Shown here one piece after another: positions 1 through 52,322 of a stretch of DNA of 52,322 nt. The stretch's first letter is position 1. Every line of letters begins with the position of its first letter. Under the pieces are notes generated by a model that worked only from the letters and a program-made list of their open reading frames with translations, had not been told where the DNA came from and did no database searches. The translations under genes were made by a program, and so were the position numbers. The DNA lies in IMG/VR virus record IMGVR_UViG_3300027736_000067, positions 1 through 52,322 of that record, one strand, 5' to 3'. Origin of the DNA: a virus.

Positions 1-283
1 GGGTGATTAATTCTGAAGTAGATAAACCTTTATCAATTGCTTTTTTATAATTTTCGGCTTCTCTTTTTAAAATCCTTTCAGGATAAAATCTACCGTTTCT
101 ATTTGGAGTATCGTATTTCTGAAGAACCGCATAAAATTCAAATGGATTTTTATAATCCAAGTTTGCAGCTTCTTTTAAAATATCTGAATTAAGTCTATCT
201 TTTGGAGATACGTGACCCGCATCCATTTCAATTAGTATACCATGACCAACTTCGCTAGCCTCTAAAATTCTCAAATTTTTCAT
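1..283 (-). CDS. Prohead core protease, gp21-like (N-terminal part, cut by window edge)
   Basis: About 94 N-terminal residues are present and the rest lies beyond the left edge. The stretch around residues 55-75 reads DTPNRNGRFYPERIL, which matches the VNRNKRLYPKRIL region of T4 gp21, the serine protease that matures the prohead by cutting scaffold and internal proteins after (L/I)-x-E. The protein itself begins MKNLRILEAS, with an ILE|A site near its own N-terminus; T4 gp21 also cleaves itself. It is the first of the minus-strand head genes beside the portal and terminase. The catalytic residues are outside the window, so activity is inferred from the family match. This gene is the key to reading the LxE signals on many other proteins here. 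Confidence 0.8.
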   Translation of the reverse strand, partial: MKNLRILEASEVGHGILIEMDAGHVSPKDRLNSDILKEAANLDYKNPFEFYAVLQKYDTPNRNGRFYPERILKREAENYKKAIDKGLSTSELIT

Positions 284-319
284 CTAATCTTTTATGATAA
301 ATATACGGTATTGATAAGT

Positions 320-760
320 TTATTCTTTTTCGTCTTTTTTAGAAATTGAAAATTCAAAATGTTTGTTTTCTATAATGTTGTTTTTAAAAATGTTTCGTAC
401 GATTTGTTTTACTGAATCTTTAATTTCCTTTGATTTGAAATCTATTTCAGATATTGTAAAAAGATTTACCTCTAAATTAAAAAAGGATTTTTTTCCGTGA
501 GATATTCCACTTGTTCTTAAATCTAAATCAACAATACTATTTTCTTGGAAAATTTTTTGATTGATTGAATTAAATACGGAATGTTTAATTTCTCTGTTTA
601 AATTACCTACAATACGATTCCAATTTTCAGTCTCATATTTTGGTGTAATCCAAGATTGGATGTTAATATAGACGGATTTTAGGTTTTTGGAATCAACTGT
701 TCCATAGACTGATTTAATAGGATTGTATAAATTCAACTTTACACTTTTGCCTTTTTTCAT
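320..760 (-). CDS. Hypothetical protein, 146 aa
   Basis: Not recognised. It is a lysine-rich protein with alternating hydrophobic and polar residues and no signal peptide or membrane segment. It starts MKKGKSVKLNLYNPIKS and ends in a charged KKDEKE tail. It sits between the prohead protease and the bS21/portal block on the same strand as the head genes, so a head-assembly role is possible but unproven. No late motif stands directly before it. Confidence 0.6.
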   Translation of the reverse strand: MKKGKSVKLNLYNPIKSVYGTVDSKNLKSVYINIQSWITPKYETENWNRIVGNLNREIKHSVFNSINQKIFQENSIVDLDLRTSGISHGKKSFFNLEVNLFTISEIDFKSKEIKDSVKQIVRNIFKNNIIENKHFEFSISKKDEKE

Positions 761-843
761 TAATTTTCATTGTTATTATGTTTATTTTCATTAAAAAAAT
801 AACACATATAAATGTTAATGTCAAAAATTTTTTAAGTTTTCAA

Positions 844-851
844 GATATTTG
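844..851 (+). promoter_or_regulatory. Host-type -7 box for bS21
   Basis: GATATTTG has one mismatch to the Bacteroidota -7 element TAnnTTTG. Only 6 nt separate it from the ATG at 858, so transcription should start at or next to the start codon. Confidence 0.45.
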
Positions 852-857
852 TAAGAT

Positions 858-1043
858 ATGCTAATAATAGAAATCAAAAACGGAGAGAATATTGAAAGAG
901 CTCTCAAAACACTTAAGTCAAAAGTGATTAAAACAAAACAGAATCAAAAACTTTCAGGTAGAAAACAATACATTAAACCTTCTGTTGTAAACAGAAATAA
1001 AGTTTTAAAGGCAATTTATATTCAGAAAAAAAGAATATCTTAA
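858..1043 (+). CDS. rpsU: Small ribosomal subunit protein bS21, phage-encoded
   Basis: The 61-residue protein has the full bS21 pattern: MLIIEIKNGENIERALKTLK at the N-terminus, a basic middle, then IKPSVVNRNKVLKAIYIQKK. Host Bacteroidota bS21 has the same MLII-x-(V/I)-K-x-GENI-x-RALK start and the IKPSV-x-(N/R)R-x-x-x-x-KA-x-YIQ end. bS21 sits on the 30S platform. In the Flavobacterium johnsoniae ribosome it helps cover the anti-Shine-Dalgarno sequence, so a phage copy could alter which mRNAs are initiated. It is the only plus-strand gene among the left-end head genes, has a host-type -7 box 6 nt before its ATG, and overlaps the end of the convergent gene by 4 nt. Phage bS21 homologues are known in other large phages. 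Confidence 0.93.
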   Translation: MLIIEIKNGENIERALKTLKSKVIKTKQNQKLSGRKQYIKPSVVNRNKVLKAIYIQKKRIS

Positions 1044-1738
1044 ATTGACCCTTCTAAGTTTTTAAGTTTTAAGAAATTAACCTGGTCAAACTTTTCAGTC
1101 TTAAGTCTATCAATTGTTTCAGAAATTTTTGTTTTTAACTCAAACTCTTCTTCGTTATCTAAAATAGATTTTAATTTAGTAATAGTACTTTCTTTTAAAG
1201 TTTCAAATTTTGTCTCAAGAGATTTAGAATCTTCAGAAATTAATTTAAAAAATTCTTTTTTAGTGTTTTCATCTAAAGTTTCAATATAAGTTCTTAAAGT
1301 TTGATTTGCAATATTAACCATTGATTTGATTGGTATATTGATTGATTCTTTAATTGTTTTTGAATTAGATGTTAAAATAGAAATTATATTTCTTTTTGAT
1401 TGTATCCTCTCATGAAGATTTAATTTGTTAGTATAAACTAACGTATCAATATCAGAATATTTGTTTTCGGCTGATTCCTCCAAAGCCTTTGGAAGTTTAA
1501 TAGATGGTAAAATTTTACCTAAAAGATTTACACCTTCTTCTAAAAATTCTTTAGCGTCGGATTCAGATAATCCCTGAGGAGTACTTAATTGGTCATACAA
1601 AGAATAAGCCTTTGAAATTGGCTTATCATTCAAAACATTGTGTTTGAATTCTCTCAAAGATTTCTTGAATTCTTTTTCGTTCTGATACGACTCAAGAAGA
1701 TTTTTTTCAATTATGGATTTTATTTTACCGAAGGTCAT
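1040..1738 (-). CDS. Probable head core or scaffold protein, 232 aa
   Basis: An almost wholly helical, charged protein (KESINIPIKSM, LDENTKKEF, KLKSILDNEEEF) with no cysteine. It starts MTFGKIKSIIEKNLLESYQN, where LLE|S fits the prohead protease site (L/I)-x-E|(A/G/S). It lies directly downstream of the portal in the head operon, where T4 carries its small prohead core genes. The link to a T4 core protein rests on position, helical character and the cleavage motif, not on sequence identity. A late-type motif lies 12 nt before the ATG. Confidence 0.6.
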   Translation of the reverse strand: MTFGKIKSIIEKNLLESYQNEKEFKKSLREFKHNVLNDKPISKAYSLYDQLSTPQGLSESDAKEFLEEGVNLLGKILPSIKLPKALEESAENKYSDIDTLVYTNKLNLHERIQSKRNIISILTSNSKTIKESINIPIKSMVNIANQTLRTYIETLDENTKKEFFKLISEDSKSLETKFETLKESTITKLKSILDNEEEFELKTKISETIDRLKTEKFDQVNFLKLKNLEGSI

Positions 1739-1750
1739 CTTAACATTTTT

Positions 1751-1760
1751 TAATAAATAT
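1751..1760 (-). promoter_or_regulatory. Late-type motif before the 1738 gene
   Basis: The coding strand reads ATATTTATTA, 12 nt before the start codon. It is a weaker relative of GTATTTATA. Confidence 0.4.
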
Positions 1761-3613
1761 TAGGAATTTAGTAACTTATCCAATTCTTTTGAAATTTCTC
1801 CTAAAGATTCTTGTCCATGACCTAAATCTATGAATGTTGCTCCGTCAATTAAGTTGTTTTCAATCAACATATTTAAGCTATTTAATTTTGACTCAGGTAT
1901 TGGTGGTTCTCCTTCAGTTGGTGGTGGAGGAGCTTCTCCCCCTAATTCCTCTCCTCCTGGCGGTGGCGGAGGTGTTCCTAAATCTCCACCTGGAGGTGGT
2001 CCTAATTCCTCGGCACCACCTGGAGTTGTTGAAGCTCCCGCTGATGGTGTTGAGCCCGAAGGACTTCCGTAAAGTTTGTCAATATTATCAAAAATACCTG
2101 TCTTAGTAATAACAGTTGCTGTTGCTTTAAGTTCTTCTCCAACAGCTCTTTCAATTCTTTGTTGTTGTAGGTCAAGTCTAATTTCTTCGTCTGACCAACC
2201 AAAGATATGTTTCTTAGCCCAAGTAGAAGATGTTGCTTGAATACCATTTCCTGGGTCGGCAACCAAGTCTTTATATAATAATATTTTTTCTTTCCAAATA
2301 TCTACTTTAAGTAAATCTGCTTGTGTAGATGGGTTAGTTAATCCTAATGTAAAGTTTTGTAATTCGTCCTCAAACCCTAATAAGAATAAATGCACAATTG
2401 CAATCTTATTAAGCTCTTGAATCATACTTTTTTGAATTCTATTAATTGTACGAGCAAATCTAATATCTTGTAATGCTAGGTTTTTTCCGTCACCAACAAC
2501 TTCTTCAAATCCTAAAAATGCTTTAGGAACACGAAGAGCAGTTAATAATTTCTTTTGAATATATTCAATATCCGCAATTTCTGATAAATTTGTTGCTCCT
2601 GGCAATGTATCAATTGGGCTTGGTGCCGCTGGGTCTCTAACAGGTACAAAATAATCTTGGTCAACCGCCATTTGGTTGAATCTCATATCCACATTACCTG
2701 TCTTACTATCAACAATTTGTTCTCTTTTGAATTTGTTAGCAACACGTTGTACATATGCTTCAACATCATCATCATTCATATTTCCAACAAATACTTTAAA
2801 GATTCTTCTTTCAGGAGCTCTTGAAGTTCTATAGATTAACATAGCATCTTCACACAATAAAAGTTGTTTCCAAGTTCTTCTTGCTTTTTCTAACATAGAA
2901 GTACCATAAGGAAGTTTTCTATCATCACCCAATAATCTAAAGTGAGCCATTTCCCATGATTGGAATTCCATATTTTTGTTCTTCCAAGTGAAATGTAATG
3001 CCTTTTTGTCCTTATCTAATTCTTTTGTAATATCAACAGAAATTTTTTGACTAACACCAACTTCATGTCTTTCAATTTCAATTGTTGGTAATTGTTGAAC
3101 ACCAACAACTCCTTTCTCAGGGTCTAATTTCAAATACACAAAGTTATCACCATACTTACAAGTGTTTCTTGTCCACATTGGTAAGTTAGTGTTAATATCC
3201 AATGAGTTGTTAAATAAATCGGCTAATACACCCTTAATTCTTTTTGATTCAGAATAAATTTGTAATATAAATCCATCTTCATTTGTTGTTGTAGATTCTT
3301 CAGCATAAATGTCCAAAGCTGCAGAAATCTCAGGAGTATACTCCATTGATTCATAATCATACTGAGAAGATAATCTTGTTGGCTCATAATAAATTGCTTG
3401 AGAATATAAATTATTCTCAACCTTAGCCCATTGATTTGCTAAATAAAAAGTTTGTTGTGCTTGAAGTTTTTCGGTTTCGTATTCCTGTTTGTTTGTTGTA
3501 CGCAACAATTCCTGTTTATCAAACTTAAATGTTGGATAATCTTGTCCTAAAAGTGAATTAGGTCCAAATGTTTGCGACAATCGTTGCCAAACCGTCATGT
3601 TCTGTTCTGCCAT
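1760..3613 (-). CDS. Portal protein, T4 gp20-like
   Basis: The 617-residue protein forms the dodecameric ring at the DNA-packaging vertex. The diagnostic gp20 core is present near residues 225-285: LPYGTSMLEKARRTWKQL, then YRTSRAPERRIFKVFVGNM. It is followed by RVPKAFLGFEE and KNLALQDIRFARTINRIQ around residues 365-395. An N-terminal stretch, SLLGQDYPTFKF, matches gp20-type portals. Unusually, residues about 515-575 are a Pro/Gly-rich tail (PPPGGDLGTPPPPPGGEELG), then a short helical end. Neighbours are the terminase upstream (37 nt gap) and a scaffold-like gene downstream. A TATTTATA motif lies 26 nt before the ATG. Confidence 0.95.
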   Translation of the reverse strand: MAEQNMTVWQRLSQTFGPNSLLGQDYPTFKFDKQELLRTTNKQEYETEKLQAQQTFYLANQWAKVENNLYSQAIYYEPTRLSSQYDYESMEYTPEISAALDIYAEESTTTNEDGFILQIYSESKRIKGVLADLFNNSLDINTNLPMWTRNTCKYGDNFVYLKLDPEKGVVGVQQLPTIEIERHEVGVSQKISVDITKELDKDKKALHFTWKNKNMEFQSWEMAHFRLLGDDRKLPYGTSMLEKARRTWKQLLLCEDAMLIYRTSRAPERRIFKVFVGNMNDDDVEAYVQRVANKFKREQIVDSKTGNVDMRFNQMAVDQDYFVPVRDPAAPSPIDTLPGATNLSEIADIEYIQKKLLTALRVPKAFLGFEEVVGDGKNLALQDIRFARTINRIQKSMIQELNKIAIVHLFLLGFEDELQNFTLGLTNPSTQADLLKVDIWKEKILLYKDLVADPGNGIQATSSTWAKKHIFGWSDEEIRLDLQQQRIERAVGEELKATATVITKTGIFDNIDKLYGSPSGSTPSAGASTTPGGAEELGPPPGGDLGTPPPPPGGEELGGEAPPPPTEGEPPIPESKLNSLNMLIENNLIDGATFIDLGHGQESLGEISKELDKLLNS

Positions 3614-3639
3614 ATTACAATTTTACTTATTACCTTGAT

Positions 3640-3647
3640 AATATAAA
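3640..3647 (-). promoter_or_regulatory. Late-type motif before portal gene
   Basis: The coding strand reads TATTTATA, 26 nt before the portal start, in the short gap after the terminase gene. Confidence 0.5.
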
Positions 3648-3650
3648 TAG

Positions 3651-5411
3651 TTATTTGGAACCAAATAACCATCCATATTTTTGATAATCGGCTTTAGTGG
3701 CTGATTGGTTACTATAAGGGTTTTGTCTTCCCATTTGAGGAATCATTGGATTAAAGTAATCTGAAGTGTTTTTATTCTCGTTAACGACAGATGTCCAAGA
3801 ATTTAACATTGCCTTTGTATGATTAACAACTTTTTGTAAGGATTGAAATGATTTTTCTGCAACATATATTGCCATAGAAATACCCATAATACAGTCATCA
3901 TGATGACCTTTTTGATGGTCTGGTCTACCATTCACATAAATAAATGTGTTCATTTCGTTATATAATCTATGAGAATATATTTTGAAATCGTGTCTACACG
4001 CTTCTTCCAATGATGCAATAATTTGAACTCTTTTATTGTTGAAATTAATACCAGGTATTTTTTCATTCATTTTTGGGTCCCATTTCCACTTATTATTTGG
4101 GTCAACATTATCAACGTACATCCCTCCTTGATAACCCATTTCTTGCATTTTTCTTGCTGTAGCGACCCCCATTCCACCTGTTAAATCCACAACACAATAT
4201 GCGGTATACATACTTCCCCACTTATAAGCAATCTCAGCAGTAATGTCTGGTGGAACTTTTCCAACATATTCAAGTACTTGTTCTCTTGTATCAAAATCAA
4301 TTATTTGAATGCTACTAAAATCTTCCGAGTCACCTCTTGATACGTCCACACCCATAACATATTTATGACCATTTTCTGGTTCTTTAAAAATCCAAAGTGA
4401 GCCACCCATCATTTTAGCTAAAGGTTCTCTTAATTGATTTTTGGAAATGTTCTGCATTAATTCAGAGTCAAAAACGTTATCACCTGAACCCAAGAAATTG
4501 CATTCTAATTCCTGAGCCACTTTTCTCCTATCAAACTTTAACTTTTTAACCATTCCTTCAAACCAAGACGAACATGGTTTATACCCCTGACTTATATAAT
4601 CAGTTGTTATTTCATGGTCTCGTTCATATGGATTATCAATTGATAACTCCACAACAACATCTTTGGCATAATCTTCTCTATTTAACAAAAAATGAACTAA
4701 ATCATTTGTTTTAACCATATACAAATCTTTTGTATATCTTGGGTCACGATACCAGTACATTTCAGAAATTTTGAAGTCATTCATATTTCTTAATGCTTGG
4801 TCATAAATTTCATAATAAATTGCGTCGTATCCGTTTGGAGTAGAAACAACGATAACCTTACCACCCGTAGATAGTGAGGCCATACACGCTGACCAGAAAT
4901 CTCCGTCAGCTTCAATGAACGCAGCCTCATCAAAAATAAGAATAGTTGGGGTATAACCTCTCAACGCATCCTTTGATGTTGCAACCGCTTTAACTTCACA
5001 GTCATTAGTAAGTTTAAAATGTCTTTGTGCGTTTTTATCAGGTGAAAATCCAACACCTACCCAAGATGGCCATTGTTCTGTAAAATTTCTAATTTTGTTA
5101 GCCATCTCAACGGATGTATCTAACTTATTGGCAATGATTAGAATTTTTTCAGGTTTCTGTTTTTTGGCAAATACCAATTTTTTGGATGCCCATGCAGCGG
5201 TTACTGTTGTTACACCAGCCTGACGATACTTTAATGCAATGTTTTCATTGTGGGCATCGTAATCTTCAATAAGACTAACTTGGTCAGGAAAAAGGTCTAA
5301 GGGAACATACTTTGATACTGTGTTATCGTATGTCTGTAAATAAGTACGAAGTGCGTAAGGAGTATTCCTCATACACTTCGTAACTTCTATAATTAATTGT
5401 TCTTTAGTCAC
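3651..5411 (-). CDS. Terminase large subunit, T4 gp17-like
   Basis: The DNA-packaging ATPase and nuclease, 586 aa, a usual length for gp17. The ATPase domain has the Walker A region KYRQAGVTT near residue 61, then the Walker B motif TILIFDEAAF near 156 and the coupling segment VVSTPNGYD. The RNase H-like nuclease domain begins at YVMGVDVSRGDSEDFSSIQ (first catalytic Asp) and ends with KGHHDDCIMGISMA (further acidic residues). The gene lies 3 nt below the upstream acidic gene and 37 nt above the portal gene, so packaging motor and portal are adjacent. No small terminase subunit is recognised; one of the acidic upstream genes is a candidate by position only. Confidence 0.97.
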   Translation of the reverse strand: MTKEQLIIEVTKCMRNTPYALRTYLQTYDNTVSKYVPLDLFPDQVSLIEDYDAHNENIALKYRQAGVTTVTAAWASKKLVFAKKQKPEKILIIANKLDTSVEMANKIRNFTEQWPSWVGVGFSPDKNAQRHFKLTNDCEVKAVATSKDALRGYTPTILIFDEAAFIEADGDFWSACMASLSTGGKVIVVSTPNGYDAIYYEIYDQALRNMNDFKISEMYWYRDPRYTKDLYMVKTNDLVHFLLNREDYAKDVVVELSIDNPYERDHEITTDYISQGYKPCSSWFEGMVKKLKFDRRKVAQELECNFLGSGDNVFDSELMQNISKNQLREPLAKMMGGSLWIFKEPENGHKYVMGVDVSRGDSEDFSSIQIIDFDTREQVLEYVGKVPPDITAEIAYKWGSMYTAYCVVDLTGGMGVATARKMQEMGYQGGMYVDNVDPNNKWKWDPKMNEKIPGINFNNKRVQIIASLEEACRHDFKIYSHRLYNEMNTFIYVNGRPDHQKGHHDDCIMGISMAIYVAEKSFQSLQKVVNHTKAMLNSWTSVVNENKNTSDYFNPMIPQMGRQNPYSNQSATKADYQKYGWLFGSK

Positions 5412-5414
5412 AAA

Positions 5415-6728
5415 TTATTTTTTGGGTCTTGATATACCCAAACTACCAAAGAAATCGTCAAGTCCATCATCTTCATCAAAATCATCATCATCAGATTCAA
5501 TCCCTTTTTCTTCTTTATAATCTTCAAACTCACTCTTCATTTCTTGGGCTTCTCTCATAACTTCTCTGAATCTATCAGTTGCTTTTTTAACTTTAGATTC
5601 ATCTTCTGAAATTGCATTTCCGATAATTTCTAAAAATTCTTGTGCTGGTATTTGGTATAACAAAATTTGAAACCAGTTTATTAGACCCTTGTTTGATTCA
5701 TCAAACATTTCATCAGGCATTGCGTGTCTAAACTTTTCTACAATCTCGGGTCCTATTCTTAATTGCATTGGTTCGTTAGATAATACATCTACCGCTCCTC
5801 TAACTTTATCACGAATATCAGGATTTTTAGAATGACCATGTCTACCTTTAGCCTCTTCTAAACCTTTAATAATTTCATGACATAAGATAGGGAATATCAT
5901 TCCTACTGCAATAATTTTTGTGTCAGGTTGTTCTTCACCACCACCACCTTCTTCACCATCTTCTTCATCTGCATCATCTAATGACACTTTACCTGCAACA
6001 CCTTGACCTGTTTGACTCATCATTTCAATCATTTGTTCCATAGTAAAATACATGAAATCATTGATTGCCATAATTCCCAAATAATCTCCATATAGAGATG
6101 GGTCAATAGCATCTAATCTTGCTCTAATGTCAGGCTTTTGAAAAAGGTAATGTCCTCTTTTTGCAGCGCCTTGAATAATTGCATTTATTATATTTCTTTT
6201 ATGTTTTTCTAATTCTAATTCTTCCTCATCTGTTAAATCCTCAATATCAAATGATGGAATTTCTAATTCATCTTTCTCCTCATCATCATCTTCGTCATCC
6301 TTTGGTTCTTCAGGTGAAAATCTAAAATCTGAAACATCAGGTTGTTGTCCTAAATGTGGTTCAATTTGATACCACCCTTCAGGTACTTCTTGCTCTTCTA
6401 AACTGGCATCAACTGCTAATTGTTCAAGTTCATCTTTATGAGCAGATTCAATTGACATAATGTTTCTAAGCTTACCCATCATCTCATTATAAATCATTCC
6501 TTGAACTTGCTGAGAACCAATATTTCTATTACCTACAACTTCTTTTAATTTATCCGCAACTTTTTGGAATCTTTGACTAACTAATCTTTGTACATCAGCA
6601 ACCCCCTTTCTCATTGCAGGATTTTGTGCATATAAACTATCAGGACTAGCCAATTTTCTTTCCAAACTTGGGTCCATTCTTTCAGGTCTATTACCGTAAT
6701 CTAATTGTTCTTTTAATTTTTTTGCCAT
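5415..6728 (-). CDS. Acidic head-operon protein, 437 aa
   Basis: Not recognised. The start is taken at MAKKLKEQLDYGNRPERM, because the 11 residues before it overlap the upstream gene. Residues about 130-175 and the C-terminal 30 residues are strongly acidic (EPKDDEDDDEEKDELEIP, ESDDDDFDEDDGLDDFFG). The middle is helical, with a glycine/glutamate stretch near 265. It is tightly coupled to the terminase (3 nt) and to the upstream gene (4 nt). The position next to the large terminase would suit a small terminase or packaging accessory, but the length is far above known small terminases. Confidence 0.65.
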   Translation of the reverse strand: MAKKLKEQLDYGNRPERMDPSLERKLASPDSLYAQNPAMRKGVADVQRLVSQRFQKVADKLKEVVGNRNIGSQQVQGMIYNEMMGKLRNIMSIESAHKDELEQLAVDASLEEQEVPEGWYQIEPHLGQQPDVSDFRFSPEEPKDDEDDDEEKDELEIPSFDIEDLTDEEELELEKHKRNIINAIIQGAAKRGHYLFQKPDIRARLDAIDPSLYGDYLGIMAINDFMYFTMEQMIEMMSQTGQGVAGKVSLDDADEEDGEEGGGGEEQPDTKIIAVGMIFPILCHEIIKGLEEAKGRHGHSKNPDIRDKVRGAVDVLSNEPMQLRIGPEIVEKFRHAMPDEMFDESNKGLINWFQILLYQIPAQEFLEIIGNAISEDESKVKKATDRFREVMREAQEMKSEFEDYKEEKGIESDDDDFDEDDGLDDFFGSLGISRPKK

Positions 6729-6732
6729 TTTC

Positions 6733-7467
6733 TTATTTTTGTAAAAGTTGCATAATAACATCTATAACCTCATCTTTCGCCTTTTCAGCAGATATTTTTT
6801 GAGCCTTTGGGGATTCTTTTTCTCCTGGGTTTGGATTCTTACCAGGATGTGATGGTCTTGGTCTAGTTGCTGGTTTTCCTGGTTTTGTGGTTGGAGATGT
6901 CTTTGGTTTTGATGGTGCAGTTGCAGGACCTGCTTCTGACAAATACTTAACTAAATCACCTTTAGTAATTCTTGGTGGGATATTTCTTTCAACTATTCTC
7001 ATAATTTCGTTTTCTAAAAACAAAGATACGGGATTTTTTCCTTCTCCCAATTGTTTTTTAATTTCTCTTACACATCTTTCCCACTTTCTTGATTTTTTTG
7101 GTCCTACTTGAGAATGACAAATAGACGATGCGGTTGATTTTCCTTCAAACATACCCATACCGTCATCTTCATTTCCAAATCCATCATCTGATGATGGGCC
7201 AACTTGTTTTGGGTCCTGAGTTTCAGTTTCTTTGTTCGGGTCTACGGTTACTTCTTCCTCTTCGTCAAGTTCTTTTTCATAAACTTGGAATGGCTTTTTC
7301 TCACTTTTTAATTTGCTAATCATAGCAGTATCCGTTTTAGAAACATTAACTTGTTCAACAAATAATTTTTTGTATAAAACGTCAATCTGTGATTCATCTA
7401 ATTTTGAAACAGTATTAGCAGATAAACCTTTATCTATTAATCTCAAAGCTTTTTTATTAATTTTCAT
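6733..7467 (-). CDS. Probable structural protein with P/T-rich linker, 244 aa
   Basis: Not recognised. It starts with a basic helix (MKINKKALRLIDKGL) and then a KLDES sequence that fits an (L)-x-E|S prohead protease site. An acidic hinge follows (GFGNEDDGMGMFEGK). The segment KKSRKWERCVREIKKQL near 125-140 is basic and helical. Residues about 180-220 are a Pro/Thr/Lys linker (PKTSPTTKPGKPATRPRP). It overlaps the upstream gene by 11 nt, so the two are probably translationally coupled, and belongs to the terminase-portal operon. Confidence 0.6.
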   Translation of the reverse strand: MKINKKALRLIDKGLSANTVSKLDESQIDVLYKKLFVEQVNVSKTDTAMISKLKSEKKPFQVYEKELDEEEEVTVDPNKETETQDPKQVGPSSDDGFGNEDDGMGMFEGKSTASSICHSQVGPKKSRKWERCVREIKKQLGEGKNPVSLFLENEIMRIVERNIPPRITKGDLVKYLSEAGPATAPSKPKTSPTTKPGKPATRPRPSHPGKNPNPGEKESPKAQKISAEKAKDEVIDVIMQLLQK

Positions 7468-7852
7468 ATACTACTTTCTTTTCAAATTCTAAAATCAAAT
7501 CTCTTTCGTAGAGTTTGTCTTTTATTTCTTGTTCTGTTGTACCAAATCTAAATACTAATCTTTTTTGACTTTCTTCTTCATCAGTTTCCCAGGCTAATGC
7601 AACGACATCATCAATTGCATCTATCATACAAAAAAAATCGGAGTTCTGAATCAATTCCAACTTTACATCAGTATTTCTCAGAACTCCTACTTTTTTAATA
7701 TATTTTAATTCAGGTGGTCCAGGATAACCATTACATGGTTTACTTTCCCAAGATTCTCCCCAAACATCTTCAGTATCAGAGAATATAAACTCGTAAAGAT
7801 TGTCTCCCTTATAATTAGGCCCTAAACCATTTACGTAGATTAATTTACTCAT
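7457..7852 (-). CDS. Conserved-looking small protein, 131 aa
   Basis: Not recognised. It is a compact alpha/beta protein with the phrases NGLGPNYKGDNLYEFIFSD, then GYPGPPELKYIKKVGVLRN, then DAIDDVVALAWETDEEESQKR. It has no membrane segment. It overlaps the upstream 408-residue gene by 4 nt and the downstream gene by 11 nt, so it is an integral member of the head operon. Confidence 0.6.
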   Translation of the reverse strand: MSKLIYVNGLGPNYKGDNLYEFIFSDTEDVWGESWESKPCNGYPGPPELKYIKKVGVLRNTDVKLELIQNSDFFCMIDAIDDVVALAWETDEEESQKRLVFRFGTTEQEIKDKLYERDLILEFEKKVVYEN

Positions 7853-9075
7853 ACTAAAAATCCTTCAGGTGAAATTTTTACTTGTCTTCCTTTATTCTCA
7901 AACACCAAGTTTTTTTTGTTTGTTATTCCAACAACTTTAGCACTTCTATTTTCTTCTAAAAATTTCTTTGACGCCAATTCTTGTTCAATTGTTTCAGTAA
8001 ATTTTACAACTTCTTTCATTTGTCTTTTAACTTGAGAAATTTTTTGAATTTGTTTTTGTGCATTTCTTTCTCTGTTTTCCAATATTTCTTTTTTTGTTAC
8101 TTCAAAATATTTTGAAATTACTTTGTCAACTTTTGATTCACCGAAAATATGGTCCATAATTGCACCATATGATGGAGTTTCTCTCATTTCACCTTCGGCA
8201 GGTACTTCAGCACTCATTTCAACATCCCCTTCAGGACCTTCAAAATCAGCAGTCATTTCCTCTTCACCACCAAAGTCAGAACCTTCTTCTCTTTCTTCAG
8301 CTTCTTCAAATTTACCCATAATGTCTTCTTTATCTTCTTCAGATAAATTTTTTAAATCTAAAGATGATAAAACCATATTGATAACATATTTGATATTTTC
8401 AGAAGTCATTCCTTCTTCGTTATCTAATGTTCTAATTTTTTGAGTCAATTTACCTGTAAGTTTTTGAATTGATTTGAAAGTTACTTTTTCTTCCATATCT
8501 TGGCCTTCTTCAGAATCCATCCCCATATCTTCATCTCCTGGTTCCATTCCTAAGTCATCACCCATAGGTAATTCTTCTCCACCTTCTGGAGGTAAATCAT
8601 CTCCCATTGGAGAAGGAGGTAGTTCTGGTGAAGGAACTGGAGGAGGTTCCATTGGAACTTCAGCAGCTGGTGCAGGTAGTTCTTCAGGTGCTGGTTTAGG
8701 TGTTTTTAAAACGAATTTTTTTTGTTCGCCGTATAAAGAAACACCTTCCTCATTTTCGTTTAAACGATTCAATTCACCCGCGAGTAAATTCATTCTTTTA
8801 AATGCTTGAGAATATGAAGAATAGTATTTTCTATTTTTCATTGGTTCAATGTAATCAGTATCAGATTCTGAAATAGTTTTTTTAATGATATATCCTTGTC
8901 TTTCTTTAACAATTTGATAGTCATGTCCATCCGCTAAATTTACTGAATATTCTTTTTTGGCAGTTTCATTTATTTTTTCAGGAATAACTTCGTTGAATCT
9001 TGCGATTTCCATTATTCTTTTCATTTTTTCTTGACCAGTCAGTTTTTCGCTTCCTATTGGTTTTAAGTCTCCCAT
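7849..9075 (-). CDS. Probable head core protein, acidic with proline hinge, 408 aa
   Basis: Not recognised by family. The N-terminal 120 residues are globular. Residues about 128-190 form a Pro/Glu/Asp/Met hinge (EELPAPAAEVPMEPPPVPSP), and 235-300 are Glu-rich. The C-terminus is helical with TKKEILENRERNAQKQIQKI and ends in a beta-rich piece, VVGITNKKNLVFENKG. Acidic, helical and extended features are typical of prohead core proteins. It is first in a run of overlapping genes leading to the terminase. Confidence 0.6.
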   Translation of the reverse strand: MGDLKPIGSEKLTGQEKMKRIMEIARFNEVIPEKINETAKKEYSVNLADGHDYQIVKERQGYIIKKTISESDTDYIEPMKNRKYYSSYSQAFKRMNLLAGELNRLNENEEGVSLYGEQKKFVLKTPKPAPEELPAPAAEVPMEPPPVPSPELPPSPMGDDLPPEGGEELPMGDDLGMEPGDEDMGMDSEEGQDMEEKVTFKSIQKLTGKLTQKIRTLDNEEGMTSENIKYVINMVLSSLDLKNLSEEDKEDIMGKFEEAEEREEGSDFGGEEEMTADFEGPEGDVEMSAEVPAEGEMRETPSYGAIMDHIFGESKVDKVISKYFEVTKKEILENRERNAQKQIQKISQVKRQMKEVVKFTETIEQELASKKFLEENRSAKVVGITNKKNLVFENKGRQVKISPEGFLV

Positions 9076-9094
9076 ATCTAAAAATTTATATTTT

Positions 9095-9934
9095 TTAATT
9101 ATTTAATCCGTATTGTCCTCCAAGGGCAATTGCGTTTAGTTGTGTTACTTGTGTTGTAGTACCATCATTATTATCAGTTACATATTGAGCGTAAGGAACA
9201 ACTGTACCTGGAGGTAATGTTCCACCACTAAATGAACCTAACATAGCCGCAGTATATTCATAAAATTCATTTACCGAAATACCACTATAGAATGGTGTTA
9301 CACTTGGTGTTGGTGTGTTAGTTGGTGTTATTGGTGGTGTTTTTGTTGGTGTTGGCGTTGTTGTTTTTGTTGGTGTTACATTTGGTGTATCAGTTGGAGA
9401 TGCGGTAATACTTGGTGTTACATTTGGTGTTCTCGTTTGTGTAGTGGTTACACTTGGTGTTGGTGTTTTTGTTGGTGTTACATTTGGTGTATCTGTTGGA
9501 GATGCCGTAATACTTGGTGTTGGCGTATTAGTTGATGACGGAGTATCTGTTGGTGTTGCAGTTTGTGTTGGTGTCACATTTGGAGTATCTGTTGGTGTTG
9601 CAGTTTGTGTTGGTGTTACATTTGGAGTATCTGTTGGTGTTGGTGTTTGAGATTTAGTTGGTGTAGGAGTTGGTGTTTTTGTTACCGTTGGTGTTGGTGT
9701 TACAACTGCTAAACAAGTTGCACAATCCGTATAATCTACCGACATAGTTAATACAGTATCAGTACCTGTGTTAGGTTCTGCATTATCAATGATATCATAA
9801 CATCCAGGTGTTGTACCACCAGTGAATGTCAAATAGTAATTTCCATTAACCGCTGGTAATGATGAACTATTAAAGTCAACTAATATTGCGGGACCACCGC
9901 CACAATAACCTATAAGATATGTTACTAAAGCCAT
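9095..9934 (-). CDS. Thr/Pro-repeat protein, 279 aa, probable virion surface or fibre protein
   Basis: Three parts are visible. Residues 1-75 are a small beta-rich domain (MALVTYLIGYCGGGPAIL, with a Cys pair in DYTDCATC). Residues about 78-215 are an irregular TPTPT/TDTPNVTP repeat almost free of charge. The last 60 residues form a second small domain (SVNEFYEYTAAMLGSFSGG). Thr/Pro stalks like this act as extended spacers and can carry O-glycans in Bacteroidota; that is inference. The start follows a TATTTATA motif by 12 nt. A tail-fibre, head-decoration or baseplate role is possible. Confidence 0.65.
   Translation of the reverse strand: MALVTYLIGYCGGGPAILVDFNSSSLPAVNGNYYLTFTGGTTPGCYDIIDNAEPNTGTDTVLTMSVDYTDCATCLAVVTPTPTVTKTPTPTPTKSQTPTPTDTPNVTPTQTATPTDTPNVTPTQTATPTDTPSSTNTPTPSITASPTDTPNVTPTKTPTPSVTTTQTRTPNVTPSITASPTDTPNVTPTKTTTPTPTKTPPITPTNTPTPSVTPFYSGISVNEFYEYTAAMLGSFSGGTLPPGTVVPYAQYVTDNNDGTTTQVTQLNAIALGGQYGLNN
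9300..9700. repeat. Degenerate DNA repeats coding the Thr/Pro stalk
   Basis: Units such as TTGGTGTTACATTTGGTGTA recur many times with small changes. They are in frame with the 9095-9934 gene and explain the long Val/Gly-rich open frame on the other strand. Copy number is likely to vary by slippage or recombination. Confidence 0.8.
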
Positions 9935-9946
9935 CTATTTTTTCTT

Positions 9947-9954
9947 TATAAATA
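9947..9954 (-). promoter_or_regulatory. Late-type motif before Thr/Pro-repeat gene
   Basis: TATTTATA on the coding strand, 12 nt before the ATG at 9934. Confidence 0.5.
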
Positions 9955-9969
9955 TACGATTATACCTAA

Positions 9970-10710
9970 TTATTTAAGTGTTTCTTGAATTTGTCTCTCT
10001 ACAGTCAGCTCTTTATCCAAAGTTTTATTTAATCTGTCAAACAATTTTTGAATATGACCCGACCTCCTCAAGAATTTGAATACTAAATTTTCGTAAGAAA
10101 GTTCCCCGTCTTTCTCAAGACCTGAGTTTCTATATTCTTTTAATTTGGTTTTTAACAAGTCTAATTTTTTATTATCATCATCTTCAATCGCAGAATCAAT
10201 CTTATCAGTCCAAGTTTTAATTTTCTGTTTTAAAACTTCTTGGTCTACCTGATTTTTCATTTTACTTGGCTCACTAATCCATTCATTATTCATAATTGAG
10301 AACACACCTGAACTATAATGTGATTCTTCAGTGTCTTGGGCATAAAGTTCAACATCGTATCCATAGATTTTGATGTCATGTTTGTCATTAAAGATTTGTT
10401 TCTTTAAATTATATAATTCTTTGTAAAGTTCTGAATCATCTTCATATTGTTGTAAATTAACATGTACGTGTAAATCAAAATCAGAAAATTCTGACCAATT
10501 GAAGTTAGCCAAAGAACCTGTTAATACAACATCTTCCACAAAAACATCTTCTCCAAGATAATCAATGAATTCCTCAGCAATCTTTAAAAGAGCCTTTCTA
10601 ACTTTTGGAATTATTGTTGCCTTGTTAGGATTTGCAGGGTTTTCCCAAACTTTTGGATTTAAAGTTTCTTTAACGGAAAAACTATCAAGGATTTTTTGAA
10701 AATTACTCAT
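9970..10710 (-). CDS. Nucleotidyltransferase-like protein, 246 aa
   Basis: Residues 65-84 read GSLANFNWSEFSDFDLHVHV, the Pol-beta/MNT superfamily signature (GS, a spacer, then D-x-D at 77 and 79). A third acidic position is offered by YGYDVELYAQD near 119-121. Such enzymes transfer NMP to RNA ends, proteins or small molecules; the substrate here cannot be told. The C-terminal 70 residues are helical and basic. The start follows a GTATTTATTA motif by only 3 nt. The gene stands upstream of the Thr/Pro-repeat gene and downstream of the KTSC gene, all on the minus strand. Confidence 0.75.
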   Translation of the reverse strand: MSNFQKILDSFSVKETLNPKVWENPANPNKATIIPKVRKALLKIAEEFIDYLGEDVFVEDVVLTGSLANFNWSEFSDFDLHVHVNLQQYEDDSELYKELYNLKKQIFNDKHDIKIYGYDVELYAQDTEESHYSSGVFSIMNNEWISEPSKMKNQVDQEVLKQKIKTWTDKIDSAIEDDDNKKLDLLKTKLKEYRNSGLEKDGELSYENLVFKFLRRSGHIQKLFDRLNKTLDKELTVERQIQETLK

Positions 10711-10713
10711 CCT

Positions 10714-10723
10714 TAATAAATAC
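10714..10723 (-). promoter_or_regulatory. Late-type motif before nucleotidyltransferase-like gene
   Basis: The coding strand reads GTATTTATTA, 3 nt before the ATG at 10710. It overlaps the stop of the upstream gene. Confidence 0.5.
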
Positions 10724-10965
10724 TACAGTTTCTTATACTTATACTTTTTTGAAATATCGGTTGTAAAATACTTTCCTTGAGATTCGGATTTTCTGAATGC
10801 TGTGTAGGCTTGGTGTGGAACTGATTCATATTCGTATCTGTGTCCATTATTAAACTCAACAATTAACTTACTTGTTTCAGTATCGTATTCAGTTTTCTTT
10901 ATGTTTGAAGATTTTATTTCATTGATAATCTTCGTTCCTTTGATTTCTTCTTTAGTTATTCCCAT
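10723..10965 (-). CDS. KTSC-domain protein, 80 aa
   Basis: The central part SSNIKKTEYDTETSKLIVEF, then NGHRYEYESVPHQAY and SQGKYFTTDI, matches the short KTSC domain, often found in phage and bacterial proteins. Its last residues, KYKYKKL, are basic. The function of KTSC is not settled; an RNA- or protein-binding role has been proposed from its association with lysyl-tRNA synthetases. It overlaps the upstream gene by 14 nt. Confidence 0.8.
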   Translation of the reverse strand: MGITKEEIKGTKIINEIKSSNIKKTEYDTETSKLIVEFNNGHRYEYESVPHQAYTAFRKSESQGKYFTTDISKKYKYKKL

Positions 10966-11254
10966 CTTTTAAAGGTGTTAATTCATCAATTTTATTTAAT
11001 AACGGTTGGATGTATTCAGTTAACTCACCCTGGTGTATTTCAAAACCATAATCCTTAATTTGTTTAAATAAAGCATTTTTCTTGTTAATGAACTTTTCAC
11101 GTAATGTCATCATCTTAAACGTAGGGTTCATAACCCTCTCCAATTGTTCTTGACTAAATCCCTCCTCTTGTAAATGAGTTCTTAACTCAAGATAATTATC
11201 CAAAAGTTCTCTTAAGGTTAAACTACTCTCCAAAAATTTTTCAAATGGTTTCAT
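10952..11254 (-). CDS. Small helical protein, 100 aa
   Basis: Not recognised. The start is placed at MKPFEKFLESSLTLRELLDN because the open frame upstream of it carries a GTATTTATA motif 4 nt before this ATG. The protein is almost all helix with heptad-like spacing (LEERTHLQ-type segments). The N-terminal FLE|S resembles the prohead protease sites seen elsewhere in the window. It overlaps the KTSC gene. Confidence 0.6.
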   Translation of the reverse strand: MKPFEKFLESSLTLRELLDNYLELRTHLQEEGFSQEQLERVMNPTFKMMTLREKFINKKNALFKQIKDYGFEIHQGELTEYIQPLLNKIDELTPLKDGNN

Positions 11255-11258
11255 ATAA

Positions 11259-11267
11259 TATAAATAC
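11259..11267 (-). promoter_or_regulatory. Late-type motif GTATTTATA before 11254 gene
   Basis: Exact GTATTTATA on the coding strand, 4 nt before the ATG, in the gap after the Hsp20 gene. Confidence 0.55.
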
Positions 11268-11314
11268 AAAACCCCCACCAAAATGATGAGGGTTTGTAAA
11301 TCCACGGAATTTAA

Positions 11315-11701
11315 TTATAGAATACTAATTCTTTTCTTCTCTTGTTTTTTGAAGTTTGGAACAAATACGGTTAAAAGACCGTCTTCTATTGTTGCCTCTA
11401 CAGACTCAGGATTATAACCATCACCAATAGTAAATTTCTTAGATATTGATTTGGTTCTTGATTCTCCTTTCATTTTATATGTTCTTTCTCCTTCAATGTG
11501 TAGAACACCGTCTTCCATTTCTACTTTTAGATTTGTTTTATTAAATCCTGGCGCTTCAAAGAAAAGATACGCTCCGTCATTTGTGTAATCAACTTCATAC
11601 TTATCATCTGTATCACTTGTTGTAGTTTTTTTATAATACGGATAAGTCGGAATTTCTCCAAAGAATTTGTCAAATAAATCATTTGCATTTCTGTAAATCA
11701 T
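11315..11701 (-). CDS. Small heat-shock protein, Hsp20/alpha-crystallin
   Basis: At 128 aa it has the normal length. The alpha-crystallin domain spans about residues 35-128: DGAYLFFEAPGFNKTNLKVE, then GVLHIEGERTYK, and the closing EDGLLTVFVPNFKKQEKKR. The C-terminal ISIL carries the I-x-I/L motif used for oligomer assembly. sHSPs are ATP-independent holdases and here could protect phage proteins during rapid synthesis. It is divergent from the ClpC-like gene across a 198-bp region with two palindromes, so holdase and unfoldase may share regulation. T4-like cyanophages also carry Hsp20. Confidence 0.93.
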   Translation of the reverse strand: MIYRNANDLFDKFFGEIPTYPYYKKTTTSDTDDKYEVDYTNDGAYLFFEAPGFNKTNLKVEMEDGVLHIEGERTYKMKGESRTKSISKKFTIGDGYNPESVEATIEDGLLTVFVPNFKKQEKKRISIL

Positions 11702-11799
11702 AATTTTTTAGTTTTTTAAAATTTATTATTTATATTTGTAATAATCAAGTTTGATGCCGCTGAAACTTACCTGTAATTATTTCAGTTCTTTTCTTAACA

Positions 11800-11818
11800 A
11801 TATGTCATTATGACATAT
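11800..11818. promoter_or_regulatory. Perfect 19-nt palindrome between hsp20 and clpC
   Basis: ATATGTCAT T ATGACATAT is a perfect inverted repeat upstream of the ClpC-like promoter. Its half-site TGTCA/TGACA recurs at 11834-11846 and at the 18222 promoter. A dimeric regulator site is the simplest reading. Confidence 0.55.
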
Positions 11819-11833
11819 AAAAAAAATAAATCC

Positions 11834-11846
11834 TGACAATTTGTCA
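11834..11846. promoter_or_regulatory. Second palindrome, TGACAATTTGTCA
   Basis: A perfect 13-nt palindrome ending 5 nt before the -33 TTTG of the clpC promoter, with the same TGACA half-site as the 11800 palindrome. Confidence 0.5.
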
Positions 11847-11851
11847 AATTA

Positions 11852-11883
11852 TTTGGCGGTGTATGAAATTTGACACATCTTTG
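11852..11883 (+). promoter_or_regulatory. Bacteroidota-type promoter of the ClpC-like gene
   Basis: TTTG at 11852-11855, 20 nt, then CATCTTTG at 11876-11883 (one mismatch to TAnnTTTG). The ATG at 11900 is 16 nt downstream. This places the start at 11900 rather than at an upstream in-frame codon. Confidence 0.65.
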
Positions 11884-11899
11884 TAAAAATTATTTAATT

Positions 11900-13912
11900 A
11901 TGCACGATATCATGGACGACGACGACAAAATGAGTAAAAAACAAAAACAGTCTTCTGACAGCAATACTCCTGTCTTGGACAACTTCAGTAGAGATTTAAA
12001 TAAACTTGCCGCTGAAGGTAAATTAGACCCTGTCATCGGACGTGACAGAGAGATTTTAAGAATCGCTCAAATTCTATCTCGTAGAAAAAAGAATAACCCA
12101 ATTATTATTGGTGAACCTGGTTGTGGTAAGACTGCAATTGTAGATGGTTTGGCAATGAAAATTGTAAGCGGGGAATGTCCTCGTAATTTAGTTGATAAAA
12201 GAATCGTAAACCTTGATTTGACTTCAGTGGTTGCTGGTACAAAATACCGTGGTCAGTTTGAAGAAAGAATGAAGGTGATTATTGAAGAACTTCATGCTAA
12301 TCCAAACATCATTGTATTCATTGATGAGATTCATACCTTGGTGGGTTCTGGTAACTCAGCTGGTTCAATGGATGGTTCTAATATCTTTAAACCCGCATTA
12401 TCTCGCGGTGAACTTCAATGTATTGGTGCTACCACATTGGATGAATTCAGAAAAAATATTGAAAAGGATGGAGCTCTTGAGCGTAGATTCCAAAAGGTTA
12501 TGGTTGAACCATCTTCTGTGGTGGAGACAATTCAAATCCTAAAGAACATTCGTGAGAAATATGAAAGCTTCCATAAAGTTGTCTATTCAGACGAGGTTAT
12601 TGAATCTTGTGTAAAATTAGCTGACCGTTATATTACAGATAGAGAATTCCCTGATAAGGCGTTTGATATTATGGATGAGGTTGGAGCTCGTATGCAAACT
12701 GAACTAAAGGTACCCGAAGCAATTGAAGAATTGAAGAAGAAAGCTGCAGAAATTCGTGAACAAAAAGTTGATGTTGTTAAGAAACAAAACTACGAACAAG
12801 CTGCTCAGTTAAGAGATAAGGAAAAAAAGTTATTAGACAAACTTGAAATAGAAAAAAGAAAGTTTGAAGACGAACTTCAAAAAGACAAACAAATCATTTC
12901 TCTTGAGGATGTTTATGATGTGGTTTCCAATATGACTAAAATCCCTGTTAATAAAATGAGTGTTGATGATGCAAAAGCATTAATCAACTTGGATAAAGAA
13001 TTAATCGGTAAGGTTATTGGTCAAGATGCTGCGGTTGTTAAAATTGCGAAAGCAATCAAAAGAAACAGATTGGGTATTAAAGACCCGAACCGTCCAATTG
13101 GTTCATTTGTATTTCTTGGTTCAACAGGTGTTGGTAAGACTCACTTGGCCAAACAATTAGCAAAAGAAATGTTTGGCTCTGAAGATTCACTTATCCGTGT
13201 GGATATGTCTGAATACCAAGAGAAACATACTGTATTTAAATTGGTGGGAGCTCCTCCAGGTTATGTTGGATATGAAGAAGGTGGTCAGTTGACTGAAAAG
13301 GTTAAGAATAAACCATATTCTGTTATTTTATTTGATGAGGTTGAAAAGGCTCACAAAGACGTATTCACTGTGTTACTTCAAATCTTAGATGATGGTCACG
13401 TAACAGATAGTTTAGGTCGTAAGATTAACTTCAAGAATACCTTAATCATCTTAACATCAAACTTAGGTGTTAAAAAATTACAAGACTTCGGTACAGGTAT
13501 TGGTTTTTCCTCTAACTCTTACAGTAATGATGAGGCTAAGAAACAAGTATTAATGAAAGAGATGAAAAATTTCTTCTCTCCTGAGTTCTTGAACCGTATT
13601 GATGATACAATTGTATTCAATTCTTTAACTCCTGAAGACATCAAGAAAATAACTGATATTGAATTGAAGAAATTAGTAACTCGTTTGAAAGATATGAAAT
13701 ACGGAATTTCTTATGATGAGACTTTGGTTGAATACTTAGCTAAAATTGGATTTGATGAGTTATACGGAGCTCGACCTTTGAAAAGAGCAATACAAGACAA
13801 AGTTGAGGATTTGTTGTCTGAAGAAGTTTTAACAGGTAAGATGATTGAAGGTAAATCCTACAACATCAAGGTTGAAAATGAGGAGATTAAAATTGTGAAG
13901 AAAGGTAAATAA
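11900..13912 (+). CDS. clpC: ClpC-type AAA+ unfoldase lacking the N-domain, 670 aa
   Basis: Two AAA+ rings are present. D1 has Walker A GEPGCGKTAIVDGLA at 71-85 and Walker B FIDEIHTLVG. D2 has Walker A GSTGVGKTHLAKQLA near 407 and Walker B VILFDEVEKAH. The middle contains a UVR-like coiled segment, NYEQAAQLRDKEKKLLDKL, which marks ClpC rather than ClpA. Near residue 533, FGTGIGFSSN supplies the (I/L/V)GF loop that docks onto ClpP. The usual N-terminal Clp-N repeats (about 150 aa) are absent: the protein starts with an acidic MHDIMDDDDK and a short linker. That domain normally binds adaptors, so substrate choice should differ from host ClpC. A phage ClpP is encoded at 36974 and a tmRNA at 17336. 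Confidence 0.93.
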   Translation: MHDIMDDDDKMSKKQKQSSDSNTPVLDNFSRDLNKLAAEGKLDPVIGRDREILRIAQILSRRKKNNPIIIGEPGCGKTAIVDGLAMKIVSGECPRNLVDKRIVNLDLTSVVAGTKYRGQFEERMKVIIEELHANPNIIVFIDEIHTLVGSGNSAGSMDGSNIFKPALSRGELQCIGATTLDEFRKNIEKDGALERRFQKVMVEPSSVVETIQILKNIREKYESFHKVVYSDEVIESCVKLADRYITDREFPDKAFDIMDEVGARMQTELKVPEAIEELKKKAAEIREQKVDVVKKQNYEQAAQLRDKEKKLLDKLEIEKRKFEDELQKDKQIISLEDVYDVVSNMTKIPVNKMSVDDAKALINLDKELIGKVIGQDAAVVKIAKAIKRNRLGIKDPNRPIGSFVFLGSTGVGKTHLAKQLAKEMFGSEDSLIRVDMSEYQEKHTVFKLVGAPPGYVGYEEGGQLTEKVKNKPYSVILFDEVEKAHKDVFTVLLQILDDGHVTDSLGRKINFKNTLIILTSNLGVKKLQDFGTGIGFSSNSYSNDEAKKQVLMKEMKNFFSPEFLNRIDDTIVFNSLTPEDIKKITDIELKKLVTRLKDMKYGISYDETLVEYLAKIGFDELYGARPLKRAIQDKVEDLLSEEVLTGKMIEGKSYNIKVENEEIKIVKKGK

Positions 13913-13914
13913 AT

Positions 13915-13941
13915 AAAAGGGGGAGAAATCCCCCTTTTTTT
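13915..13941 (+). terminator. Rho-independent terminator after clpC
   Basis: AAAAGGGGGA, loop GAAA, TCCCCCTTTT, then a T run. It ends transcription before the next gene, whose own late-type motif begins within the T run. Confidence 0.9.
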
Positions 13942-13950
13942 GTATTTATA
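13942..13950 (+). promoter_or_regulatory. Late-type motif GTATTTATA before zincin gene
   Basis: Exact GTATTTATA, 3 nt before a GTG start. It follows the clpC terminator directly, so it must serve only the downstream gene. Confidence 0.6.
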
Positions 13951-13953
13951 AAA

Positions 13954-14595
13954 GTGAGAGACTTAATAAGAAAAATTTTAACTGAAGAACAAACTCAATC
14001 TAATCTAGACAGAGTCATAGACTCTTTAGGTAACGGAATTGATTCTGAGTTACTTAATAGAATAAAACATTACATTAAGTCATACATTCAAGATAGGGGG
14101 TACACCGTAAAATTTTTAAATTCCTGTTCAACAGGGTTTTCAGGTGTTAGAACTAAAAAACAAGTGATAATTTGTTCACCAATGACTATGAGTTCTATTG
14201 GTGATTTCATTTACACAATTTTCCACGAATTAAGGCATGAAGACCAAATGACAACACTTCAAATGGAAAATCCATTAACCGATATGGATTTAGAAGATTT
14301 TGAAGAACTTTCAGAACAATACTGGAACATGGAAATGGATGCTGACACATCAGCAAAAAAAGAAGTGGCGAAAATGATATTAGATTTAGGTATCCCAATT
14401 AAAGAAGCGAAACAAAATTTCAGATTAGCTCAACATATTGAAAATTACCAATATTCAAGTAATTTAGTAAAAGCCTACATCCAACGTTTAGTAATGGATA
14501 TTATCCGCATGAAAAAGGATGGTGTTGAATTTACTGACATCCAAGACCATCCTTTTGTTAAAAGACATTTAGATAAACTAGAAGAGTTTATTTAA
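13954..14595 (+). CDS. Zincin-like metallopeptidase with prohead-type N-terminus, 213 aa
   Basis: The start is GTG, fixed by the motif 3 nt upstream and the terminator behind it. The first residues, MRDLIRKILTEEQ, end in an LTE|E site like those cut by T4-type prohead proteases. The segment IYTIFHELRHEDQM near residues 85-98 has the HExxH zinc-protease motif, and MEMDADTSAKKE about 35 residues later offers a third ligand. The rest is helical. It may be a virion-internal peptidase delivered with the DNA. The overall fold is unconfirmed and no family is named. Confidence 0.7.
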   Translation: MRDLIRKILTEEQTQSNLDRVIDSLGNGIDSELLNRIKHYIKSYIQDRGYTVKFLNSCSTGFSGVRTKKQVIICSPMTMSSIGDFIYTIFHELRHEDQMTTLQMENPLTDMDLEDFEELSEQYWNMEMDADTSAKKEVAKMILDLGIPIKEAKQNFRLAQHIENYQYSSNLVKAYIQRLVMDIIRMKKDGVEFTDIQDHPFVKRHLDKLEEFI

Positions 14596-15434
14596 AAAAT
14601 AAATCTACTCTGTTGGTTATAAATTTTAGCCTCTTTATAGTGTAATTTATACCCTAATTTTTCAATCATTTTTTTACCCATACTGATTCCGTTGAAAACA
14701 TCTTCAACAACGACATATTCATTTTTTGTATGATAGTTGTAATATCCGATTGAGAAATTAATACAAGAAAAATCAAACTTACCTCTTAATGAATAAACGT
14801 CAGTATACGGATGAACCATATATTGCATACGTTCATTGTCCATACCTTCTGTTAAGATTTCATCAACAGTACTGAAGAATTCAGAATCTCTATCAAATAA
14901 TATTTGACCAAAACATTTTTCAGTAATCATCCAGTTTTCAGGGGCGTCAAATTGAATTGCATAACCGACATTTTGGAAAAATTCTTCGTTAGCTTTTTTG
15001 GACCCGTGACAACCAGTTTCTTCCGATACGAAAAATGCCGCTTTCAAATATGGTAATTCTTTCAATAAAGTTAAACATCCAAAAACACCACATTTGTCAT
15101 CACCACCAATACCTGTCGCGTGACCGAAGTCATTATATGCTTTATAGGATAACTTTGTTTCTCCTTGAGCATTTGGAAGGTATTCTTCCGCAATATTGAT
15201 TGTATCAATTTCGTGAACAGTATCTGTATGTGAAATCACACACGGGAAATAAAAGTCAGGAGCAATTAATGGTGATTCCTGCTTGGTGGCATAAACGTTC
15301 TTGAATTCATCAACATAGAATTCAATATTGTTTTCAGTCAACCAATTTTTTAGGAATTCAACCATAAGGTCTTCCTGATACGTTTTAGTTGGAACACTTA
15401 GAACGTCTTTAAGTAATTGTAGATTTTGTGTCAT
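14592..15434 (-). CDS. M20-family-like zinc peptidase, 280 aa
   Basis: The start is placed at MTQNLQLLKDVLSVPTKTYQ because a TATCTTTG box stands 5 nt before this ATG. Metal-binding signatures of M20/PepT-type peptidases are in order: SHTDTVH (H69, D71), GIGGDDKCGV (D112), SEETGCHGS (E138-E139), and YYNYHTKNEYVVVEDV near the C-terminus for the last ligand. The usual dimerisation domain appears short, since the family is normally 350-400 aa. It could process peptides from degraded host or tagged proteins. It overlaps the convergent zincin gene by 4 nt. Confidence 0.8.
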   Translation of the reverse strand: MTQNLQLLKDVLSVPTKTYQEDLMVEFLKNWLTENNIEFYVDEFKNVYATKQESPLIAPDFYFPCVISHTDTVHEIDTINIAEEYLPNAQGETKLSYKAYNDFGHATGIGGDDKCGVFGCLTLLKELPYLKAAFFVSEETGCHGSKKANEEFFQNVGYAIQFDAPENWMITEKCFGQILFDRDSEFFSTVDEILTEGMDNERMQYMVHPYTDVYSLRGKFDFSCINFSIGYYNYHTKNEYVVVEDVFNGISMGKKMIEKLGYKLHYKEAKIYNQQSRFIF

Positions 15435-15439
15435 AAACA

Positions 15440-15447
15440 CAAAGATA
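15440..15447 (-). promoter_or_regulatory. Host-type -7 box for the M20-like peptidase
   Basis: The coding strand reads TATCTTTG, a full match to TAnnTTTG, 5 nt before the ATG at 15434. This predicts a leaderless mRNA. Confidence 0.6.
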
Positions 15448-15455
15448 AGAAAAAA

Positions 15456-16496
15456 TTAGATTTCTTCCAAATTAAATAATGTGGGCTGATAAAGTAGATA
15501 ATAGAAATTCTCCTCAGTCAATTTCAATGTTCTTTGTTTTAACTCTTTTGAAAGTTTAACAATAACCTTATTTGGGTTCATTTCAAAATTTTCAATATAA
15601 AATCTAACATCTTTCTTTTTAGGTAAAGTGTGCCATTTACCAACTTCAAATTTCTTGCCAACCCTATCTACCATATCAAGATATTCTTGCATACTGAAAT
15701 CACCGTTTCCACCATCTTCAATCTTTTCAATTATATCATCTAATTTACGTCCAACATAATTGTTGAATGAATCACTATCAAATTTTTCAGAATCTTGATA
15801 TTCATAACTATTCTCTTGCCATCCACCTATTGAAGATTTACTTGAACTGAAAATTTTAGGTAGTAATTCCGCAATTGGTACATGTACCATATTTTCCTTA
15901 ATATACCACATTACAAGATTTGCAATAGTTGTTGTAAATTCGTCATCAGCAACATAGGTAAATCCAAAATCATTAAAATAGTCATTTAACTCTTTTTCAA
16001 TTCTTTCTTGAGCAACTTGGGTCATTTCCCTATTTTTTTCGGTATGATAATCGTCAAGAATATCTTGGGTTTCATTTTTAAATGAGGATAATAATTTTTT
16101 TGATAAATCTGACCTGAACTCATCATTTTCCAAATCAAACTTTTTTGGGAAAATGTATCTTGATATTTGTTTTAACTTTTCAATATTGTCCTCATTTAAT
16201 TCATAAAAAATGATGTACCCATTTTCAAAGTCCTCTTTAACACTAGACGAATCAATAAAGTCATAATCTGAATAATACGAATTAATCATTTTCATAAACC
16301 AAACATCATCTTCGTGTAAACCTACTCTGTCCCAAAATTTCTTATCGTTAAACCCTAGTTTAACAACACTTTGTCCACGGTTAGACCTATCTTCTCTAAC
16401 ATGATAGATGTCTGAGTCAGAATCTTCTAATTCCCCTTTTTGAATTTTACCTCTAACGTAATCCTTCAAAGCCATAAAAGTATCGTATGATGCCAT
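15456..16496 (-). CDS. Hypothetical protein, 346 aa, late-type promoter
   Basis: Not recognised. It is acidic and mixed alpha/beta with many aromatic residues (DVWFMKMINSYYSDYDFID, WYIKENMVHVPIAELLPK). There is no signal peptide. A GTATTTATA motif lies 6 nt before the ATG, which groups it with the probable virion genes. It is divergent from the methyltransferase gene. Confidence 0.65.
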   Translation of the reverse strand: MASYDTFMALKDYVRGKIQKGELEDSDSDIYHVREDRSNRGQSVVKLGFNDKKFWDRVGLHEDDVWFMKMINSYYSDYDFIDSSSVKEDFENGYIIFYELNEDNIEKLKQISRYIFPKKFDLENDEFRSDLSKKLLSSFKNETQDILDDYHTEKNREMTQVAQERIEKELNDYFNDFGFTYVADDEFTTTIANLVMWYIKENMVHVPIAELLPKIFSSSKSSIGGWQENSYEYQDSEKFDSDSFNNYVGRKLDDIIEKIEDGGNGDFSMQEYLDMVDRVGKKFEVGKWHTLPKKKDVRFYIENFEMNPNKVIVKLSKELKQRTLKLTEENFYYLLYQPTLFNLEEI

Positions 16497-16502
16497 ATTG
16501 TT

Positions 16503-16511
16503 TATAAATAC
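16503..16511 (-). promoter_or_regulatory. Late-type motif GTATTTATA before 16496 gene
   Basis: Exact GTATTTATA on the coding strand, 6 nt before the ATG, between two divergent genes. Confidence 0.6.
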
Positions 16512-16534
16512 TTAAAATATTCTATATTTTTCAC

Positions 16535-17296
16535 ATGAAAACAATTGAAGAGGCAATCCAGTCTGTCAAAGACTTTGACTGGAAAAATTCAACTCAAGAA
16601 GAGATTGAAAATATTTTGCCTACGTTTGGAATGAATGACGAGCAGTTGTTTGAAATGCCGAAAGAATTTGAACCTAATATGGGTTGGGGAATCAAGTTTT
16701 GGCAATACCCAAATCAATTAAGTAAGTTAATTACATACCTCAGGGACAAAGAAATTAATTCTTATTTTGAGATTGGTGTAAGGTGGGGTGGGACTTTTAT
16801 AATAATGAATGAAGTTCTAAGAACAAACAATCCATATATTGAATCATTTGCAAATGATTTTATTGACGCCTCAGAAATATTAGATACATATCAAAATAAA
16901 TTTACAGGAAACAGATTCACTTATTTACAAAATGATTCTAACGACGTGTATTTGTTTTATAATATAGGACCAAAAATACATAAACCAGAACCTCACATTG
17001 ATTGTGTTTTTATTGATGGATGTCACCTATATTGGTGCATTAAAGAAGATTATCAACGAGCACTAAATTTAGGTGCCAAGTATATTATATTTCACGATAT
17101 TATCAGTCAATCTTCCGTACCATCAAAAATGGCATGGGATGACATCAAAAAGAAACACAGAAAAACTTACGAATTTACCGACCAATATGATTCAGTTAAA
17201 GGGACTTATTTAGGTATTGGTGTTGTAGAAGTCACAAAAGATGACGATATATTTCCTTTCTATGAGGAATACTACCCACATTTGTTTGGAAAATAA
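16535..17296 (+). CDS. Class I SAM methyltransferase-like protein, 253 aa
   Basis: The segment INSYFEIGVRWGGTFIIM at 74-91 is the motif I glycine loop. CVFIDGCHLYWCIKEDYQRA near 150-169 and YIIFHDIISQ near 182-191 follow the order seen in Methyltransf_24/cephalosporin-hydroxylase-like methyltransferases, where H and D bind a metal. These modify small molecules or sugars. It is followed by the tmRNA gene, which has its own promoter. The substrate is unknown; a glycan or capsule modification would suit the other sugar-active genes here. Confidence 0.75.
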   Translation: MKTIEEAIQSVKDFDWKNSTQEEIENILPTFGMNDEQLFEMPKEFEPNMGWGIKFWQYPNQLSKLITYLRDKEINSYFEIGVRWGGTFIIMNEVLRTNNPYIESFANDFIDASEILDTYQNKFTGNRFTYLQNDSNDVYLFYNIGPKIHKPEPHIDCVFIDGCHLYWCIKEDYQRALNLGAKYIIFHDIISQSSVPSKMAWDDIKKKHRKTYEFTDQYDSVKGTYLGIGVVEVTKDDDIFPFYEEYYPHLFGK

Positions 17297-17316
17297 CATA
17301 TTTATACTTACCTTTG
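17285..17316 (+). promoter_or_regulatory. Bacteroidota-type promoter of the tmRNA gene
   Basis: TTTG at 17285-17288, 20 nt, then TACCTTTG at 17309-17316, a full match to TAnnTTTG. It overlaps the end of the methyltransferase gene. Transcription should start about 12-15 nt before the mature tmRNA end. Confidence 0.75.
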
Positions 17317-17335
17317 TTTCAGTTCTTTAAAATAT

Positions 17336-17733
17336 GGGCCCGCCTTGGATTTGATTTCAGGTGTCAGGGGTAGGTGGCATGTAGTCAGAATTCATCTATG
17401 ACTTAAATCCATGGTGAAAAAATTCAAATGGCAATACTTTTGCTAAAATGGCTGCTTTAGGTTTAACTAGAGAAGCTGTTACTGTTGGTGCTTAATTAGT
17501 ACAGAACAGTCTCGGGTCGGTTAGGACATATAACCTAGGAACAGAAGTCCACTATAGGGGTCACAGGTCAGAGCTCCTTTAAAATAATTCTGAGACCAAG
17601 TTGTTTGCAGGTAGGTTTCTCACATACATCAGACCTGATATTTCGTAACATTGAGAAACAATGTTGTACTAAACATGTAGTCACTTATTGTTGAGCAGGA
17701 AACACAGCGGTTCGACTCCGCTCGGGTCCACCA
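17336..17733 (+). ncRNA. ssrA: Transfer-messenger RNA (tmRNA), phage-encoded
   Basis: The gene is complete. The acceptor stem GGGCCCG (17336-17342) pairs with CGGGTCC (17723-17729), with G3.U70, the identity element for alanylation; ACCA is encoded at 17730-17733. The T arm AGCGG-TTCGACT-CCGCT (17706-17722) pairs perfectly. Near the 5' end TTGGATTTGATTTCAGG replaces the usual GGATTCGACGGG. The conserved 3' block ACTAAACATGTAG is at 17669-17681. It rescues stalled ribosomes and adds a peptide tag. The likely tag frame starts at GGC 17430 and reads GNTFAKMAALGLTREAVTVGA, ending TAA at 17493-17495. Bacteroidota host tags are of the GENNYALAA type. A host-type promoter and a strong terminator flank the gene. 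Confidence 0.93.
17430..17495 (+). other. tmRNA tag reading frame, probably extended to 21 residues
   Basis: The chosen frame runs GGC AAT ACT TTT GCT AAA ATG GCT GCT TTA, then 11 further codons to TAA. It aligns with the Bacteroidota pattern G-(E)-N-x-(Y/F)-A-(L/M)-A-A up to GCT GCT. There a host-type tag would stop with TAA, but here the codon is TTA. The other frames give AILLLKWLL (stop TAG) from GCA at 17431, or a six-residue KWQYFC. The resume codon is an inference. Confidence 0.6.
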
Positions 17734-17736
17734 CTT

Positions 17737-17766
17737 GGTAATCTGAAAAGATTACCATTTTTTTTA
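17737..17766 (+). terminator. Rho-independent terminator of tmRNA
   Basis: GGTAATCT, loop GAAA, AGATTACC, then a T run. It begins 3 nt after the encoded CCA. Confidence 0.9.
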
Positions 17767-17770
17767 AATT

Positions 17771-18160
17771 ATGAGTAAAATATGCGATATATGTAGTAAC
17801 AAATGTTGGGGTAGTCCAGGCTATCACGGTAGTTGTTGCTCAATTGAAGACCGTGATTTCATTATTGGTCCACATGCTGATTCCGAAGAATTCTTAACTA
17901 AATTGAATGAAAAATTTGGTCGTGAATTTGAATTTGATGAAATTTTTTATAGTTACGAAAAAGGTAAAACTATTTTTCCAAATAAGTCAACTTGGCAAAA
18001 TCCTAACTCATATCCTGCTTTAAAAATTAACTTTTCAAGTATGAAAAAACCGTGTATTTTTTATAATACACAAATCAAAGCATGTTCAATTTACGAAATT
18101 AGACCAAAGACTTGTCAAGACTATATGTGTGACTATTTGAAGGAAAATATATCATTATAA
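17771..18160 (+). CDS. YkgJ-type CxxCxxCC cysteine-cluster protein, 129 aa
   Basis: The N-terminus MSKICDICSNKCWGSPGYHG and the later CCSIEDRD, PCIFYNTQIKACSIYEIRP and CQDYMCDYL give the cysteine order of the YkgJ/CxxCxxCC family, thought to bind a metal or Fe-S cluster. No catalytic function is established for the family. It starts just after the tmRNA terminator and may depend on read-through. The plus-strand terminator at 18165 follows it. Confidence 0.7.
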   Translation: MSKICDICSNKCWGSPGYHGSCCSIEDRDFIIGPHADSEEFLTKLNEKFGREFEFDEIFYSYEKGKTIFPNKSTWQNPNSYPALKINFSSMKKPCIFYNTQIKACSIYEIRPKTCQDYMCDYLKENISL

Positions 18161-18164
18161 TATT

Positions 18165-18194
18165 AAACCCTCATCTTCGGATGGGGTTTTTTTG
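18165..18194 (+). terminator. Rho-independent terminator
   Basis: AAACCC(T)CATC, loop TTCG, GATGGGGTTT, then T's. One bulged base in the stem. Confidence 0.8.
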
Positions 18195-18222
18195 TCACAA
18201 ATTTTTACTATATTTGTGACAA
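18192..18222. promoter_or_regulatory. 10-nt inverted repeat spanning a host-type promoter
   Basis: TTGTCACAAA (18192-18201) and TTTGTGACAA (18213-18222) are perfect reverse complements around the -7 box TATATTTG (18209-18216). The half-site contains TGTCA/TGACA as in the clpC region. Position over the -7 box and start codon fits an operator. Confidence 0.5.
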
Positions 18223-18572
18223 TGAACAAATTATTTATCGGGTTATTTATTTTTTTTATATATACAATATCCCAAATTTTCACTTTTTATCAATTACAAG
18301 GACACTTGTGGAATAAATGGATTAAAGAGAATCCATTTATGATGACACTGATTGGTATTCCAATTAGTTATTACGTTATTTTAGCTAGCAGACAAATGGT
18401 TAATTTATGGGATGGTCAAACTTGGCCAAATAGAATCATTGGATTTTGTCTTGGAGTTATTGTTTTTAGCATTATGTCTTGGTTTATGTTAAAAGAACCT
18501 GTTACCCTTAAAACATCGGTTTGTCTTTTATTAAGTTTTGTTATTCTTGGAATCCAATTGTTTTGGAAATAA
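18222..18572 (+). CDS. Small four-helix membrane protein, 116 aa
   Basis: The start is placed at MNKLFIGLFIFFIYTISQIF, since the TATATTTG box lies 5 nt before this ATG. Four hydrophobic segments are visible (about 3-20, 40-60, 72-92, 97-115). The region PVTLKTSVCLLLSFVILGIQ resembles the C-terminal helix of small DMT/DUF486-like transporters, and the LKEP turn before it also fits. The match is loose. It is a plausible inner-membrane accessory protein expressed from a host-type promoter. Confidence 0.7.
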   Translation: MNKLFIGLFIFFIYTISQIFTFYQLQGHLWNKWIKENPFMMTLIGIPISYYVILASRQMVNLWDGQTWPNRIIGFCLGVIVFSIMSWFMLKEPVTLKTSVCLLLSFVILGIQLFWK

Positions 18573-18575
18573 AAG

Positions 18576-18583
18576 GTATTTAT
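18576..18583 (+). promoter_or_regulatory. Late-type motif GTATTTAT before 18588 gene
   Basis: GTATTTAT followed by G, 4 nt before the ATG at 18588. It argues against the in-frame ATG at 18582, which it overlaps. Confidence 0.5.
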
Positions 18584-18587
18584 GAAT

Positions 18588-20081
18588 ATGAAATTCATGG
18601 GTATCTTATTAACAGAAGGCAGAAAAGAAGATTTAAAGAAAAAATATGCCAACAAGTTTGAGGGTGGTACTGGGTTAGACTTTATTTTGAATATTTCCGA
18701 TTTGGTAGACTTTAATCACAAATACACAGATTGGGTACTTAAAAATGTAGACCCTGAATCGGAAAATTTTGATGATGATGTTGAATATATTGTAGAATTG
18801 GTCAAAGATTTTGATAAATATTCAAGTCAATTTCCTAAAAAAGATATAAATCAATACGTATCCTTAAATGAACTTGAAAGTGTAGTCAATTTTGTAAGAA
18901 CCAAAAACAAGGATAAAGAATTAGAAGGACAAGCAAAAAAGATTTACGAAAAAGGTGACTTTGTAGTTATTCAACCAAAAACTGAGCAAGCATCTTGTAA
19001 ATACGGTTCAAATACAAAATGGTGTGTATCATCAAAAGACTCAGGACATTTTAATAGATACACCGCAGGTCGTCAAGGATTATATTTCATAATTAATAAA
19101 GCCAAGTCCACAAACAAAAAGTACTCAAAAGTTGCAATTCATTTTGATGATGGTGGAGAACCAAGATATTGGGACTCCCAAGATTCACCAATGGGTCAAA
19201 GGGAGATTGAAATATTTGAATATGCGTTTGATGAAATGATTGACGCAATAAAGGCAGATTATAGAATATTTGCGGGGTCAATGACTGATAAGTTTTTAAC
19301 AGAAGCATTTAATTCTGTAGGTGAAACTTCTGCAGATAAAAAAAACTACTTAAATTCAACTTATACTTTATCAACACTTGTTAGAGGATTTCAAAATTTA
19401 TCTAATTCAGATTTTGGTCATACGGAAGGTATTTTAACCATATCTTTAGACTCAGATAATGAGAATAAATTAATTGATGGATATAGAATTTTTGTCACAT
19501 ATAAATCTAAAGATGAAAAAAATTTCATCGCTAGTATAGGATTTATGGGTGATGATGATATAAGAGGAGATGACATTCAGGACCTTGGTCTTGAGGAGTG
19601 GGGAATTGATTCAACATACTATCTTGGTAAAACTCCTGCAGAAACCGCTGAAGGTGTTAGAAGACACATTGCACATAGAGTATTGGACCACATCGTAACT
19701 AATCCAAAACTTACACAAAAAGTCGTTGGGACATCAAAAGTTTGGAATGCATCTTACGGTGGATATAAGTTTAGTAAAAACAAAGGATTAATTAAAAAAT
19801 TAGTTGATTATTTAGACAAAGGTGAAATCGGTACTAAGTTAGATTTCTTGGAAAATATAGGTAAACTTGATTCTAAAGTTGTTGACGGTAAAAAATTGTA
19901 TTCCCATTCAGGAAGTGATAAATTCTACCCTTCGGTTAATTGGAGAGGTCAGTTTGCAACATTCTTTTCGGCAGCCAAAAATGCAGGAATTTTAAATTAT
20001 AGAAAAGTAGGTAAGGACTTCTTATTAGTTAAAGGTCCTAATTTTGAAGCATTCAAATCAGGTGAGCTCAAAGCTCTTTAG
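18588..20081 (+). CDS. Uncharacterised phage protein with GSNTKWCVSS motif, 497 aa
   Basis: Family unknown to me, but the segment ASCKYGSNTKWCVSS, then FNRYTAGRQGLYFIINK near residues 140-170, is a pattern met in many large phages. The N-terminus MKFMGILLTEGRKEDLKKKY contains LTE|G, an exact T4-type prohead protease site, so it may be packaged and trimmed. The C-terminal 120 residues look like a separate winged-helix-like piece (KLTQKVVGTSKVW, LLVKGPNFEAF). The start is set by the late-type motif. The end overlaps the convergent membrane-protein gene by 14 nt. Confidence 0.7.
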   Translation: MKFMGILLTEGRKEDLKKKYANKFEGGTGLDFILNISDLVDFNHKYTDWVLKNVDPESENFDDDVEYIVELVKDFDKYSSQFPKKDINQYVSLNELESVVNFVRTKNKDKELEGQAKKIYEKGDFVVIQPKTEQASCKYGSNTKWCVSSKDSGHFNRYTAGRQGLYFIINKAKSTNKKYSKVAIHFDDGGEPRYWDSQDSPMGQREIEIFEYAFDEMIDAIKADYRIFAGSMTDKFLTEAFNSVGETSADKKNYLNSTYTLSTLVRGFQNLSNSDFGHTEGILTISLDSDNENKLIDGYRIFVTYKSKDEKNFIASIGFMGDDDIRGDDIQDLGLEEWGIDSTYYLGKTPAETAEGVRRHIAHRVLDHIVTNPKLTQKVVGTSKVWNASYGGYKFSKNKGLIKKLVDYLDKGEIGTKLDFLENIGKLDSKVVDGKKLYSHSGSDKFYPSVNWRGQFATFFSAAKNAGILNYRKVGKDFLLVKGPNFEAFKSGELKAL

Positions 20082-20292
20082 ATAATTTGCGAAAGTAGAT
20101 ATACAATCCAAAGAAAAGCCCCGCAATACAATACAAAACGAAGTTCGCTTTCCATAAACTTCCTGTCAGTAATATTAGGGAATACTGAACGGCATCGAAC
20201 CCAAAAGGATTGAAAAACAATGCCAGCATTAAAAATATTTGAGAGAGATTGTCTTGAAACGTTCTTCTCCACGTTTTTCTGTTTGTCACCAT
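20068..20292 (-). CDS. Small two-helix membrane protein, 74 aa
   Basis: Two hydrophobic helices (QIFLMLALFFNPFGF and ANFVLYCIAGLFFGLYIYF) follow a basic N-terminus MVTNRKTWRRTF. Another open frame overlaps on the same strand (20078-20299); this one is preferred because its composition makes a sensible membrane protein and the other does not. Function unknown. Confidence 0.55.
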   Translation of the reverse strand: MVTNRKTWRRTFQDNLSQIFLMLALFFNPFGFDAVQYSLILLTGSLWKANFVLYCIAGLFFGLYIYFRKLSKEL

Positions 20293-20360
20293 CTGTCATA
20301 TTTTAACGTTTAAAATTTATGTCGTTTGACCTATCTTAATTAACATAAATACTTATTTAA

Positions 20361-20978
20361 ATGAAAATGCAAACTTATACAATATCAGAAAAACATAAAA
20401 CATTTGTGTGGTTACCTCCCAAATGTGCAACTAATTTAATATCATGGGTATTAGGTTATTTTGAATTTTCGTCCGTTGTAATGGATACAGAAACTAATCA
20501 AATTCATAAGATAATACCAAATCAAACAACTCATTTTGGACATAATACAATTTTTCCCCCGAATCATGATGAATTATTATTTATCTGTGCAATAAGAAAT
20601 CCTTATTATAGAGCACTATCACTGTATCAGTATCAAAGTGATGCAAAAAACCTAAGTGTTGATAATTTTGAAAAATTTATAGATGAAAGAATCGTAAAAA
20701 ACACTATCTTACCTATATTCAAATTTTCATCTTTTTTTAAAGATAGAATGCCCAATTATTTAATCAGAACTGAAAATCTATATGACGACATAATAAAAAT
20801 ACCATTTATCAGAGATTCTGATTTAACCAGTTCTGGTGTTTTAAAAAACTTTTGCGATAAAAAAATAAACAAAAGTTATAACCAACTTAACCCTGATGAG
20901 TATCTAACACCACATATTAAAGAAATCATTTATAATATTTCTTCGGACCATTTTGATTTATTTGGATATGAAAGATAA
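20361..20978 (+). CDS. Sulfotransferase-like protein, 205 aa
   Basis: The N-terminal FVWLPPKCATNLISWVL (about 15-31) is the 5'-phosphosulfate loop, and FICAIRNPYYRALSLYQY near 77-94 is the 3'-phosphate-binding motif (R and S in RNPYxRxLSxY) of PAPS-dependent sulfotransferases. The C-terminus SSDHFDLFGYER is typical of Sulfotransfer_2-type enzymes. The first loop has A-T-N where many members have G-S/T-T-S. It could sulfate a glycan or lipid on the host surface or virion. A second, divergent member is at 29243. Confidence 0.75.
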   Translation: MKMQTYTISEKHKTFVWLPPKCATNLISWVLGYFEFSSVVMDTETNQIHKIIPNQTTHFGHNTIFPPNHDELLFICAIRNPYYRALSLYQYQSDAKNLSVDNFEKFIDERIVKNTILPIFKFSSFFKDRMPNYLIRTENLYDDIIKIPFIRDSDLTSSGVLKNFCDKKINKSYNQLNPDEYLTPHIKEIIYNISSDHFDLFGYER

Positions 20979-20992
20979 TTTATTTATCTTTG
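20961..20992 (+). promoter_or_regulatory. Bacteroidota-type promoter of HAD gene
   Basis: TTTG 20961-20964, 20 nt, TATCTTTG 20985-20992. The ATG at 20999 follows after 6 nt, so the mRNA should have almost no leader. Confidence 0.7.
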
Positions 20993-20998
20993 TAGACT

Positions 20999-21613
20999 AT
21001 GAAAGTCATATTTTTAGATAATGATGGAGTAATCTGTTTATCAAATAATTGGGGGGGTCGTACAAAAAAATGGGCGAAATATCGCTCCGCAAATCCTGAG
21101 TCAAGTAATTTACTCAGCGAAGCGCCAGTTGATGTAAGATTTGATGATTTTGATAAGAAATCTATTAAAATTTTAAATGAAATTTTAGAAGAAACAGGAG
21201 CAGAGATTGTAGTATCTTCTGATTGGAGATTTCATGCAACTTTAGAAGAATTAGGTGGGTATTATTTATCCCAAGGAATCTCAAAAAAACCAATCGGATT
21301 TACCAAAAAGTTAGGTCAATTTCAAGAACCTAAAAACTTCCCATGGTCTCGTCAGTGGAATTTAGAACAGTCAAGGTCCTTAGAGATACTTCAATACCTT
21401 AAAGACCATCCAGAGGTCACAGAATGGGTTGCAGTAGATGATTTGAATATGGGAATACCACAGACTCACGAGAGTTGGGGTGAAATGGAAATGGATTGGG
21501 GTTTGACCAATTTTGTACTCACACCAAAAAGTAGTGAAGGGATTAAACAAACAGGATTAAAAGATAAAATCATAAAACTATTAAATGATGACAATACTAC
21601 ATCAGGTATTTAA
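20999..21613 (+). CDS. HAD-superfamily hydrolase-like protein, 204 aa
   Basis: Motif I is FLDNDGV (D7, D9), motif II is VVSSDWR near residue 75, and the acidic motif IV is WVAVDDLNMG near 140-149. This order is that of HAD phosphatases, close to the HAD domain seen with RNA-repair enzymes. The Lys of motif III is not obvious. It is expressed from a host-type promoter and overlaps the next small gene. Possible roles include end-healing of cleaved RNA, which would suit a phage with many tRNAs, but that is inference. Confidence 0.8.
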   Translation: MKVIFLDNDGVICLSNNWGGRTKKWAKYRSANPESSNLLSEAPVDVRFDDFDKKSIKILNEILEETGAEIVVSSDWRFHATLEELGGYYLSQGISKKPIGFTKKLGQFQEPKNFPWSRQWNLEQSRSLEILQYLKDHPEVTEWVAVDDLNMGIPQTHESWGEMEMDWGLTNFVLTPKSSEGIKQTGLKDKIIKLLNDDNTTSGI

Positions 21614-21716
21614 TTTAATAATAGGGCTTGTTTCTATTGTAATAATAATTTTAGCAATTGCAGGGGGCGCATTTTGGTTGGGAGATAAAATGAATAAAGA
21701 TGATAGATATAAATAA
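21588..21716 (+). CDS. Single-pass membrane micro-protein, 42 aa
   Basis: The reading is MTILHQVFNLIIGLVSIVII, then ILAIAGGAFWLGDKMNKDDRYK. One hydrophobic helix is followed by a short charged tail. It overlaps the end of the HAD gene and the start of the next gene, the packing expected of real phage genes. Function unknown. Confidence 0.55.
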   Translation: MTILHQVFNLIIGLVSIVIIILAIAGGAFWLGDKMNKDDRYK

Positions 21717-21885
21717 GATAGTTGAAGGAAGGTATGTAGGAGTTGCTCCTGAGGGGTTTGTCCTACTTCATGAAAAGACAATTCAAGATTTACAAGATTT
21801 TGAAATTTGGAAAGAGTGGAAAAATAAAATTCTTGAATTAGATTTAAAAAACAGAATTGAGATGGAAGAGTGTAAAAAGTCTTAA
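21700..21885 (+). CDS. Small hypothetical protein, 61 aa
   Basis: Not recognised. MIDINKIVEGRYVGVAPEGF is followed by a charged helix (LQDFEIWKEWKNKILELDLK). It overlaps the preceding micro-protein gene by 17 nt in another frame. Confidence 0.5.
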   Translation: MIDINKIVEGRYVGVAPEGFVLLHEKTIQDLQDFEIWKEWKNKILELDLKNRIEMEECKKS

Positions 21886-21894
21886 GTTTCAAAA

Positions 21895-21971
21895 CAGGGT
21901 CAAGTTGGTGTAGCCATCTGCAGTGGTAAACGGAAGCTAGCTCCTAGGTAATACCCACCAACCTCTGACCT
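21895..21971 (+). ncRNA. Candidate structured RNA or 5' leader before HAD gene
   Basis: Outer pairing GGTCA (21898-21902) with TGACC (21966-21970), then a 7-bp stem GTTGGTG (21904-21910) with CACCAAC (21956-21962). Inside are CCA..TGG and CTAG..CTAG hairpins. It sits 17 nt before the ATG of the next gene, so a cis-regulatory leader is as likely as a free RNA. No known riboswitch was recognised. Confidence 0.45.
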
Positions 21972-21987
21972 ATAATTTAAAAGCATT

Positions 21988-22377
21988 ATGAGTAAAGTAA
22001 CAAAAAACCCCACATTATTTGTGGATATAGACGGTACAATTGTGAAGTATCGTAAATTTAATGAATTAGCCACAGCAGTATTAACACCCATTCAAGATGT
22101 AATTGATTACGTAAATAACCATTACAATTCAGGGTCGGTGATAATTATAACTACAGCACGTCCTTCAAGTTATGAGTTGATGACCAAACAAGAGCTTGAA
22201 ACTCTTGGTGTAAAATATCATCAAATTGTTATGGACTGTGGAAGAGGTACAAGAGTCGTTTTAAACGATATGGACCCTGAAAACCCAATCCAACGGGCTG
22301 TTGGAATAAACTTCATTAGAGACGGTGGATTTGAACCAATAGGTGGAATCCCAGATATTAAATCGTATGAGTTATAA
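21988..22377 (+). CDS. HAD-like phosphatase, 129 aa
   Basis: Motif I is LFVDIDGTIVKY (D13, D15), motif II is VIIITTARPSSYELMT, and the acidic motif is RVVLNDMDPEN. The short length and the TARP motif match the small HAD phosphatases found with capsule and polynucleotide-repair genes. It is preceded by the structured RNA at 21895 and overlaps the downstream membrane gene by 11 nt. It may share a substrate class with the HAD protein at 20999. Confidence 0.8.
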   Translation: MSKVTKNPTLFVDIDGTIVKYRKFNELATAVLTPIQDVIDYVNNHYNSGSVIIITTARPSSYELMTKQELETLGVKYHQIVMDCGRGTRVVLNDMDPENPIQRAVGINFIRDGGFEPIGGIPDIKSYEL

Positions 22378-22729
22378 AGTATCACCAAAAAGACATTTAG
22401 CTAAAACAATTAGTTATAGAATTATCAGTACATTAATCGGATTTTTTGCCATGTGGTGGGCAACAGGAGATATTAGATTTGGAACCGCTTTTGGTTTTAT
22501 TGAATTAATTTTCAAACCATTTTTATATTACGCCCACGAAAGGGTATGGTACAAATGGTTCAAATTTGGATTAGTTGAGGAAAAGAAACCCAAACCAAAA
22601 AAAGTTCAATTAAATGAAGTGGAGACTAAAGTCTTAGAAGAAGTTCAACCTGAACCATTAAGTAAAGAACCAACAAATATAGTTCAACCTACAGGAAAAA
22701 AAGTATTAAGTTATTCATCTAATAGATAA
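22367..22729 (+). CDS. DUF2061-family membrane protein, 120 aa
   Basis: The start at MSYKVSPKRHLAKTISYRII is chosen because the family begins with a basic RxLAKxIxxR segment. Two membrane helices follow (STLIGFFAMWWATGD and FGFIELIFKPFLYY), then the family-typical HERVWYKW. After residue 70 there is a soluble Glu/Pro/Lys tail that the family usually lacks (EEKKPKPKKVQLNEVE). Function of DUF2061 is unknown. Confidence 0.8.
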   Translation: MSYKVSPKRHLAKTISYRIISTLIGFFAMWWATGDIRFGTAFGFIELIFKPFLYYAHERVWYKWFKFGLVEEKKPKPKKVQLNEVETKVLEEVQPEPLSKEPTNIVQPTGKKVLSYSSNR

Positions 22730-22751
22730 ACCGAGTTCGCTCGGTTTTTTT
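22728..22751 (+). terminator. Rho-independent terminator
   Basis: AAACCGAG, loop TTCG, CTCGGTTT, then T's, directly after the DUF2061 stop. Confidence 0.9.
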
Positions 22752-22764
22752 ATTTCAAATTGTT

Positions 22765-22773
22765 GTATTTATA
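22765..22773 (+). promoter_or_regulatory. Late-type motif GTATTTATA before M23 gene
   Basis: Exact GTATTTATA, 6 nt before the ATG and right after the upstream terminator, so it must drive this gene. Confidence 0.65.
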
Positions 22774-22779
22774 TAACAT

Positions 22780-24738
22780 ATGAGGAGCACAGACATTAAA
22801 AAAATACTTGAATCATTTGATAAAATTCTTAATGAGAATAAATCATTTGTTAATGAAGCCGCCATTAATTCACCATTAGACCAAACATCTGCTGGTTCAG
22901 GATTTGGACAAAGGTGGGGTAAATTGCATAATGGTGTTGATTTGGCAGCAAATGCTGCGGAAGTTAAAGCGCCTGCTGATGGTGTTGTTGTAACAGTTGC
23001 CGCTGACGAATACCCATGTGGTGGTACAATTGTTATTGACCATGCCGATGGATATAGAACAGGATTTTGTCATTTACAAAAAATAAATGTTACTTCTGGT
23101 CAACAAGTTAAACAAGGGGATGTTATTGCAATTAGTGGTGGAGGTGCAGGTGACCCAGGACGTGGTAGAAGCGACGGAAGACATTTACATTTTACTCTTA
23201 AAAAAGATGGTCAATATGTTGACCCAATGGATTATATAAATAAATCGGGTGTTAATTTAACAGGACCAGTTCCAACATCAAGTTCAACATCAGTTCCAAC
23301 ATCAAGTTCAACGTCAGGTACAACCGCACCAAAAGGAAACTTAGATTTTAAAACAAACGATACCACATTCATTAATAATATAGCCAACCCGATTATATCT
23401 CAACTTAAATCAAGTGTTGGCATCAAAGAGGAATCAAATAATGTTAAAAGAATACTTAAGTCATTTGATAAAATTCTTAATGAAAACAAGTCATTTGTTA
23501 ACGAAGCATCCGCAACAAGTAATGAATTACTTGGTGGAACTCAAGTAAAAATACCTGCCAGTGGAGCACATGCTGGTCAATCAGGTTGGCAAAGTGGAAA
23601 CGCTTGGGATATAGCGGCAGCACCAAATACTCCTGTTTATGCAATTGCCTCAGGTAAGGTAATTACTTTGAAAGATAACGGTACAGATGTTATTGAAACT
23701 GAAGGTAAGAGATTATATGGGTACGGATTTACTGTAGATAGTGAAAATAACCTTCCTGACGTTTATTATACTCATTTGACAACCGTAAGTGTAAAACAAG
23801 GAGATAATATTCAATGTGGACAATTTCTTGGGTATGTAATGAAATCACCTAAATCCGTAAATTATGACCATGTACACATTGGAGTTGAAACTGGTCACGA
23901 AATTACTGAGTTTTTAAATGCTGATGGTAGTTTAAAATGTGGTGGTGGAACAATTACTGGTTCGGGTTCCACTTCAATGTCAGGAACAACTACATCAACA
24001 CCAAAAGCAAATTTAGACTTTAAAACAAACGATGCAACATTTGTAAACAATATTGCAGGCCCATTAGTATCCCAACTTCAAGCAGGGGCGGGTATTAAAG
24101 AACAAACGACTAAAGGTAAAGAAAGATTTTATTTACAATTCTGTAATATTTCACAATTAGCGGTTAAAAACGGACAACAAATAAGTGATGGAACCCTTTT
24201 AGGTAAAACCGATACTGATGTTGAAGTTAGTAAATTTGACACCAATAGAACCAAAATTAGATTAAAAAAAGGAGATATTAATTTGGGTAAAGATATCAAA
24301 GAGTATTTAGGTATTTTAACGATACCAAAGGACTCAAACACAAAAATAAAAAGCCCTGTTTCAGGAATCGTAACAACCAAATACAATAGCTCTTGTAAAA
24401 ATCAAATAACTATTGAATATTATGTTGGTAATGACAAAGTAAAAGATAATAAAGGAACAAGAACAAAAGACCCTACATTTTCAGACCCATTAATGGGAGC
24501 AATTCTAACCGCACCACTGACCATATTCAAAGACAAATATGATAAAGATACAGGTGAATTAAAACAAAAAAGGTGGGGATATACTGGTGAAAAAGTTGAC
24601 CCTTGGGTTAAAGATGCAATTGTTGCACCATTCAAAAAAATCGGAGACTTATTTAGAAAAGAAAACAAAGAAGAGGAAGAAAGAAAAAAGAAGAAAGTTT
24701 ATGAAAATATAGAAAAAATTAAAAAGTTATTAAAATAA
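22780..24738 (+). CDS. Tandem M23 (LytM) peptidase-like virion protein, 652 aa
   Basis: The protein is built from repeated modules. Residues 1-28 end in FDKILNENKSFVNEA; the same phrase returns near residue 228-242. Each copy is followed by an M23 domain. The first (about 30-155) has the zinc ligands in KLHNGVDLAA and RHLHFTL. The second (about 245-375) keeps DHVHIGV but has GNAWDIAA where the first HxxxD ligand belongs, so it may be inactive. Each M23 domain is followed by an ST-rich linker and the phrase NLDFKTND-x-TF-x-NNIA. A third, more divergent module fills 415-560, and the end is Lys-rich. VNE|A at both module starts fits prohead protease cleavage. It probably degrades peptidoglycan during entry. 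Confidence 0.9.
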   Translation: MRSTDIKKILESFDKILNENKSFVNEAAINSPLDQTSAGSGFGQRWGKLHNGVDLAANAAEVKAPADGVVVTVAADEYPCGGTIVIDHADGYRTGFCHLQKINVTSGQQVKQGDVIAISGGGAGDPGRGRSDGRHLHFTLKKDGQYVDPMDYINKSGVNLTGPVPTSSSTSVPTSSSTSGTTAPKGNLDFKTNDTTFINNIANPIISQLKSSVGIKEESNNVKRILKSFDKILNENKSFVNEASATSNELLGGTQVKIPASGAHAGQSGWQSGNAWDIAAAPNTPVYAIASGKVITLKDNGTDVIETEGKRLYGYGFTVDSENNLPDVYYTHLTTVSVKQGDNIQCGQFLGYVMKSPKSVNYDHVHIGVETGHEITEFLNADGSLKCGGGTITGSGSTSMSGTTTSTPKANLDFKTNDATFVNNIAGPLVSQLQAGAGIKEQTTKGKERFYLQFCNISQLAVKNGQQISDGTLLGKTDTDVEVSKFDTNRTKIRLKKGDINLGKDIKEYLGILTIPKDSNTKIKSPVSGIVTTKYNSSCKNQITIEYYVGNDKVKDNKGTRTKDPTFSDPLMGAILTAPLTIFKDKYDKDTGELKQKRWGYTGEKVDPWVKDAIVAPFKKIGDLFRKENKEEEERKKKKVYENIEKIKKLLK

Positions 24739-24771
24739 AAAAACCCACCAATTGGTGGGTTAATTTTTTTA
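24739..24771. terminator. Bidirectional terminator between convergent genes
   Basis: AACCCACC, loop AATT, GGTGGGTT, with T runs on both strands. It serves the M23 gene and the convergent lipoprotein gene. Confidence 0.9.
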
Positions 24772-24783
24772 CAGAAAGTTATA

Positions 24784-24963
24784 TTATTTAACTTCTTCTG
24801 CCTTAGGAGTTTCAGCTTTTGCTGGGTCTACAGAAATAACTGTAGAATCTACTTTAGTTGAATCAGCTACAACAGCAGTTGAATCAGTTTTTACTTCAGT
24901 TGATGTTCCTGTTCCGCAAGATGCCAATGCAATGATTGACAAGATAGCTAGGATTTTTTTCAT
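24784..24963 (-). CDS. Small lipoprotein, 59 aa
   Basis: MKKILAILSIIALASCGTG is a signal peptide ending in a lipobox (L-A-S-C). After the Cys the mature part is Thr/Ser/Val-rich without a fold signature (STEVKTDSTAVVADSTKVDS) and ends in KAEEVK. The form is that of small Bacteroidota lipoproteins. A TATTTATA motif stands 41 nt upstream. It may sit in the host envelope and affect superinfection or lysis; this is a guess. Confidence 0.75.
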   Translation of the reverse strand: MKKILAILSIIALASCGTGTSTEVKTDSTAVVADSTKVDSTVISVDPAKAETPKAEEVK

Positions 24964-25004
24964 GTTCTTTTTTTTTTAGGTTAATGTTTAATAACTTATA
25001 AGAC

Positions 25005-25012
25005 TATAAATA
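25005..25012 (-). promoter_or_regulatory. Late-type motif upstream of lipoprotein gene
   Basis: TATTTATA on the coding strand, 41 nt before the ATG, a longer gap than at other genes. Confidence 0.35.
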
Positions 25013-25058
25013 TATAAAAACTTATCTAATTAGTCAATTTATAGGTTAAATTATTTTG

Positions 25059-25146
25059 CGGAGAGTGCTGGATTTGAACCAGCGGTACCCTTTAGGAGTA
25101 CGACAGTTTAGCAAACTATTGGATTAAACCTCTCTCCCAACTCTCC
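25059..25146 (-). tRNA. tRNA-Ser(GCT)
   Basis: Acceptor GGAGAGT/ACTCTCC, T arm GCTGG-TTCAAAT-CCAGC, anticodon loop TTGCTAA, long class II variable arm, discriminator G. CCA is not encoded. Confidence 0.92.
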
Positions 25147-25150
25147 ATTG

Positions 25151-25224
25151 TTGGAGTAGGTGGACTCGAACCACCGACATTCACCGTATCAGGATGACGC
25201 TCTAACCAACTGAGCTATACTCCA
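25151..25224 (-). tRNA. tRNA-Ile(GAT)
   Basis: Acceptor TGGAGTA/TACTCCA, anticodon loop CTGATAC, T arm GGTGG-TTCGAGT-CCACC, discriminator A. Confidence 0.92.
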
Positions 25225-25232
25225 ATAAAATA

Positions 25233-25349
25233 AGGTAGAAGCACCCAAAAGGGGTTTGGCCTCGGGTTACATCACGTATAGGAGCCCTGTGCTCCAACCC
25301 CGATATTGTGCGACGGCCGCATCAGTTTCTACTGAATCCTTCTCTACCT
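25233..25349 (-). ncRNA. Structured spacer RNA A in the tRNA array
   Basis: 117 nt closed by AGGTAGA/TCTACCT. On the minus strand it holds hairpins TCAGT-AGAA-ACTGA, GCG-GCCGT-CGC, GGAGC-ACAGG-GCTCC and ACCC-CTTTT-GGGT, and a longer pairing of TCGGG with CCCGA. It lies between tRNA-His and tRNA-Ile, has no ORF and is not a tRNA. It resembles in kind the stable non-tRNA RNAs of the T4 tRNA cluster. Confidence 0.55.
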
Positions 25350-25354
25350 CATTG

Positions 25355-25425
25355 TGTGACTAGAGAGAATCGAACTCTCACATGAAGCGCCACAAGCTTC
25401 CGCCCTACCATTAGGCTATAGCCAC
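25355..25425 (-). tRNA. tRNA-His(GTG)
   Basis: Acceptor GTGGCTA/TAGTCAC, anticodon loop TTGTGGC, T arm GAGAG-TTCGATT-CTCTC. The base before position 1 is G, as expected for His, but the discriminator is A rather than the bacterial C. Confidence 0.9.
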
Positions 25426-25431
25426 CATGTG

Positions 25432-25503
25432 TTGCGGTGAGAAGAATTGAACTTCTGACGACTTGGATATGAATCAAGTGTTCTACCACTGAACTACACC
25501 GCA
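25432..25503 (-). tRNA. tRNA with CAT anticodon (Met, or Ile-CAU if modified)
   Basis: Acceptor TGCGGTG/CACCGCA, anticodon loop TTCATAT, T arm AGAAG-TTCAATT-CTTCT, discriminator A. The top pair of the anticodon stem is mismatched. A second CAT tRNA at 25663 looks like elongator Met, so this one could be a lysidine-type Ile tRNA or an initiator variant. Confidence 0.85.
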
Positions 25504-25509
25504 ATTTTG

Positions 25510-25581
25510 AGGTCCCATAGGGATTCGAACCCCAACTCTTTTCGTCCGTAGCGAAATGTTTTTCCATTAAACTATGGAACC
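25510..25581 (-). tRNA. tRNA-Arg(ACG)
   Basis: Acceptor GGTTCCA/TGGGACC, anticodon loop CTACGGA, T arm TGGGG-TTCGAAT-CCCTA. The discriminator reads T, unusual for Arg. Confidence 0.88.
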
Positions 25582-25585
25582 GAAG

Positions 25586-25656
25586 TTATCCCCTAAGGAT
25601 TCGAACCTTAAATAATTGGACCAAAACCAATTGTGTTACCGTTACACCAGAGGATA
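25586..25656 (-). tRNA. tRNA-Gln(TTG)
   Basis: Acceptor TATCCTC/GGGGATA, anticodon stem ATTGG/CCAAT with loop TTTTGGT, T arm TAAGG-TTCGAAT-CCTTA, discriminator A. Confidence 0.9.
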
Positions 25657-25662
25657 AAATTG

Positions 25663-25736
25663 TGGACCCTCACGGGCTCGAACCGTGGACCTAATGATTA
25701 TGAGTCATTTGCTCTAACCGACTGAGCTAAGGGTCC
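25663..25736 (-). tRNA. tRNA-Met(CAT), elongator-like
   Basis: Acceptor GGACCCT/AGGGTCC, anticodon loop CTCATAA, T arm CACGG-TTCGAGC-CCGTG, discriminator A. The overall sequence is close to bacterial elongator Met tRNAs. Confidence 0.92.
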
Positions 25737-25738
25737 CA

Positions 25739-25843
25739 AAAACCTACCATATGAATGTTTTATCCCCTTACGGGCCACGGCCATTAAGTGCGTCACTTTC
25801 ATTCATCGGCCATCACACGGTTTCACCGCCTGAGGTAAGTTTT
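25739..25843 (-). ncRNA. Structured spacer RNA B in the tRNA array
   Basis: 105 nt closed by a 10-bp stem AAAACTTACC/GGTAGGTTTT (one T.G pair). Inside are hairpins CGGT-GAA-ACCG, AAGTG-ACG-CACTT and CCC-GTAA-GGG, and a long pairing ATGAATG/CATTCAT. It fills the gap between tRNA-Tyr and tRNA-Met almost exactly and has no ORF. Confidence 0.6.
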
Positions 25844-25844
25844 G

Positions 25845-25926
25845 TGGGAGTAGCTGGACTCGAACCAACGAACTCAAAAGAGGGGACATTTACAGTGTCC
25901 TGCCATTGCCACTAGGCAATACTCCC
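25845..25926 (-). tRNA. tRNA-Tyr(GTA)
   Basis: Acceptor GGGAGTA/TACTCCC, anticodon stem GGACA/TGTCC with loop CTGTAAA, class II variable arm CCTC-TTTT-GAG, discriminator A. Confidence 0.92.
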
Positions 25927-25931
25927 AAAAA

Positions 25932-26070
25932 ACAGGAAAGGAGAAGATGGTCGAGTGGACAACTCCTTTTATGATTGGCATTACTAACGTTGGTTTCAAC
26001 TCCGATACAGTCGGCCAATGCTTTTTGAGCTCCACCAACAGGCTAACCTGTATCATTCCCCAATCAACCT
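25932..26070 (-). ncRNA. Structured spacer RNA C in the tRNA array
   Basis: About 139 nt between tRNA-Trp and tRNA-Tyr. Minus-strand hairpins include ACAGG-TTAG-CCTGT, CCGA-CTGTA-TCGG, and a longer pairing ATTGGC/GCCAAT. AGGAG near the 3' side can pair with CTCCT. No clear terminal stem was found and the only open frame runs on into tRNA-Tyr, so an RNA role is the better guess. Confidence 0.4.
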
Positions 26071-26073
26071 CTG

Positions 26074-26146
26074 CACGCATGTCAGGACTCGAACCTGAAA
26101 CTCCTAGTTTTGGAGACTAGTGCTCTACCAATTGAGCTACACACGC
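26074..26146 (-). tRNA. tRNA-Trp(CCA)
   Basis: Anticodon stem CTAGT/ACTAG with loop CTCCAAA, T arm TCAGG-TTCGAGT-CCTGA, discriminator G as usual for Trp. The acceptor GCGTGTG/CATGCGT has three G.T pairs. Confidence 0.88.
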
Positions 26147-26147
26147 A

Positions 26148-26267
26148 TTATTTTTTTATAATTCCAGCCTTAACAAGAAACTTACGAGCAGATTTCTTAT
26201 TCTTACAGGCTTTCTTCGTCACCTTTTTAATTGCCTTGACCATTTGGTCTATTTGTTTTTTTCTCAT
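26148..26267 (-). CDS. Small basic protein inside the tRNA array, 39 aa
   Basis: The reading is MRKKQIDQMVKAIKKVTKKA, then CKNKKSARKFLVKAGIIKK. The start codon lies 1 nt after the tRNA-Cys 3' end. Sixteen of 39 residues are Lys or Arg, and it ends with a KFLVKAGI phrase that looks like other small phage proteins. RNA binding is possible from charge alone. Confidence 0.5.
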   Translation of the reverse strand: MRKKQIDQMVKAIKKVTKKACKNKKSARKFLVKAGIIKK

Positions 26268-26268
26268 G

Positions 26269-26340
26269 AGGTCAGTACAGGATTCGAACCTGTGTAAATA
26301 GTTTTGCAGACTATCGCCTAAGCCACTCGGCCAACTGACC
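26269..26340 (-). tRNA. tRNA-Cys(GCA)
   Basis: Acceptor GGTCAGT/ACTGACC, anticodon stem ATAGT/ACTAT with loop CTGCAAA, discriminator T as expected for Cys. Confidence 0.93.
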
Positions 26341-26345
26341 TTATT

Positions 26346-26678
26346 TTAATGGGTTCCATTTGTTAATGAAATCCCATGTCTTATTCCTGTGATAAAATCT
26401 TCAATCTCACCCTCAGTCATATTTTTATATTTAAGTCCAACTGTATGACCAATTTCATTACCACAATCACTTAAATCACCTTCATAATCCATTGAGCGAC
26501 TATATTCTAATAAACTGAATGCAATCCAAGACAAGTCATCACTATTAAATGTTCTTTCCATATTTTTAATGGATTCTACCAGTTGTTTTCCAAACCATTC
26601 TTTCCATTCCTCAAAGGTAAACTTTGAATCAGGATTATCTAAAAGAAAGTTTTTATATTGTGTTTCTAATGTTGCCAT
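26346..26678 (-). CDS. Hypothetical protein in tRNA array, 110 aa
   Basis: Not recognised. It begins MATLETQYKNFLLDNPDSKF, followed by TFEEWKEWFGKQL. It is acidic and helical, with Cys and His in DCGNEIGHTVGLKYKNM. It fills the gap between tRNA-Cys and the next small gene. Confidence 0.6.
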   Translation of the reverse strand: MATLETQYKNFLLDNPDSKFTFEEWKEWFGKQLVESIKNMERTFNSDDLSWIAFSLLEYSRSMDYEGDLSDCGNEIGHTVGLKYKNMTEGEIEDFITGIRHGISLTNGTH

Positions 26679-26703
26679 AATTTTAATTATTTATTATATT
26701 TTT

Positions 26704-26937
26704 CTAATGAACCATGTCAAAACTGATGTTATTGTTTGACATTAGTTCACGGAGTTCTTCCCTTATTTCTTGATAAGCATCATACTTATCTTTTGGTAAA
26801 TCATCAGACGCGTATTTTGTCTTAGACCTCAAAGACTGGTCCAATTCCCATAGTACACTCCAAAATTTGAGACCACTATTTGCCAAATCAAAATCTTGTT
26901 GGTCATCAGGTAAGTTAAATTCAAGTATTGCTTTCAT
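26704..26937 (-). CDS. Conserved-type small phage protein, 77 aa
   Basis: The start is placed at MKAILEFNLPDDQQDFDLAN, which is the common beginning of a small protein seen in many tailed phages. The body contains FWSVLWELDQSLRSKTKYA and an acidic helical end. Function unknown. It starts just after tRNA-Lys. Confidence 0.65.
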   Translation of the reverse strand: MKAILEFNLPDDQQDFDLANSGLKFWSVLWELDQSLRSKTKYASDDLPKDKYDAYQEIREELRELMSNNNISFDMVH

Positions 26938-26952
26938 AATATACATTTTTTG

Positions 26953-27025
26953 TGACCCCGCCGAGACTCGAACTCGGGACTCCTAAATTAAAAGTTTAGT
27001 GCTCTACCAACTGAGCTACAAGGTC
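26953..27025 (-). tRNA. tRNA-Lys(TTT)
   Basis: Acceptor GACCTTG/CGGGGTC, anticodon stem CTAAA/TTTAG with loop CTTTTAA, discriminator A. Confidence 0.92.
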
Positions 27026-27030
27026 TGTTG

Positions 27031-27103
27031 TGGTAACGGTCAGAATCGAACTGACGACACCTTGCTCTTCAGGCAAGTGCTCTACCAACTGAGCTACGTC
27101 ACC
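27031..27103 (-). tRNA. tRNA-Phe(GAA)
   Basis: Acceptor GGTGACG/CGTTACC, anticodon stem CTTGC/GCAAG with loop CTGAAGA, discriminator A. Confidence 0.93.
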
Positions 27104-27104
27104 A

Positions 27105-27320
27105 TTAATTCACTTCAATATCTTCCAAAGGTACATCTTCTCCTTGAGTATGCCTATAAACTGTGTTAAAAAACTCTCCTAACAATCTATAATCCTCAGG
27201 AATCATATGACAAAAATCAAATGCAGGAATTGCATCATGAATCTTACCTTGAACCACTTTATCTCTTTTTTCATCTGGTTTGTACTCAAACACAATATGA
27301 CCTCTAAAAATATATTTCAT
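27105..27320 (-). CDS. Hypothetical protein in tRNA array, 71 aa
   Basis: Not recognised. It begins MKYIFRGHIVFEYKPDEKRD and has an acidic C-terminus. It is tightly placed, 1 nt from tRNA-Phe. Three direct repeats stand immediately upstream (27321-27381). Confidence 0.55.
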   Translation of the reverse strand: MKYIFRGHIVFEYKPDEKRDKVVQGKIHDAIPAFDFCHMIPEDYRLLGEFFNTVYRHTQGEDVPLEDIEVN

Positions 27321-27381
27321 AACTTCCGATTTTGTCTTGTTTTTACTTCCGACTTTGGACGGGTTTTACTTCCGACTTTGT
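27321..27381 (-). repeat. Three direct repeats, core CAAAGTCGGAAGT
   Basis: On the minus strand the core recurs at 27381-27367, 27357-27344 and (one change, CAAAATCGGAAGT) 27336-27321, about 23 nt apart. They lie between tRNA-Val and the 27105-27320 gene, with the last copy touching the start codon. Regular spacing suggests a protein- or RNA-binding site array. Confidence 0.6.
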
Positions 27382-27390
27382 CATTTTTTG

Positions 27391-27463
27391 TAGTCCCTGT
27401 AGGAATCGAACCTACGACACCTTGGATGTAAACCAAGTGCTCTTCCAACTGAGCTAAAGGACT
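27391..27463 (-). tRNA. tRNA-Val(TAC)
   Basis: Acceptor AGTCCTT/AGGGACT, anticodon stem CTTGG/CCAAG with loop TTTACAT, discriminator A. Confidence 0.92.
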
Positions 27464-27467
27464 ATAA

Positions 27468-27555
27468 ATGATGACACCATTGACTCTCTCAATGCGTTTA
27501 CGGCAGGGATTAGTAACCTTATCCTTTCGGAATTCGTCCTCTCTTATGCCATCAT
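27468..27555 (-). ncRNA. Structured spacer RNA D in the tRNA array
   Basis: 88 nt closed by a 9-bp stem ATGATGGCA/TGTCATCAT. Inside are hairpins TCC-GAAA-GGA and CATTGA-GAGAG-TCAATG. It lies between tRNA-Glu and tRNA-Val and carries no ORF. Confidence 0.6.
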
Positions 27556-27559
27556 CTTG

Positions 27560-27631
27560 TACTCGGTACGGGAATCGAACCCGTCTTTTCAGGATGAAAA
27601 CCTGATGACCTAACCGATAGTCGAACCGAGC
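27560..27631 (-). tRNA. tRNA-Glu(TTC)
   Basis: Acceptor GCTCGGT/ACCGAGT, anticodon stem TCAGG/CCTGA with loop TTTTCAT, discriminator A. Confidence 0.92.
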
Positions 27632-27671
27632 ATTTAGCAAATTTACAACCAATATTTCAAAGAACCAAAAA

Positions 27672-27708
27672 TAAAAAAACCCCGAACTTCATTTCTGTCG
27701 TTCAGGGT
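27672..27708 (-). terminator. Rho-independent terminator inside the tRNA array
   Basis: On the minus strand ACCCTGAAC, a 12-nt loop, GTTCGGGGT, then seven T's. It follows the 28-aa micro-ORF and splits the array into two transcription blocks. Confidence 0.85.
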
Positions 27709-27745
27709 CTGTATATATAACTCTCTTCAGGAATTACCAAATCAT

Positions 27746-27832
27746 TTACACGTCTGAACTACAAGGCATAATCTCATACCAACAAATTTCTTGTTGTTTA
27801 CTAAAGACTATATGACGCATTGTAGTGTTCAT
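27746..27832 (-). CDS. Micro-ORF with late-type motif and terminator, 28 aa
   Basis: The reading is MNTTMRHIVFSKQQEICWYE, then IMPCSSDV. TATTTATA ends 5 nt before the ATG and a strong terminator follows, so it has the layout of a complete small gene. The same DNA can fold (ACTACAA/TTGTAGT stem with a CAACAA/TTGTTG hairpin), so a small RNA remains possible. Confidence 0.45.
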   Translation of the reverse strand: MNTTMRHIVFSKQQEICWYEIMPCSSDV

Positions 27833-27837
27833 GTTAT

Positions 27838-27845
27838 TATAAATA
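27838..27845 (-). promoter_or_regulatory. Late-type motif before micro-ORF
   Basis: TATTTATA on the minus strand, 5 nt before the ATG at 27832. Confidence 0.5.
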
Positions 27846-27872
27846 TATACCTTTTTATTAAAGTATCAAGTG

Positions 27873-27953
27873 TACCCCAAGTCGGACTCGAACCGACACG
27901 ACTTACGTCACAAGTTCCTAAGACTTGAGTGTCTACCATTTCACCATCGGGGC
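27873..27953 (-). tRNA. tRNA-Leu(TAG)
   Basis: Class II. Acceptor GCCCCGA/TTGGGGT, anticodon stem CAAGT/ACTTG with loop CTTAGGA, long variable arm, discriminator A. It reads CUA/CUG leucine codons and is not a stop suppressor. Confidence 0.92.
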
Positions 27954-27955
27954 AT

Positions 27956-28049
27956 AATCACATCAGACAGGCATTCTACTTCCAGCGCCGAGAAATTGTA
28001 TCTTATTTAACCCATCTCACCGCTGTATGGGTACCTGAAGATATGACCT
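27956..28049 (-). ncRNA. Structured spacer RNA F in the tRNA array
   Basis: Between tRNA-Arg and tRNA-Leu. It has a hairpin ACCCAT/ATGGGT inside a TATCTT/AAGATA pairing. A possible outer stem AATCACA/TGTGATT overlaps the end of tRNA-Arg, so it could form only as an alternative fold. Confidence 0.35.
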
Positions 28050-28051
28050 TG

Positions 28052-28125
28052 TGATTCGGAAAGGATTCGAACCTTTGACCCCAAACTTAGAAGGTTTGTG
28101 CTCTATCCAGCTGAGCTACCGAACC
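28052..28125 (-). tRNA. tRNA-Arg(TCT)
   Basis: Acceptor GGTTCGG/CCGAATC, anticodon stem CAAAC/GTTTG with loop CTTCTAA, discriminator A. Confidence 0.92.
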
Positions 28126-28153
28126 AATATATTACAAAGATAATAAAAAAAAG

Positions 28154-28897
28154 TTACTCTGCAAAACTTTCTTCGTAGATGGTATCGTGAGCGTTTTCCT
28201 CTACATTATAGGTGTGATTTAATTCAATCGTCATTTCATGGAAGTTAAATATAAATTCGCCATCTGAACCTTCATTAATTTCCCACCCACCAAAGTTATT
28301 TTCAAGTTGTCTATAACACCAATCCTCTATTGAAGTAGGTACTCCATCACCGTTTTCTTCAAAACTACTTTCAATATATCCTGAGTCACCTGAACCATTA
28401 TATTTTACAGTTAATATGCCGTCATTTGGAACCTCAAGGTCATCAAGAACTCCATCTTTTTCCCATTCCTCAAAAATATCTTTTCCTTCTTCACTATCCC
28501 ATTCAACACTATTACCATCACCTCTTTGATAAAATGTCCACCAATGATTTACTGATATTTCTGATTTTTCACAATCAATATCAAAATCAATTCTTTCGTA
28601 ATTTAAATCTTCTTCATCAGGTACTTGGAATATTCCATTTTCTTGAATATAATCTCCTATTTTTTTCAATATTGGTACTAAACCATCAGGTACTTCGGCA
28701 CTATAATTGTTTGAAAAATGACTACCCTCATGTTCCCAATCTATGTCATTAAAATCAAAATCGGCGCTATTGTCAATATCCATCTCAATACTTCCGTCTT
28801 GCATTCCAAGTGATGCGAGGTATCTACAAACTCTTCTAAGGTATTGTTTATCCTCAGGGGTTAATATATTAAATGAATTCACTTTTTTTCTTTTCAT
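28154..28897 (-). CDS. Acidic uncharacterised protein, 247 aa
   Basis: Very acidic, with tandem beta-like segments (DIDCEKSEISVNHWWTFYQR, LTVKYNGSGDSGYIESSF). The C-terminal DWCYRQLENNFGGWEINEG, then DGEFIFNFHEMTIELNHTYN, resembles short DUF6878-type sequences; that is a loose match. A late-type motif, ATATTTATT, ends 3 nt before the ATG. It may be a nucleic-acid mimic or structural protein; no evidence decides. Confidence 0.6.
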   Translation of the reverse strand: MKRKKVNSFNILTPEDKQYLRRVCRYLASLGMQDGSIEMDIDNSADFDFNDIDWEHEGSHFSNNYSAEVPDGLVPILKKIGDYIQENGIFQVPDEEDLNYERIDFDIDCEKSEISVNHWWTFYQRGDGNSVEWDSEEGKDIFEEWEKDGVLDDLEVPNDGILTVKYNGSGDSGYIESSFEENGDGVPTSIEDWCYRQLENNFGGWEINEGSDGEFIFNFHEMTIELNHTYNVEENAHDTIYEESFAE

Positions 28898-28900
28898 AAT

Positions 28901-28910
28901 AATAAATATT
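28901..28910 (-). promoter_or_regulatory. Late-type motif before 28897 gene
   Basis: AATATTTATT on the coding strand, 3 nt before the ATG. Confidence 0.4.
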
Positions 28911-29256
28911 AGTCTTCAAGTTTAAGTGTTCTGGTCATCCATTGAGGTCTTTGGTTGGTTGATATGTTATTAACCCATTCTTTAGCTGACGGAATATAGT
29001 TGTTACAATCTTCTTTAACATGTTGTTCTCCAACATATCTGGTGTAAACTATTTTACCATCACTATTAAGGAATTCAGTACCAAAACGTTTTTCCATCTC
29101 AAAAATACCTTCACTATGATGTCTAAACATTCTGTGTAAAGAATCTCCAAACCATCCTTTGGTCTCATCTAACCATTCATGTAAATGGATGTAATCTTCT
29201 GGTTTTCCACCAAATTTTTTGGCGGATGATTTTGCATGTACATTAGGGTGTGCCAT
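28909..29256 (-). CDS. DUF6915-like protein, 115 aa
   Basis: The start is taken at MAHPNVHAKSSAKKFGGKPE, the usual beginning of this family. The conserved phrases are all present: YIHLHEWLDETKGWFGD, RHHSEGIFEMEKRFGTEF, then TRYVGEQHVKEDCNNYIPS. Function is unknown; conserved His and Glu residues suggest metal binding. It overlaps the upstream sulfotransferase-like gene by 14 nt. Confidence 0.75.
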   Translation of the reverse strand: MAHPNVHAKSSAKKFGGKPEDYIHLHEWLDETKGWFGDSLHRMFRHHSEGIFEMEKRFGTEFLNSDGKIVYTRYVGEQHVKEDCNNYIPSAKEWVNNISTNQRPQWMTRTLKLED

Positions 29257-29842
29257 TTTTCCAAGAGTTTTTGTCGTATCCAAATAATTGAAAATCTTTT
29301 TCTAAAAAGTTATAAACGTAGTTTGACAATGAATTATTATAATATTCTTGCCAAGGGTTCCTTTTTCCAAATTCAGTTAAATACCCGTTATTTACAATGT
29401 TATCTTGAATTATAATTTCTAATTCTTCAGACATATTTTCTTTTATAAACCATAAATTTCTAATATCCTCTTCAAGAAATTCTTGTCTTATTAAATAATC
29501 AGGAAATCTATTACAAGAAGAATATATTTTTGATAAATTAATCTGATAATTTAAAGTTTGAATTGGGAACTCAACCTCTTCTCGCAATTTTTTGATTACC
29601 CAATTCCTAAAATCATTTGGTTCTCTTTTTTGATGATGACAATATATGTGATAGATTGAAACTAATCTAGAATACGGATTTCTAATATTAGACACACAAT
29701 AATATTGTTCATGTAATTTGTCTTCTAAAAACCTGTGTGATAAATCTGTAAAGTCTAAATGTCGCATTATAATGTCGCATGAACGAGTTGCCGCCCTCAT
29801 AGGTGTAAACCAAAAAACTTTTAAATTATCTGAATATGGCAT
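29243..29842 (-). CDS. Sulfotransferase-like protein, 199 aa
   Basis: VFWFTPMRAATRSCDIIMRH (9-28) occupies the 5'-phosphosulfate loop position and YYCVSNIRNPYSRLVSIYHI (47-66) is the 3'-phosphate motif. The C-terminal FLEKDFQLFGYDKNSWKN is the family ending. The loop has R-A-A-T-R in place of the common K-x-G-T/S-T. With the 20361 protein this makes two divergent members in one phage region. Substrate unknown. Confidence 0.75.
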   Translation of the reverse strand: MPYSDNLKVFWFTPMRAATRSCDIIMRHLDFTDLSHRFLEDKLHEQYYCVSNIRNPYSRLVSIYHIYCHHQKREPNDFRNWVIKKLREEVEFPIQTLNYQINLSKIYSSCNRFPDYLIRQEFLEEDIRNLWFIKENMSEELEIIIQDNIVNNGYLTEFGKRNPWQEYYNNSLSNYVYNFLEKDFQLFGYDKNSWKNGTP

Positions 29843-30075
29843 TAAAATATTTTTGTTTGTCTCCTTCTAACAATTTCCGCTTCTTTGTACCATCTAATCC
29901 AAGTTAAAGATACATCAATTGGTGCCAATAACCAAGCCATCACCATAACCATAATGGTGTCTAATTCAGGTGAACCACCTGTGGGGTCATCACTATACCT
30001 GTTATTAAGGTTTTTAAACAACTGATAAAAACAATATACTACACATACAAGGTAGTATCCAATAAAAATACTCAT
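29842..30075 (-). CDS. Small membrane protein, 77 aa
   Basis: The start is taken at MSIFIGYYLVCVVYCFYQLF because the longer open frame runs through tRNA-Thr. Two hydrophobic segments (2-18 and 39-56) flank a polar NLNNRYSDDPTGGSPELD loop, and the end is basic. The ATG lies inside an ATATTTATG sequence, and the stop overlaps the next gene's start. Confidence 0.55.
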   Translation of the reverse strand: MSIFIGYYLVCVVYCFYQLFKNLNNRYSDDPTGGSPELDTIMVMVMAWLLAPIDVSLTWIRWYKEAEIVRRRQTKIF

Positions 30076-30089
30076 AAATATAAATTTTG

Positions 30090-30162
30090 AGCCTCCTGTC
30101 GGAATCGAACCAACGACATTATCATTACAAATGATACGCTCTACCAGCTGAGCTAAGGAGGC
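30090..30162 (-). tRNA. tRNA-Thr(TGT)
   Basis: Acceptor GCCTCCT/AGGAGGC, anticodon stem TATCA/TGATA with loop TTTGTAA, discriminator T. Confidence 0.92.
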
Positions 30163-30166
30163 AATT

Positions 30167-30205
30167 TGTGGGTATATGTTCATCACATATTCATGGGTTC
30201 CCACA
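30167..30205 (-). ncRNA. Hairpin spacer between tRNA-Gly and tRNA-Thr
   Basis: TGTGGG pairs with CCCACA, with an inner ATATGT/ACATAT hairpin. It fills most of a 52-nt gap and may guide tRNA processing. Confidence 0.4.
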
Positions 30206-30214
30206 CACCCCTTG

Positions 30215-30288
30215 AGCGGATTATCGGGCTCGAACCGACCCTATTTCACATTGGAAGTGTGATGCCATACCAACTAGGCGAAATCCGC
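30215..30288 (-). tRNA. tRNA-Gly(TCC)
   Basis: Acceptor GCGGATT/AATCCGC, anticodon stem TCACA/TGTGA with loop CTTCCAA, discriminator T. Confidence 0.93.
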
Positions 30289-30294
30289 TTATTG

Positions 30295-30366
30295 AGCAGT
30301 AGAGAGGAATCGGACCTCCGTCTCCACCTTGGCAAGGTGAAGTAATAACCATTATACGACTACTGC
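30295..30366 (-). tRNA. tRNA-Gly(GCC)
   Basis: Acceptor GCAGTAG/CTACTGC, anticodon loop TTGCCAA, T arm GGAGG-TCCGATT-CCTCT, discriminator T. The T loop starts TCC instead of TTC. Confidence 0.9.
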
Positions 30367-30370
30367 GAGA

Positions 30371-30406
30371 GTGTAGTGGAAGATATCATTCCTGTGGTTA
30401 CTACAC
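30371..30406 (-). ncRNA. Hairpin spacer between tRNA-Asp and tRNA-Gly(GCC)
   Basis: GTGTAGT pairs perfectly with ACTACAC around an inner GGAA/TTCC stem. It is 36 nt long and sits in a 55-nt gap. Confidence 0.45.
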
Positions 30407-30421
30407 GTTTTACCCACTTTG

Positions 30422-30495
30422 CGGACCGTACGGGACTCGAACCCGTGAACTCTACCGTGACAGGGTAGCATGATAACCAACTTCACCAACAATCC
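30422..30495 (-). tRNA. tRNA-Asp(GTC)
   Basis: Acceptor GGATTGT/ACGGTCC, anticodon stem CTACC/GGTAG with loop CTGTCAC, discriminator G. Confidence 0.92.
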
Positions 30496-30501
30496 TTTTT
30501 G

Positions 30502-30573
30502 CGTCTCCTCCTGGGTTCAAACCAGGGACTTATTCGTTAACAGCGAATCGCTCTATCGCTGAGCTAAGGAGAC
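30502..30573 (-). tRNA. tRNA-Asn(GTT)
   Basis: Acceptor GTCTCCT/AGGAGAC, anticodon stem ATTCG/CGAAT with loop CTGTTAA, discriminator G. Confidence 0.92.
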
Positions 30574-30684
30574 TCTTACAAATAACCACAAATTCCAACC
30601 TACTATCACTGGAGACAAAAATACAAATATTATTCCTAAAAACAAAGTCGTAATACTCCAAAATGGATGTTTTTCTTTTTTCAT
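30553..30684 (-). CDS. Membrane micro-protein overlapping tRNA-Asn, 43 aa
   Basis: The reading is MKKEKHPFWSITTLFLGIIF, then VFLSPVIVGWNLWLFVRVSLAQR. One strong membrane helix follows a basic start. The last seven codons and stop lie inside tRNA-Asn. The ATG is 2 nt after the tRNA-Pro discriminator. Composition looks protein-like, but the overlap with a tRNA lowers confidence. Confidence 0.45.
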   Translation of the reverse strand: MKKEKHPFWSITTLFLGIIFVFLSPVIVGWNLWLFVRVSLAQR

Positions 30685-30686
30685 AG

Positions 30687-30759
30687 TAGAGTAGACAGGG
30701 TTCGAACCTGCACGCACTTGCTCCCAAAGCAAGGGACCTACCTATTGGTCAACTACTCT
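30687..30759 (-). tRNA. tRNA-Pro(TGG)
   Basis: Acceptor AGAGTAG/CTACTCT, anticodon stem CTTGC/GCAAG with loop TTTGGGA, discriminator A. It is the first tRNA of the array in transcription order. Confidence 0.92.
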
Positions 30760-30769
30760 ATATCCAATA

Positions 30770-30803
30770 ATAAAAAAACCCTGAACTTTCAAGATTCAGG
30801 GTT
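30770..30803 (-). terminator. Rho-independent terminator before the tRNA array
   Basis: AACCCTGAA, 9-nt loop, TTCAGGGTT, then T's on the minus strand. It follows the 31-aa micro-ORF. Confidence 0.85.
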
Positions 30804-30827
30804 TTAATATTTGGCTTCATTTTTTAA

Positions 30828-30923
30828 TTATCCAACATCAGTATCTGAATCTAAGCATAGAGTGCCCGTATCACCATTAGGTGTTGTCGGCGTGTTCCCT
30901 GTATTTAAATTCAAATGTCTCAT
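30828..30923 (-). CDS. Micro-ORF with late-type motif and terminator, 31 aa
   Basis: The reading is MRHLNLNTGNTPTTPNGDTG, then TLCLDSDTDVG. TATTTATA lies 13 nt before the ATG and a terminator follows, so the layout is that of a monocistronic gene. The peptide is polar and Thr/Asn/Gly-rich without Lys. A virion-associated peptide is possible. Confidence 0.55.
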   Translation of the reverse strand: MRHLNLNTGNTPTTPNGDTGTLCLDSDTDVG

Positions 30924-30936
30924 AGTGTAATAATAT

Positions 30937-30944
30937 TATAAATA
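30937..30944 (-). promoter_or_regulatory. Late-type motif before micro-ORF
   Basis: TATTTATA on the coding strand, 13 nt before the ATG at 30923. Confidence 0.5.
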
Positions 30945-30958
30945 TGTTCCAAAGTCAA

Positions 30959-31696
30959 TTAATTTCCATTACCTCTTAAGTAGTAATCATTTGTTGTGTT
31001 TAAATTAGCTCTATTACCTGTGTCAGGATATGTTGTATATAAACGATAAACTCCTTTTGGTATTCTATTTCCTTGATAGTTGAAAGTATATGAATACATC
31101 ACACTGTTCATGTTATATGACCTTCCTTGAACGGTTCCGTTGGTTACCAATGTGTTTCCTATCTTCTCATATGTATAAATTGTTTTCTGTCTTTTTGTAT
31201 CATTAGACATTGCAGAAACAGGAATTAAAATGTTAATCCATCCAAAACCCGATACAGTATTTTTTGGTATTTTAACGGTTGTAAAATTATATGCAATTTT
31301 AGTATTTCCAAAAGAATCTGTACCTCCACTAACTTGTGGAATTTCAGCTTCAATTACTGATGGTAATCTTCCATCATACCAATGTGGCATATCAATGTAA
31401 TAAAGTAAGTTGTGTTGAACTGACGCGCCAGGTCCAACGAAGAAACCTAAAAAACGTGTTTTATTTAACGATTGAGTTACCGTATTAAGATAATTTGCAA
31501 CCATTACATATTTTGTATACGGCTCAACAAAGATGTAAGCTTTATTATTTGTTTCAGGTGTTGATGTTGATGCAACCGATGCGGTGGCATTAACTTGAGT
31601 TAAGGTTTCTTTTTTATCAATAATAATATCCTGTTTGGTACAAGAGATTGCTAATACGGTTACCATCACCGCAAGGAAAAGTTGTTTAAGTTTCAT
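30959..31696 (-). CDS. Lipoprotein, 245 aa
   Basis: The start is placed at MKLKQLFLAVMVTVLAISCT, a signal peptide with lipobox (L-A-I-S-C). An upstream GTG would begin inside the promoter. The mature protein is beta-rich (YIFVEPYTKYVMVANYLNT, FVGPGASVQHNLLYYIDMPH) and near-neutral, as in outer-membrane or surface lipoproteins of Bacteroidota. It has a complete host-type promoter. Superinfection exclusion or receptor masking are possible roles; no family is recognised. Confidence 0.75.
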   Translation of the reverse strand: MKLKQLFLAVMVTVLAISCTKQDIIIDKKETLTQVNATASVASTSTPETNNKAYIFVEPYTKYVMVANYLNTVTQSLNKTRFLGFFVGPGASVQHNLLYYIDMPHWYDGRLPSVIEAEIPQVSGGTDSFGNTKIAYNFTTVKIPKNTVSGFGWINILIPVSAMSNDTKRQKTIYTYEKIGNTLVTNGTVQGRSYNMNSVMYSYTFNYQGNRIPKGVYRLYTTYPDTGNRANLNTTNDYYLRGNGN

Positions 31697-31717
31697 AGTA
31701 TTTGTTTTAATATACCA

Positions 31718-31747
31718 CAAAGATAATAATTAATTTGATTCTACAAA
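31718..31747 (-). promoter_or_regulatory. Bacteroidota-type promoter of lipoprotein gene
   Basis: On the minus strand TTTG, 18 nt, TATCTTTG, then 21 nt to the ATG at 31696. Confidence 0.7.
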
Positions 31748-31757
31748 ATTTTTGTTG

Positions 31758-31766
31758 ATATTTATT
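31758..31766 (+). promoter_or_regulatory. Late-type motif before micro-ORF
   Basis: ATATTTATT, 3 nt before the ATG at 31770. Confidence 0.45.
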
Positions 31767-31769
31767 ATT

Positions 31770-31871
31770 ATGATAGACAGAAATAAACAGTGTCTTTTGG
31801 GAACAACGACAACGTATGAGAACGTAGATGTAATGAGAATTAAACAATCTCGAACCATAAACTATTGCTAA
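31770..31871 (+). CDS. Micro-ORF with late-type motif and terminator, 33 aa
   Basis: The reading is MIDRNKQCLLGTTTTYENVD, then VMRIKQSRTINYC. The motif is 3 nt upstream and a strong terminator begins 14 nt after the stop. It shares the motif-ORF-terminator layout with the micro-ORFs at 27746 and 30828 but not their sequence. A small RNA cannot be excluded. Confidence 0.45.
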   Translation: MIDRNKQCLLGTTTTYENVDVMRIKQSRTINYC

Positions 31872-31885
31872 ATCTGTAGTATATC

Positions 31886-31917
31886 AAAAGGGGACGAGAA
31901 CATTCGTCCCCTTTTTT
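31886..31917 (+). terminator. Rho-independent terminator
   Basis: AAAAGGGGACGA, loop GAACAT, TCGTCCCCTTTT, then T's: a 12-bp stem. Confidence 0.92.
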
Positions 31918-31945
31918 GTTTCTATTAAAAAATAAACTATATTTG
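31915..31945 (+). promoter_or_regulatory. Bacteroidota-type promoter of HNH gene
   Basis: TTTG 31915-31918, 19 nt, TATATTTG 31938-31945. The ATG at 31960 follows after 14 nt. Confidence 0.75.
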
Positions 31946-31959
31946 TAAAAATTACTATA

Positions 31960-32448
31960 ATGAGTAACGTGTTGGTTTTGAATTACGATTATACCCCACT
32001 AAATGTGACGAGTATTAGGCGGGGATTTGTACTTGTGGACAAGGGTAAAGCTGAGATTATAAAATCAGATGAGAATCCTATTTTTACAGGGTATAAGACA
32101 TTTGTACGCCCGTTAATCATCAGATTATTGAATTATATCAAACACAAAACAAGAACAATTAGAGCTAGCAGACCAAGAATTTATAAACGTGACCATTATC
32201 AATGTGTGTATTGTGGGTCTAACAAAGACTTAACATTAGACCACGTTATACCCAAATCAAGAGGTGGTGGAAACGAATGGACCAATCTTGTCACATCTTG
32301 TTTTAAATGTAATTTAAGGAAGGGAAATAAAACCCCTGAAGAGGCGAAATTAACAATGACGCAAAAACCTTTTGTTCCAACTTTGGTAGGAGAAAATCAA
32401 AAATTACAAAGTGTTTGGAATGATTATCAAAAATCCTTTTTTTCGTAA
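31960..32448 (+). CDS. HNH endonuclease, 162 aa
   Basis: The HNH core is complete: YQCVYCGSNKDLTLDHVIPK holds the first zinc pair C82/C85 and the catalytic D94-H95, then N109 in EWTNLV and the second pair C114/C117 in CFKCNLRKGNK. The N-terminal 70 residues (SNVLVLNYDYTPLNVTSIRR) match a family of free-standing HNH proteins common in Bacteroidota chromosomes. It could be a homing-type nuclease, a host-DNA nuclease or a packaging helper. It is expressed from a host-type promoter after a strong terminator. Confidence 0.9.
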   Translation: MSNVLVLNYDYTPLNVTSIRRGFVLVDKGKAEIIKSDENPIFTGYKTFVRPLIIRLLNYIKHKTRTIRASRPRIYKRDHYQCVYCGSNKDLTLDHVIPKSRGGGNEWTNLVTSCFKCNLRKGNKTPEEAKLTMTQKPFVPTLVGENQKLQSVWNDYQKSFFS

Positions 32449-32472
32449 AAAAAATTATTAAATTTAAATAAC

Positions 32473-32745
32473 ATGAAAATAGAAACTACATTAAAAGCTG
32501 GGTTGGTATCATCAATTTTAACATTATTATGGTCAATTGTAATGTGGAATAATAGTATTATGACTGTAAAAGTTCAAAGTAATAAAATTGATAGTTTAAC
32601 AAAATTATCAGATAGTCTTTACGACAAATCATTTGAAAATTTTATTGAAGCTGGTAGATACGAAGCTGCTTTGGAGATTTACAAAGAAAAAAATCCAAAG
32701 GCTGTTAATGAGATAGAAGAAATAAAAAGTACACAAACTGAATAA
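32473..32745 (+). CDS. Small membrane-anchored protein, 90 aa
   Basis: An N-terminal helix (AGLVSSILTLLWSIVMW) is followed by a polar helical part (DSLTKLSDSLYDKSFENF) that looks coiled. Not recognised. It precedes the 32747 gene by 1 nt, so the two are co-translated. Confidence 0.6.
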   Translation: MKIETTLKAGLVSSILTLLWSIVMWNNSIMTVKVQSNKIDSLTKLSDSLYDKSFENFIEAGRYEAALEIYKEKNPKAVNEIEEIKSTQTE

Positions 32746-32746
32746 A

Positions 32747-33031
32747 ATGCAAGAAAATCATTTAAAACCAAACGAAGAAGGGTACCAAGACGGCCCTCAA
32801 GACTTAATAAACGCATCTCTAATATTCGCAAGAGCATTGGGACTAATCCTTAAAGAAAACGAAGGAATTGTTGTTGATGTTGTTGGAGAAATTAAATTAG
32901 GAGAAGAAGTTAAAAAAGTTATTGTTTTCAAATTTGAAAACCAAGTTCACATCTACAAATGTGATGATGACATTCCTGAAGGAAACGCTGTTAATATGGA
33001 TACAAGCGCAACGAAGGAAGAACAAGAATAA
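32747..33031 (+). CDS. Hypothetical protein, 94 aa
   Basis: Not recognised. An acidic alpha/beta protein with an antiparallel-strand pattern IVVDVVGEIKLGEEVKKVIV, then FKFENQVHIYKC. It sits between the membrane protein and the carbamoyltransferase pair. Confidence 0.6.
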   Translation: MQENHLKPNEEGYQDGPQDLINASLIFARALGLILKENEGIVVDVVGEIKLGEEVKKVIVFKFENQVHIYKCDDDIPEGNAVNMDTSATKEEQE

Positions 33032-33052
33032 TTTTTTAAAAATATCAAAATA

Positions 33053-34726
33053 ATGAGGACATTAGGATTTTCTGTTGGCCATGATAAGGGCGCAGTTATA
33101 ATTGAAAACGGAAAAGTTGCCGTGGGTATTACCCAAGAAAGACTTTCAAGAATAAAACACGACGGTGCATATCAAGGAGGAACAATACCTTATGATTCAA
33201 TTAATTATTGTTTAGATTATTTGGGAATAACTTATAAAGAGATTGATTTATTTGTTTATAGTACAACCGAAATGGTTGATGATATAGACGAACAAATGAG
33301 AAAACATTTCAAAGTTGATTTAACAAATAAAACGAAATTTTTACCTCACCATTTAGCTCACGCATATTCGTCTTTCTTTAGCTCAGGTTTTGACGAAGCT
33401 GTGGTTGTTGTTGCCGACGCGTCTGGTAGTATTTTGAGTCATCTCAATAAACTACCACTTTGGTATAAAGATGTCTATGAAGAAAAAATAGAAACTCGTC
33501 AAGATTGGAGTGAAGGAATTTCAATATATCACATTAAGAAAAATGAATATACTGAAGTTTACAAAAAATGGATTAAATTTCCAGTTCCTTTGGAAACTGA
33601 AGATGGTGTTTCCGTTGGTACCGTATATTCTGAAGGTTCATTACAATTAATTTTTGAACCAAACCATAATACGTGGCCAGCAGGTAAACTTATGGGTCTT
33701 GCGTCTTATGCCGACCAAGATATTGTAAACGAAGCACCTTATTTTATACTTGAAAAAGACGGAGATATTTTTATCCCTAACAAAAGAATTTATCCAAGAG
33801 TTAATTACAATTCAGATTTTTTCTCAAGAGCTTGTGTTGCAGGAATTTATCAAAGAGAACAAGAGAGAGTTTCTTTAATGCTTGCAGAAAAGGCAAAAAC
33901 ACTAACTGATTCTAAAAATATATGTGTTGCTGGTGGTTCATTCTTGAACTGTAATTCAAATGAAAAAATATTAAATTCAGGATTATTTGAAGACTGCTTT
34001 TTCCTTCCTCCCGCAGATGATAGCGGTATCCCATTGGGATGTGCGTGGTACGCTTATCAACAACTTATTGATATTGATATTGTTGAACCTTTAAACCCAT
34101 ATATTGGAAAACCATATTCCGACAAAGAAATAAATTCAACATTAAATGAATTTCCTCATTTAGTTTTTGAAAAATATGATGACTTTGAAAAATTAATTGA
34201 AGATGTTTCTTATTGGTTAACACAAAACAGAGTAATTGGTTGGTTCCAAGGAGGTTCTGAAATTGGTCCAAGAGCATTAGGTAATCGTTCAATACTTGCA
34301 TCACCAATTAAGTCTTGGATGACGGGACATATCAATTCAGATATTAAGAAAAGAGAATGGTATAGACCATTTGCTCCAGCTGTTTTGTTTGAACATCAAT
34401 CAGAAATTTTTGAATCAGACGTTTACTCACCATACATGTTGGTAACTACAACAGTAAAAGAAGAATGGAGAAATAAAATCCCCGCAGTAACTCACATAGA
34501 TTATTCCGCGAGACACCAATCAGTAACTGAAAAAAATAATTTCAGGTTTTATTCGTTAATTAAAAAATTCCATAAAAAGACGGGAGTACCAGTATTACTC
34601 AACACAAGTTTTAATGGTCCAAGAGAACCAATGGTAGAAACACCCAGAGATGCCATAAAAAGTTTTATTGAGAATGGATTAGATTTCTTAGTATTAAATA
34701 ACGTTTTAATTACAAAGACAACATGA
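33053..34726 (+). CDS. Carbamoyltransferase, NodU/CmcH family (first of pair), 557 aa
   Basis: Full-length member. The N-terminal ASKHA-like domain begins MRTLGFSVGHDKGAVIIENG and includes QERLSRIKHDGAY, HHLAHAYSSFFSSGF and VVVADASGS. The C-terminal domain has GWFQGGSEIGPRALGNRSIL, WYRPFAPAVLFEH and VPVLLNTSFNGPREPMVETP. These enzymes use carbamoyl phosphate and ATP to carbamoylate hydroxyl groups on sugars, antibiotics or, in some phages, hydroxymethylated bases. Its stop overlaps the next start (ATGA), so both copies are translated together. Confidence 0.92.
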   Translation: MRTLGFSVGHDKGAVIIENGKVAVGITQERLSRIKHDGAYQGGTIPYDSINYCLDYLGITYKEIDLFVYSTTEMVDDIDEQMRKHFKVDLTNKTKFLPHHLAHAYSSFFSSGFDEAVVVVADASGSILSHLNKLPLWYKDVYEEKIETRQDWSEGISIYHIKKNEYTEVYKKWIKFPVPLETEDGVSVGTVYSEGSLQLIFEPNHNTWPAGKLMGLASYADQDIVNEAPYFILEKDGDIFIPNKRIYPRVNYNSDFFSRACVAGIYQREQERVSLMLAEKAKTLTDSKNICVAGGSFLNCNSNEKILNSGLFEDCFFLPPADDSGIPLGCAWYAYQQLIDIDIVEPLNPYIGKPYSDKEINSTLNEFPHLVFEKYDDFEKLIEDVSYWLTQNRVIGWFQGGSEIGPRALGNRSILASPIKSWMTGHINSDIKKREWYRPFAPAVLFEHQSEIFESDVYSPYMLVTTTVKEEWRNKIPAVTHIDYSARHQSVTEKNNFRFYSLIKKFHKKTGVPVLLNTSFNGPREPMVETPRDAIKSFIENGLDFLVLNNVLITKTT

Positions 34727-36315
34727 GTTCAATTTATGGTTTTTTTGGTGGGTCTCATAGTCCAGCAACATCACTTGTAATTGATGGTGAAATTGTTTGT
34801 TGTATTGAAGAAGAAAGAATCACCCGTATTAAAGCTGGAGATAACTTTGATGCAGTTGCAGAACAATCATCAAAAGTTGTGGAAGACTATTGTGATTTAA
34901 AGATATTAGACTCTGACCATAGGGTATTTGTTGAACCCCTAACCGATAGATTTGCGAACCAAATTACAAACAACAATTACGAAAGAGTAAGTCATCACGA
35001 CGCTCATTGTTATGGTTCCTATTTTACAAGTGGAATGGACGGAAAAGTTTTAACTATTTCCTATGATGGTGGTGGAGATATGTCGGTTATGAAAGTCTAT
35101 ATGTGTGAAGATGGTAAAATGAACTTATTATACAGTTACGATATGTGTAACACAGGAAGTTTGGCACATCTTTGGGCTTTCAGTACAAATGGTATAATGG
35201 GATATACCTCAGCTTTTGAAGGTGTGTGGAAAATGTGTAAAGATGAAGGTAAACTCATGGGGATGGCTCCGAATGGTCACTACGACGATAAAATTTATAA
35301 GTTTCTCAATTCATGTATTGATTATAAAGACTTAAAATTCTTTCCATCAAATACCGCAGGAAAAACCCAACTCGTTATTGATTCAATGTATCAAAAAGGT
35401 TTTTTTAACACAAAAACAAAAAGAGAAATTTTTTCATATAATTTACAAAAAATAACAGAAGATTTATTCTTGTCATTTTTAAATGACCTACACACAAGGT
35501 TTCCTGAATACAAAAAATTATGTTTTTCAGGTGGATTATTCGCCAATGTTAAATTAAATCAAAAGATAAATGAACTTGACTGGATTGATGAAATTTATAT
35601 TTATCCTGCAATGGGGGATGAAGGACTTTCATTAGGTGCCTGCATTTACAAAGCAGTAGAATTAGGTGAATGGACAAAACCAAAAAAGTTAAAAAATTTA
35701 TATTTTGGATTAAAATACTCTGACTATCAAATTTTTAATATATCAAAAAATTTTGATTTTAATAAAGAATTCTATGAACCGAACGAAATTGCAAAAGATT
35801 TAAATGAAGGTAAAATTATTGGGTGGTTTCAAGATGGTTTTGAATATGGGCCAAGAGCCCTTGGGGCAAGAAGTATTTTAGTGAGACCAACAGATATTGG
35901 TACTCATGAAGTACTTAACACAAGACTAAAGAGATATGAGTTAATGCCGTTTGCACCAATAGTAATGGAAGAACATTTTGATGATATATTTGAGGGTAAT
36001 AAATCAAAATATAGTGCGGAATTCATGACAATTTGTTATCCAACCAAAGAAGAATGGATTGATAAAATTCCCGCAGTGATTCAAAAATCAGATAAAACAG
36101 CGAGACCACAATTAGTTAAAAAAGATAATAGTCCAAAATTTTGGAATATTCTAAATGAATATTATAAACTTTCAAAAATACCAATTCTTTTAAATACGTC
36201 ATTCAATTCACATAATCAGCCAATCATTGATAATCCCAAAGACGCTTTTATTAGTTTACAAAATGGTATAATAGATAAACTTGTTATTGAAAATTATGTT
36301 TACACAAATAAATAA
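34723..36315 (+). CDS. Carbamoyltransferase, NodU/CmcH family (second of pair), 530 aa
   Basis: A complete second member, diverged from the first. The N-domain has FFGGSHSPATSLVIDGEIVC, EEERITRIKAG, SHHDAHCYGSYFTSGMD and LTISYDGGGDMS; the C-domain has GWFQDGFEYGPRALGARSIL, LMPFAPIVMEEHFDD and IPILLNTSFNSHNQPIID. The motif residues expected for substrate binding are kept in both copies. The pair may act on two positions of one substrate or form a heteromer. Its end overlaps the 36296 gene. Confidence 0.92.
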   Translation: MSSIYGFFGGSHSPATSLVIDGEIVCCIEEERITRIKAGDNFDAVAEQSSKVVEDYCDLKILDSDHRVFVEPLTDRFANQITNNNYERVSHHDAHCYGSYFTSGMDGKVLTISYDGGGDMSVMKVYMCEDGKMNLLYSYDMCNTGSLAHLWAFSTNGIMGYTSAFEGVWKMCKDEGKLMGMAPNGHYDDKIYKFLNSCIDYKDLKFFPSNTAGKTQLVIDSMYQKGFFNTKTKREIFSYNLQKITEDLFLSFLNDLHTRFPEYKKLCFSGGLFANVKLNQKINELDWIDEIYIYPAMGDEGLSLGACIYKAVELGEWTKPKKLKNLYFGLKYSDYQIFNISKNFDFNKEFYEPNEIAKDLNEGKIIGWFQDGFEYGPRALGARSILVRPTDIGTHEVLNTRLKRYELMPFAPIVMEEHFDDIFEGNKSKYSAEFMTICYPTKEEWIDKIPAVIQKSDKTARPQLVKKDNSPKFWNILNEYYKLSKIPILLNTSFNSHNQPIIDNPKDAFISLQNGIIDKLVIENYVYTNK

Positions 36316-36943
36316 TGAAAAAATTAGACTAAATTTTCAGTCAGGTATTAAAGTTTATGTTGATGGTCCTGAAACATATTATTTAGTTGAAATTAACGAA
36401 TTTAAAAAAAATAGTGATTCTCCTGTATTTGTAGAATCATACCATATAACAACTAAATCGGGTAAAGGGAAAAATTCATACTTTAATTTACCAATAGAAT
36501 TTTATTTTGATTTTGAAGTTAATGTTTACCGATTCAACGAAGATTCAGGATTACAAAAAATATTTTCTCACAGATATAATGATAATGGTAAATTATTAAA
36601 ATTTGTTTTAGATACTTCAAATTTTGAAGAGGCGGAAATATGGATTGAACAAATTAAAAAATACCAATCAATACATAATTGTAAAATTGTTGTTGAATCA
36701 AAATTTGATGTATTAAACAACACTTTCAATACAAAATATCTAGCTAAAGATATTGATTTTTATAGAATATATAATATTGGTAGATACCCTAAATCATCTA
36801 ACGACTGGAGAACTATAGACCCAAGAAAAGAAGGAGTATTATGGTTTGGTTATTGGAAAACTTTTTGGTCATATCAACATCCAAGATGTTGGACTTCACT
36901 TTCTAGCAAAGAAATTATTAATGATATTTTGTGTATTGAATAA
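36296..36943 (+). CDS. Hypothetical protein after carbamoyltransferases, 215 aa
   Basis: Not recognised. The start at MFTQINNEKIRLNFQSGIKV overlaps the second carbamoyltransferase by 20 nt. The N-terminal half is beta-rich with a QSGIKVYVDGPETYYLVEI stretch; the C-terminal half has RYPKSSNDWRTIDPRKEGVL, then WFGYWKTFWSYQHPRCW, rich in aromatics. The operon position suggests a role in making or binding the carbamoylated product. Confidence 0.6.
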   Translation: MFTQINNEKIRLNFQSGIKVYVDGPETYYLVEINEFKKNSDSPVFVESYHITTKSGKGKNSYFNLPIEFYFDFEVNVYRFNEDSGLQKIFSHRYNDNGKLLKFVLDTSNFEEAEIWIEQIKKYQSIHNCKIVVESKFDVLNNTFNTKYLAKDIDFYRIYNIGRYPKSSNDWRTIDPRKEGVLWFGYWKTFWSYQHPRCWTSLSSKEIINDILCIE

Positions 36944-36973
36944 TTTTACATACCTTTATAAAAATTATCAAAT

Positions 36974-37654
36974 ATGAATATTGGTCAAGATTTCAAAAAT
37001 TATTACACAAAACATTTAGGTAAAGGTTCTTTGGACCTTCATTATTATGAAAACCAAATTGAGTCATCAATGACTCCCTACATTTTAGAAGAAAGGGAGA
37101 TGAGAGTGACTCAAATGGACATCTTCTCTCGTTTAATGAGAGACCGTCTTTTATGGGTTGCAGGTCCTGTTGATGACCGTATGTCAACTGTGGTTCAAGC
37201 TCAGTTAATGTTCTTAGATTCATCAGATAAGACCGATATCACAATGCATATTGATTCTCCTGGTGGAAGTGTTAAATCAGGATTATCTATGGTTGATGTA
37301 ATGAATTATATCTCCTGTGATATTAGAACAGTAAATACGGGTATGGCAGCATCAATGGGTTCAATTTTATTAGGCGCGGGAACAAAAGGTAAAAGAAGTT
37401 CTTTAAGATTTTCACGAACAATGCTACATCAATCATCGGGAGGTGCTGGAGGTAACATCCAAGACGCAAGAATTTCGTTTCTTGAGTGGGAAAAAATCAA
37501 CAATACTTTATTTGAATTATTGGGTGAGTATTGTGGTAAAGAGGCTGAAGTTGTTAAAAATGATGCTTCAAGAGATTTATGGCTTGATAGTGAACAAGCT
37601 TTAGAGTACGGAATAATTGATGAGATTGTTAAAACAAAAAAGAAGGGTAAATAA
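36974..37654 (+). CDS. clpP: ClpP-type serine protease, 226 aa
   Basis: The triad is in place: Ser127 in NTGMAASMGSILLG, His152 in RTMLHQSSGG and Asp201 in SRDLWLDSEQALEYGIID. The oxyanion/strand motif MHIDSPGGSVKSGLSM is at 91-106. An N-terminal extension of about 30 residues could be a propeptide. ClpP forms a barrel that needs a Clp ATPase; the phage ClpC-like protein at 11900 has the GIGF docking loop. Phage ClpP-like proteins can also be prohead proteases, but here a separate gp21-like protease exists and the sequence is that of true ClpP. Confidence 0.92.
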   Translation: MNIGQDFKNYYTKHLGKGSLDLHYYENQIESSMTPYILEEREMRVTQMDIFSRLMRDRLLWVAGPVDDRMSTVVQAQLMFLDSSDKTDITMHIDSPGGSVKSGLSMVDVMNYISCDIRTVNTGMAASMGSILLGAGTKGKRSSLRFSRTMLHQSSGGAGGNIQDARISFLEWEKINNTLFELLGEYCGKEAEVVKNDASRDLWLDSEQALEYGIIDEIVKTKKKGK

Positions 37655-37668
37655 CCCTTCTTTTTTTT
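37640..37668 (+). terminator. Rho-independent terminator overlapping the clpP stop
   Basis: AAGAAGGGT, 5-nt loop, ACCCTTCTT, then T's. The last ClpP codons and TAA lie inside the stem-loop. Confidence 0.85.
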
Positions 37669-37702
37669 AGAATTTAAAACACCCCCTTTTTGTTTTTATT
37701 CT

Positions 37703-38365
37703 TTATGAGGCCGCCAACGCTGGCTTAGCCTTTAAATTTGAAGCAACTTCAGTTGCCTTACTTGTAAATTTATTAAGTAGTCCACAAACTGTTGACTCTA
37801 AAGAATTTTCTAAACCTTGGATAAAACTTGTACTGTGTATTGCGTCTTCAAGAGTATTTCTTAAGAATGTATATCCCGCACCTGTCATTCCTTTTGAGTT
37901 TGATAATTGGATTACCATTCCCTCAACTAACGACTCCGCAACTAATCCCGTAAGTTCTTTACAGTCACCTCTTAGAGCTTTTGCCAATCTACCCCAATTC
38001 TTAGTGAAGAATGAAATCATCACACTTTTAAAGTATCCGTCTTCCATTCCTAAAGCACCTAAAATAGAGTTGACAATAGGTTCACCAATCATTTGTAATA
38101 ATCCTGAAAAAGAACTACCAAATAAAGAAGTAATAGCATCCCATAATCCTTCATTAAGTAATTCGTCATCACTTAAAATAATTTCTGTTAATATTGCGTT
38201 AGCAATTTTTCTTTGTTTAGTTTTTGTTAAAGAATCAAAATTTTTGATATTCTCTTCAGACTCACAAATCATCATGATTTTACTTTTGATTAACGATTCT
38301 TTAATCAAACGTCTTTCTTTTTGTTCTTTGGCTTCAACTAAAGCCTTTCTTATTTCTTTTTTCAT
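37703..38365 (-). CDS. Probable virion-internal protein, 220 aa
   Basis: The N-terminal 80 residues are charged helix with repeated prohead-protease-like sites: KALVEA (LVE|A), RRLIKES (IKE|S), MICES (ICE|S) and DELLNEG (LNE|G). After the last comes GLWDAITSLFGSSFSGLLQM, the start of a hydrophobic helical part (to about residue 115) that could insert into membranes. The C-terminus is Ala-rich. The layout, cleavable leader then amphipathic domain, would suit a protein packed in the head and ejected with DNA. First of a block of similar genes (37703-40524). Confidence 0.6.
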   Translation of the reverse strand: MKKEIRKALVEAKEQKERRLIKESLIKSKIMMICESEENIKNFDSLTKTKQRKIANAILTEIILSDDELLNEGLWDAITSLFGSSFSGLLQMIGEPIVNSILGALGMEDGYFKSVMISFFTKNWGRLAKALRGDCKELTGLVAESLVEGMVIQLSNSKGMTGAGYTFLRNTLEDAIHSTSFIQGLENSLESTVCGLLNKFTSKATEVASNLKAKPALAAS

Positions 38366-38373
38366 TTGTTATA

Positions 38374-39267
38374 TTATAATCTTGAATTTATTCTATACTT
38401 AGAATTAACTAAATCTTTCAATTTATCTTTCAATCTAAATCTTAATAAAAACTTCTCTGAATTTTCTGGTTGAGCGCATATTTCAGTAGTTCTTTTGTAA
38501 TCGGAAACTTCTTGGTCAGTTAGTGAATAACTGTTCGGATTTTTAACACTATCCCAGAGAGTCTCAATAGCGATTTTACAAGATTCAGAAGTTACAGTTA
38601 ATCCAGCCTTTCTTTGAACGATAGGTGTTCCAGGGTTAGTTTTTTTGTATATAAAAAATTCTTTAAAATCTGTTCTCGGAAAATACTTTGAATAATTACT
38701 TACCAAATCTACTCCTCCCTCTATATCCTTCAAACCATCATTTACAGCATCTGATGTTAAATTCACTTTTTGAAATAATTTTTGGTCAACTTCAACATCT
38801 GTTGGAGCTGGTTCATGGAACCATCCTGATGGTTTAATCAACTCTAAAACTTTATTTTGAGTTGAACTCAATGGTTTAGGTGTTTCTTTTTTAGGTTCTG
38901 GTGTTTTTGGTTGTAATTGTGTACAAGTCCATAGTCCTTGTTTTAAAACAACACCTGTTGCAGGCTCAACAACAGCGTATGTGAAATCATCATAAACTCT
39001 TTTATCTTTACCTTTCATTGAACCTGATGGACCTTTAATATAACCTCTTTCTTCGGAGGCAAGTCTAAAAGGGGCATCATACACCAAATTTTGGTCAGTC
39101 AAACAACCATAGGCTTTTGCACTAGCAAAAAACTGTATTAGTTCTTGTCTATTTTTTTTATTTGTGGCGGAAATTACTTGCTCATTCATTAAAGTTTTTT
39201 TGTATCTCTCATGAAGAGACAAAATTCTTTGTACTTCTTTAGTTTCTGTGATATATTTTGTTTTCAT
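38374..39267 (-). CDS. Probable virion-internal protein, 297 aa
   Basis: The N-terminus MKTKYITETKEVQRILSLHE has ITE|T close to a prohead protease site, then a KTLMNEQ phrase. A compact domain with Cys and aromatics follows (AYGCLTDQNLVYDAPFRLAS, GVVLKQGLWTCTQLQPK), then a Pro/Lys linker and a helical C-terminus with cysteines. Not recognised by family. It lies 8 nt from the 37703 gene and 11 nt from the 40247 gene on one strand. Confidence 0.55.
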   Translation of the reverse strand: MKTKYITETKEVQRILSLHERYKKTLMNEQVISATNKKNRQELIQFFASAKAYGCLTDQNLVYDAPFRLASEERGYIKGPSGSMKGKDKRVYDDFTYAVVEPATGVVLKQGLWTCTQLQPKTPEPKKETPKPLSSTQNKVLELIKPSGWFHEPAPTDVEVDQKLFQKVNLTSDAVNDGLKDIEGGVDLVSNYSKYFPRTDFKEFFIYKKTNPGTPIVQRKAGLTVTSESCKIAIETLWDSVKNPNSYSLTDQEVSDYKRTTEICAQPENSEKFLLRFRLKDKLKDLVNSKYRINSRL

Positions 39268-39278
39268 TTTATTTTTTT

Positions 39279-40247
39279 TTAAACATTATTTACATCTTCA
39301 ACACCTTGTTCTCCAGGGGTAACAACTGCTTTAACTTCAGGTTTAACTTCAGTTTGACATATAGTTGCAACATCTGCATCTGTAAATCCATTTTCAAACC
39401 CTTTTCCAAGTTTTTGTAAGTTTGCTTGTGTAATTGGACCAAAGTTACCTGTTTGATGTTTTGGAGCTTGTTTTAAACAAACTTGAACTTTTTTAACAAC
39501 TTCAGACTTACAACCTCTAACATATTTTCCTGGTGTACAAGGTGTATATGTTGATTTAGTTCCTCCTTTAACAACCGCACCACCAGATGCTCCTCCTGAT
39601 TTACCGTTATCTTTTTTACCTTGTTCTTCAGGAGTTAATACTATTTCACTATCTTCAATCATTCCTGCAATTGGTCTAGTAAACATTTTCCATTCATCAG
39701 GGCTATCAGTTAAATCGTCCAAAAATTTAAATAAACCACCAGTTACTTTTTTATCTAAAGCACAAAGGTCAGCAATTGACTCTACTTTTTGTAACGCAGC
39801 TACAATTGCATCTTCATCGTCATTCCAATCACCTTTAGCATCTTCTATTGAATAAGCTATATTTCGTATGTCACTTTTTGACATTTTAGGAACTAATTTA
39901 GAAGCACCAGGAGCTTTACACGCATTCATTAATTCAGCAAAAGATTCTTTACCCTTATCCGCATTATCCATCCAATAACCTAACGCGCCAAGTCCTAGTC
40001 CAACTAACGCACCAATTGCTGTTCCTACTATAGGAAATACAGTAGTACCAGCTGCAGCTCCTGCGGCCAATGAAGTACCAGCAACAAATCCTGTTCCCGC
40101 TCCAATAGTACCTAAAGTAGCACTGGTAGGGTTAACTTGTTCAAAAATTGTTTCTTTATTCTCTTTAAGAGTTTTTCTTGTGTCATACCCCATCATTAAT
40201 TTGGCTCTTTGTAGAGCTTCTTCAGGGCTGTATTTAGGTTGTACCAT
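39279..40247 (-). CDS. Glycine-zipper plus peptidoglycan-binding-like protein, 322 aa
   Basis: The start is set at MVQPKYSPEEALQRAKLMMG by a TATTTATA motif 12 nt upstream. Residues about 40-90 are a Gly/Ala zipper with hydrophobic spacing (GAGTGFVAGTSLAAGAAAG, GTAIGALVGLGLGALGYWMD), as in membrane-inserting or pore proteins. Near 240-300, VRGCKSEVVKKVQVCLK and TGNFGPITQANLQKLGKGF resemble the PG_binding_1 fold. A cleavable-looking LKENKETIFEQ is near the N-terminus. It may help DNA cross the host envelope; inference. Confidence 0.65.
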   Translation of the reverse strand: MVQPKYSPEEALQRAKLMMGYDTRKTLKENKETIFEQVNPTSATLGTIGAGTGFVAGTSLAAGAAAGTTVFPIVGTAIGALVGLGLGALGYWMDNADKGKESFAELMNACKAPGASKLVPKMSKSDIRNIAYSIEDAKGDWNDDEDAIVAALQKVESIADLCALDKKVTGGLFKFLDDLTDSPDEWKMFTRPIAGMIEDSEIVLTPEEQGKKDNGKSGGASGGAVVKGGTKSTYTPCTPGKYVRGCKSEVVKKVQVCLKQAPKHQTGNFGPITQANLQKLGKGFENGFTDADVATICQTEVKPEVKAVVTPGEQGVEDVNNV

Positions 40248-40259
40248 ATTACTTTTCTT

Positions 40260-40267
40260 TATAAATA
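40260..40267 (-). promoter_or_regulatory. Late-type motif before 40247 gene
   Basis: TATTTATA on the coding strand, 12 nt before the ATG. Confidence 0.5.
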
Positions 40268-40275
40268 TATTTAAA

Positions 40276-40524
40276 TTACCAAATTTGATTTGCTGCTCCC
40301 CTTGTAAGACCTGTTTCCCATTTTTCACCACCTTTACTCAACATATTTGCCTTTCCTCTTTTCAAAGAATAAGAATCCGCCCATTTTGGAACTCCTTTTC
40401 CAGAACCACCCGATGATGGTGCAGATGATGCCGCAGCATCGTCTTGTTCACCCATTTCTCCTTTACCAGATTTACCTGAATATTTGTCAAAAAAATTAAT
40501 TAAAAAATCTACGTCTAAAATCAT
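40276..40524 (-). CDS. Small Gly/Ser/Lys-rich protein, 82 aa
   Basis: A hydrophobic start MILDVDFLINFFDKYSG is followed by a low-complexity Ser/Gly segment (SSAPSSGGSGKGVPKWADSY) and a basic tail (KRGKANMLSKGGEKWETG). It has a late-type motif 4 nt upstream. Its basic low-complexity nature would suit a DNA-associated head protein. Confidence 0.55.
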   Translation of the reverse strand: MILDVDFLINFFDKYSGKSGKGEMGEQDDAAASSAPSSGGSGKGVPKWADSYSLKRGKANMLSKGGEKWETGLTRGAANQIW

Positions 40525-40528
40525 ATGA

Positions 40529-40536
40529 TATAAATA
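40529..40536 (-). promoter_or_regulatory. Late-type motif before 40524 gene
   Basis: TATTTATA on the coding strand, 4 nt before the ATG. Confidence 0.55.
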
Positions 40537-40538
40537 TT

Positions 40539-40568
40539 TTTGATTTTGAATAAAGTTTCATATCTTTG
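40539..40568 (+). promoter_or_regulatory. Bacteroidota-type promoter of lipoprotein gene
   Basis: TTTG 40539-40542, 18 nt, TATCTTTG 40561-40568, 4 nt before the ATG at 40573. It lies back-to-back with, and overlaps, the region of the minus-strand late motif. Confidence 0.7.
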
Positions 40569-40572
40569 CAAA

Positions 40573-41106
40573 ATGAAAAAATATCTTTTATTTATACTAC
40601 TATGTCTAACAAGTTGTGAAAAATTTGTATTAAATAATAGTGACGTAACTTTAAGTGGAAAGTACGTTGTCTCTAAATTAGATATAACAAACGTAGACCA
40701 AACTGAAAGTCGTGACTCATTATATACTTTGGGACAAAAATATGTAAATCATTTATTACCCACTCCTTTTGATTCTATTGTTATCAATAGATTTTACATT
40801 CATTTTGATTATTCGGTAGTAAAAATTGATTGTATTGGAATTAATGCCAGTGGAGATATTTGGAAATACCCACTACCGAACCAACCACATGGATTCATAT
40901 ATTACAAAATCTTAAGTAATAATGCTTACAACAATGGATTCGTTCAATTTACTTATTTTACGGGTGAATCAAATCGGACTATGACATTTTTGATTGAAGA
41001 TGACGGATTTGAATCACTTCAATTAAAAAGTTCGGGTGCTTGGTTTAAAGGTAAATTTGGTGAAAAACAAGTAATGACATTGTACCTTACTCGTGTCGGA
41101 CCTTAA
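40573..41106 (+). CDS. Lipoprotein, 177 aa
   Basis: The start is placed at MKKYLLFILLCLTSCEKFVL: signal peptide with lipobox C15 (L-T-S-C). The in-frame upstream ATG would precede the promoter. The mature part is beta-rich (LSGKYVVSKLDITNVDQTES, VVKIDCIGINASGDIWKYPL), like lipocalin-type surface lipoproteins, though no family is certain. Third lipoprotein in the window; predicted leaderless transcript. Confidence 0.75.
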   Translation: MKKYLLFILLCLTSCEKFVLNNSDVTLSGKYVVSKLDITNVDQTESRDSLYTLGQKYVNHLLPTPFDSIVINRFYIHFDYSVVKIDCIGINASGDIWKYPLPNQPHGFIYYKILSNNAYNNGFVQFTYFTGESNRTMTFLIEDDGFESLQLKSSGAWFKGKFGEKQVMTLYLTRVGP

Positions 41107-41402
41107 TAGAATTCCGCTCTTGGTAAAGTATCAGGATTTATTGTGTAATATTCATTTAAGAAAATCACTAACTCATCCTCATCAAGTTCAACTTTTTCTT
41201 CCTCAAACAATTCATCTTCAAACTCCTCACCAAAAAAATCAAAAGATTCTGTAACTAAATCAAATCCATAATCTCCAACAATTGTATAATCAATATTGTC
41301 GTTTCTTAAAACTTCTTCATTGTCATCTATAGTTCTGAATGAAACTTCTAAAATGTTTGTTTCTGCATTCAAAAAATATGATACGATTTCTTTTATCTCC
41401 AT
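41103..41402 (-). CDS. Acidic protein, 99 aa
   Basis: Not recognised. Residues about 52-80 are extremely acidic (FFGEEFEDELFEEEKVELDE), giving a DNA-mimic-like charge. The N-terminus has a beta pattern. It is convergent with the lipoprotein gene, overlapping by 4 nt. Anti-restriction or anti-DNA-binding roles are possible by analogy only. Confidence 0.55.
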   Translation of the reverse strand: MEIKEIVSYFLNAETNILEVSFRTIDDNEEVLRNDNIDYTIVGDYGFDLVTESFDFFGEEFEDELFEEEKVELDEDELVIFLNEYYTINPDTLPRAEFY

Positions 41403-41518
41403 AATAAAACAATTTATAAAGAAATATTACAAAAAGAAGCAAAAGTCATATAAATTATTATTAAACATCATTTTTTTTAGAGCATTTTATTCTTATACTT
41501 GTTTATAAAACTTTTAAT

Positions 41519-42100
41519 ATGAGATTTAACTCTTTAACAATTGACGACTTTTATTCAAACCCAATGGAGGTTAGAGAATTTGCACTAAAACAAGAATTTA
41601 AGGTAAGAGGTAACTACCCTGGATTAAGAACCGAATCCTTCTTAAACGATTCTATTAGACAAAAACTTAGAGATATTCTTTACCCATTTGCTGGTGAAGT
41701 AACTTGGTGGGGTGGTGACTATACTGGCTCGTTCCAATATACAACAGCAAAAGATAGGTCTTGGATTCATGCAGACTCAACAACAGATTGGGCCGCTGTT
41801 TGTTATTTAACACCTAACGCACCTATTAGTGCTGGAACAGGAATCTTTAAACATAAAGAAACTGGTTGGATGCATTACAATTACAAAAGAGAAAATGAAG
41901 CTGGATATAAAGAATCAGCACCTTCAGGTGATGATATGCAAGACTACACAAAATGGGATATGGTTGATAGAGTCGGTAATATTTTTAATCGTCTAATCAT
42001 GTACAGAGCGGACAATTATCATGTATCATTAGACTATTTTGGAAAAGATATGTATGATGGAAGATTGTTCCAAGTGTTTTTCTTTAACACTGAACGCTAA
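41519..42100 (+). CDS. DUF6445-like (2OG oxygenase-related) protein, 193 aa
   Basis: The sequence RSWIHADSTTDWAAVCYLTP (H and D as metal ligands), AGTGIFKHKETGW, and GNIFNRLIMYRADNYHVSLD, then YFG, follows the DUF6445 pattern, a double-stranded beta-helix group related to 2-oxoglutarate oxygenases. A late His (YHVS) is the third ligand candidate. Substrate unknown. A true 2OG oxygenase-like gene is encoded about 400 bp away on the other strand. Confidence 0.7.
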   Translation: MRFNSLTIDDFYSNPMEVREFALKQEFKVRGNYPGLRTESFLNDSIRQKLRDILYPFAGEVTWWGGDYTGSFQYTTAKDRSWIHADSTTDWAAVCYLTPNAPISAGTGIFKHKETGWMHYNYKRENEAGYKESAPSGDDMQDYTKWDMVDRVGNIFNRLIMYRADNYHVSLDYFGKDMYDGRLFQVFFFNTER

Positions 42101-42495
42101 TTAATATCTAATATAAATTGGGGATTAAGTTCCCCAATTAATTCTATCACCCCTTCAATACAATAACAATATGGTCCAAAAGTGTGGTTTACCATTCTTT
42201 TTCTATTAAACGAAATTACTACAGGATTATAGGTATTATTTTTATGTGCATTAACTATAAATGGAGTATCTAAATTTATTAAAAAATCATAGCTTTCTTG
42301 ACTGTCAGATTCAAAATATGGTACTGATATTGACTTTAAAATTGGAATAAATGGGTTCGGATTAAATGGGTTGTCTATCTGAAATATTGATTTTAATTGC
42401 GTCGCACTATTTGGATTAACAAAATGCCAAATAAAATACTCATTTTCTTTTGTTATCCTTTCAAAATCATTTACTGTTATTCTTTCTCTAACCAT
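42097..42495 (-). CDS. Hypothetical protein, 132 aa
   Basis: Not recognised. It has aromatic and Asn/Pro-rich sequence (FIWHFVNPNSATQLKSIFQI, NPFNPNPFIPIL) and GPYCYCIEGVIELIGEL near the end. Its start overlaps the stop of the upstream oxygenase (TAATG), so the two are probably translated together and may work together. Confidence 0.6.
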   Translation of the reverse strand: MVRERITVNDFERITKENEYFIWHFVNPNSATQLKSIFQIDNPFNPNPFIPILKSISVPYFESDSQESYDFLINLDTPFIVNAHKNNTYNPVVISFNRKRMVNHTFGPYCYCIEGVIELIGELNPQFILDIN

Positions 42496-43085
42496 TATCT
42501 AAGATTTGCACCACATAACCAAGTAACTAAAGAAGTTCTTGTTCCTGAAGTTAGAGGGGTTACTCTGTGTAATACAAATGATGGGAAAAAACATAATGAA
42601 TTATATTCTTTTGCGACCGATGTAATTCCTCCGCCAGTATTCATTTGTAATTCTCCTCCCACGTAATCTTTAGGGTCAGATAATTGTAGAACAACCGATA
42701 ACTTTCTATTAGAAATTCCAGGACCTAAATCTGCGTGCCAATCATAATGACCACCATCACCATAATAATTTGTAAATTGAAGAGAATCGTGGTAACCCCA
42801 AATGTCAAAATTCCACATCTCTTTATTTGCAGAAATAGCATATTGAGATATTTTATCGTAAAGCCATTGATTATTGGGTTCTTCTGGAATCCAAGAAATT
42901 TCACTTTTACGATAATCACTTACTTGAGAATCATCTCCTCCTCCGACTTCAGCTAATTGTTTAGGATATGAGTTTCCAATTGTTTTTATCGTATCCAATT
43001 CTTCAGGTGTGAATGCGTTGGTAAAATAGTAATAGTTAAAATGATTAACGTTATTTCTTTCGTTTGCTAAAAATTGTTTTGACAT
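42495..43085 (-). CDS. 2-oxoglutarate/Fe(II) oxygenase (prolyl-hydroxylase-like), 196 aa
   Basis: Iron ligands are H117 and D119 in GGHYDWHADLGPG and H173 in FPSFVLHRVTPLTSGTRTSL, where R183 binds 2-oxoglutarate. The core LSVVLQLSDPKDYVGGELQM is typical of PKHD-type hydroxylases. Such phage enzymes may hydroxylate ribosomal or other proteins, or nucleobases; the fold here is the protein/peptide-hydroxylase type. It lies in a block with another oxygenase-like gene and a glycosyltransferase. Confidence 0.88.
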   Translation of the reverse strand: MSKQFLANERNNVNHFNYYYFTNAFTPEELDTIKTIGNSYPKQLAEVGGGDDSQVSDYRKSEISWIPEEPNNQWLYDKISQYAISANKEMWNFDIWGYHDSLQFTNYYGDGGHYDWHADLGPGISNRKLSVVLQLSDPKDYVGGELQMNTGGGITSVAKEYNSLCFFPSFVLHRVTPLTSGTRTSLVTWLCGANLR

Positions 43086-43141
43086 TGCGTTGAATTTAGT
43101 TATACTAATAGTAATCTAACGTAAATGTTATTTCAATATAA

Positions 43142-44182
43142 ATGAAAAAAAACTTTAAAATTTTTGATATTATCTTATTTGAAGGTAATAAAGATTTATT
43201 AAATCTTAGATTTTCTGAATTCTATAATATTGTTGATTTTTTCATCCTTGTTCCATTATCGGATGAGGTTAAATGTGAGATTGACATAAGAGTCAAAGAC
43301 AGGGTCATACTTTTTGAAACATTTAAAAACGAAACTCATTTTTATGATTTATTAAAAGAATTCTTAAGTACGAATTATGAAAGTTTTGATGATTTAATTT
43401 TTATATCAAAAGAAAATGAAATTCCTGATTTTAATAATATTGATGAAATCATTAATGAAACAAAAATTAGGAATGTTTTTATTGAACACACAACATTGTG
43501 TTGGAATACTGATTATCTTATAAAAGATACTTTTTTTGGGGCATATGTTTTTACCTTCTCAAAATTTTTAACTCACAAAAATATTTTTAAAAGATTTTTT
43601 GGAAAAAATGAATCTAACTTTAAAGAAATAAAAAACGGTTGGAAATTTTTGAACTTTCATGAACCAACTGAGGATGAGGTTTTTGCTAGAGAAAACCTTC
43701 TACCTAGTGTTAATTATAATTCCGCAACTACTTATAAAGTAATAAAAACACCTTCAGATTTTGAATTACCAAAAAATGTCGGTATCTTAGCTTATAATAA
43801 AATTGGTAGAGATTATATGAAAAAGCATTTATTTTTAGTAGAATCAAGTAATACGGTTAACCTTAATGAGGTTAGTAAATTATATGATACGGTATCTATA
43901 ATTGAATTTTCGGACAAACTGAACGAGGTTATTGCTGAAAATATTGGAGAATCAGTTTATAAAAGTATTCTTCATCTTCCTACAAATGTTTTATATGGTG
44001 AAAAACCTTTAAAAGATTTTCACGATGATTATAAGAAAAATGAAATTAAAAAAATTATTGAAACGGTATTTCCTCAAGACCAAGACAGCATAAGAATAAT
44101 TTATAAAGGATTTGATGATGTTGTGGGACTATGGGAAAAATTCAAAAATCAAAAGTTCTCAGAAATAATTAACCCCTCCTAA
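43142..44182 (+). CDS. GT17-like glycosyltransferase, 346 aa
   Basis: The N-terminus FKIFDIILFEGNKDLLNLRF, then SEFYNIVDFFILVPL, parallels the family 17 opening (D-x-F-x-F-N-E-x-D-L-L-x-x-R-L-x-E-L-x-x-V-V-D). The long segment around DDLIFISKENEIPDFNNID supplies the acidic metal site (D-x-D/E type) of a GT-A fold. The C-terminal third is unlike GT17 and may bind a partner. It could glycosylate virion proteins (the Thr/Pro stalk is a candidate) or host polysaccharide; inference. Confidence 0.7.
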   Translation: MKKNFKIFDIILFEGNKDLLNLRFSEFYNIVDFFILVPLSDEVKCEIDIRVKDRVILFETFKNETHFYDLLKEFLSTNYESFDDLIFISKENEIPDFNNIDEIINETKIRNVFIEHTTLCWNTDYLIKDTFFGAYVFTFSKFLTHKNIFKRFFGKNESNFKEIKNGWKFLNFHEPTEDEVFARENLLPSVNYNSATTYKVIKTPSDFELPKNVGILAYNKIGRDYMKKHLFLVESSNTVNLNEVSKLYDTVSIIEFSDKLNEVIAENIGESVYKSILHLPTNVLYGEKPLKDFHDDYKKNEIKKIIETVFPQDQDSIRIIYKGFDDVVGLWEKFKNQKFSEIINPS

Positions 44183-44197
44183 GAGGGGTTTTTTTTA
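44171..44197. terminator. Bidirectional terminator between convergent genes
   Basis: AACCCCTC, loop CTAA, GAGGGGTT, then T's. It overlaps the last codons of the glycosyltransferase gene. Confidence 0.88.
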
Positions 44198-45502
44198 TTT
44201 AAATACTTTCATTCTGTTCATCATTTCCATGATTCTGTTTTTCTGTAAGATTAAAGACTCTTTAATGTCTTCGTCTACACCTCCAAACTCATCATCTCCT
44301 GTGTGAGCCGTGATTTCTTCCCACGATTTGTCTCTTGGGTCAAATTCATCAAAATCAACTTCCAACTCATCTTCGTCAAAATCATCGTCATCATCAAAAT
44401 CTTCTGGTGAAAAAGCACTAAACTTTTCACCTGGTTTCATATCTCTTGGTTCTCCGTCAGAACCAATAACATATGAACCTTCATTATATTGACTGTGTTG
44501 ATAAGGTCCCGCTTTACCAGGTCCTTCACTATCAAAATCAAATGCTGGTTCCATTGCTCCGTAAATTCCTTGTACACCTGAAACATCTGTTTCATCAATT
44601 TCCTCAGACCAAGCTGATTCCATCTTTTCCCAACATTCATCACATTCCTCTTCATCCATTTCACCTTCAGTAGGATAAACATCACCACCAGCCATTGGTC
44701 CATCACTTACAAAGTCATAAGCTGGGTCTATATTACTAAGGTCCATATCAGGTGCATTTCCACCACCTGTGTAACCTTGTTCTTCAATCTCATCTGTTAC
44801 CTCTGATGAATTAATATCTTCAAATCCATCATCTTCGTTATCTGGGTCTTCAAAATTATCAATATAATCGTCAGATTGTTCTTTCATGTGGAAAGCATTT
44901 GTCTTATTTGACGCTCCTTTAACATAATCAAATTCTGCATTTGGATTTAAATCACTCTCATCATAAATGTCATCTAAATGACCTGTTTCGTATTCTGAAA
45001 CTTCCTCCTCAGTATATTGATGTTTTTTAAATTTACCATTTTTTCTATGTGTTTTGTGTGGATGAGATTCTTCCATTTCACCTTCGTTACTTGAAAACAT
45101 GTCAGAAACCTTGTCCATTGCTTTGTCCGCAACATATCCTACAGCCATTCTTTCAAGTGCTGGTGCGATTGCCGCTTGCCATTGTTCGTCCATATCACCA
45201 ACTTCACCTTTCCAACCACATTCAGAACATTCTCCCTCCATCATCATTGAACCACACTCATCGCAAACTTCTTTTTGTTCTGTTGATTCGTTAATTCCAA
45301 AATTAGTATATGGTTTTATTACTCCTTTGTTGTTCATAACCACACCAACTTTATCTTGTGCTGGGTCGTAAACATATAAAGGCTGTTCATTTTTAACTTC
45401 TGGCTGCATAGTTCTGTAACCATTGTAAACACTGGTGTGTAATTTTAGAATATCATTTTTTTCTTCTTCTGACATTCTACCTGCTGCGAAATATCCGTTC
45501 AT
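44195..45502 (-). CDS. Acidic zinc-ribbon protein, 435 aa, probable virion protein
   Basis: The start is placed at MNGYFAAGRMSEEEKNDIL by the GTATTTATA motif 13 nt upstream. Near residues 85-105, VCDECGSMMMEGECSECGWK is a CxxC-CxxC zinc ribbon. The rest is very acidic and low in structure (DDDDDFDEDELEVDFDEFDP near the end), with a repeated G-x-x-D/N-P-A-Y/F-D-F phrase (IDPAYDFVSDGPMAGGD, MEPAFDFDSEGPGKAGP). The end is a short basic helix (ILQKNRIMEMMNRMKVF). Late expression suggests a virion or core protein. Confidence 0.65.
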   Translation of the reverse strand: MNGYFAAGRMSEEEKNDILKLHTSVYNGYRTMQPEVKNEQPLYVYDPAQDKVGVVMNNKGVIKPYTNFGINESTEQKEVCDECGSMMMEGECSECGWKGEVGDMDEQWQAAIAPALERMAVGYVADKAMDKVSDMFSSNEGEMEESHPHKTHRKNGKFKKHQYTEEEVSEYETGHLDDIYDESDLNPNAEFDYVKGASNKTNAFHMKEQSDDYIDNFEDPDNEDDGFEDINSSEVTDEIEEQGYTGGGNAPDMDLSNIDPAYDFVSDGPMAGGDVYPTEGEMDEEECDECWEKMESAWSEEIDETDVSGVQGIYGAMEPAFDFDSEGPGKAGPYQHSQYNEGSYVIGSDGEPRDMKPGEKFSAFSPEDFDDDDDFDEDELEVDFDEFDPRDKSWEEITAHTGDDEFGGVDEDIKESLILQKNRIMEMMNRMKVFK

Positions 45503-45515
45503 AAACTTATTTTTA

Positions 45516-45524
45516 TATAAATAC
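45516..45524 (-). promoter_or_regulatory. Late-type motif GTATTTATA before 45502 gene
   Basis: Exact GTATTTATA on the coding strand, 13 nt before the ATG. Confidence 0.6.
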
Positions 45525-45571
45525 TTCAAAATATTTTAAATTTTTTAATTGACTAATCTGAACTTATTCTA

Positions 45572-45579
45572 TAGATTTG
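45572..45579 (+). promoter_or_regulatory. Host-type -7 box of leader RNA
   Basis: TAGATTTG, a full match to TAnnTTTG, about 7 nt before the leader RNA stem. Confidence 0.6.
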
Positions 45580-45585
45580 TAAAAT

Positions 45586-45666
45586 AAGTGGGGTTCTCCA
45601 ATTCATTTGAATAGTATCTTGGTAATTTACTTTCGCCTTGAATAGGAATCCCACTTTCTTTTTTTT
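45586..45666 (+). ncRNA. Leader RNA with terminator-like closing stem (attenuator or small RNA)
   Basis: AAGTGGGGTTC (45586-45596) pairs with GAATCCCACTT (45646-45656): 11 bp with one G.T. A TTTCTTTTTTTTC tract follows, so the stem is placed like an intrinsic terminator, but its loop is about 49 nt and holds an ATTCA/TGAAT hairpin. The 45673 gene starts 6 nt later. Either the RNA ends here as a small RNA, or an alternative fold lets transcription into the gene. Confidence 0.55.
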
Positions 45667-45672
45667 CTTTAA

Positions 45673-45927
45673 ATGATAACCAACAACTACGATATACACG
45701 AATTTGCCGAAGGAGCCGTTATTTTGGACGGTTTGGATGATGCAATTATCGGTATTGTTGAAGAATTCGGTAATGGACCGAGAATCTTATACTCCAAAAA
45801 CAAAGTTCTTCATATTCTTGAAGAGAGAGACGGGATGTCCTCTATTGAAGCTGTTGAATTCTACGAATACAACATTTTAGGTTTATTCGCTGCAGACCAA
45901 AATCCAGTTTTTTTAATTTCAGAATAA
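45673..45927 (+). CDS. Conserved-type phage protein, 84 aa
   Basis: The phrases VILDGLDDAIIGIVEEFGNG, PRILYSKNKVLHILEERDGM and SSIEAVEFYEYNILGLF define a small protein met in many phages, with no known function. It is acidic and soluble. It is unusual in lying directly behind a terminator-like leader RNA, so its expression may be gated. Confidence 0.7.
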   Translation: MITNNYDIHEFAEGAVILDGLDDAIIGIVEEFGNGPRILYSKNKVLHILEERDGMSSIEAVEFYEYNILGLFAADQNPVFLISE

Positions 45928-45932
45928 TTTCT

Positions 45933-45940
45933 TATCTTTG
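45933..45940 (+). promoter_or_regulatory. Host-type -7 box of phosphoesterase gene
   Basis: TATCTTTG, 4 nt before the ATG at 45945. This predicts a leaderless mRNA. Confidence 0.6.
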
Positions 45941-45944
45941 TGTT

Positions 45945-46616
45945 ATGATAAAAATACCTGTAGATACCAAAAATATACCAGAAGTTAATGTATGGATTAC
46001 TTCTGACACCCACTATTCTCACAAGAATATATGTAGGGGGGTTACAGCTTGGAGAACCCAAGAAGGTGAAACACCTATATCCCAAACTCGTGACTTTTCC
46101 ACAATAGAAAAAATGAATGCCACAATTGTTAATAACATTAACGAATATGTTGGGCAAGATGATATATTAATTCACCTTGGTGACTGGTCGTTTGGTGGAT
46201 TTGACCAAATACGTGAATTTTGGAATAGACTTATATGTAAAAACATACATTTGATACTCGGAAACCACGACCACCACATAGAAAATAATAGAGATGGGTC
46301 TCAAGGGTTATTTAAATCTGTTTCTCACTACAATACACTTGAAATGGGACAATTTAAATTCCGTTTGATGCACTACCCCATAAGTTCTTGGGATGGTCTT
46401 AATAAGGGTGTAATGCACTTACACGGTCACTGTCACCTTCCAACCCACATGAGGTTTGGTAAAGGTCAAAGAATGGATGTTGGTATGGATGGTCACCCTG
46501 AATTTAGACCGTACAACTTATACAGAGAAGTCGTACCTTTGTTAAGGCACAGAGAACAATTATCTGAGATGCCAGCTGACCACCACTTAGAAAGATTATT
46601 AAATTCGGATAAGTAA
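45945..46616 (+). CDS. Calcineurin-like metallophosphoesterase, 223 aa
   Basis: The dinuclear-metal motifs are complete: ITSDTHYSHKNI (D-x-H), HLGDWSFGG (G-D), LILGNHDHH (G-N-H-D), a later HYP and MHLHGHCHLP (G-H-x-H). The size and order match small phosphodiesterases found in many phages. Possible substrates are cyclic or linear oligonucleotides or nucleotides, including signals of anti-phage systems; not determined. It shares an ATGA overlap with the next gene. Confidence 0.88.
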   Translation: MIKIPVDTKNIPEVNVWITSDTHYSHKNICRGVTAWRTQEGETPISQTRDFSTIEKMNATIVNNINEYVGQDDILIHLGDWSFGGFDQIREFWNRLICKNIHLILGNHDHHIENNRDGSQGLFKSVSHYNTLEMGQFKFRLMHYPISSWDGLNKGVMHLHGHCHLPTHMRFGKGQRMDVGMDGHPEFRPYNLYREVVPLLRHREQLSEMPADHHLERLLNSDK

Positions 46617-46942
46617 TGACAACGGTAGAATTATTTTATACTCCTCCAAAAGACGAATACTTTGAGGAATTACGAACAATTTGCATTCGTTTTTGGAGGA
46701 CTTTTGATGAGGTTGAATATGTTGATGAAAAAATTGGTAGAATAAAAAGTTTAAAAAATGAAGGTTGTGATTTTGTGATGATGGTACAAATGATTCATCC
46801 AGTTAGTAGACAATTTATCTCAAAAGCATTATCTTTGGAGACCCGAAACGAAATTAGTATGAGAATGTATGGGTGGGAAAAAGAAAATGAATTTGATTTT
46901 TTTAATATTTGGAATATAGATAATAACATAATAGAAAATTGA
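46616..46942 (+). CDS. Hypothetical protein, 108 aa
   Basis: Not recognised. MTTVELFYTPPKDEYFEELR is followed by a charged helical body (EVEYVDEKIGRIKSLKNEG) and ISMRMYGWEKENEFDFF. Its start overlaps the phosphoesterase stop, so the two are translationally coupled. Confidence 0.6.
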   Translation: MTTVELFYTPPKDEYFEELRTICIRFWRTFDEVEYVDEKIGRIKSLKNEGCDFVMMVQMIHPVSRQFISKALSLETRNEISMRMYGWEKENEFDFFNIWNIDNNIIEN

Positions 46943-46948
46943 TAGAAG

Positions 46949-47182
46949 ATGAAAAATCCTTTTTGTTATATAGGAGCACATAATTGGGAATACAGTAGAG
47001 AAAAACATAAAGTTGAGGGGCACCCAAATAACCGAGAATTCATTCGTGTAGTCGTAAGAGAATGTAAATGGTGTGGACATAGAGAACACCATCTTCTTCC
47101 AAGAATTAACGGAAAATTTGGAAATTGGAGTAATTTTGACGATATTAGTAAAGATGACACAATAAATTTTGAAAAATTATAA
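46949..47182 (+). CDS. Small zinc-ribbon-like protein, 77 aa
   Basis: The Cys/His spacing (FCYIGAHNW, then VRECKWCGHREHHLLP) resembles the short DUF1660-type phage zinc proteins. The end is neutral. Function unknown. Confidence 0.6.
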   Translation: MKNPFCYIGAHNWEYSREKHKVEGHPNNREFIRVVVRECKWCGHREHHLLPRINGKFGNWSNFDDISKDDTINFEKL

Positions 47183-47201
47183 ATTAAAAAAAAACAAACA
47201 C

Positions 47202-47423
47202 ATGCAGACATTAGTATTCAACACATCAACAAAATCAGCAAAGCTTTATGATGGTAAAGCGGAAGATTCAGAAGTCCTATACACTTATAGCGACGTACCA
47301 ACCGTAAAAATTGAAGACGGTTATTATCAAGTAATGCAAATAGACAAGACATCAGCGGAAGAAACAAGAGTTCCCGTTGCTCGTATCCCAATCGCGAATA
47401 CCAACATGTTAATTAAGAAGTAA
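47202..47423 (+). CDS. Hypothetical protein, 73 aa
   Basis: Not recognised. The start is taken at MQTLVFNTSTKSAKLYDGKA because the codons before it overlap the upstream gene and are Lys/Asn-only. It has a beta-hairpin-like sequence VPTVKIEDGYYQVMQIDKT. Confidence 0.6.
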   Translation: MQTLVFNTSTKSAKLYDGKAEDSEVLYTYSDVPTVKIEDGYYQVMQIDKTSAEETRVPVARIPIANTNMLIKK

Positions 47424-47425
47424 CA

Positions 47426-47671
47426 ATGAAAGACAAATTAAATGAAATATATCACAATACTATACCACATTCGTCCTTTTTATCAAAGAGTGCTATAGAT
47501 AGTTGCATGTATCAATCTTATATGTTAGGTAAAGACGAGAATATTGAGAATTATAATCAATTAAAAAAAACATTTTTAGACCTTTTGGAGTATTGGGGTG
47601 ACTACGGTAAATACAATTCAGGTAGAAACCAAATGGAAGAAGATTGGAAAAAAGAAGCAGGATTATTATGA
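47426..47671 (+). CDS. Hypothetical protein, 81 aa
   Basis: Not recognised. MKDKLNEIYHNTIPHSSFLS leads into a charged helical body (LKKTFLDLLEYWGDYGKYN). It is 2 nt from the upstream gene and shares ATGA with the next. Confidence 0.55.
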   Translation: MKDKLNEIYHNTIPHSSFLSKSAIDSCMYQSYMLGKDENIENYNQLKKTFLDLLEYWGDYGKYNSGRNQMEEDWKKEAGLL

Positions 47672-47856
47672 AAAAATGGTTTATTGAACACAATAATTTT
47701 TATCGTATCCGAGGCAAATACTGGATTATTCCATGTATAAGTCTTTGGTACGATAAAGAATATTTTTTAGAAACAGGTGTTACATCACCAGCATTTGGAT
47801 TACAAATTAGTTGGATAAGTTGGGCCTACGGCATTACAATACAAAAAGGATATTGA
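47668..47856 (+). CDS. Small aromatic protein, 62 aa
   Basis: The start at MKKWFIEHNNFYRIRGKYWI is fixed by an ATGA overlap with the previous stop. It is rich in Trp/Tyr and may be membrane-peripheral (ISLWYDKEYFLETG). The thymidylate synthase gene starts 1 nt after its stop. Function unknown. Confidence 0.55.
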   Translation: MKKWFIEHNNFYRIRGKYWIIPCISLWYDKEYFLETGVTSPAFGLQISWISWAYGITIQKGY

Positions 47857-47857
47857 T

Positions 47858-48871
47858 ATGAATAGCAATTATTTAGACGAATGGTATCAAGCTTTACTAT
47901 CATTACTAGTGAGTAAAGACCAAAGTTTTAACAAATCAGATAGAACAGGGACAGGAACCAAATCATTGTTTGGAATTCAGTTCAGACATAATATGTCTGA
48001 TGGATTTCCATTACTCACAACAAAGAAGATGGCATGGAAAACTATGGTAGTTGAACTATTGTGGTTCCTTCGTGGAGAGACTAATATCAAGTTTTTATTG
48101 GATTACGATTGTCATATTTGGGATGGTGATGCTTATAAGAATTATTCAAGTAATGTTCAACCATGGGAACCTCATTTAGATATGAATCAATTCATTGAAC
48201 GAATTAAAAATAATGAAGAGTTTCGTAATAAGTGGGGTGAATTAGGACCAATCTATGGTAAGCAATGGAGAAGTTGGAAATACCAAAAGAATGAATGGTA
48301 TGACGGAAAGAATCACTACGAAGAAGAATCAAAATCAATAGACCAAATCCAAAACCTAATCAACGAGCTAAAAACAAATCCCGATAGTAGAAGATTGATG
48401 GTTAACGCATGGAATGTGGGTGAATTAGACCAAATGGTATTACCCCCTTGTCATTATGGATTTCAAGTTTATACGAGAGAAAATAATGGACAACGTTACC
48501 TTTCTTTAATGTGGAATCAACGTTCAGTAGATACATTTTTAGGATTACCATTCAACATTGCATCTTATGGTTTGTTATTGGAAATAATCGCCAAAGAAGT
48601 GAATATGGTTCCTGACCAACTTATTGGAAATCTTGGTGATGTTCATTTATACCTAAATCATATTGAACAGGCAAAAGAACAGATTGGAAGAACTCCATAC
48701 GAACTACCAACAGTTAAAATAACTGAACGTAATTGGTACATGCATGAGGCAGTTAAAGAACATTTAGGTGAAAAAACTCTTGATGAAAAACTTAAAAGTT
48801 ATAGACCTGATTGTTTTGAATTAATCGGATATGAATCACACCCAAAAATTAAAGCTCCGTTGAGCAACTAA
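47858..48871 (+). CDS. thyA: Thymidylate synthase, 337 aa
   Basis: Makes dTMP from dUMP with methylene-tetrahydrofolate. Key sites: the N-terminal RTGTGTKSLFG loop, GPIYGKQWRSW, SRRLMVNAWNV, the catalytic Cys198 in LPPCHYGFQVY, QRSVDTFLGLPFNIASYGLL with Asn233, and GDVHLYLNH. Asn233 is the residue that selects uracil; dCMP hydroxymethylases have Asp there. The protein is of the longer type with an insertion at about 90-130, as in Lactobacillus TS. It may help replace host-derived thymidine supply. Confidence 0.95.
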   Translation: MNSNYLDEWYQALLSLLVSKDQSFNKSDRTGTGTKSLFGIQFRHNMSDGFPLLTTKKMAWKTMVVELLWFLRGETNIKFLLDYDCHIWDGDAYKNYSSNVQPWEPHLDMNQFIERIKNNEEFRNKWGELGPIYGKQWRSWKYQKNEWYDGKNHYEEESKSIDQIQNLINELKTNPDSRRLMVNAWNVGELDQMVLPPCHYGFQVYTRENNGQRYLSLMWNQRSVDTFLGLPFNIASYGLLLEIIAKEVNMVPDQLIGNLGDVHLYLNHIEQAKEQIGRTPYELPTVKITERNWYMHEAVKEHLGEKTLDEKLKSYRPDCFELIGYESHPKIKAPLSN

Positions 48872-48872
48872 C

Positions 48873-49058
48873 ATGGACAAAGAAGAAGATAAAATATCAA
48901 AAGCCCTAAGGTCCAAAAAATTCAAAGAATCTTTCAGAAAAAGGGTTGAGGAAGAAACGTGGGGTAAAGATAAACCAATGGTTTATTTAGATGAAGATGG
49001 TTGGATTGTAAAACATTGGAAAGACGGAACAATAGAAAAAATTCAAAAGGCTAATTAA
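48873..49058 (+). CDS. Small charged protein, 61 aa
   Basis: Not recognised. It is very charged (MDKEEDKISKALRSKKFKES), with a C-terminal beta-hairpin VYLDEDGWIVKHWKDGT. It is 1 nt downstream of thymidylate synthase. Confidence 0.5.
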   Translation: MDKEEDKISKALRSKKFKESFRKRVEEETWGKDKPMVYLDEDGWIVKHWKDGTIEKIQKAN

Positions 49059-49062
49059 AATA

Positions 49063-49284
49063 ATGGAATACCAAATAATACTGCCAGAAATAATTGGAGA
49101 TGAATGGCAAAATATTGGAATTGATTTTGAACCTCAATCAATTACAGGAAATATTAGAGGAGAAAACATTGATAAAACAATTATCAGTTTAAAAAAATAT
49201 GCAATATATTTGGACAATCGTTATTTAAAAGATTATAAAATAATAAAAGAAGAAACCAAAACCATACTTAAATTAATTGTTTGA
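49063..49284 (+). CDS. Hypothetical protein, 73 aa
   Basis: Not recognised. MEYQIILPEIIGDEWQNIGI, then a charged middle and basic C-terminus. It is convergent with the 49890 gene, overlapping it by 12 nt. Confidence 0.5.
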   Translation: MEYQIILPEIIGDEWQNIGIDFEPQSITGNIRGENIDKTIISLKKYAIYLDNRYLKDYKIIKEETKTILKLIV

Positions 49285-49890
49285 TAAAGGAAAAGTCACA
49301 TAAAGTTGGTTAATTTTCATTGCAAATTTATGTATCAAACTATTAACTCTACCCATATCTTCAAAATCAAGGTTTTTTGATTCCATATACTTTAAAAGTC
49401 CTTGAATCATTTTGTTTTTAGCTTCATCAGCCATTTCCAATACTTCTTGGAATGATTCGTTATCTTCCTCATGTTCTCCATGATATCTGTCTATCCATTC
49501 TTTACCTGAATATAAAAAAGGTGCCGACTGAAACATGTTAATAACCCCAGAATCTCTAACTTTTTGTAAAAATTTTTTCAAAAATTTATAATCAAAATTT
49601 TCAAACACCTCAGGATTTTTACTAAAAAAATCATATTCAGGAGAACCACTTGCGTGTTCTTGAATTTCTTGTGGCGCTAATTTCCAAGCATCTGTTGATG
49701 TTATTAGAGCAAGACTACTCCCGTTGTCCCACTTAACGTTAATAAGACTATCATTTTCAGACTCAAACGGGTCTCTTGTTATTCTTGCAACCGTCCCCAA
49801 CGTACCTGGAGGAACACCAGTTTCCCCTTCCATATGGAAACACATTACTCTATCACCAACTTTTAACTCAGGATTTAATTGACCTTTCAT
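49273..49890 (-). CDS. Phage protein with KOW/SH3-like N-terminus, 205 aa
   Basis: The first 70 residues (LKVGDRVMCFHMEGETGVPP, GTLGTVARITRD, LINVKWDNGSSLALI) look like a small beta-barrel that could bind nucleic acid or protein. The rest is helical and acidic (EEDNESFQEVLEMADEAKN). Late-type motif TATATTTATT lies 3 nt before the ATG, divergent from another late-type gene. Confidence 0.65.
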   Translation of the reverse strand: MKGQLNPELKVGDRVMCFHMEGETGVPPGTLGTVARITRDPFESENDSLINVKWDNGSSLALITSTDAWKLAPQEIQEHASGSPEYDFFSKNPEVFENFDYKFLKKFLQKVRDSGVINMFQSAPFLYSGKEWIDRYHGEHEEDNESFQEVLEMADEAKNKMIQGLLKYMESKNLDFEDMGRVNSLIHKFAMKINQLYVTFPLSNN

Positions 49891-49893
49891 AAC

Positions 49894-49903
49894 AATAAAT
49901 ATA
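49894..49903 (-). promoter_or_regulatory. Late-type motif before 49890 gene
   Basis: TATATTTATT on the coding strand, 3 nt before the ATG. Confidence 0.5.
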
Positions 49904-49909
49904 TTATAA

Positions 49910-49918
49910 GTATTTATA
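49910..49918 (+). promoter_or_regulatory. Late-type motif GTATTTATA before 49925 gene
   Basis: Exact GTATTTATA, 6 nt before the ATG and back-to-back with the motif of the divergent gene. Confidence 0.6.
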
Positions 49919-49924
49919 TTACAT

Positions 49925-50545
49925 ATGGACTTTTTAATAACAGAATCTCAATTACAACTAATATTACTTGAACAAAGTGACTCAAAGCTCACAAGTAATA
50001 TGAAACAACTATTTTCGTTCACAAACAATATGGTTAACAAAGTAATTAAAAACTACGGACTTAACATTAAAATGTTGTTGACGTGGGGTACTGCTGTTGG
50101 TGGATTAGTAATGCCATTAGATAATTTTATAAAAGAAGGTGGTTTTAATTTATCAGAAAAAGAAAGAATGTTGGTTTTAGCTGGAGTTGCTTTCACAATT
50201 TTTTTTGAAAATAAAAGAGGGATTGTTTCAATTTTGAAAAAAATTAAAGAAGAAGGTCTTCAAGAAGTTTTTGATAAAGTTTTAACCAAAGGGGACCAAT
50301 TAAAAAATTCTTTTTCCAGATTTTTAGAATCTTGTAATATAACTAGTGGAGCTGTTTTGGATACTGTTGCATATAGTTTTTTAATTCCAATTATTGCGGA
50401 TATCTATTCCGTATCAACTCAATCATCAAATCCAACTGAAGCAGCAATTTTAATCACTGAAAGATTAGTAGCTTCTGCTGTGGTAGTTTTAAGTAAGGAA
50501 ATAATAAGTGCAGGACTTAAAAAAATTGTTAAAAAGCTTAAGTAA
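49925..50545 (+). CDS. Probable virion-internal membrane-active protein, 206 aa
   Basis: The N-terminus MDFLITESQLQLILLEQSDS contains ITE|S, an exact T4-type prohead protease site. Four hydrophobic stretches follow (about 50-65, 83-95, 145-160, 178-195), for example LTWGTAVGGLVMPLDNF and DTVAYSFLIPIIADIY. The C-terminus is basic (GLKKIVKKLK). Cleavable leader and membrane-active body suggest a protein ejected with DNA, but a holin is also possible. It is convergent with the 51284 gene. Confidence 0.6.
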   Translation: MDFLITESQLQLILLEQSDSKLTSNMKQLFSFTNNMVNKVIKNYGLNIKMLLTWGTAVGGLVMPLDNFIKEGGFNLSEKERMLVLAGVAFTIFFENKRGIVSILKKIKEEGLQEVFDKVLTKGDQLKNSFSRFLESCNITSGAVLDTVAYSFLIPIIADIYSVSTQSSNPTEAAILITERLVASAVVVLSKEIISAGLKKIVKKLK

Positions 50546-51284
50546 ACATTCCATCTTCTAAATCATAGTGATTACCCCACTTATTGTCAACCTCGAACCC
50601 ATCTATTTTTATGATAAAGAATCTTGCTTGATAATATAAATCATCAATACCCATAATATCAATCTCATTACCCATTACATCATAGATTACATTATTAATT
50701 TTATCTCTCAAGTAATCAGTATCATACATCACGTTCAAAATAGCACCAGCAACGTCATCGGCAATTTTCAAATTAGGTACCGCATAATGACTATCTAATA
50801 AGAAGTGAGATATTTCAATATCAAAGTTGAAATCAATGTACACGTCATTTAACTCGTAGAATTCTCCCATTGGTCTCCAATATACATCAAAAGTCAATGG
50901 GCCTATTGCTGTTTTTAAAGTTACTTCTTTAACTTCTCTTCTCATCGCAAATAACACTTCTCTTTGTTTCTCATGGGAAATAAAAACACCTCCCTTAATT
51001 GGTTCTTTCCCATCAACTAATATTTTTTCTGAATAGGAAAAAGAACTACCAACGTATTTCCATATATTACTAAGAATGTCGTGAATATGTCCACTGAACA
51101 CTGGTGTTGCATATGATTGACCCTTAACAGGTAAAACAACATTAACCACAATATCAAAACTCCACCCTTTTTCATCTGGTTCTATTGATAAAAAGTAATA
51201 TTCATAACCATCCTTATTAAAAGAATGGTCCATCAATACCTTACGAAATATTTTTAACTCAGTATCTTTTAGTTCAGTATTCAT
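50538..51284 (-). CDS. Hypothetical protein, 248 aa
   Basis: Not recognised. It has a beta-rich N-terminal half (YYFLSIEPDEKGWSFDIVVN) and a mixed C-terminal half with acidic segments (IDFNFDIEISHFLLDSHY, NEIDIMGIDDLYYQARFFI). Its start overlaps the stop of the zincin gene (TAATG), so they are probably partners. Confidence 0.6.
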   Translation of the reverse strand: MNTELKDTELKIFRKVLMDHSFNKDGYEYYFLSIEPDEKGWSFDIVVNVVLPVKGQSYATPVFSGHIHDILSNIWKYVGSSFSYSEKILVDGKEPIKGGVFISHEKQREVLFAMRREVKEVTLKTAIGPLTFDVYWRPMGEFYELNDVYIDFNFDIEISHFLLDSHYAVPNLKIADDVAGAILNVMYDTDYLRDKINNVIYDVMGNEIDIMGIDDLYYQARFFIIKIDGFEVDNKWGNHYDLEDGMFT

Positions 51285-52273
51285 TATTTCTGAATAATTT
51301 TTTGTATCACCTTTTCTTGTTGGTCAGGATTTAAATTATGTTTGTGTGGATTTTTGACAAACCAATTTCTAACCAATGTTTCAAAATCAACTCTTTCACC
51401 CTTTGCTCTTCTTCTGAATCCAGCTCTTTGAGCTTCTAACTCATGTGGCTGAGTATAATACTTATATGGGTCTTTAGGTTCTTTTTTAGGAAACTTATAT
51501 CCTTGTTCAAATTGCTTTATATGTTCAAATTCATGTCTAAGAATCTCATTTAATTCACTCGTTAATTCTTTCAGATTTGTATATCCATCCTTTGGGTTTG
51601 AAATGATTGTAAGATAAATTAAATCATCGTCTCTATAATAATCGGCATCAACATCAACACCTTGAACAGTATCATCTAATTGTAAGTCTAAAAATATTGA
51701 AAATTCAGTTTCCATATCAGGAAACTTATACGTTAACTCATCGTCTCTCAAATCTTCAGGTAATCCAAAATCACCTTCTCTTTGATGTTTGAAAAATGCA
51801 ATAATATCTTGGACAACGGTTCTAACAGCATTATCAAATCTGGCTTCTTTGATTAAACTTTCATTTAACTTCATTGGTTCTACTTCATTTACTACTTTAG
51901 TTAACATTGCGTTTGGTAATGAAAAATACTTTAAAAACTCTGACAATTTTTTACTCATAACCCACTCAAAATTCAAATAAGCATTATTATCAAATGTTTT
52001 AATTTCAGTTTCTCGTCCAAGTTGTGCACTTAATATGGAGTTAAATTTGTCAGAATTTTTGTTTGTTGGTAAAATATATGCCGTGAATTGAACAAACGGT
52101 TTGGACTCTCCCATATTAAGGTAATGTTTCATACCTGTTAATTTTACCTTAACGTTTGTTGGGATTTCTAAATTTCCTTCAGAATCCGCAAGATAATACA
52201 TTTCAAATACATGATTCTTCAAAAATTTGTTGGCAGATACTATACCCTGTCTTATTTCATCAAGTTCACTCAT
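51284..52273 (-). CDS. Zincin-like protein, 329 aa
   Basis: The start is placed at MSELDEIRQGIVSANKFLKN by a late-type motif 4 nt upstream. The C-terminal half has ILRHEFEHIKQFEQGYKFP, an HExxH zinc motif near residue 255, then YYTQPHELEAQRAGFRRRA about 25 residues later, the order seen in putative phage metallopeptidases. The middle holds LNESLIKEARF, with two prohead-protease-like sites (LNE|S, IKE|A), which could release the catalytic half. It parallels the zincin at 13954. Confidence 0.65.
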   Translation of the reverse strand: MSELDEIRQGIVSANKFLKNHVFEMYYLADSEGNLEIPTNVKVKLTGMKHYLNMGESKPFVQFTAYILPTNKNSDKFNSILSAQLGRETEIKTFDNNAYLNFEWVMSKKLSEFLKYFSLPNAMLTKVVNEVEPMKLNESLIKEARFDNAVRTVVQDIIAFFKHQREGDFGLPEDLRDDELTYKFPDMETEFSIFLDLQLDDTVQGVDVDADYYRDDDLIYLTIISNPKDGYTNLKELTSELNEILRHEFEHIKQFEQGYKFPKKEPKDPYKYYTQPHELEAQRAGFRRRAKGERVDFETLVRNWFVKNPHKHNLNPDQQEKVIQKIIQK

Positions 52274-52275
52274 TA

Positions 52276-52322
52276 TCAATAAATACCAAAAGGTATTGAT
52301 AATCCAACACCATATCTAACTT
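52276..52322 (-). CDS. C-terminal fragment of an upstream gene (cut by window edge)
   Basis: Fourteen residues, VRYGVGLSIPFGIY, end at a TGA. The alternating small/hydrophobic pattern and aromatic last residue resemble the last strand of an outer-membrane beta-barrel. Too short to be sure. Confidence 0.35.
   Translation of the reverse strand, partial: VRYGVGLSIPFGIY
52278..52287 (-). promoter_or_regulatory. Late-type motif before zincin gene
   Basis: GGTATTTATT on the coding strand, 4 nt before the ATG at 52273. It is part of a possible hairpin, ATACC-AAAA-GGTAT. Confidence 0.5.

Follow-up and report, generated by a model that had tools for sequence, protein, structure and literature searches.

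The window analysed here, a 52,322-base stretch of DNA that is the whole of an IMG/VR record filed under virus, encodes a real, constrained ribosomal protein bS21 of Bacteroidota type, which probably belongs to a fragment of a giant phage whose hosts we infer to be Bacteroidota. Host rpsU is the one gene with a strong Shine–Dalgarno sequence, and that sequence is absent from the phage copy, a point that the first-pass annotation of this DNA had missed. Homology, a retained contact residue, a phage-specific block, sequence constraint, the lack of a Shine–Dalgarno sequence, the position of a promoter-like box and synteny are the observations from which we infer late transcription of the window copy, a leaderless mRNA, incorporation into 30S subunits and an effect on host rpsU. 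The whole explanation, in which a functional phage bS21 is expressed late and nearly leaderless, enters 30S subunits and escapes the host feedback, is one that we favour with modest confidence. The genes concerned are as follows.

2–283, minus strand: prohead protease, N-terminal part, cut by the contig end (phrog_207, 1.8e-4; homologues of ~240 aa in related loci)
320–760, minus strand: divergent conserved neighbour, 146 aa, function unassigned (present in related loci; alpha/beta model, pLDDT 90)
858–1043, plus strand: phage bS21, 61 aa, ATG to TAA (PF01165, 2.7e-11; 7jil chain E, 1.7e-12; pN/pS well below 1)
1040–1738, minus strand: convergent conserved neighbour, 232 aa, helical, its stop codon overlapping that of bS21 (present in related loci; poor model)
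1760–3613, minus strand: T4-type portal protein (PF07230, 9.8e-79)
3651–5411, minus strand: terminase large subunit, TerL (PF03237, 2.6e-13; phrog_2, 3.8e-38)

The claim that the open reading frame is a clear Bacteroidota-type bS21 is borne out by three matches: Pfam Ribosomal_S21 (PF01165; 43.4 bits against a cut-off of 27, E 2.7e-11, positions 2–52 of 55), NCBIfam S21p (TIGR00030; 32.2 against a cut-off of 28.95) and solved structures, of which the best relatives are Bacteroidota-type bS21 chains. The top one, from the Flavobacterium johnsoniae ribosome (7jil), aligns without gaps to phage residues 1–58 (E 1.7e-12). The 62 phage bS21 proteins form one clade with a support of 0.999 and none of the 60 host proteins inside it, and their median dN/dS is 0.17 in a set without the subgroup that has lost one residue near position 9. 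More generally, published accounts name bS21 as the ribosomal protein gene most often found in phages (PMC9723584, PMC9976891).

The residues through which bS21 meets 16S rRNA, which the first-pass annotation had proposed to compare with host bS21, are retained. Atomic contacts were taken from papers later than the 7JIL structure paper, not from the 7JIL coordinates. Tyr54, which stacks on A1534 of the 16S tail (PMC9976891), is present in the window protein, and position 54 is Y in 43, H in 6 and F in 1 of the 50 phage proteins from loci fetched by the neighbour gene. K17, K20, K22, T26, K40, S42, R46 and A52 are among the residues invariant in phage and host sets together, and the invariance of K40, S42, R46 and A52 was found again with the neighbour-fetched phage set and hosts. 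The window protein thus fits the premise that Flavobacterium bS21 helps to hide the anti-Shine–Dalgarno. Residues 16–30 (LKTLKSKVIKTKQ) are near-fixed across the phages and unlike the hosts at most positions: over residues 18–30 the phage version reads T L K S K V I K T K Q N Q, with few exceptions, against R F/Y K R K F D K T G ... in hosts. They are also the most constrained part of phage bS21, with a pN/pS, in the same set as the dN/dS, of 0.07 against 0.32–0.35 elsewhere. Because fetching loci by bS21 peptides could itself create such conservation, we re-examined it on loci retrieved with the neighbour gene or with TerL instead, where it persisted. Host-divergent residues at several of these positions have been mapped above the anti-Shine–Dalgarno by Chen et al. 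(PMC9723584).

The sharpest contrast with the hosts lies upstream of the start codon. The last 25 nt before the ATG were paired with the 16S tail AUCACCUCCUUUCU, which we take to be that of F. johnsoniae. Among 70 distinct host rpsU genes, 62 leaders pair below −13 kcal/mol, with a median of −19.3 kcal/mol; phage bS21 leaders have a median of −1.1 kcal/mol (n = 55 distinct), and 0 of the 99 distinct leaders of the phage clade fall below −13 kcal/mol. The window leader, at −1.1 kcal/mol, has no extended Shine–Dalgarno sequence as defined by that threshold, and other 16S tails leave the host–phage contrast unchanged. The test statistics for host against phage leaders ignore shared ancestry and the phage side may comprise few events; indeed, as the phage bS21 clade is monophyletic, the absence may be a single one. 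More distantly, a 735-kb phage has a Shine–Dalgarno sequence before its bS21 (−12.1 kcal/mol), and in four other distant phage sequences it is weak or absent. Shine–Dalgarno sequences had been called rare in this phage, and no enrichment is seen in the window: pairing below −8 kcal/mol occurs for 3 of 73 genes, compared with 6% of random 25-mers. In the host, the strong Shine–Dalgarno sequence of rpsU is the basis of bS21 autoregulation (PMC9976891).

In place of the host leader, the phage gene has a promoter-like box almost at its start codon. The relevant elements in the window are as follows.

297–303, minus strand: TATTTAT, candidate late promoter box of the protease gene (33/34 distinct orthologous leaders)
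794–801, minus strand: TATTTTTT, possible −7 box of the divergent gene (TTG-N20-TAnnTTT; from the sequence)
820–826, minus strand: GTCAAAA, that is, TTTTGAC on the minus strand, a −33-like element of the divergent gene, not of bS21 (45/45 leaders)
844–853, plus strand: conserved promoter-like box GATATTTGTA of bS21, fitting TATTTnTA and ending 4 nt before the ATG (55 distinct leaders)
1753–1759, minus strand: TATTTAT box of the convergent gene (33/33 leaders)
3643–3649, minus strand: TATTTAT box of the portal gene (24/26 leaders)

Across the clade, the conserved box GATATTTnTA ends ~4 nt 5′ of the ATG and its TTTG 6 nt 5′; the form GATATTTG, which is related to the host −7 box, ends 6 nt before the ATG, a spacing that is near-fixed across most of the clade. 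In host rpsU, TAnnTTTG −7 boxes lie 17–60 nt before the ATG, most often 29, so the host leader with its Shine–Dalgarno sequence is missing in the phages. TATTTnTA describes the bS21 box in 33 of 55 leaders, a number that rises to 44 when one additional base is permitted. Reading it as a host sigma-A −7 box is less likely, since the final G is present in 30 of 55 leaders only and a −33 TTG is missing (found in 1 of 51). GTCAAAAATTTT was considered as a −33 element for bS21 and ruled out: it stands at a variable distance from the bS21 box (about 7–31 nt by eye) but at a near-fixed one from the divergent gene, mostly 56–61 nt, and it persists without bS21. The TTTTGAC element is mostly 56–61 nt before the divergent ATG and is kept in phages without bS21.

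The simplest reading of the bS21 box is a phage late promoter. It resembles the TATTTAT of the protease, portal and convergent genes, a candidate late promoter, and this reading agrees with the published transcription of bS21 alongside structural genes in such phages (Chen et al. 2022, PMC9723584). Of the 47 window genes with free upstream DNA, 8 are preceded by TATTTATA in the sense orientation, where 200 shuffles gave a mean of 0.67 and at most 4; for TAnnTTTG the count is 7, against a shuffled mean of 1.17 and a maximum of 5. One protein with sigma-70 region 2 is found in each of four relatives of 317–321 kb. Placing the transcription start from the box, we predict a near-leaderless bS21 mRNA. 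The near-zero leader proposed at first pass thus gains support from a box spacing that holds clade-wide; it is not special to bS21, because promoter-like boxes also lie 4–6 nt before the ATG at several other window genes, which makes near-zero leaders a habit of the phage. Separately, a perfect host-type TAnnTTTG stands 4–6 nt before the ATG at 14592–15434 (minus strand) and at 18222, 20999, 40573 and 45945 (plus strand). These genes form a second near-leaderless class, some with a TTG ~18–20 nt further upstream, and are perhaps early genes; the one at 20999–21613 (plus strand) encodes a HAD_SAK_2 domain protein (Swiss Army Knife RNA repair).

That bS21 adjoins the head genes, as had been claimed, holds: portal, terminase and prohead protease lie close by on the opposite strand. 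Eighty IMG/VR loci fetched by bS21 peptides have the identical gene order wherever their length permits, and bS21 is present in 74 of 80 loci fetched by the divergent gene and in 53 of 80 fetched by TerL; the bS21-less ones that were checked mostly end before the bS21 site. In four loci (L274, L351, L368 and L369) both neighbours are present and bS21 is missing; the gap of ~137 nt between them contains the TTTTTGAC element that belongs to the divergent gene, together with a hairpin resembling a terminator. TerL phylogeny places two distinct sequences without bS21 (L351 and L368) together within the bS21-bearing clade, which points to loss of bS21 in one nested phage lineage, where the gene is therefore not essential. 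Chen et al. described bS21_CN, a neighbour that co-varies with bS21 and that their two outgroups lack (PMC9723584); as both neighbours are kept without bS21 in one lineage, strict dependence on bS21 is unsupported, whichever neighbour bS21_CN is. The fold of the divergent neighbour (320–760) had no match below E 0.001 in a search of the PDB, and its one clear match is an uncharacterised myovirus protein (A0A8S5L9A5); structure prediction gave no good model for the convergent one (1040–1738).

Several other features of these loci were seen. The portal reading frame of L067 (8901–11834) is 977 aa against the usual ~617, a possible insertion, and the ATG-start TerL frame of L048, L050–L052 and L070 is ~483 aa against 573, which may be a matter of the start codon only. 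In the window, positions 25058–30759 (minus strand) hold 22 tRNA genes for 19 of 20 amino acids, with none found for Ala, which is close to a complete set on a phage fragment. Positions 11900–13912 (plus strand) encode a Clp/ClpB-type double AAA ATPase; it is of interest for the speculation that a phage protease acts on host bS21 (PMC9976891).

The explanation that we favour draws on the feedback loop worked out in F. johnsoniae, whose ribosomes initiate faster on rpsU when they lack bS21 or its C-terminus, and whose bS21-replete ribosomes initiate better than bS21-lacking ones on mRNAs without a Shine–Dalgarno sequence (PMC9976891). Phage bS21 would be made late, from a phage-type promoter with its box immediately before the start codon, leaving little or no mRNA leader, and would replace host bS21 in host 30S subunits late in infection. 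There, its conserved C-terminal half would keep the 16S tail with the anti-Shine–Dalgarno tucked away, and the bS21-filled ribosomes would stay fit for phage mRNAs, which lack Shine–Dalgarno sequences, so that the phage would gain from complete ribosomes. Lacking the extended Shine–Dalgarno sequence, the phage bS21 gene could itself run on replete ribosomes, outside the host feedback, while its product, in filling ribosomes, should hold down translation of host rpsU and may jam the feedback. From this benefit and this immunity together, phage bS21 would not only evade the host feedback but also drive it down; the F. johnsoniae study stresses the reverse, that host feedback aids recovery (PMC9976891). 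A further-reaching version, offered tentatively, is that the feedback is captured: a loop-immune phage bS21, made from a near-leaderless late mRNA without a Shine–Dalgarno sequence, would keep ribosomes replete and host rpsU off, and ribosomes would drift to the altered 16–30 version. Through the leader contrast, what had been a general idea about phage bS21 becomes directly testable in F. johnsoniae, namely that the protein shuts off host rpsU while its own gene is immune to the loop.

A stronger claim, compatible with this explanation, is that the 16–30 block alters how 30S subunits select or hold mRNA and so creates a preference for phage messages. Exchange into host 30S subunits with a bias towards phage mRNAs is the hypothesis of Chen et al. 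2022 (PMC9723584) and was also the first-pass view. The near-fixed, host-unlike block, with the strongest constraint in the protein (0.07 against 0.32–0.35), and the placement of divergent residues in this region, above the anti-Shine–Dalgarno (PMC9723584), speak for such specialised ribosomes. However, we found no phage-specific mRNA signal, host genes lack Shine–Dalgarno sequences just as phage genes do, and the block could equally act in binding strength or in evading a host factor, which leaves this possible but doubtful. Rather improbable, in our judgement, is that phage bS21 merely completes ribosomes as host bS21 synthesis fades, without any re-programming: the conserved C-terminal contact residues and the better performance of replete ribosomes on Shine–Dalgarno-less mRNAs (PMC9976891) would suit it, but mere imitation of the host would not predict a strongly constrained phage-specific block.

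A role outside translation, for example in virion packaging, which was raised by Chen et al. (PMC9723584), or in binding a neighbour's product, could account for the fixed place among the head genes; conservation of the ribosome-contact residues and the persistence of both neighbours in bS21-less phages make it very unlikely. The box, finally, might be an A/T-rich translation start context, with the transcript beginning further upstream. The entire intergenic region is A/T rich, and F. johnsoniae uses Kozak-like start contexts, according to a published study (PMC6847099). We nevertheless think this unlikely, as the position and letters of the box are conserved across clades, the plus strand further upstream is only antisense to the divergent gene, and the TATTTATA motif marks other genes far above shuffles.

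Chen et al. (2022, PMC9723584) had already reported the bS21 gene, its position and its proposed role in jumbo myophages of freshwater Bacteroidetes. As in clades a–e of that study, bS21 lies on the opposite strand between two hypothetical genes, near TerL, portal and protease, and the protein keeps Tyr54 and diverges from hosts in its N-terminal half. The genomes there are 293–331 kb, whereas the window is a 52-kb fragment, with same-locus relatives of 317–321 kb; members of those clades have TerL >~70% similar, and the window TerL, compared with IMG/VR only, is 84–100% identical to relatives that include a 321-kb contig with the same synteny. The missing Shine–Dalgarno sequence relative to host rpsU, the box at the ATG and the nested loss with both neighbours kept look new. 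The main text of Chen et al. contains no occurrence of promoter, leaderless or autoregul- (PMC9723584), and no earlier report of the three was found in the part of the literature covered, so priority is uncertain.

Compared with the host rpsU of Flavobacteriales (PMC9976891), the phage gene encodes a homologous protein with the same C-terminal contact residue; unlike it, the phage gene has neither the extended Shine–Dalgarno sequence nor the ~29-nt spacing of the −7 box, and residues 16–30 differ. Pelagibacter phage HTVC008M (PMC6375957) also has a bS21, but with another host group and a distant sequence; the bS21 of the pelagiphage Mosig is 40% identical to the window protein over 47 residues. 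The HTVC008M protein was incorporated into Escherichia coli 70S ribosomes and is the only phage bS21 shown to enter ribosomes (PMC6375957).
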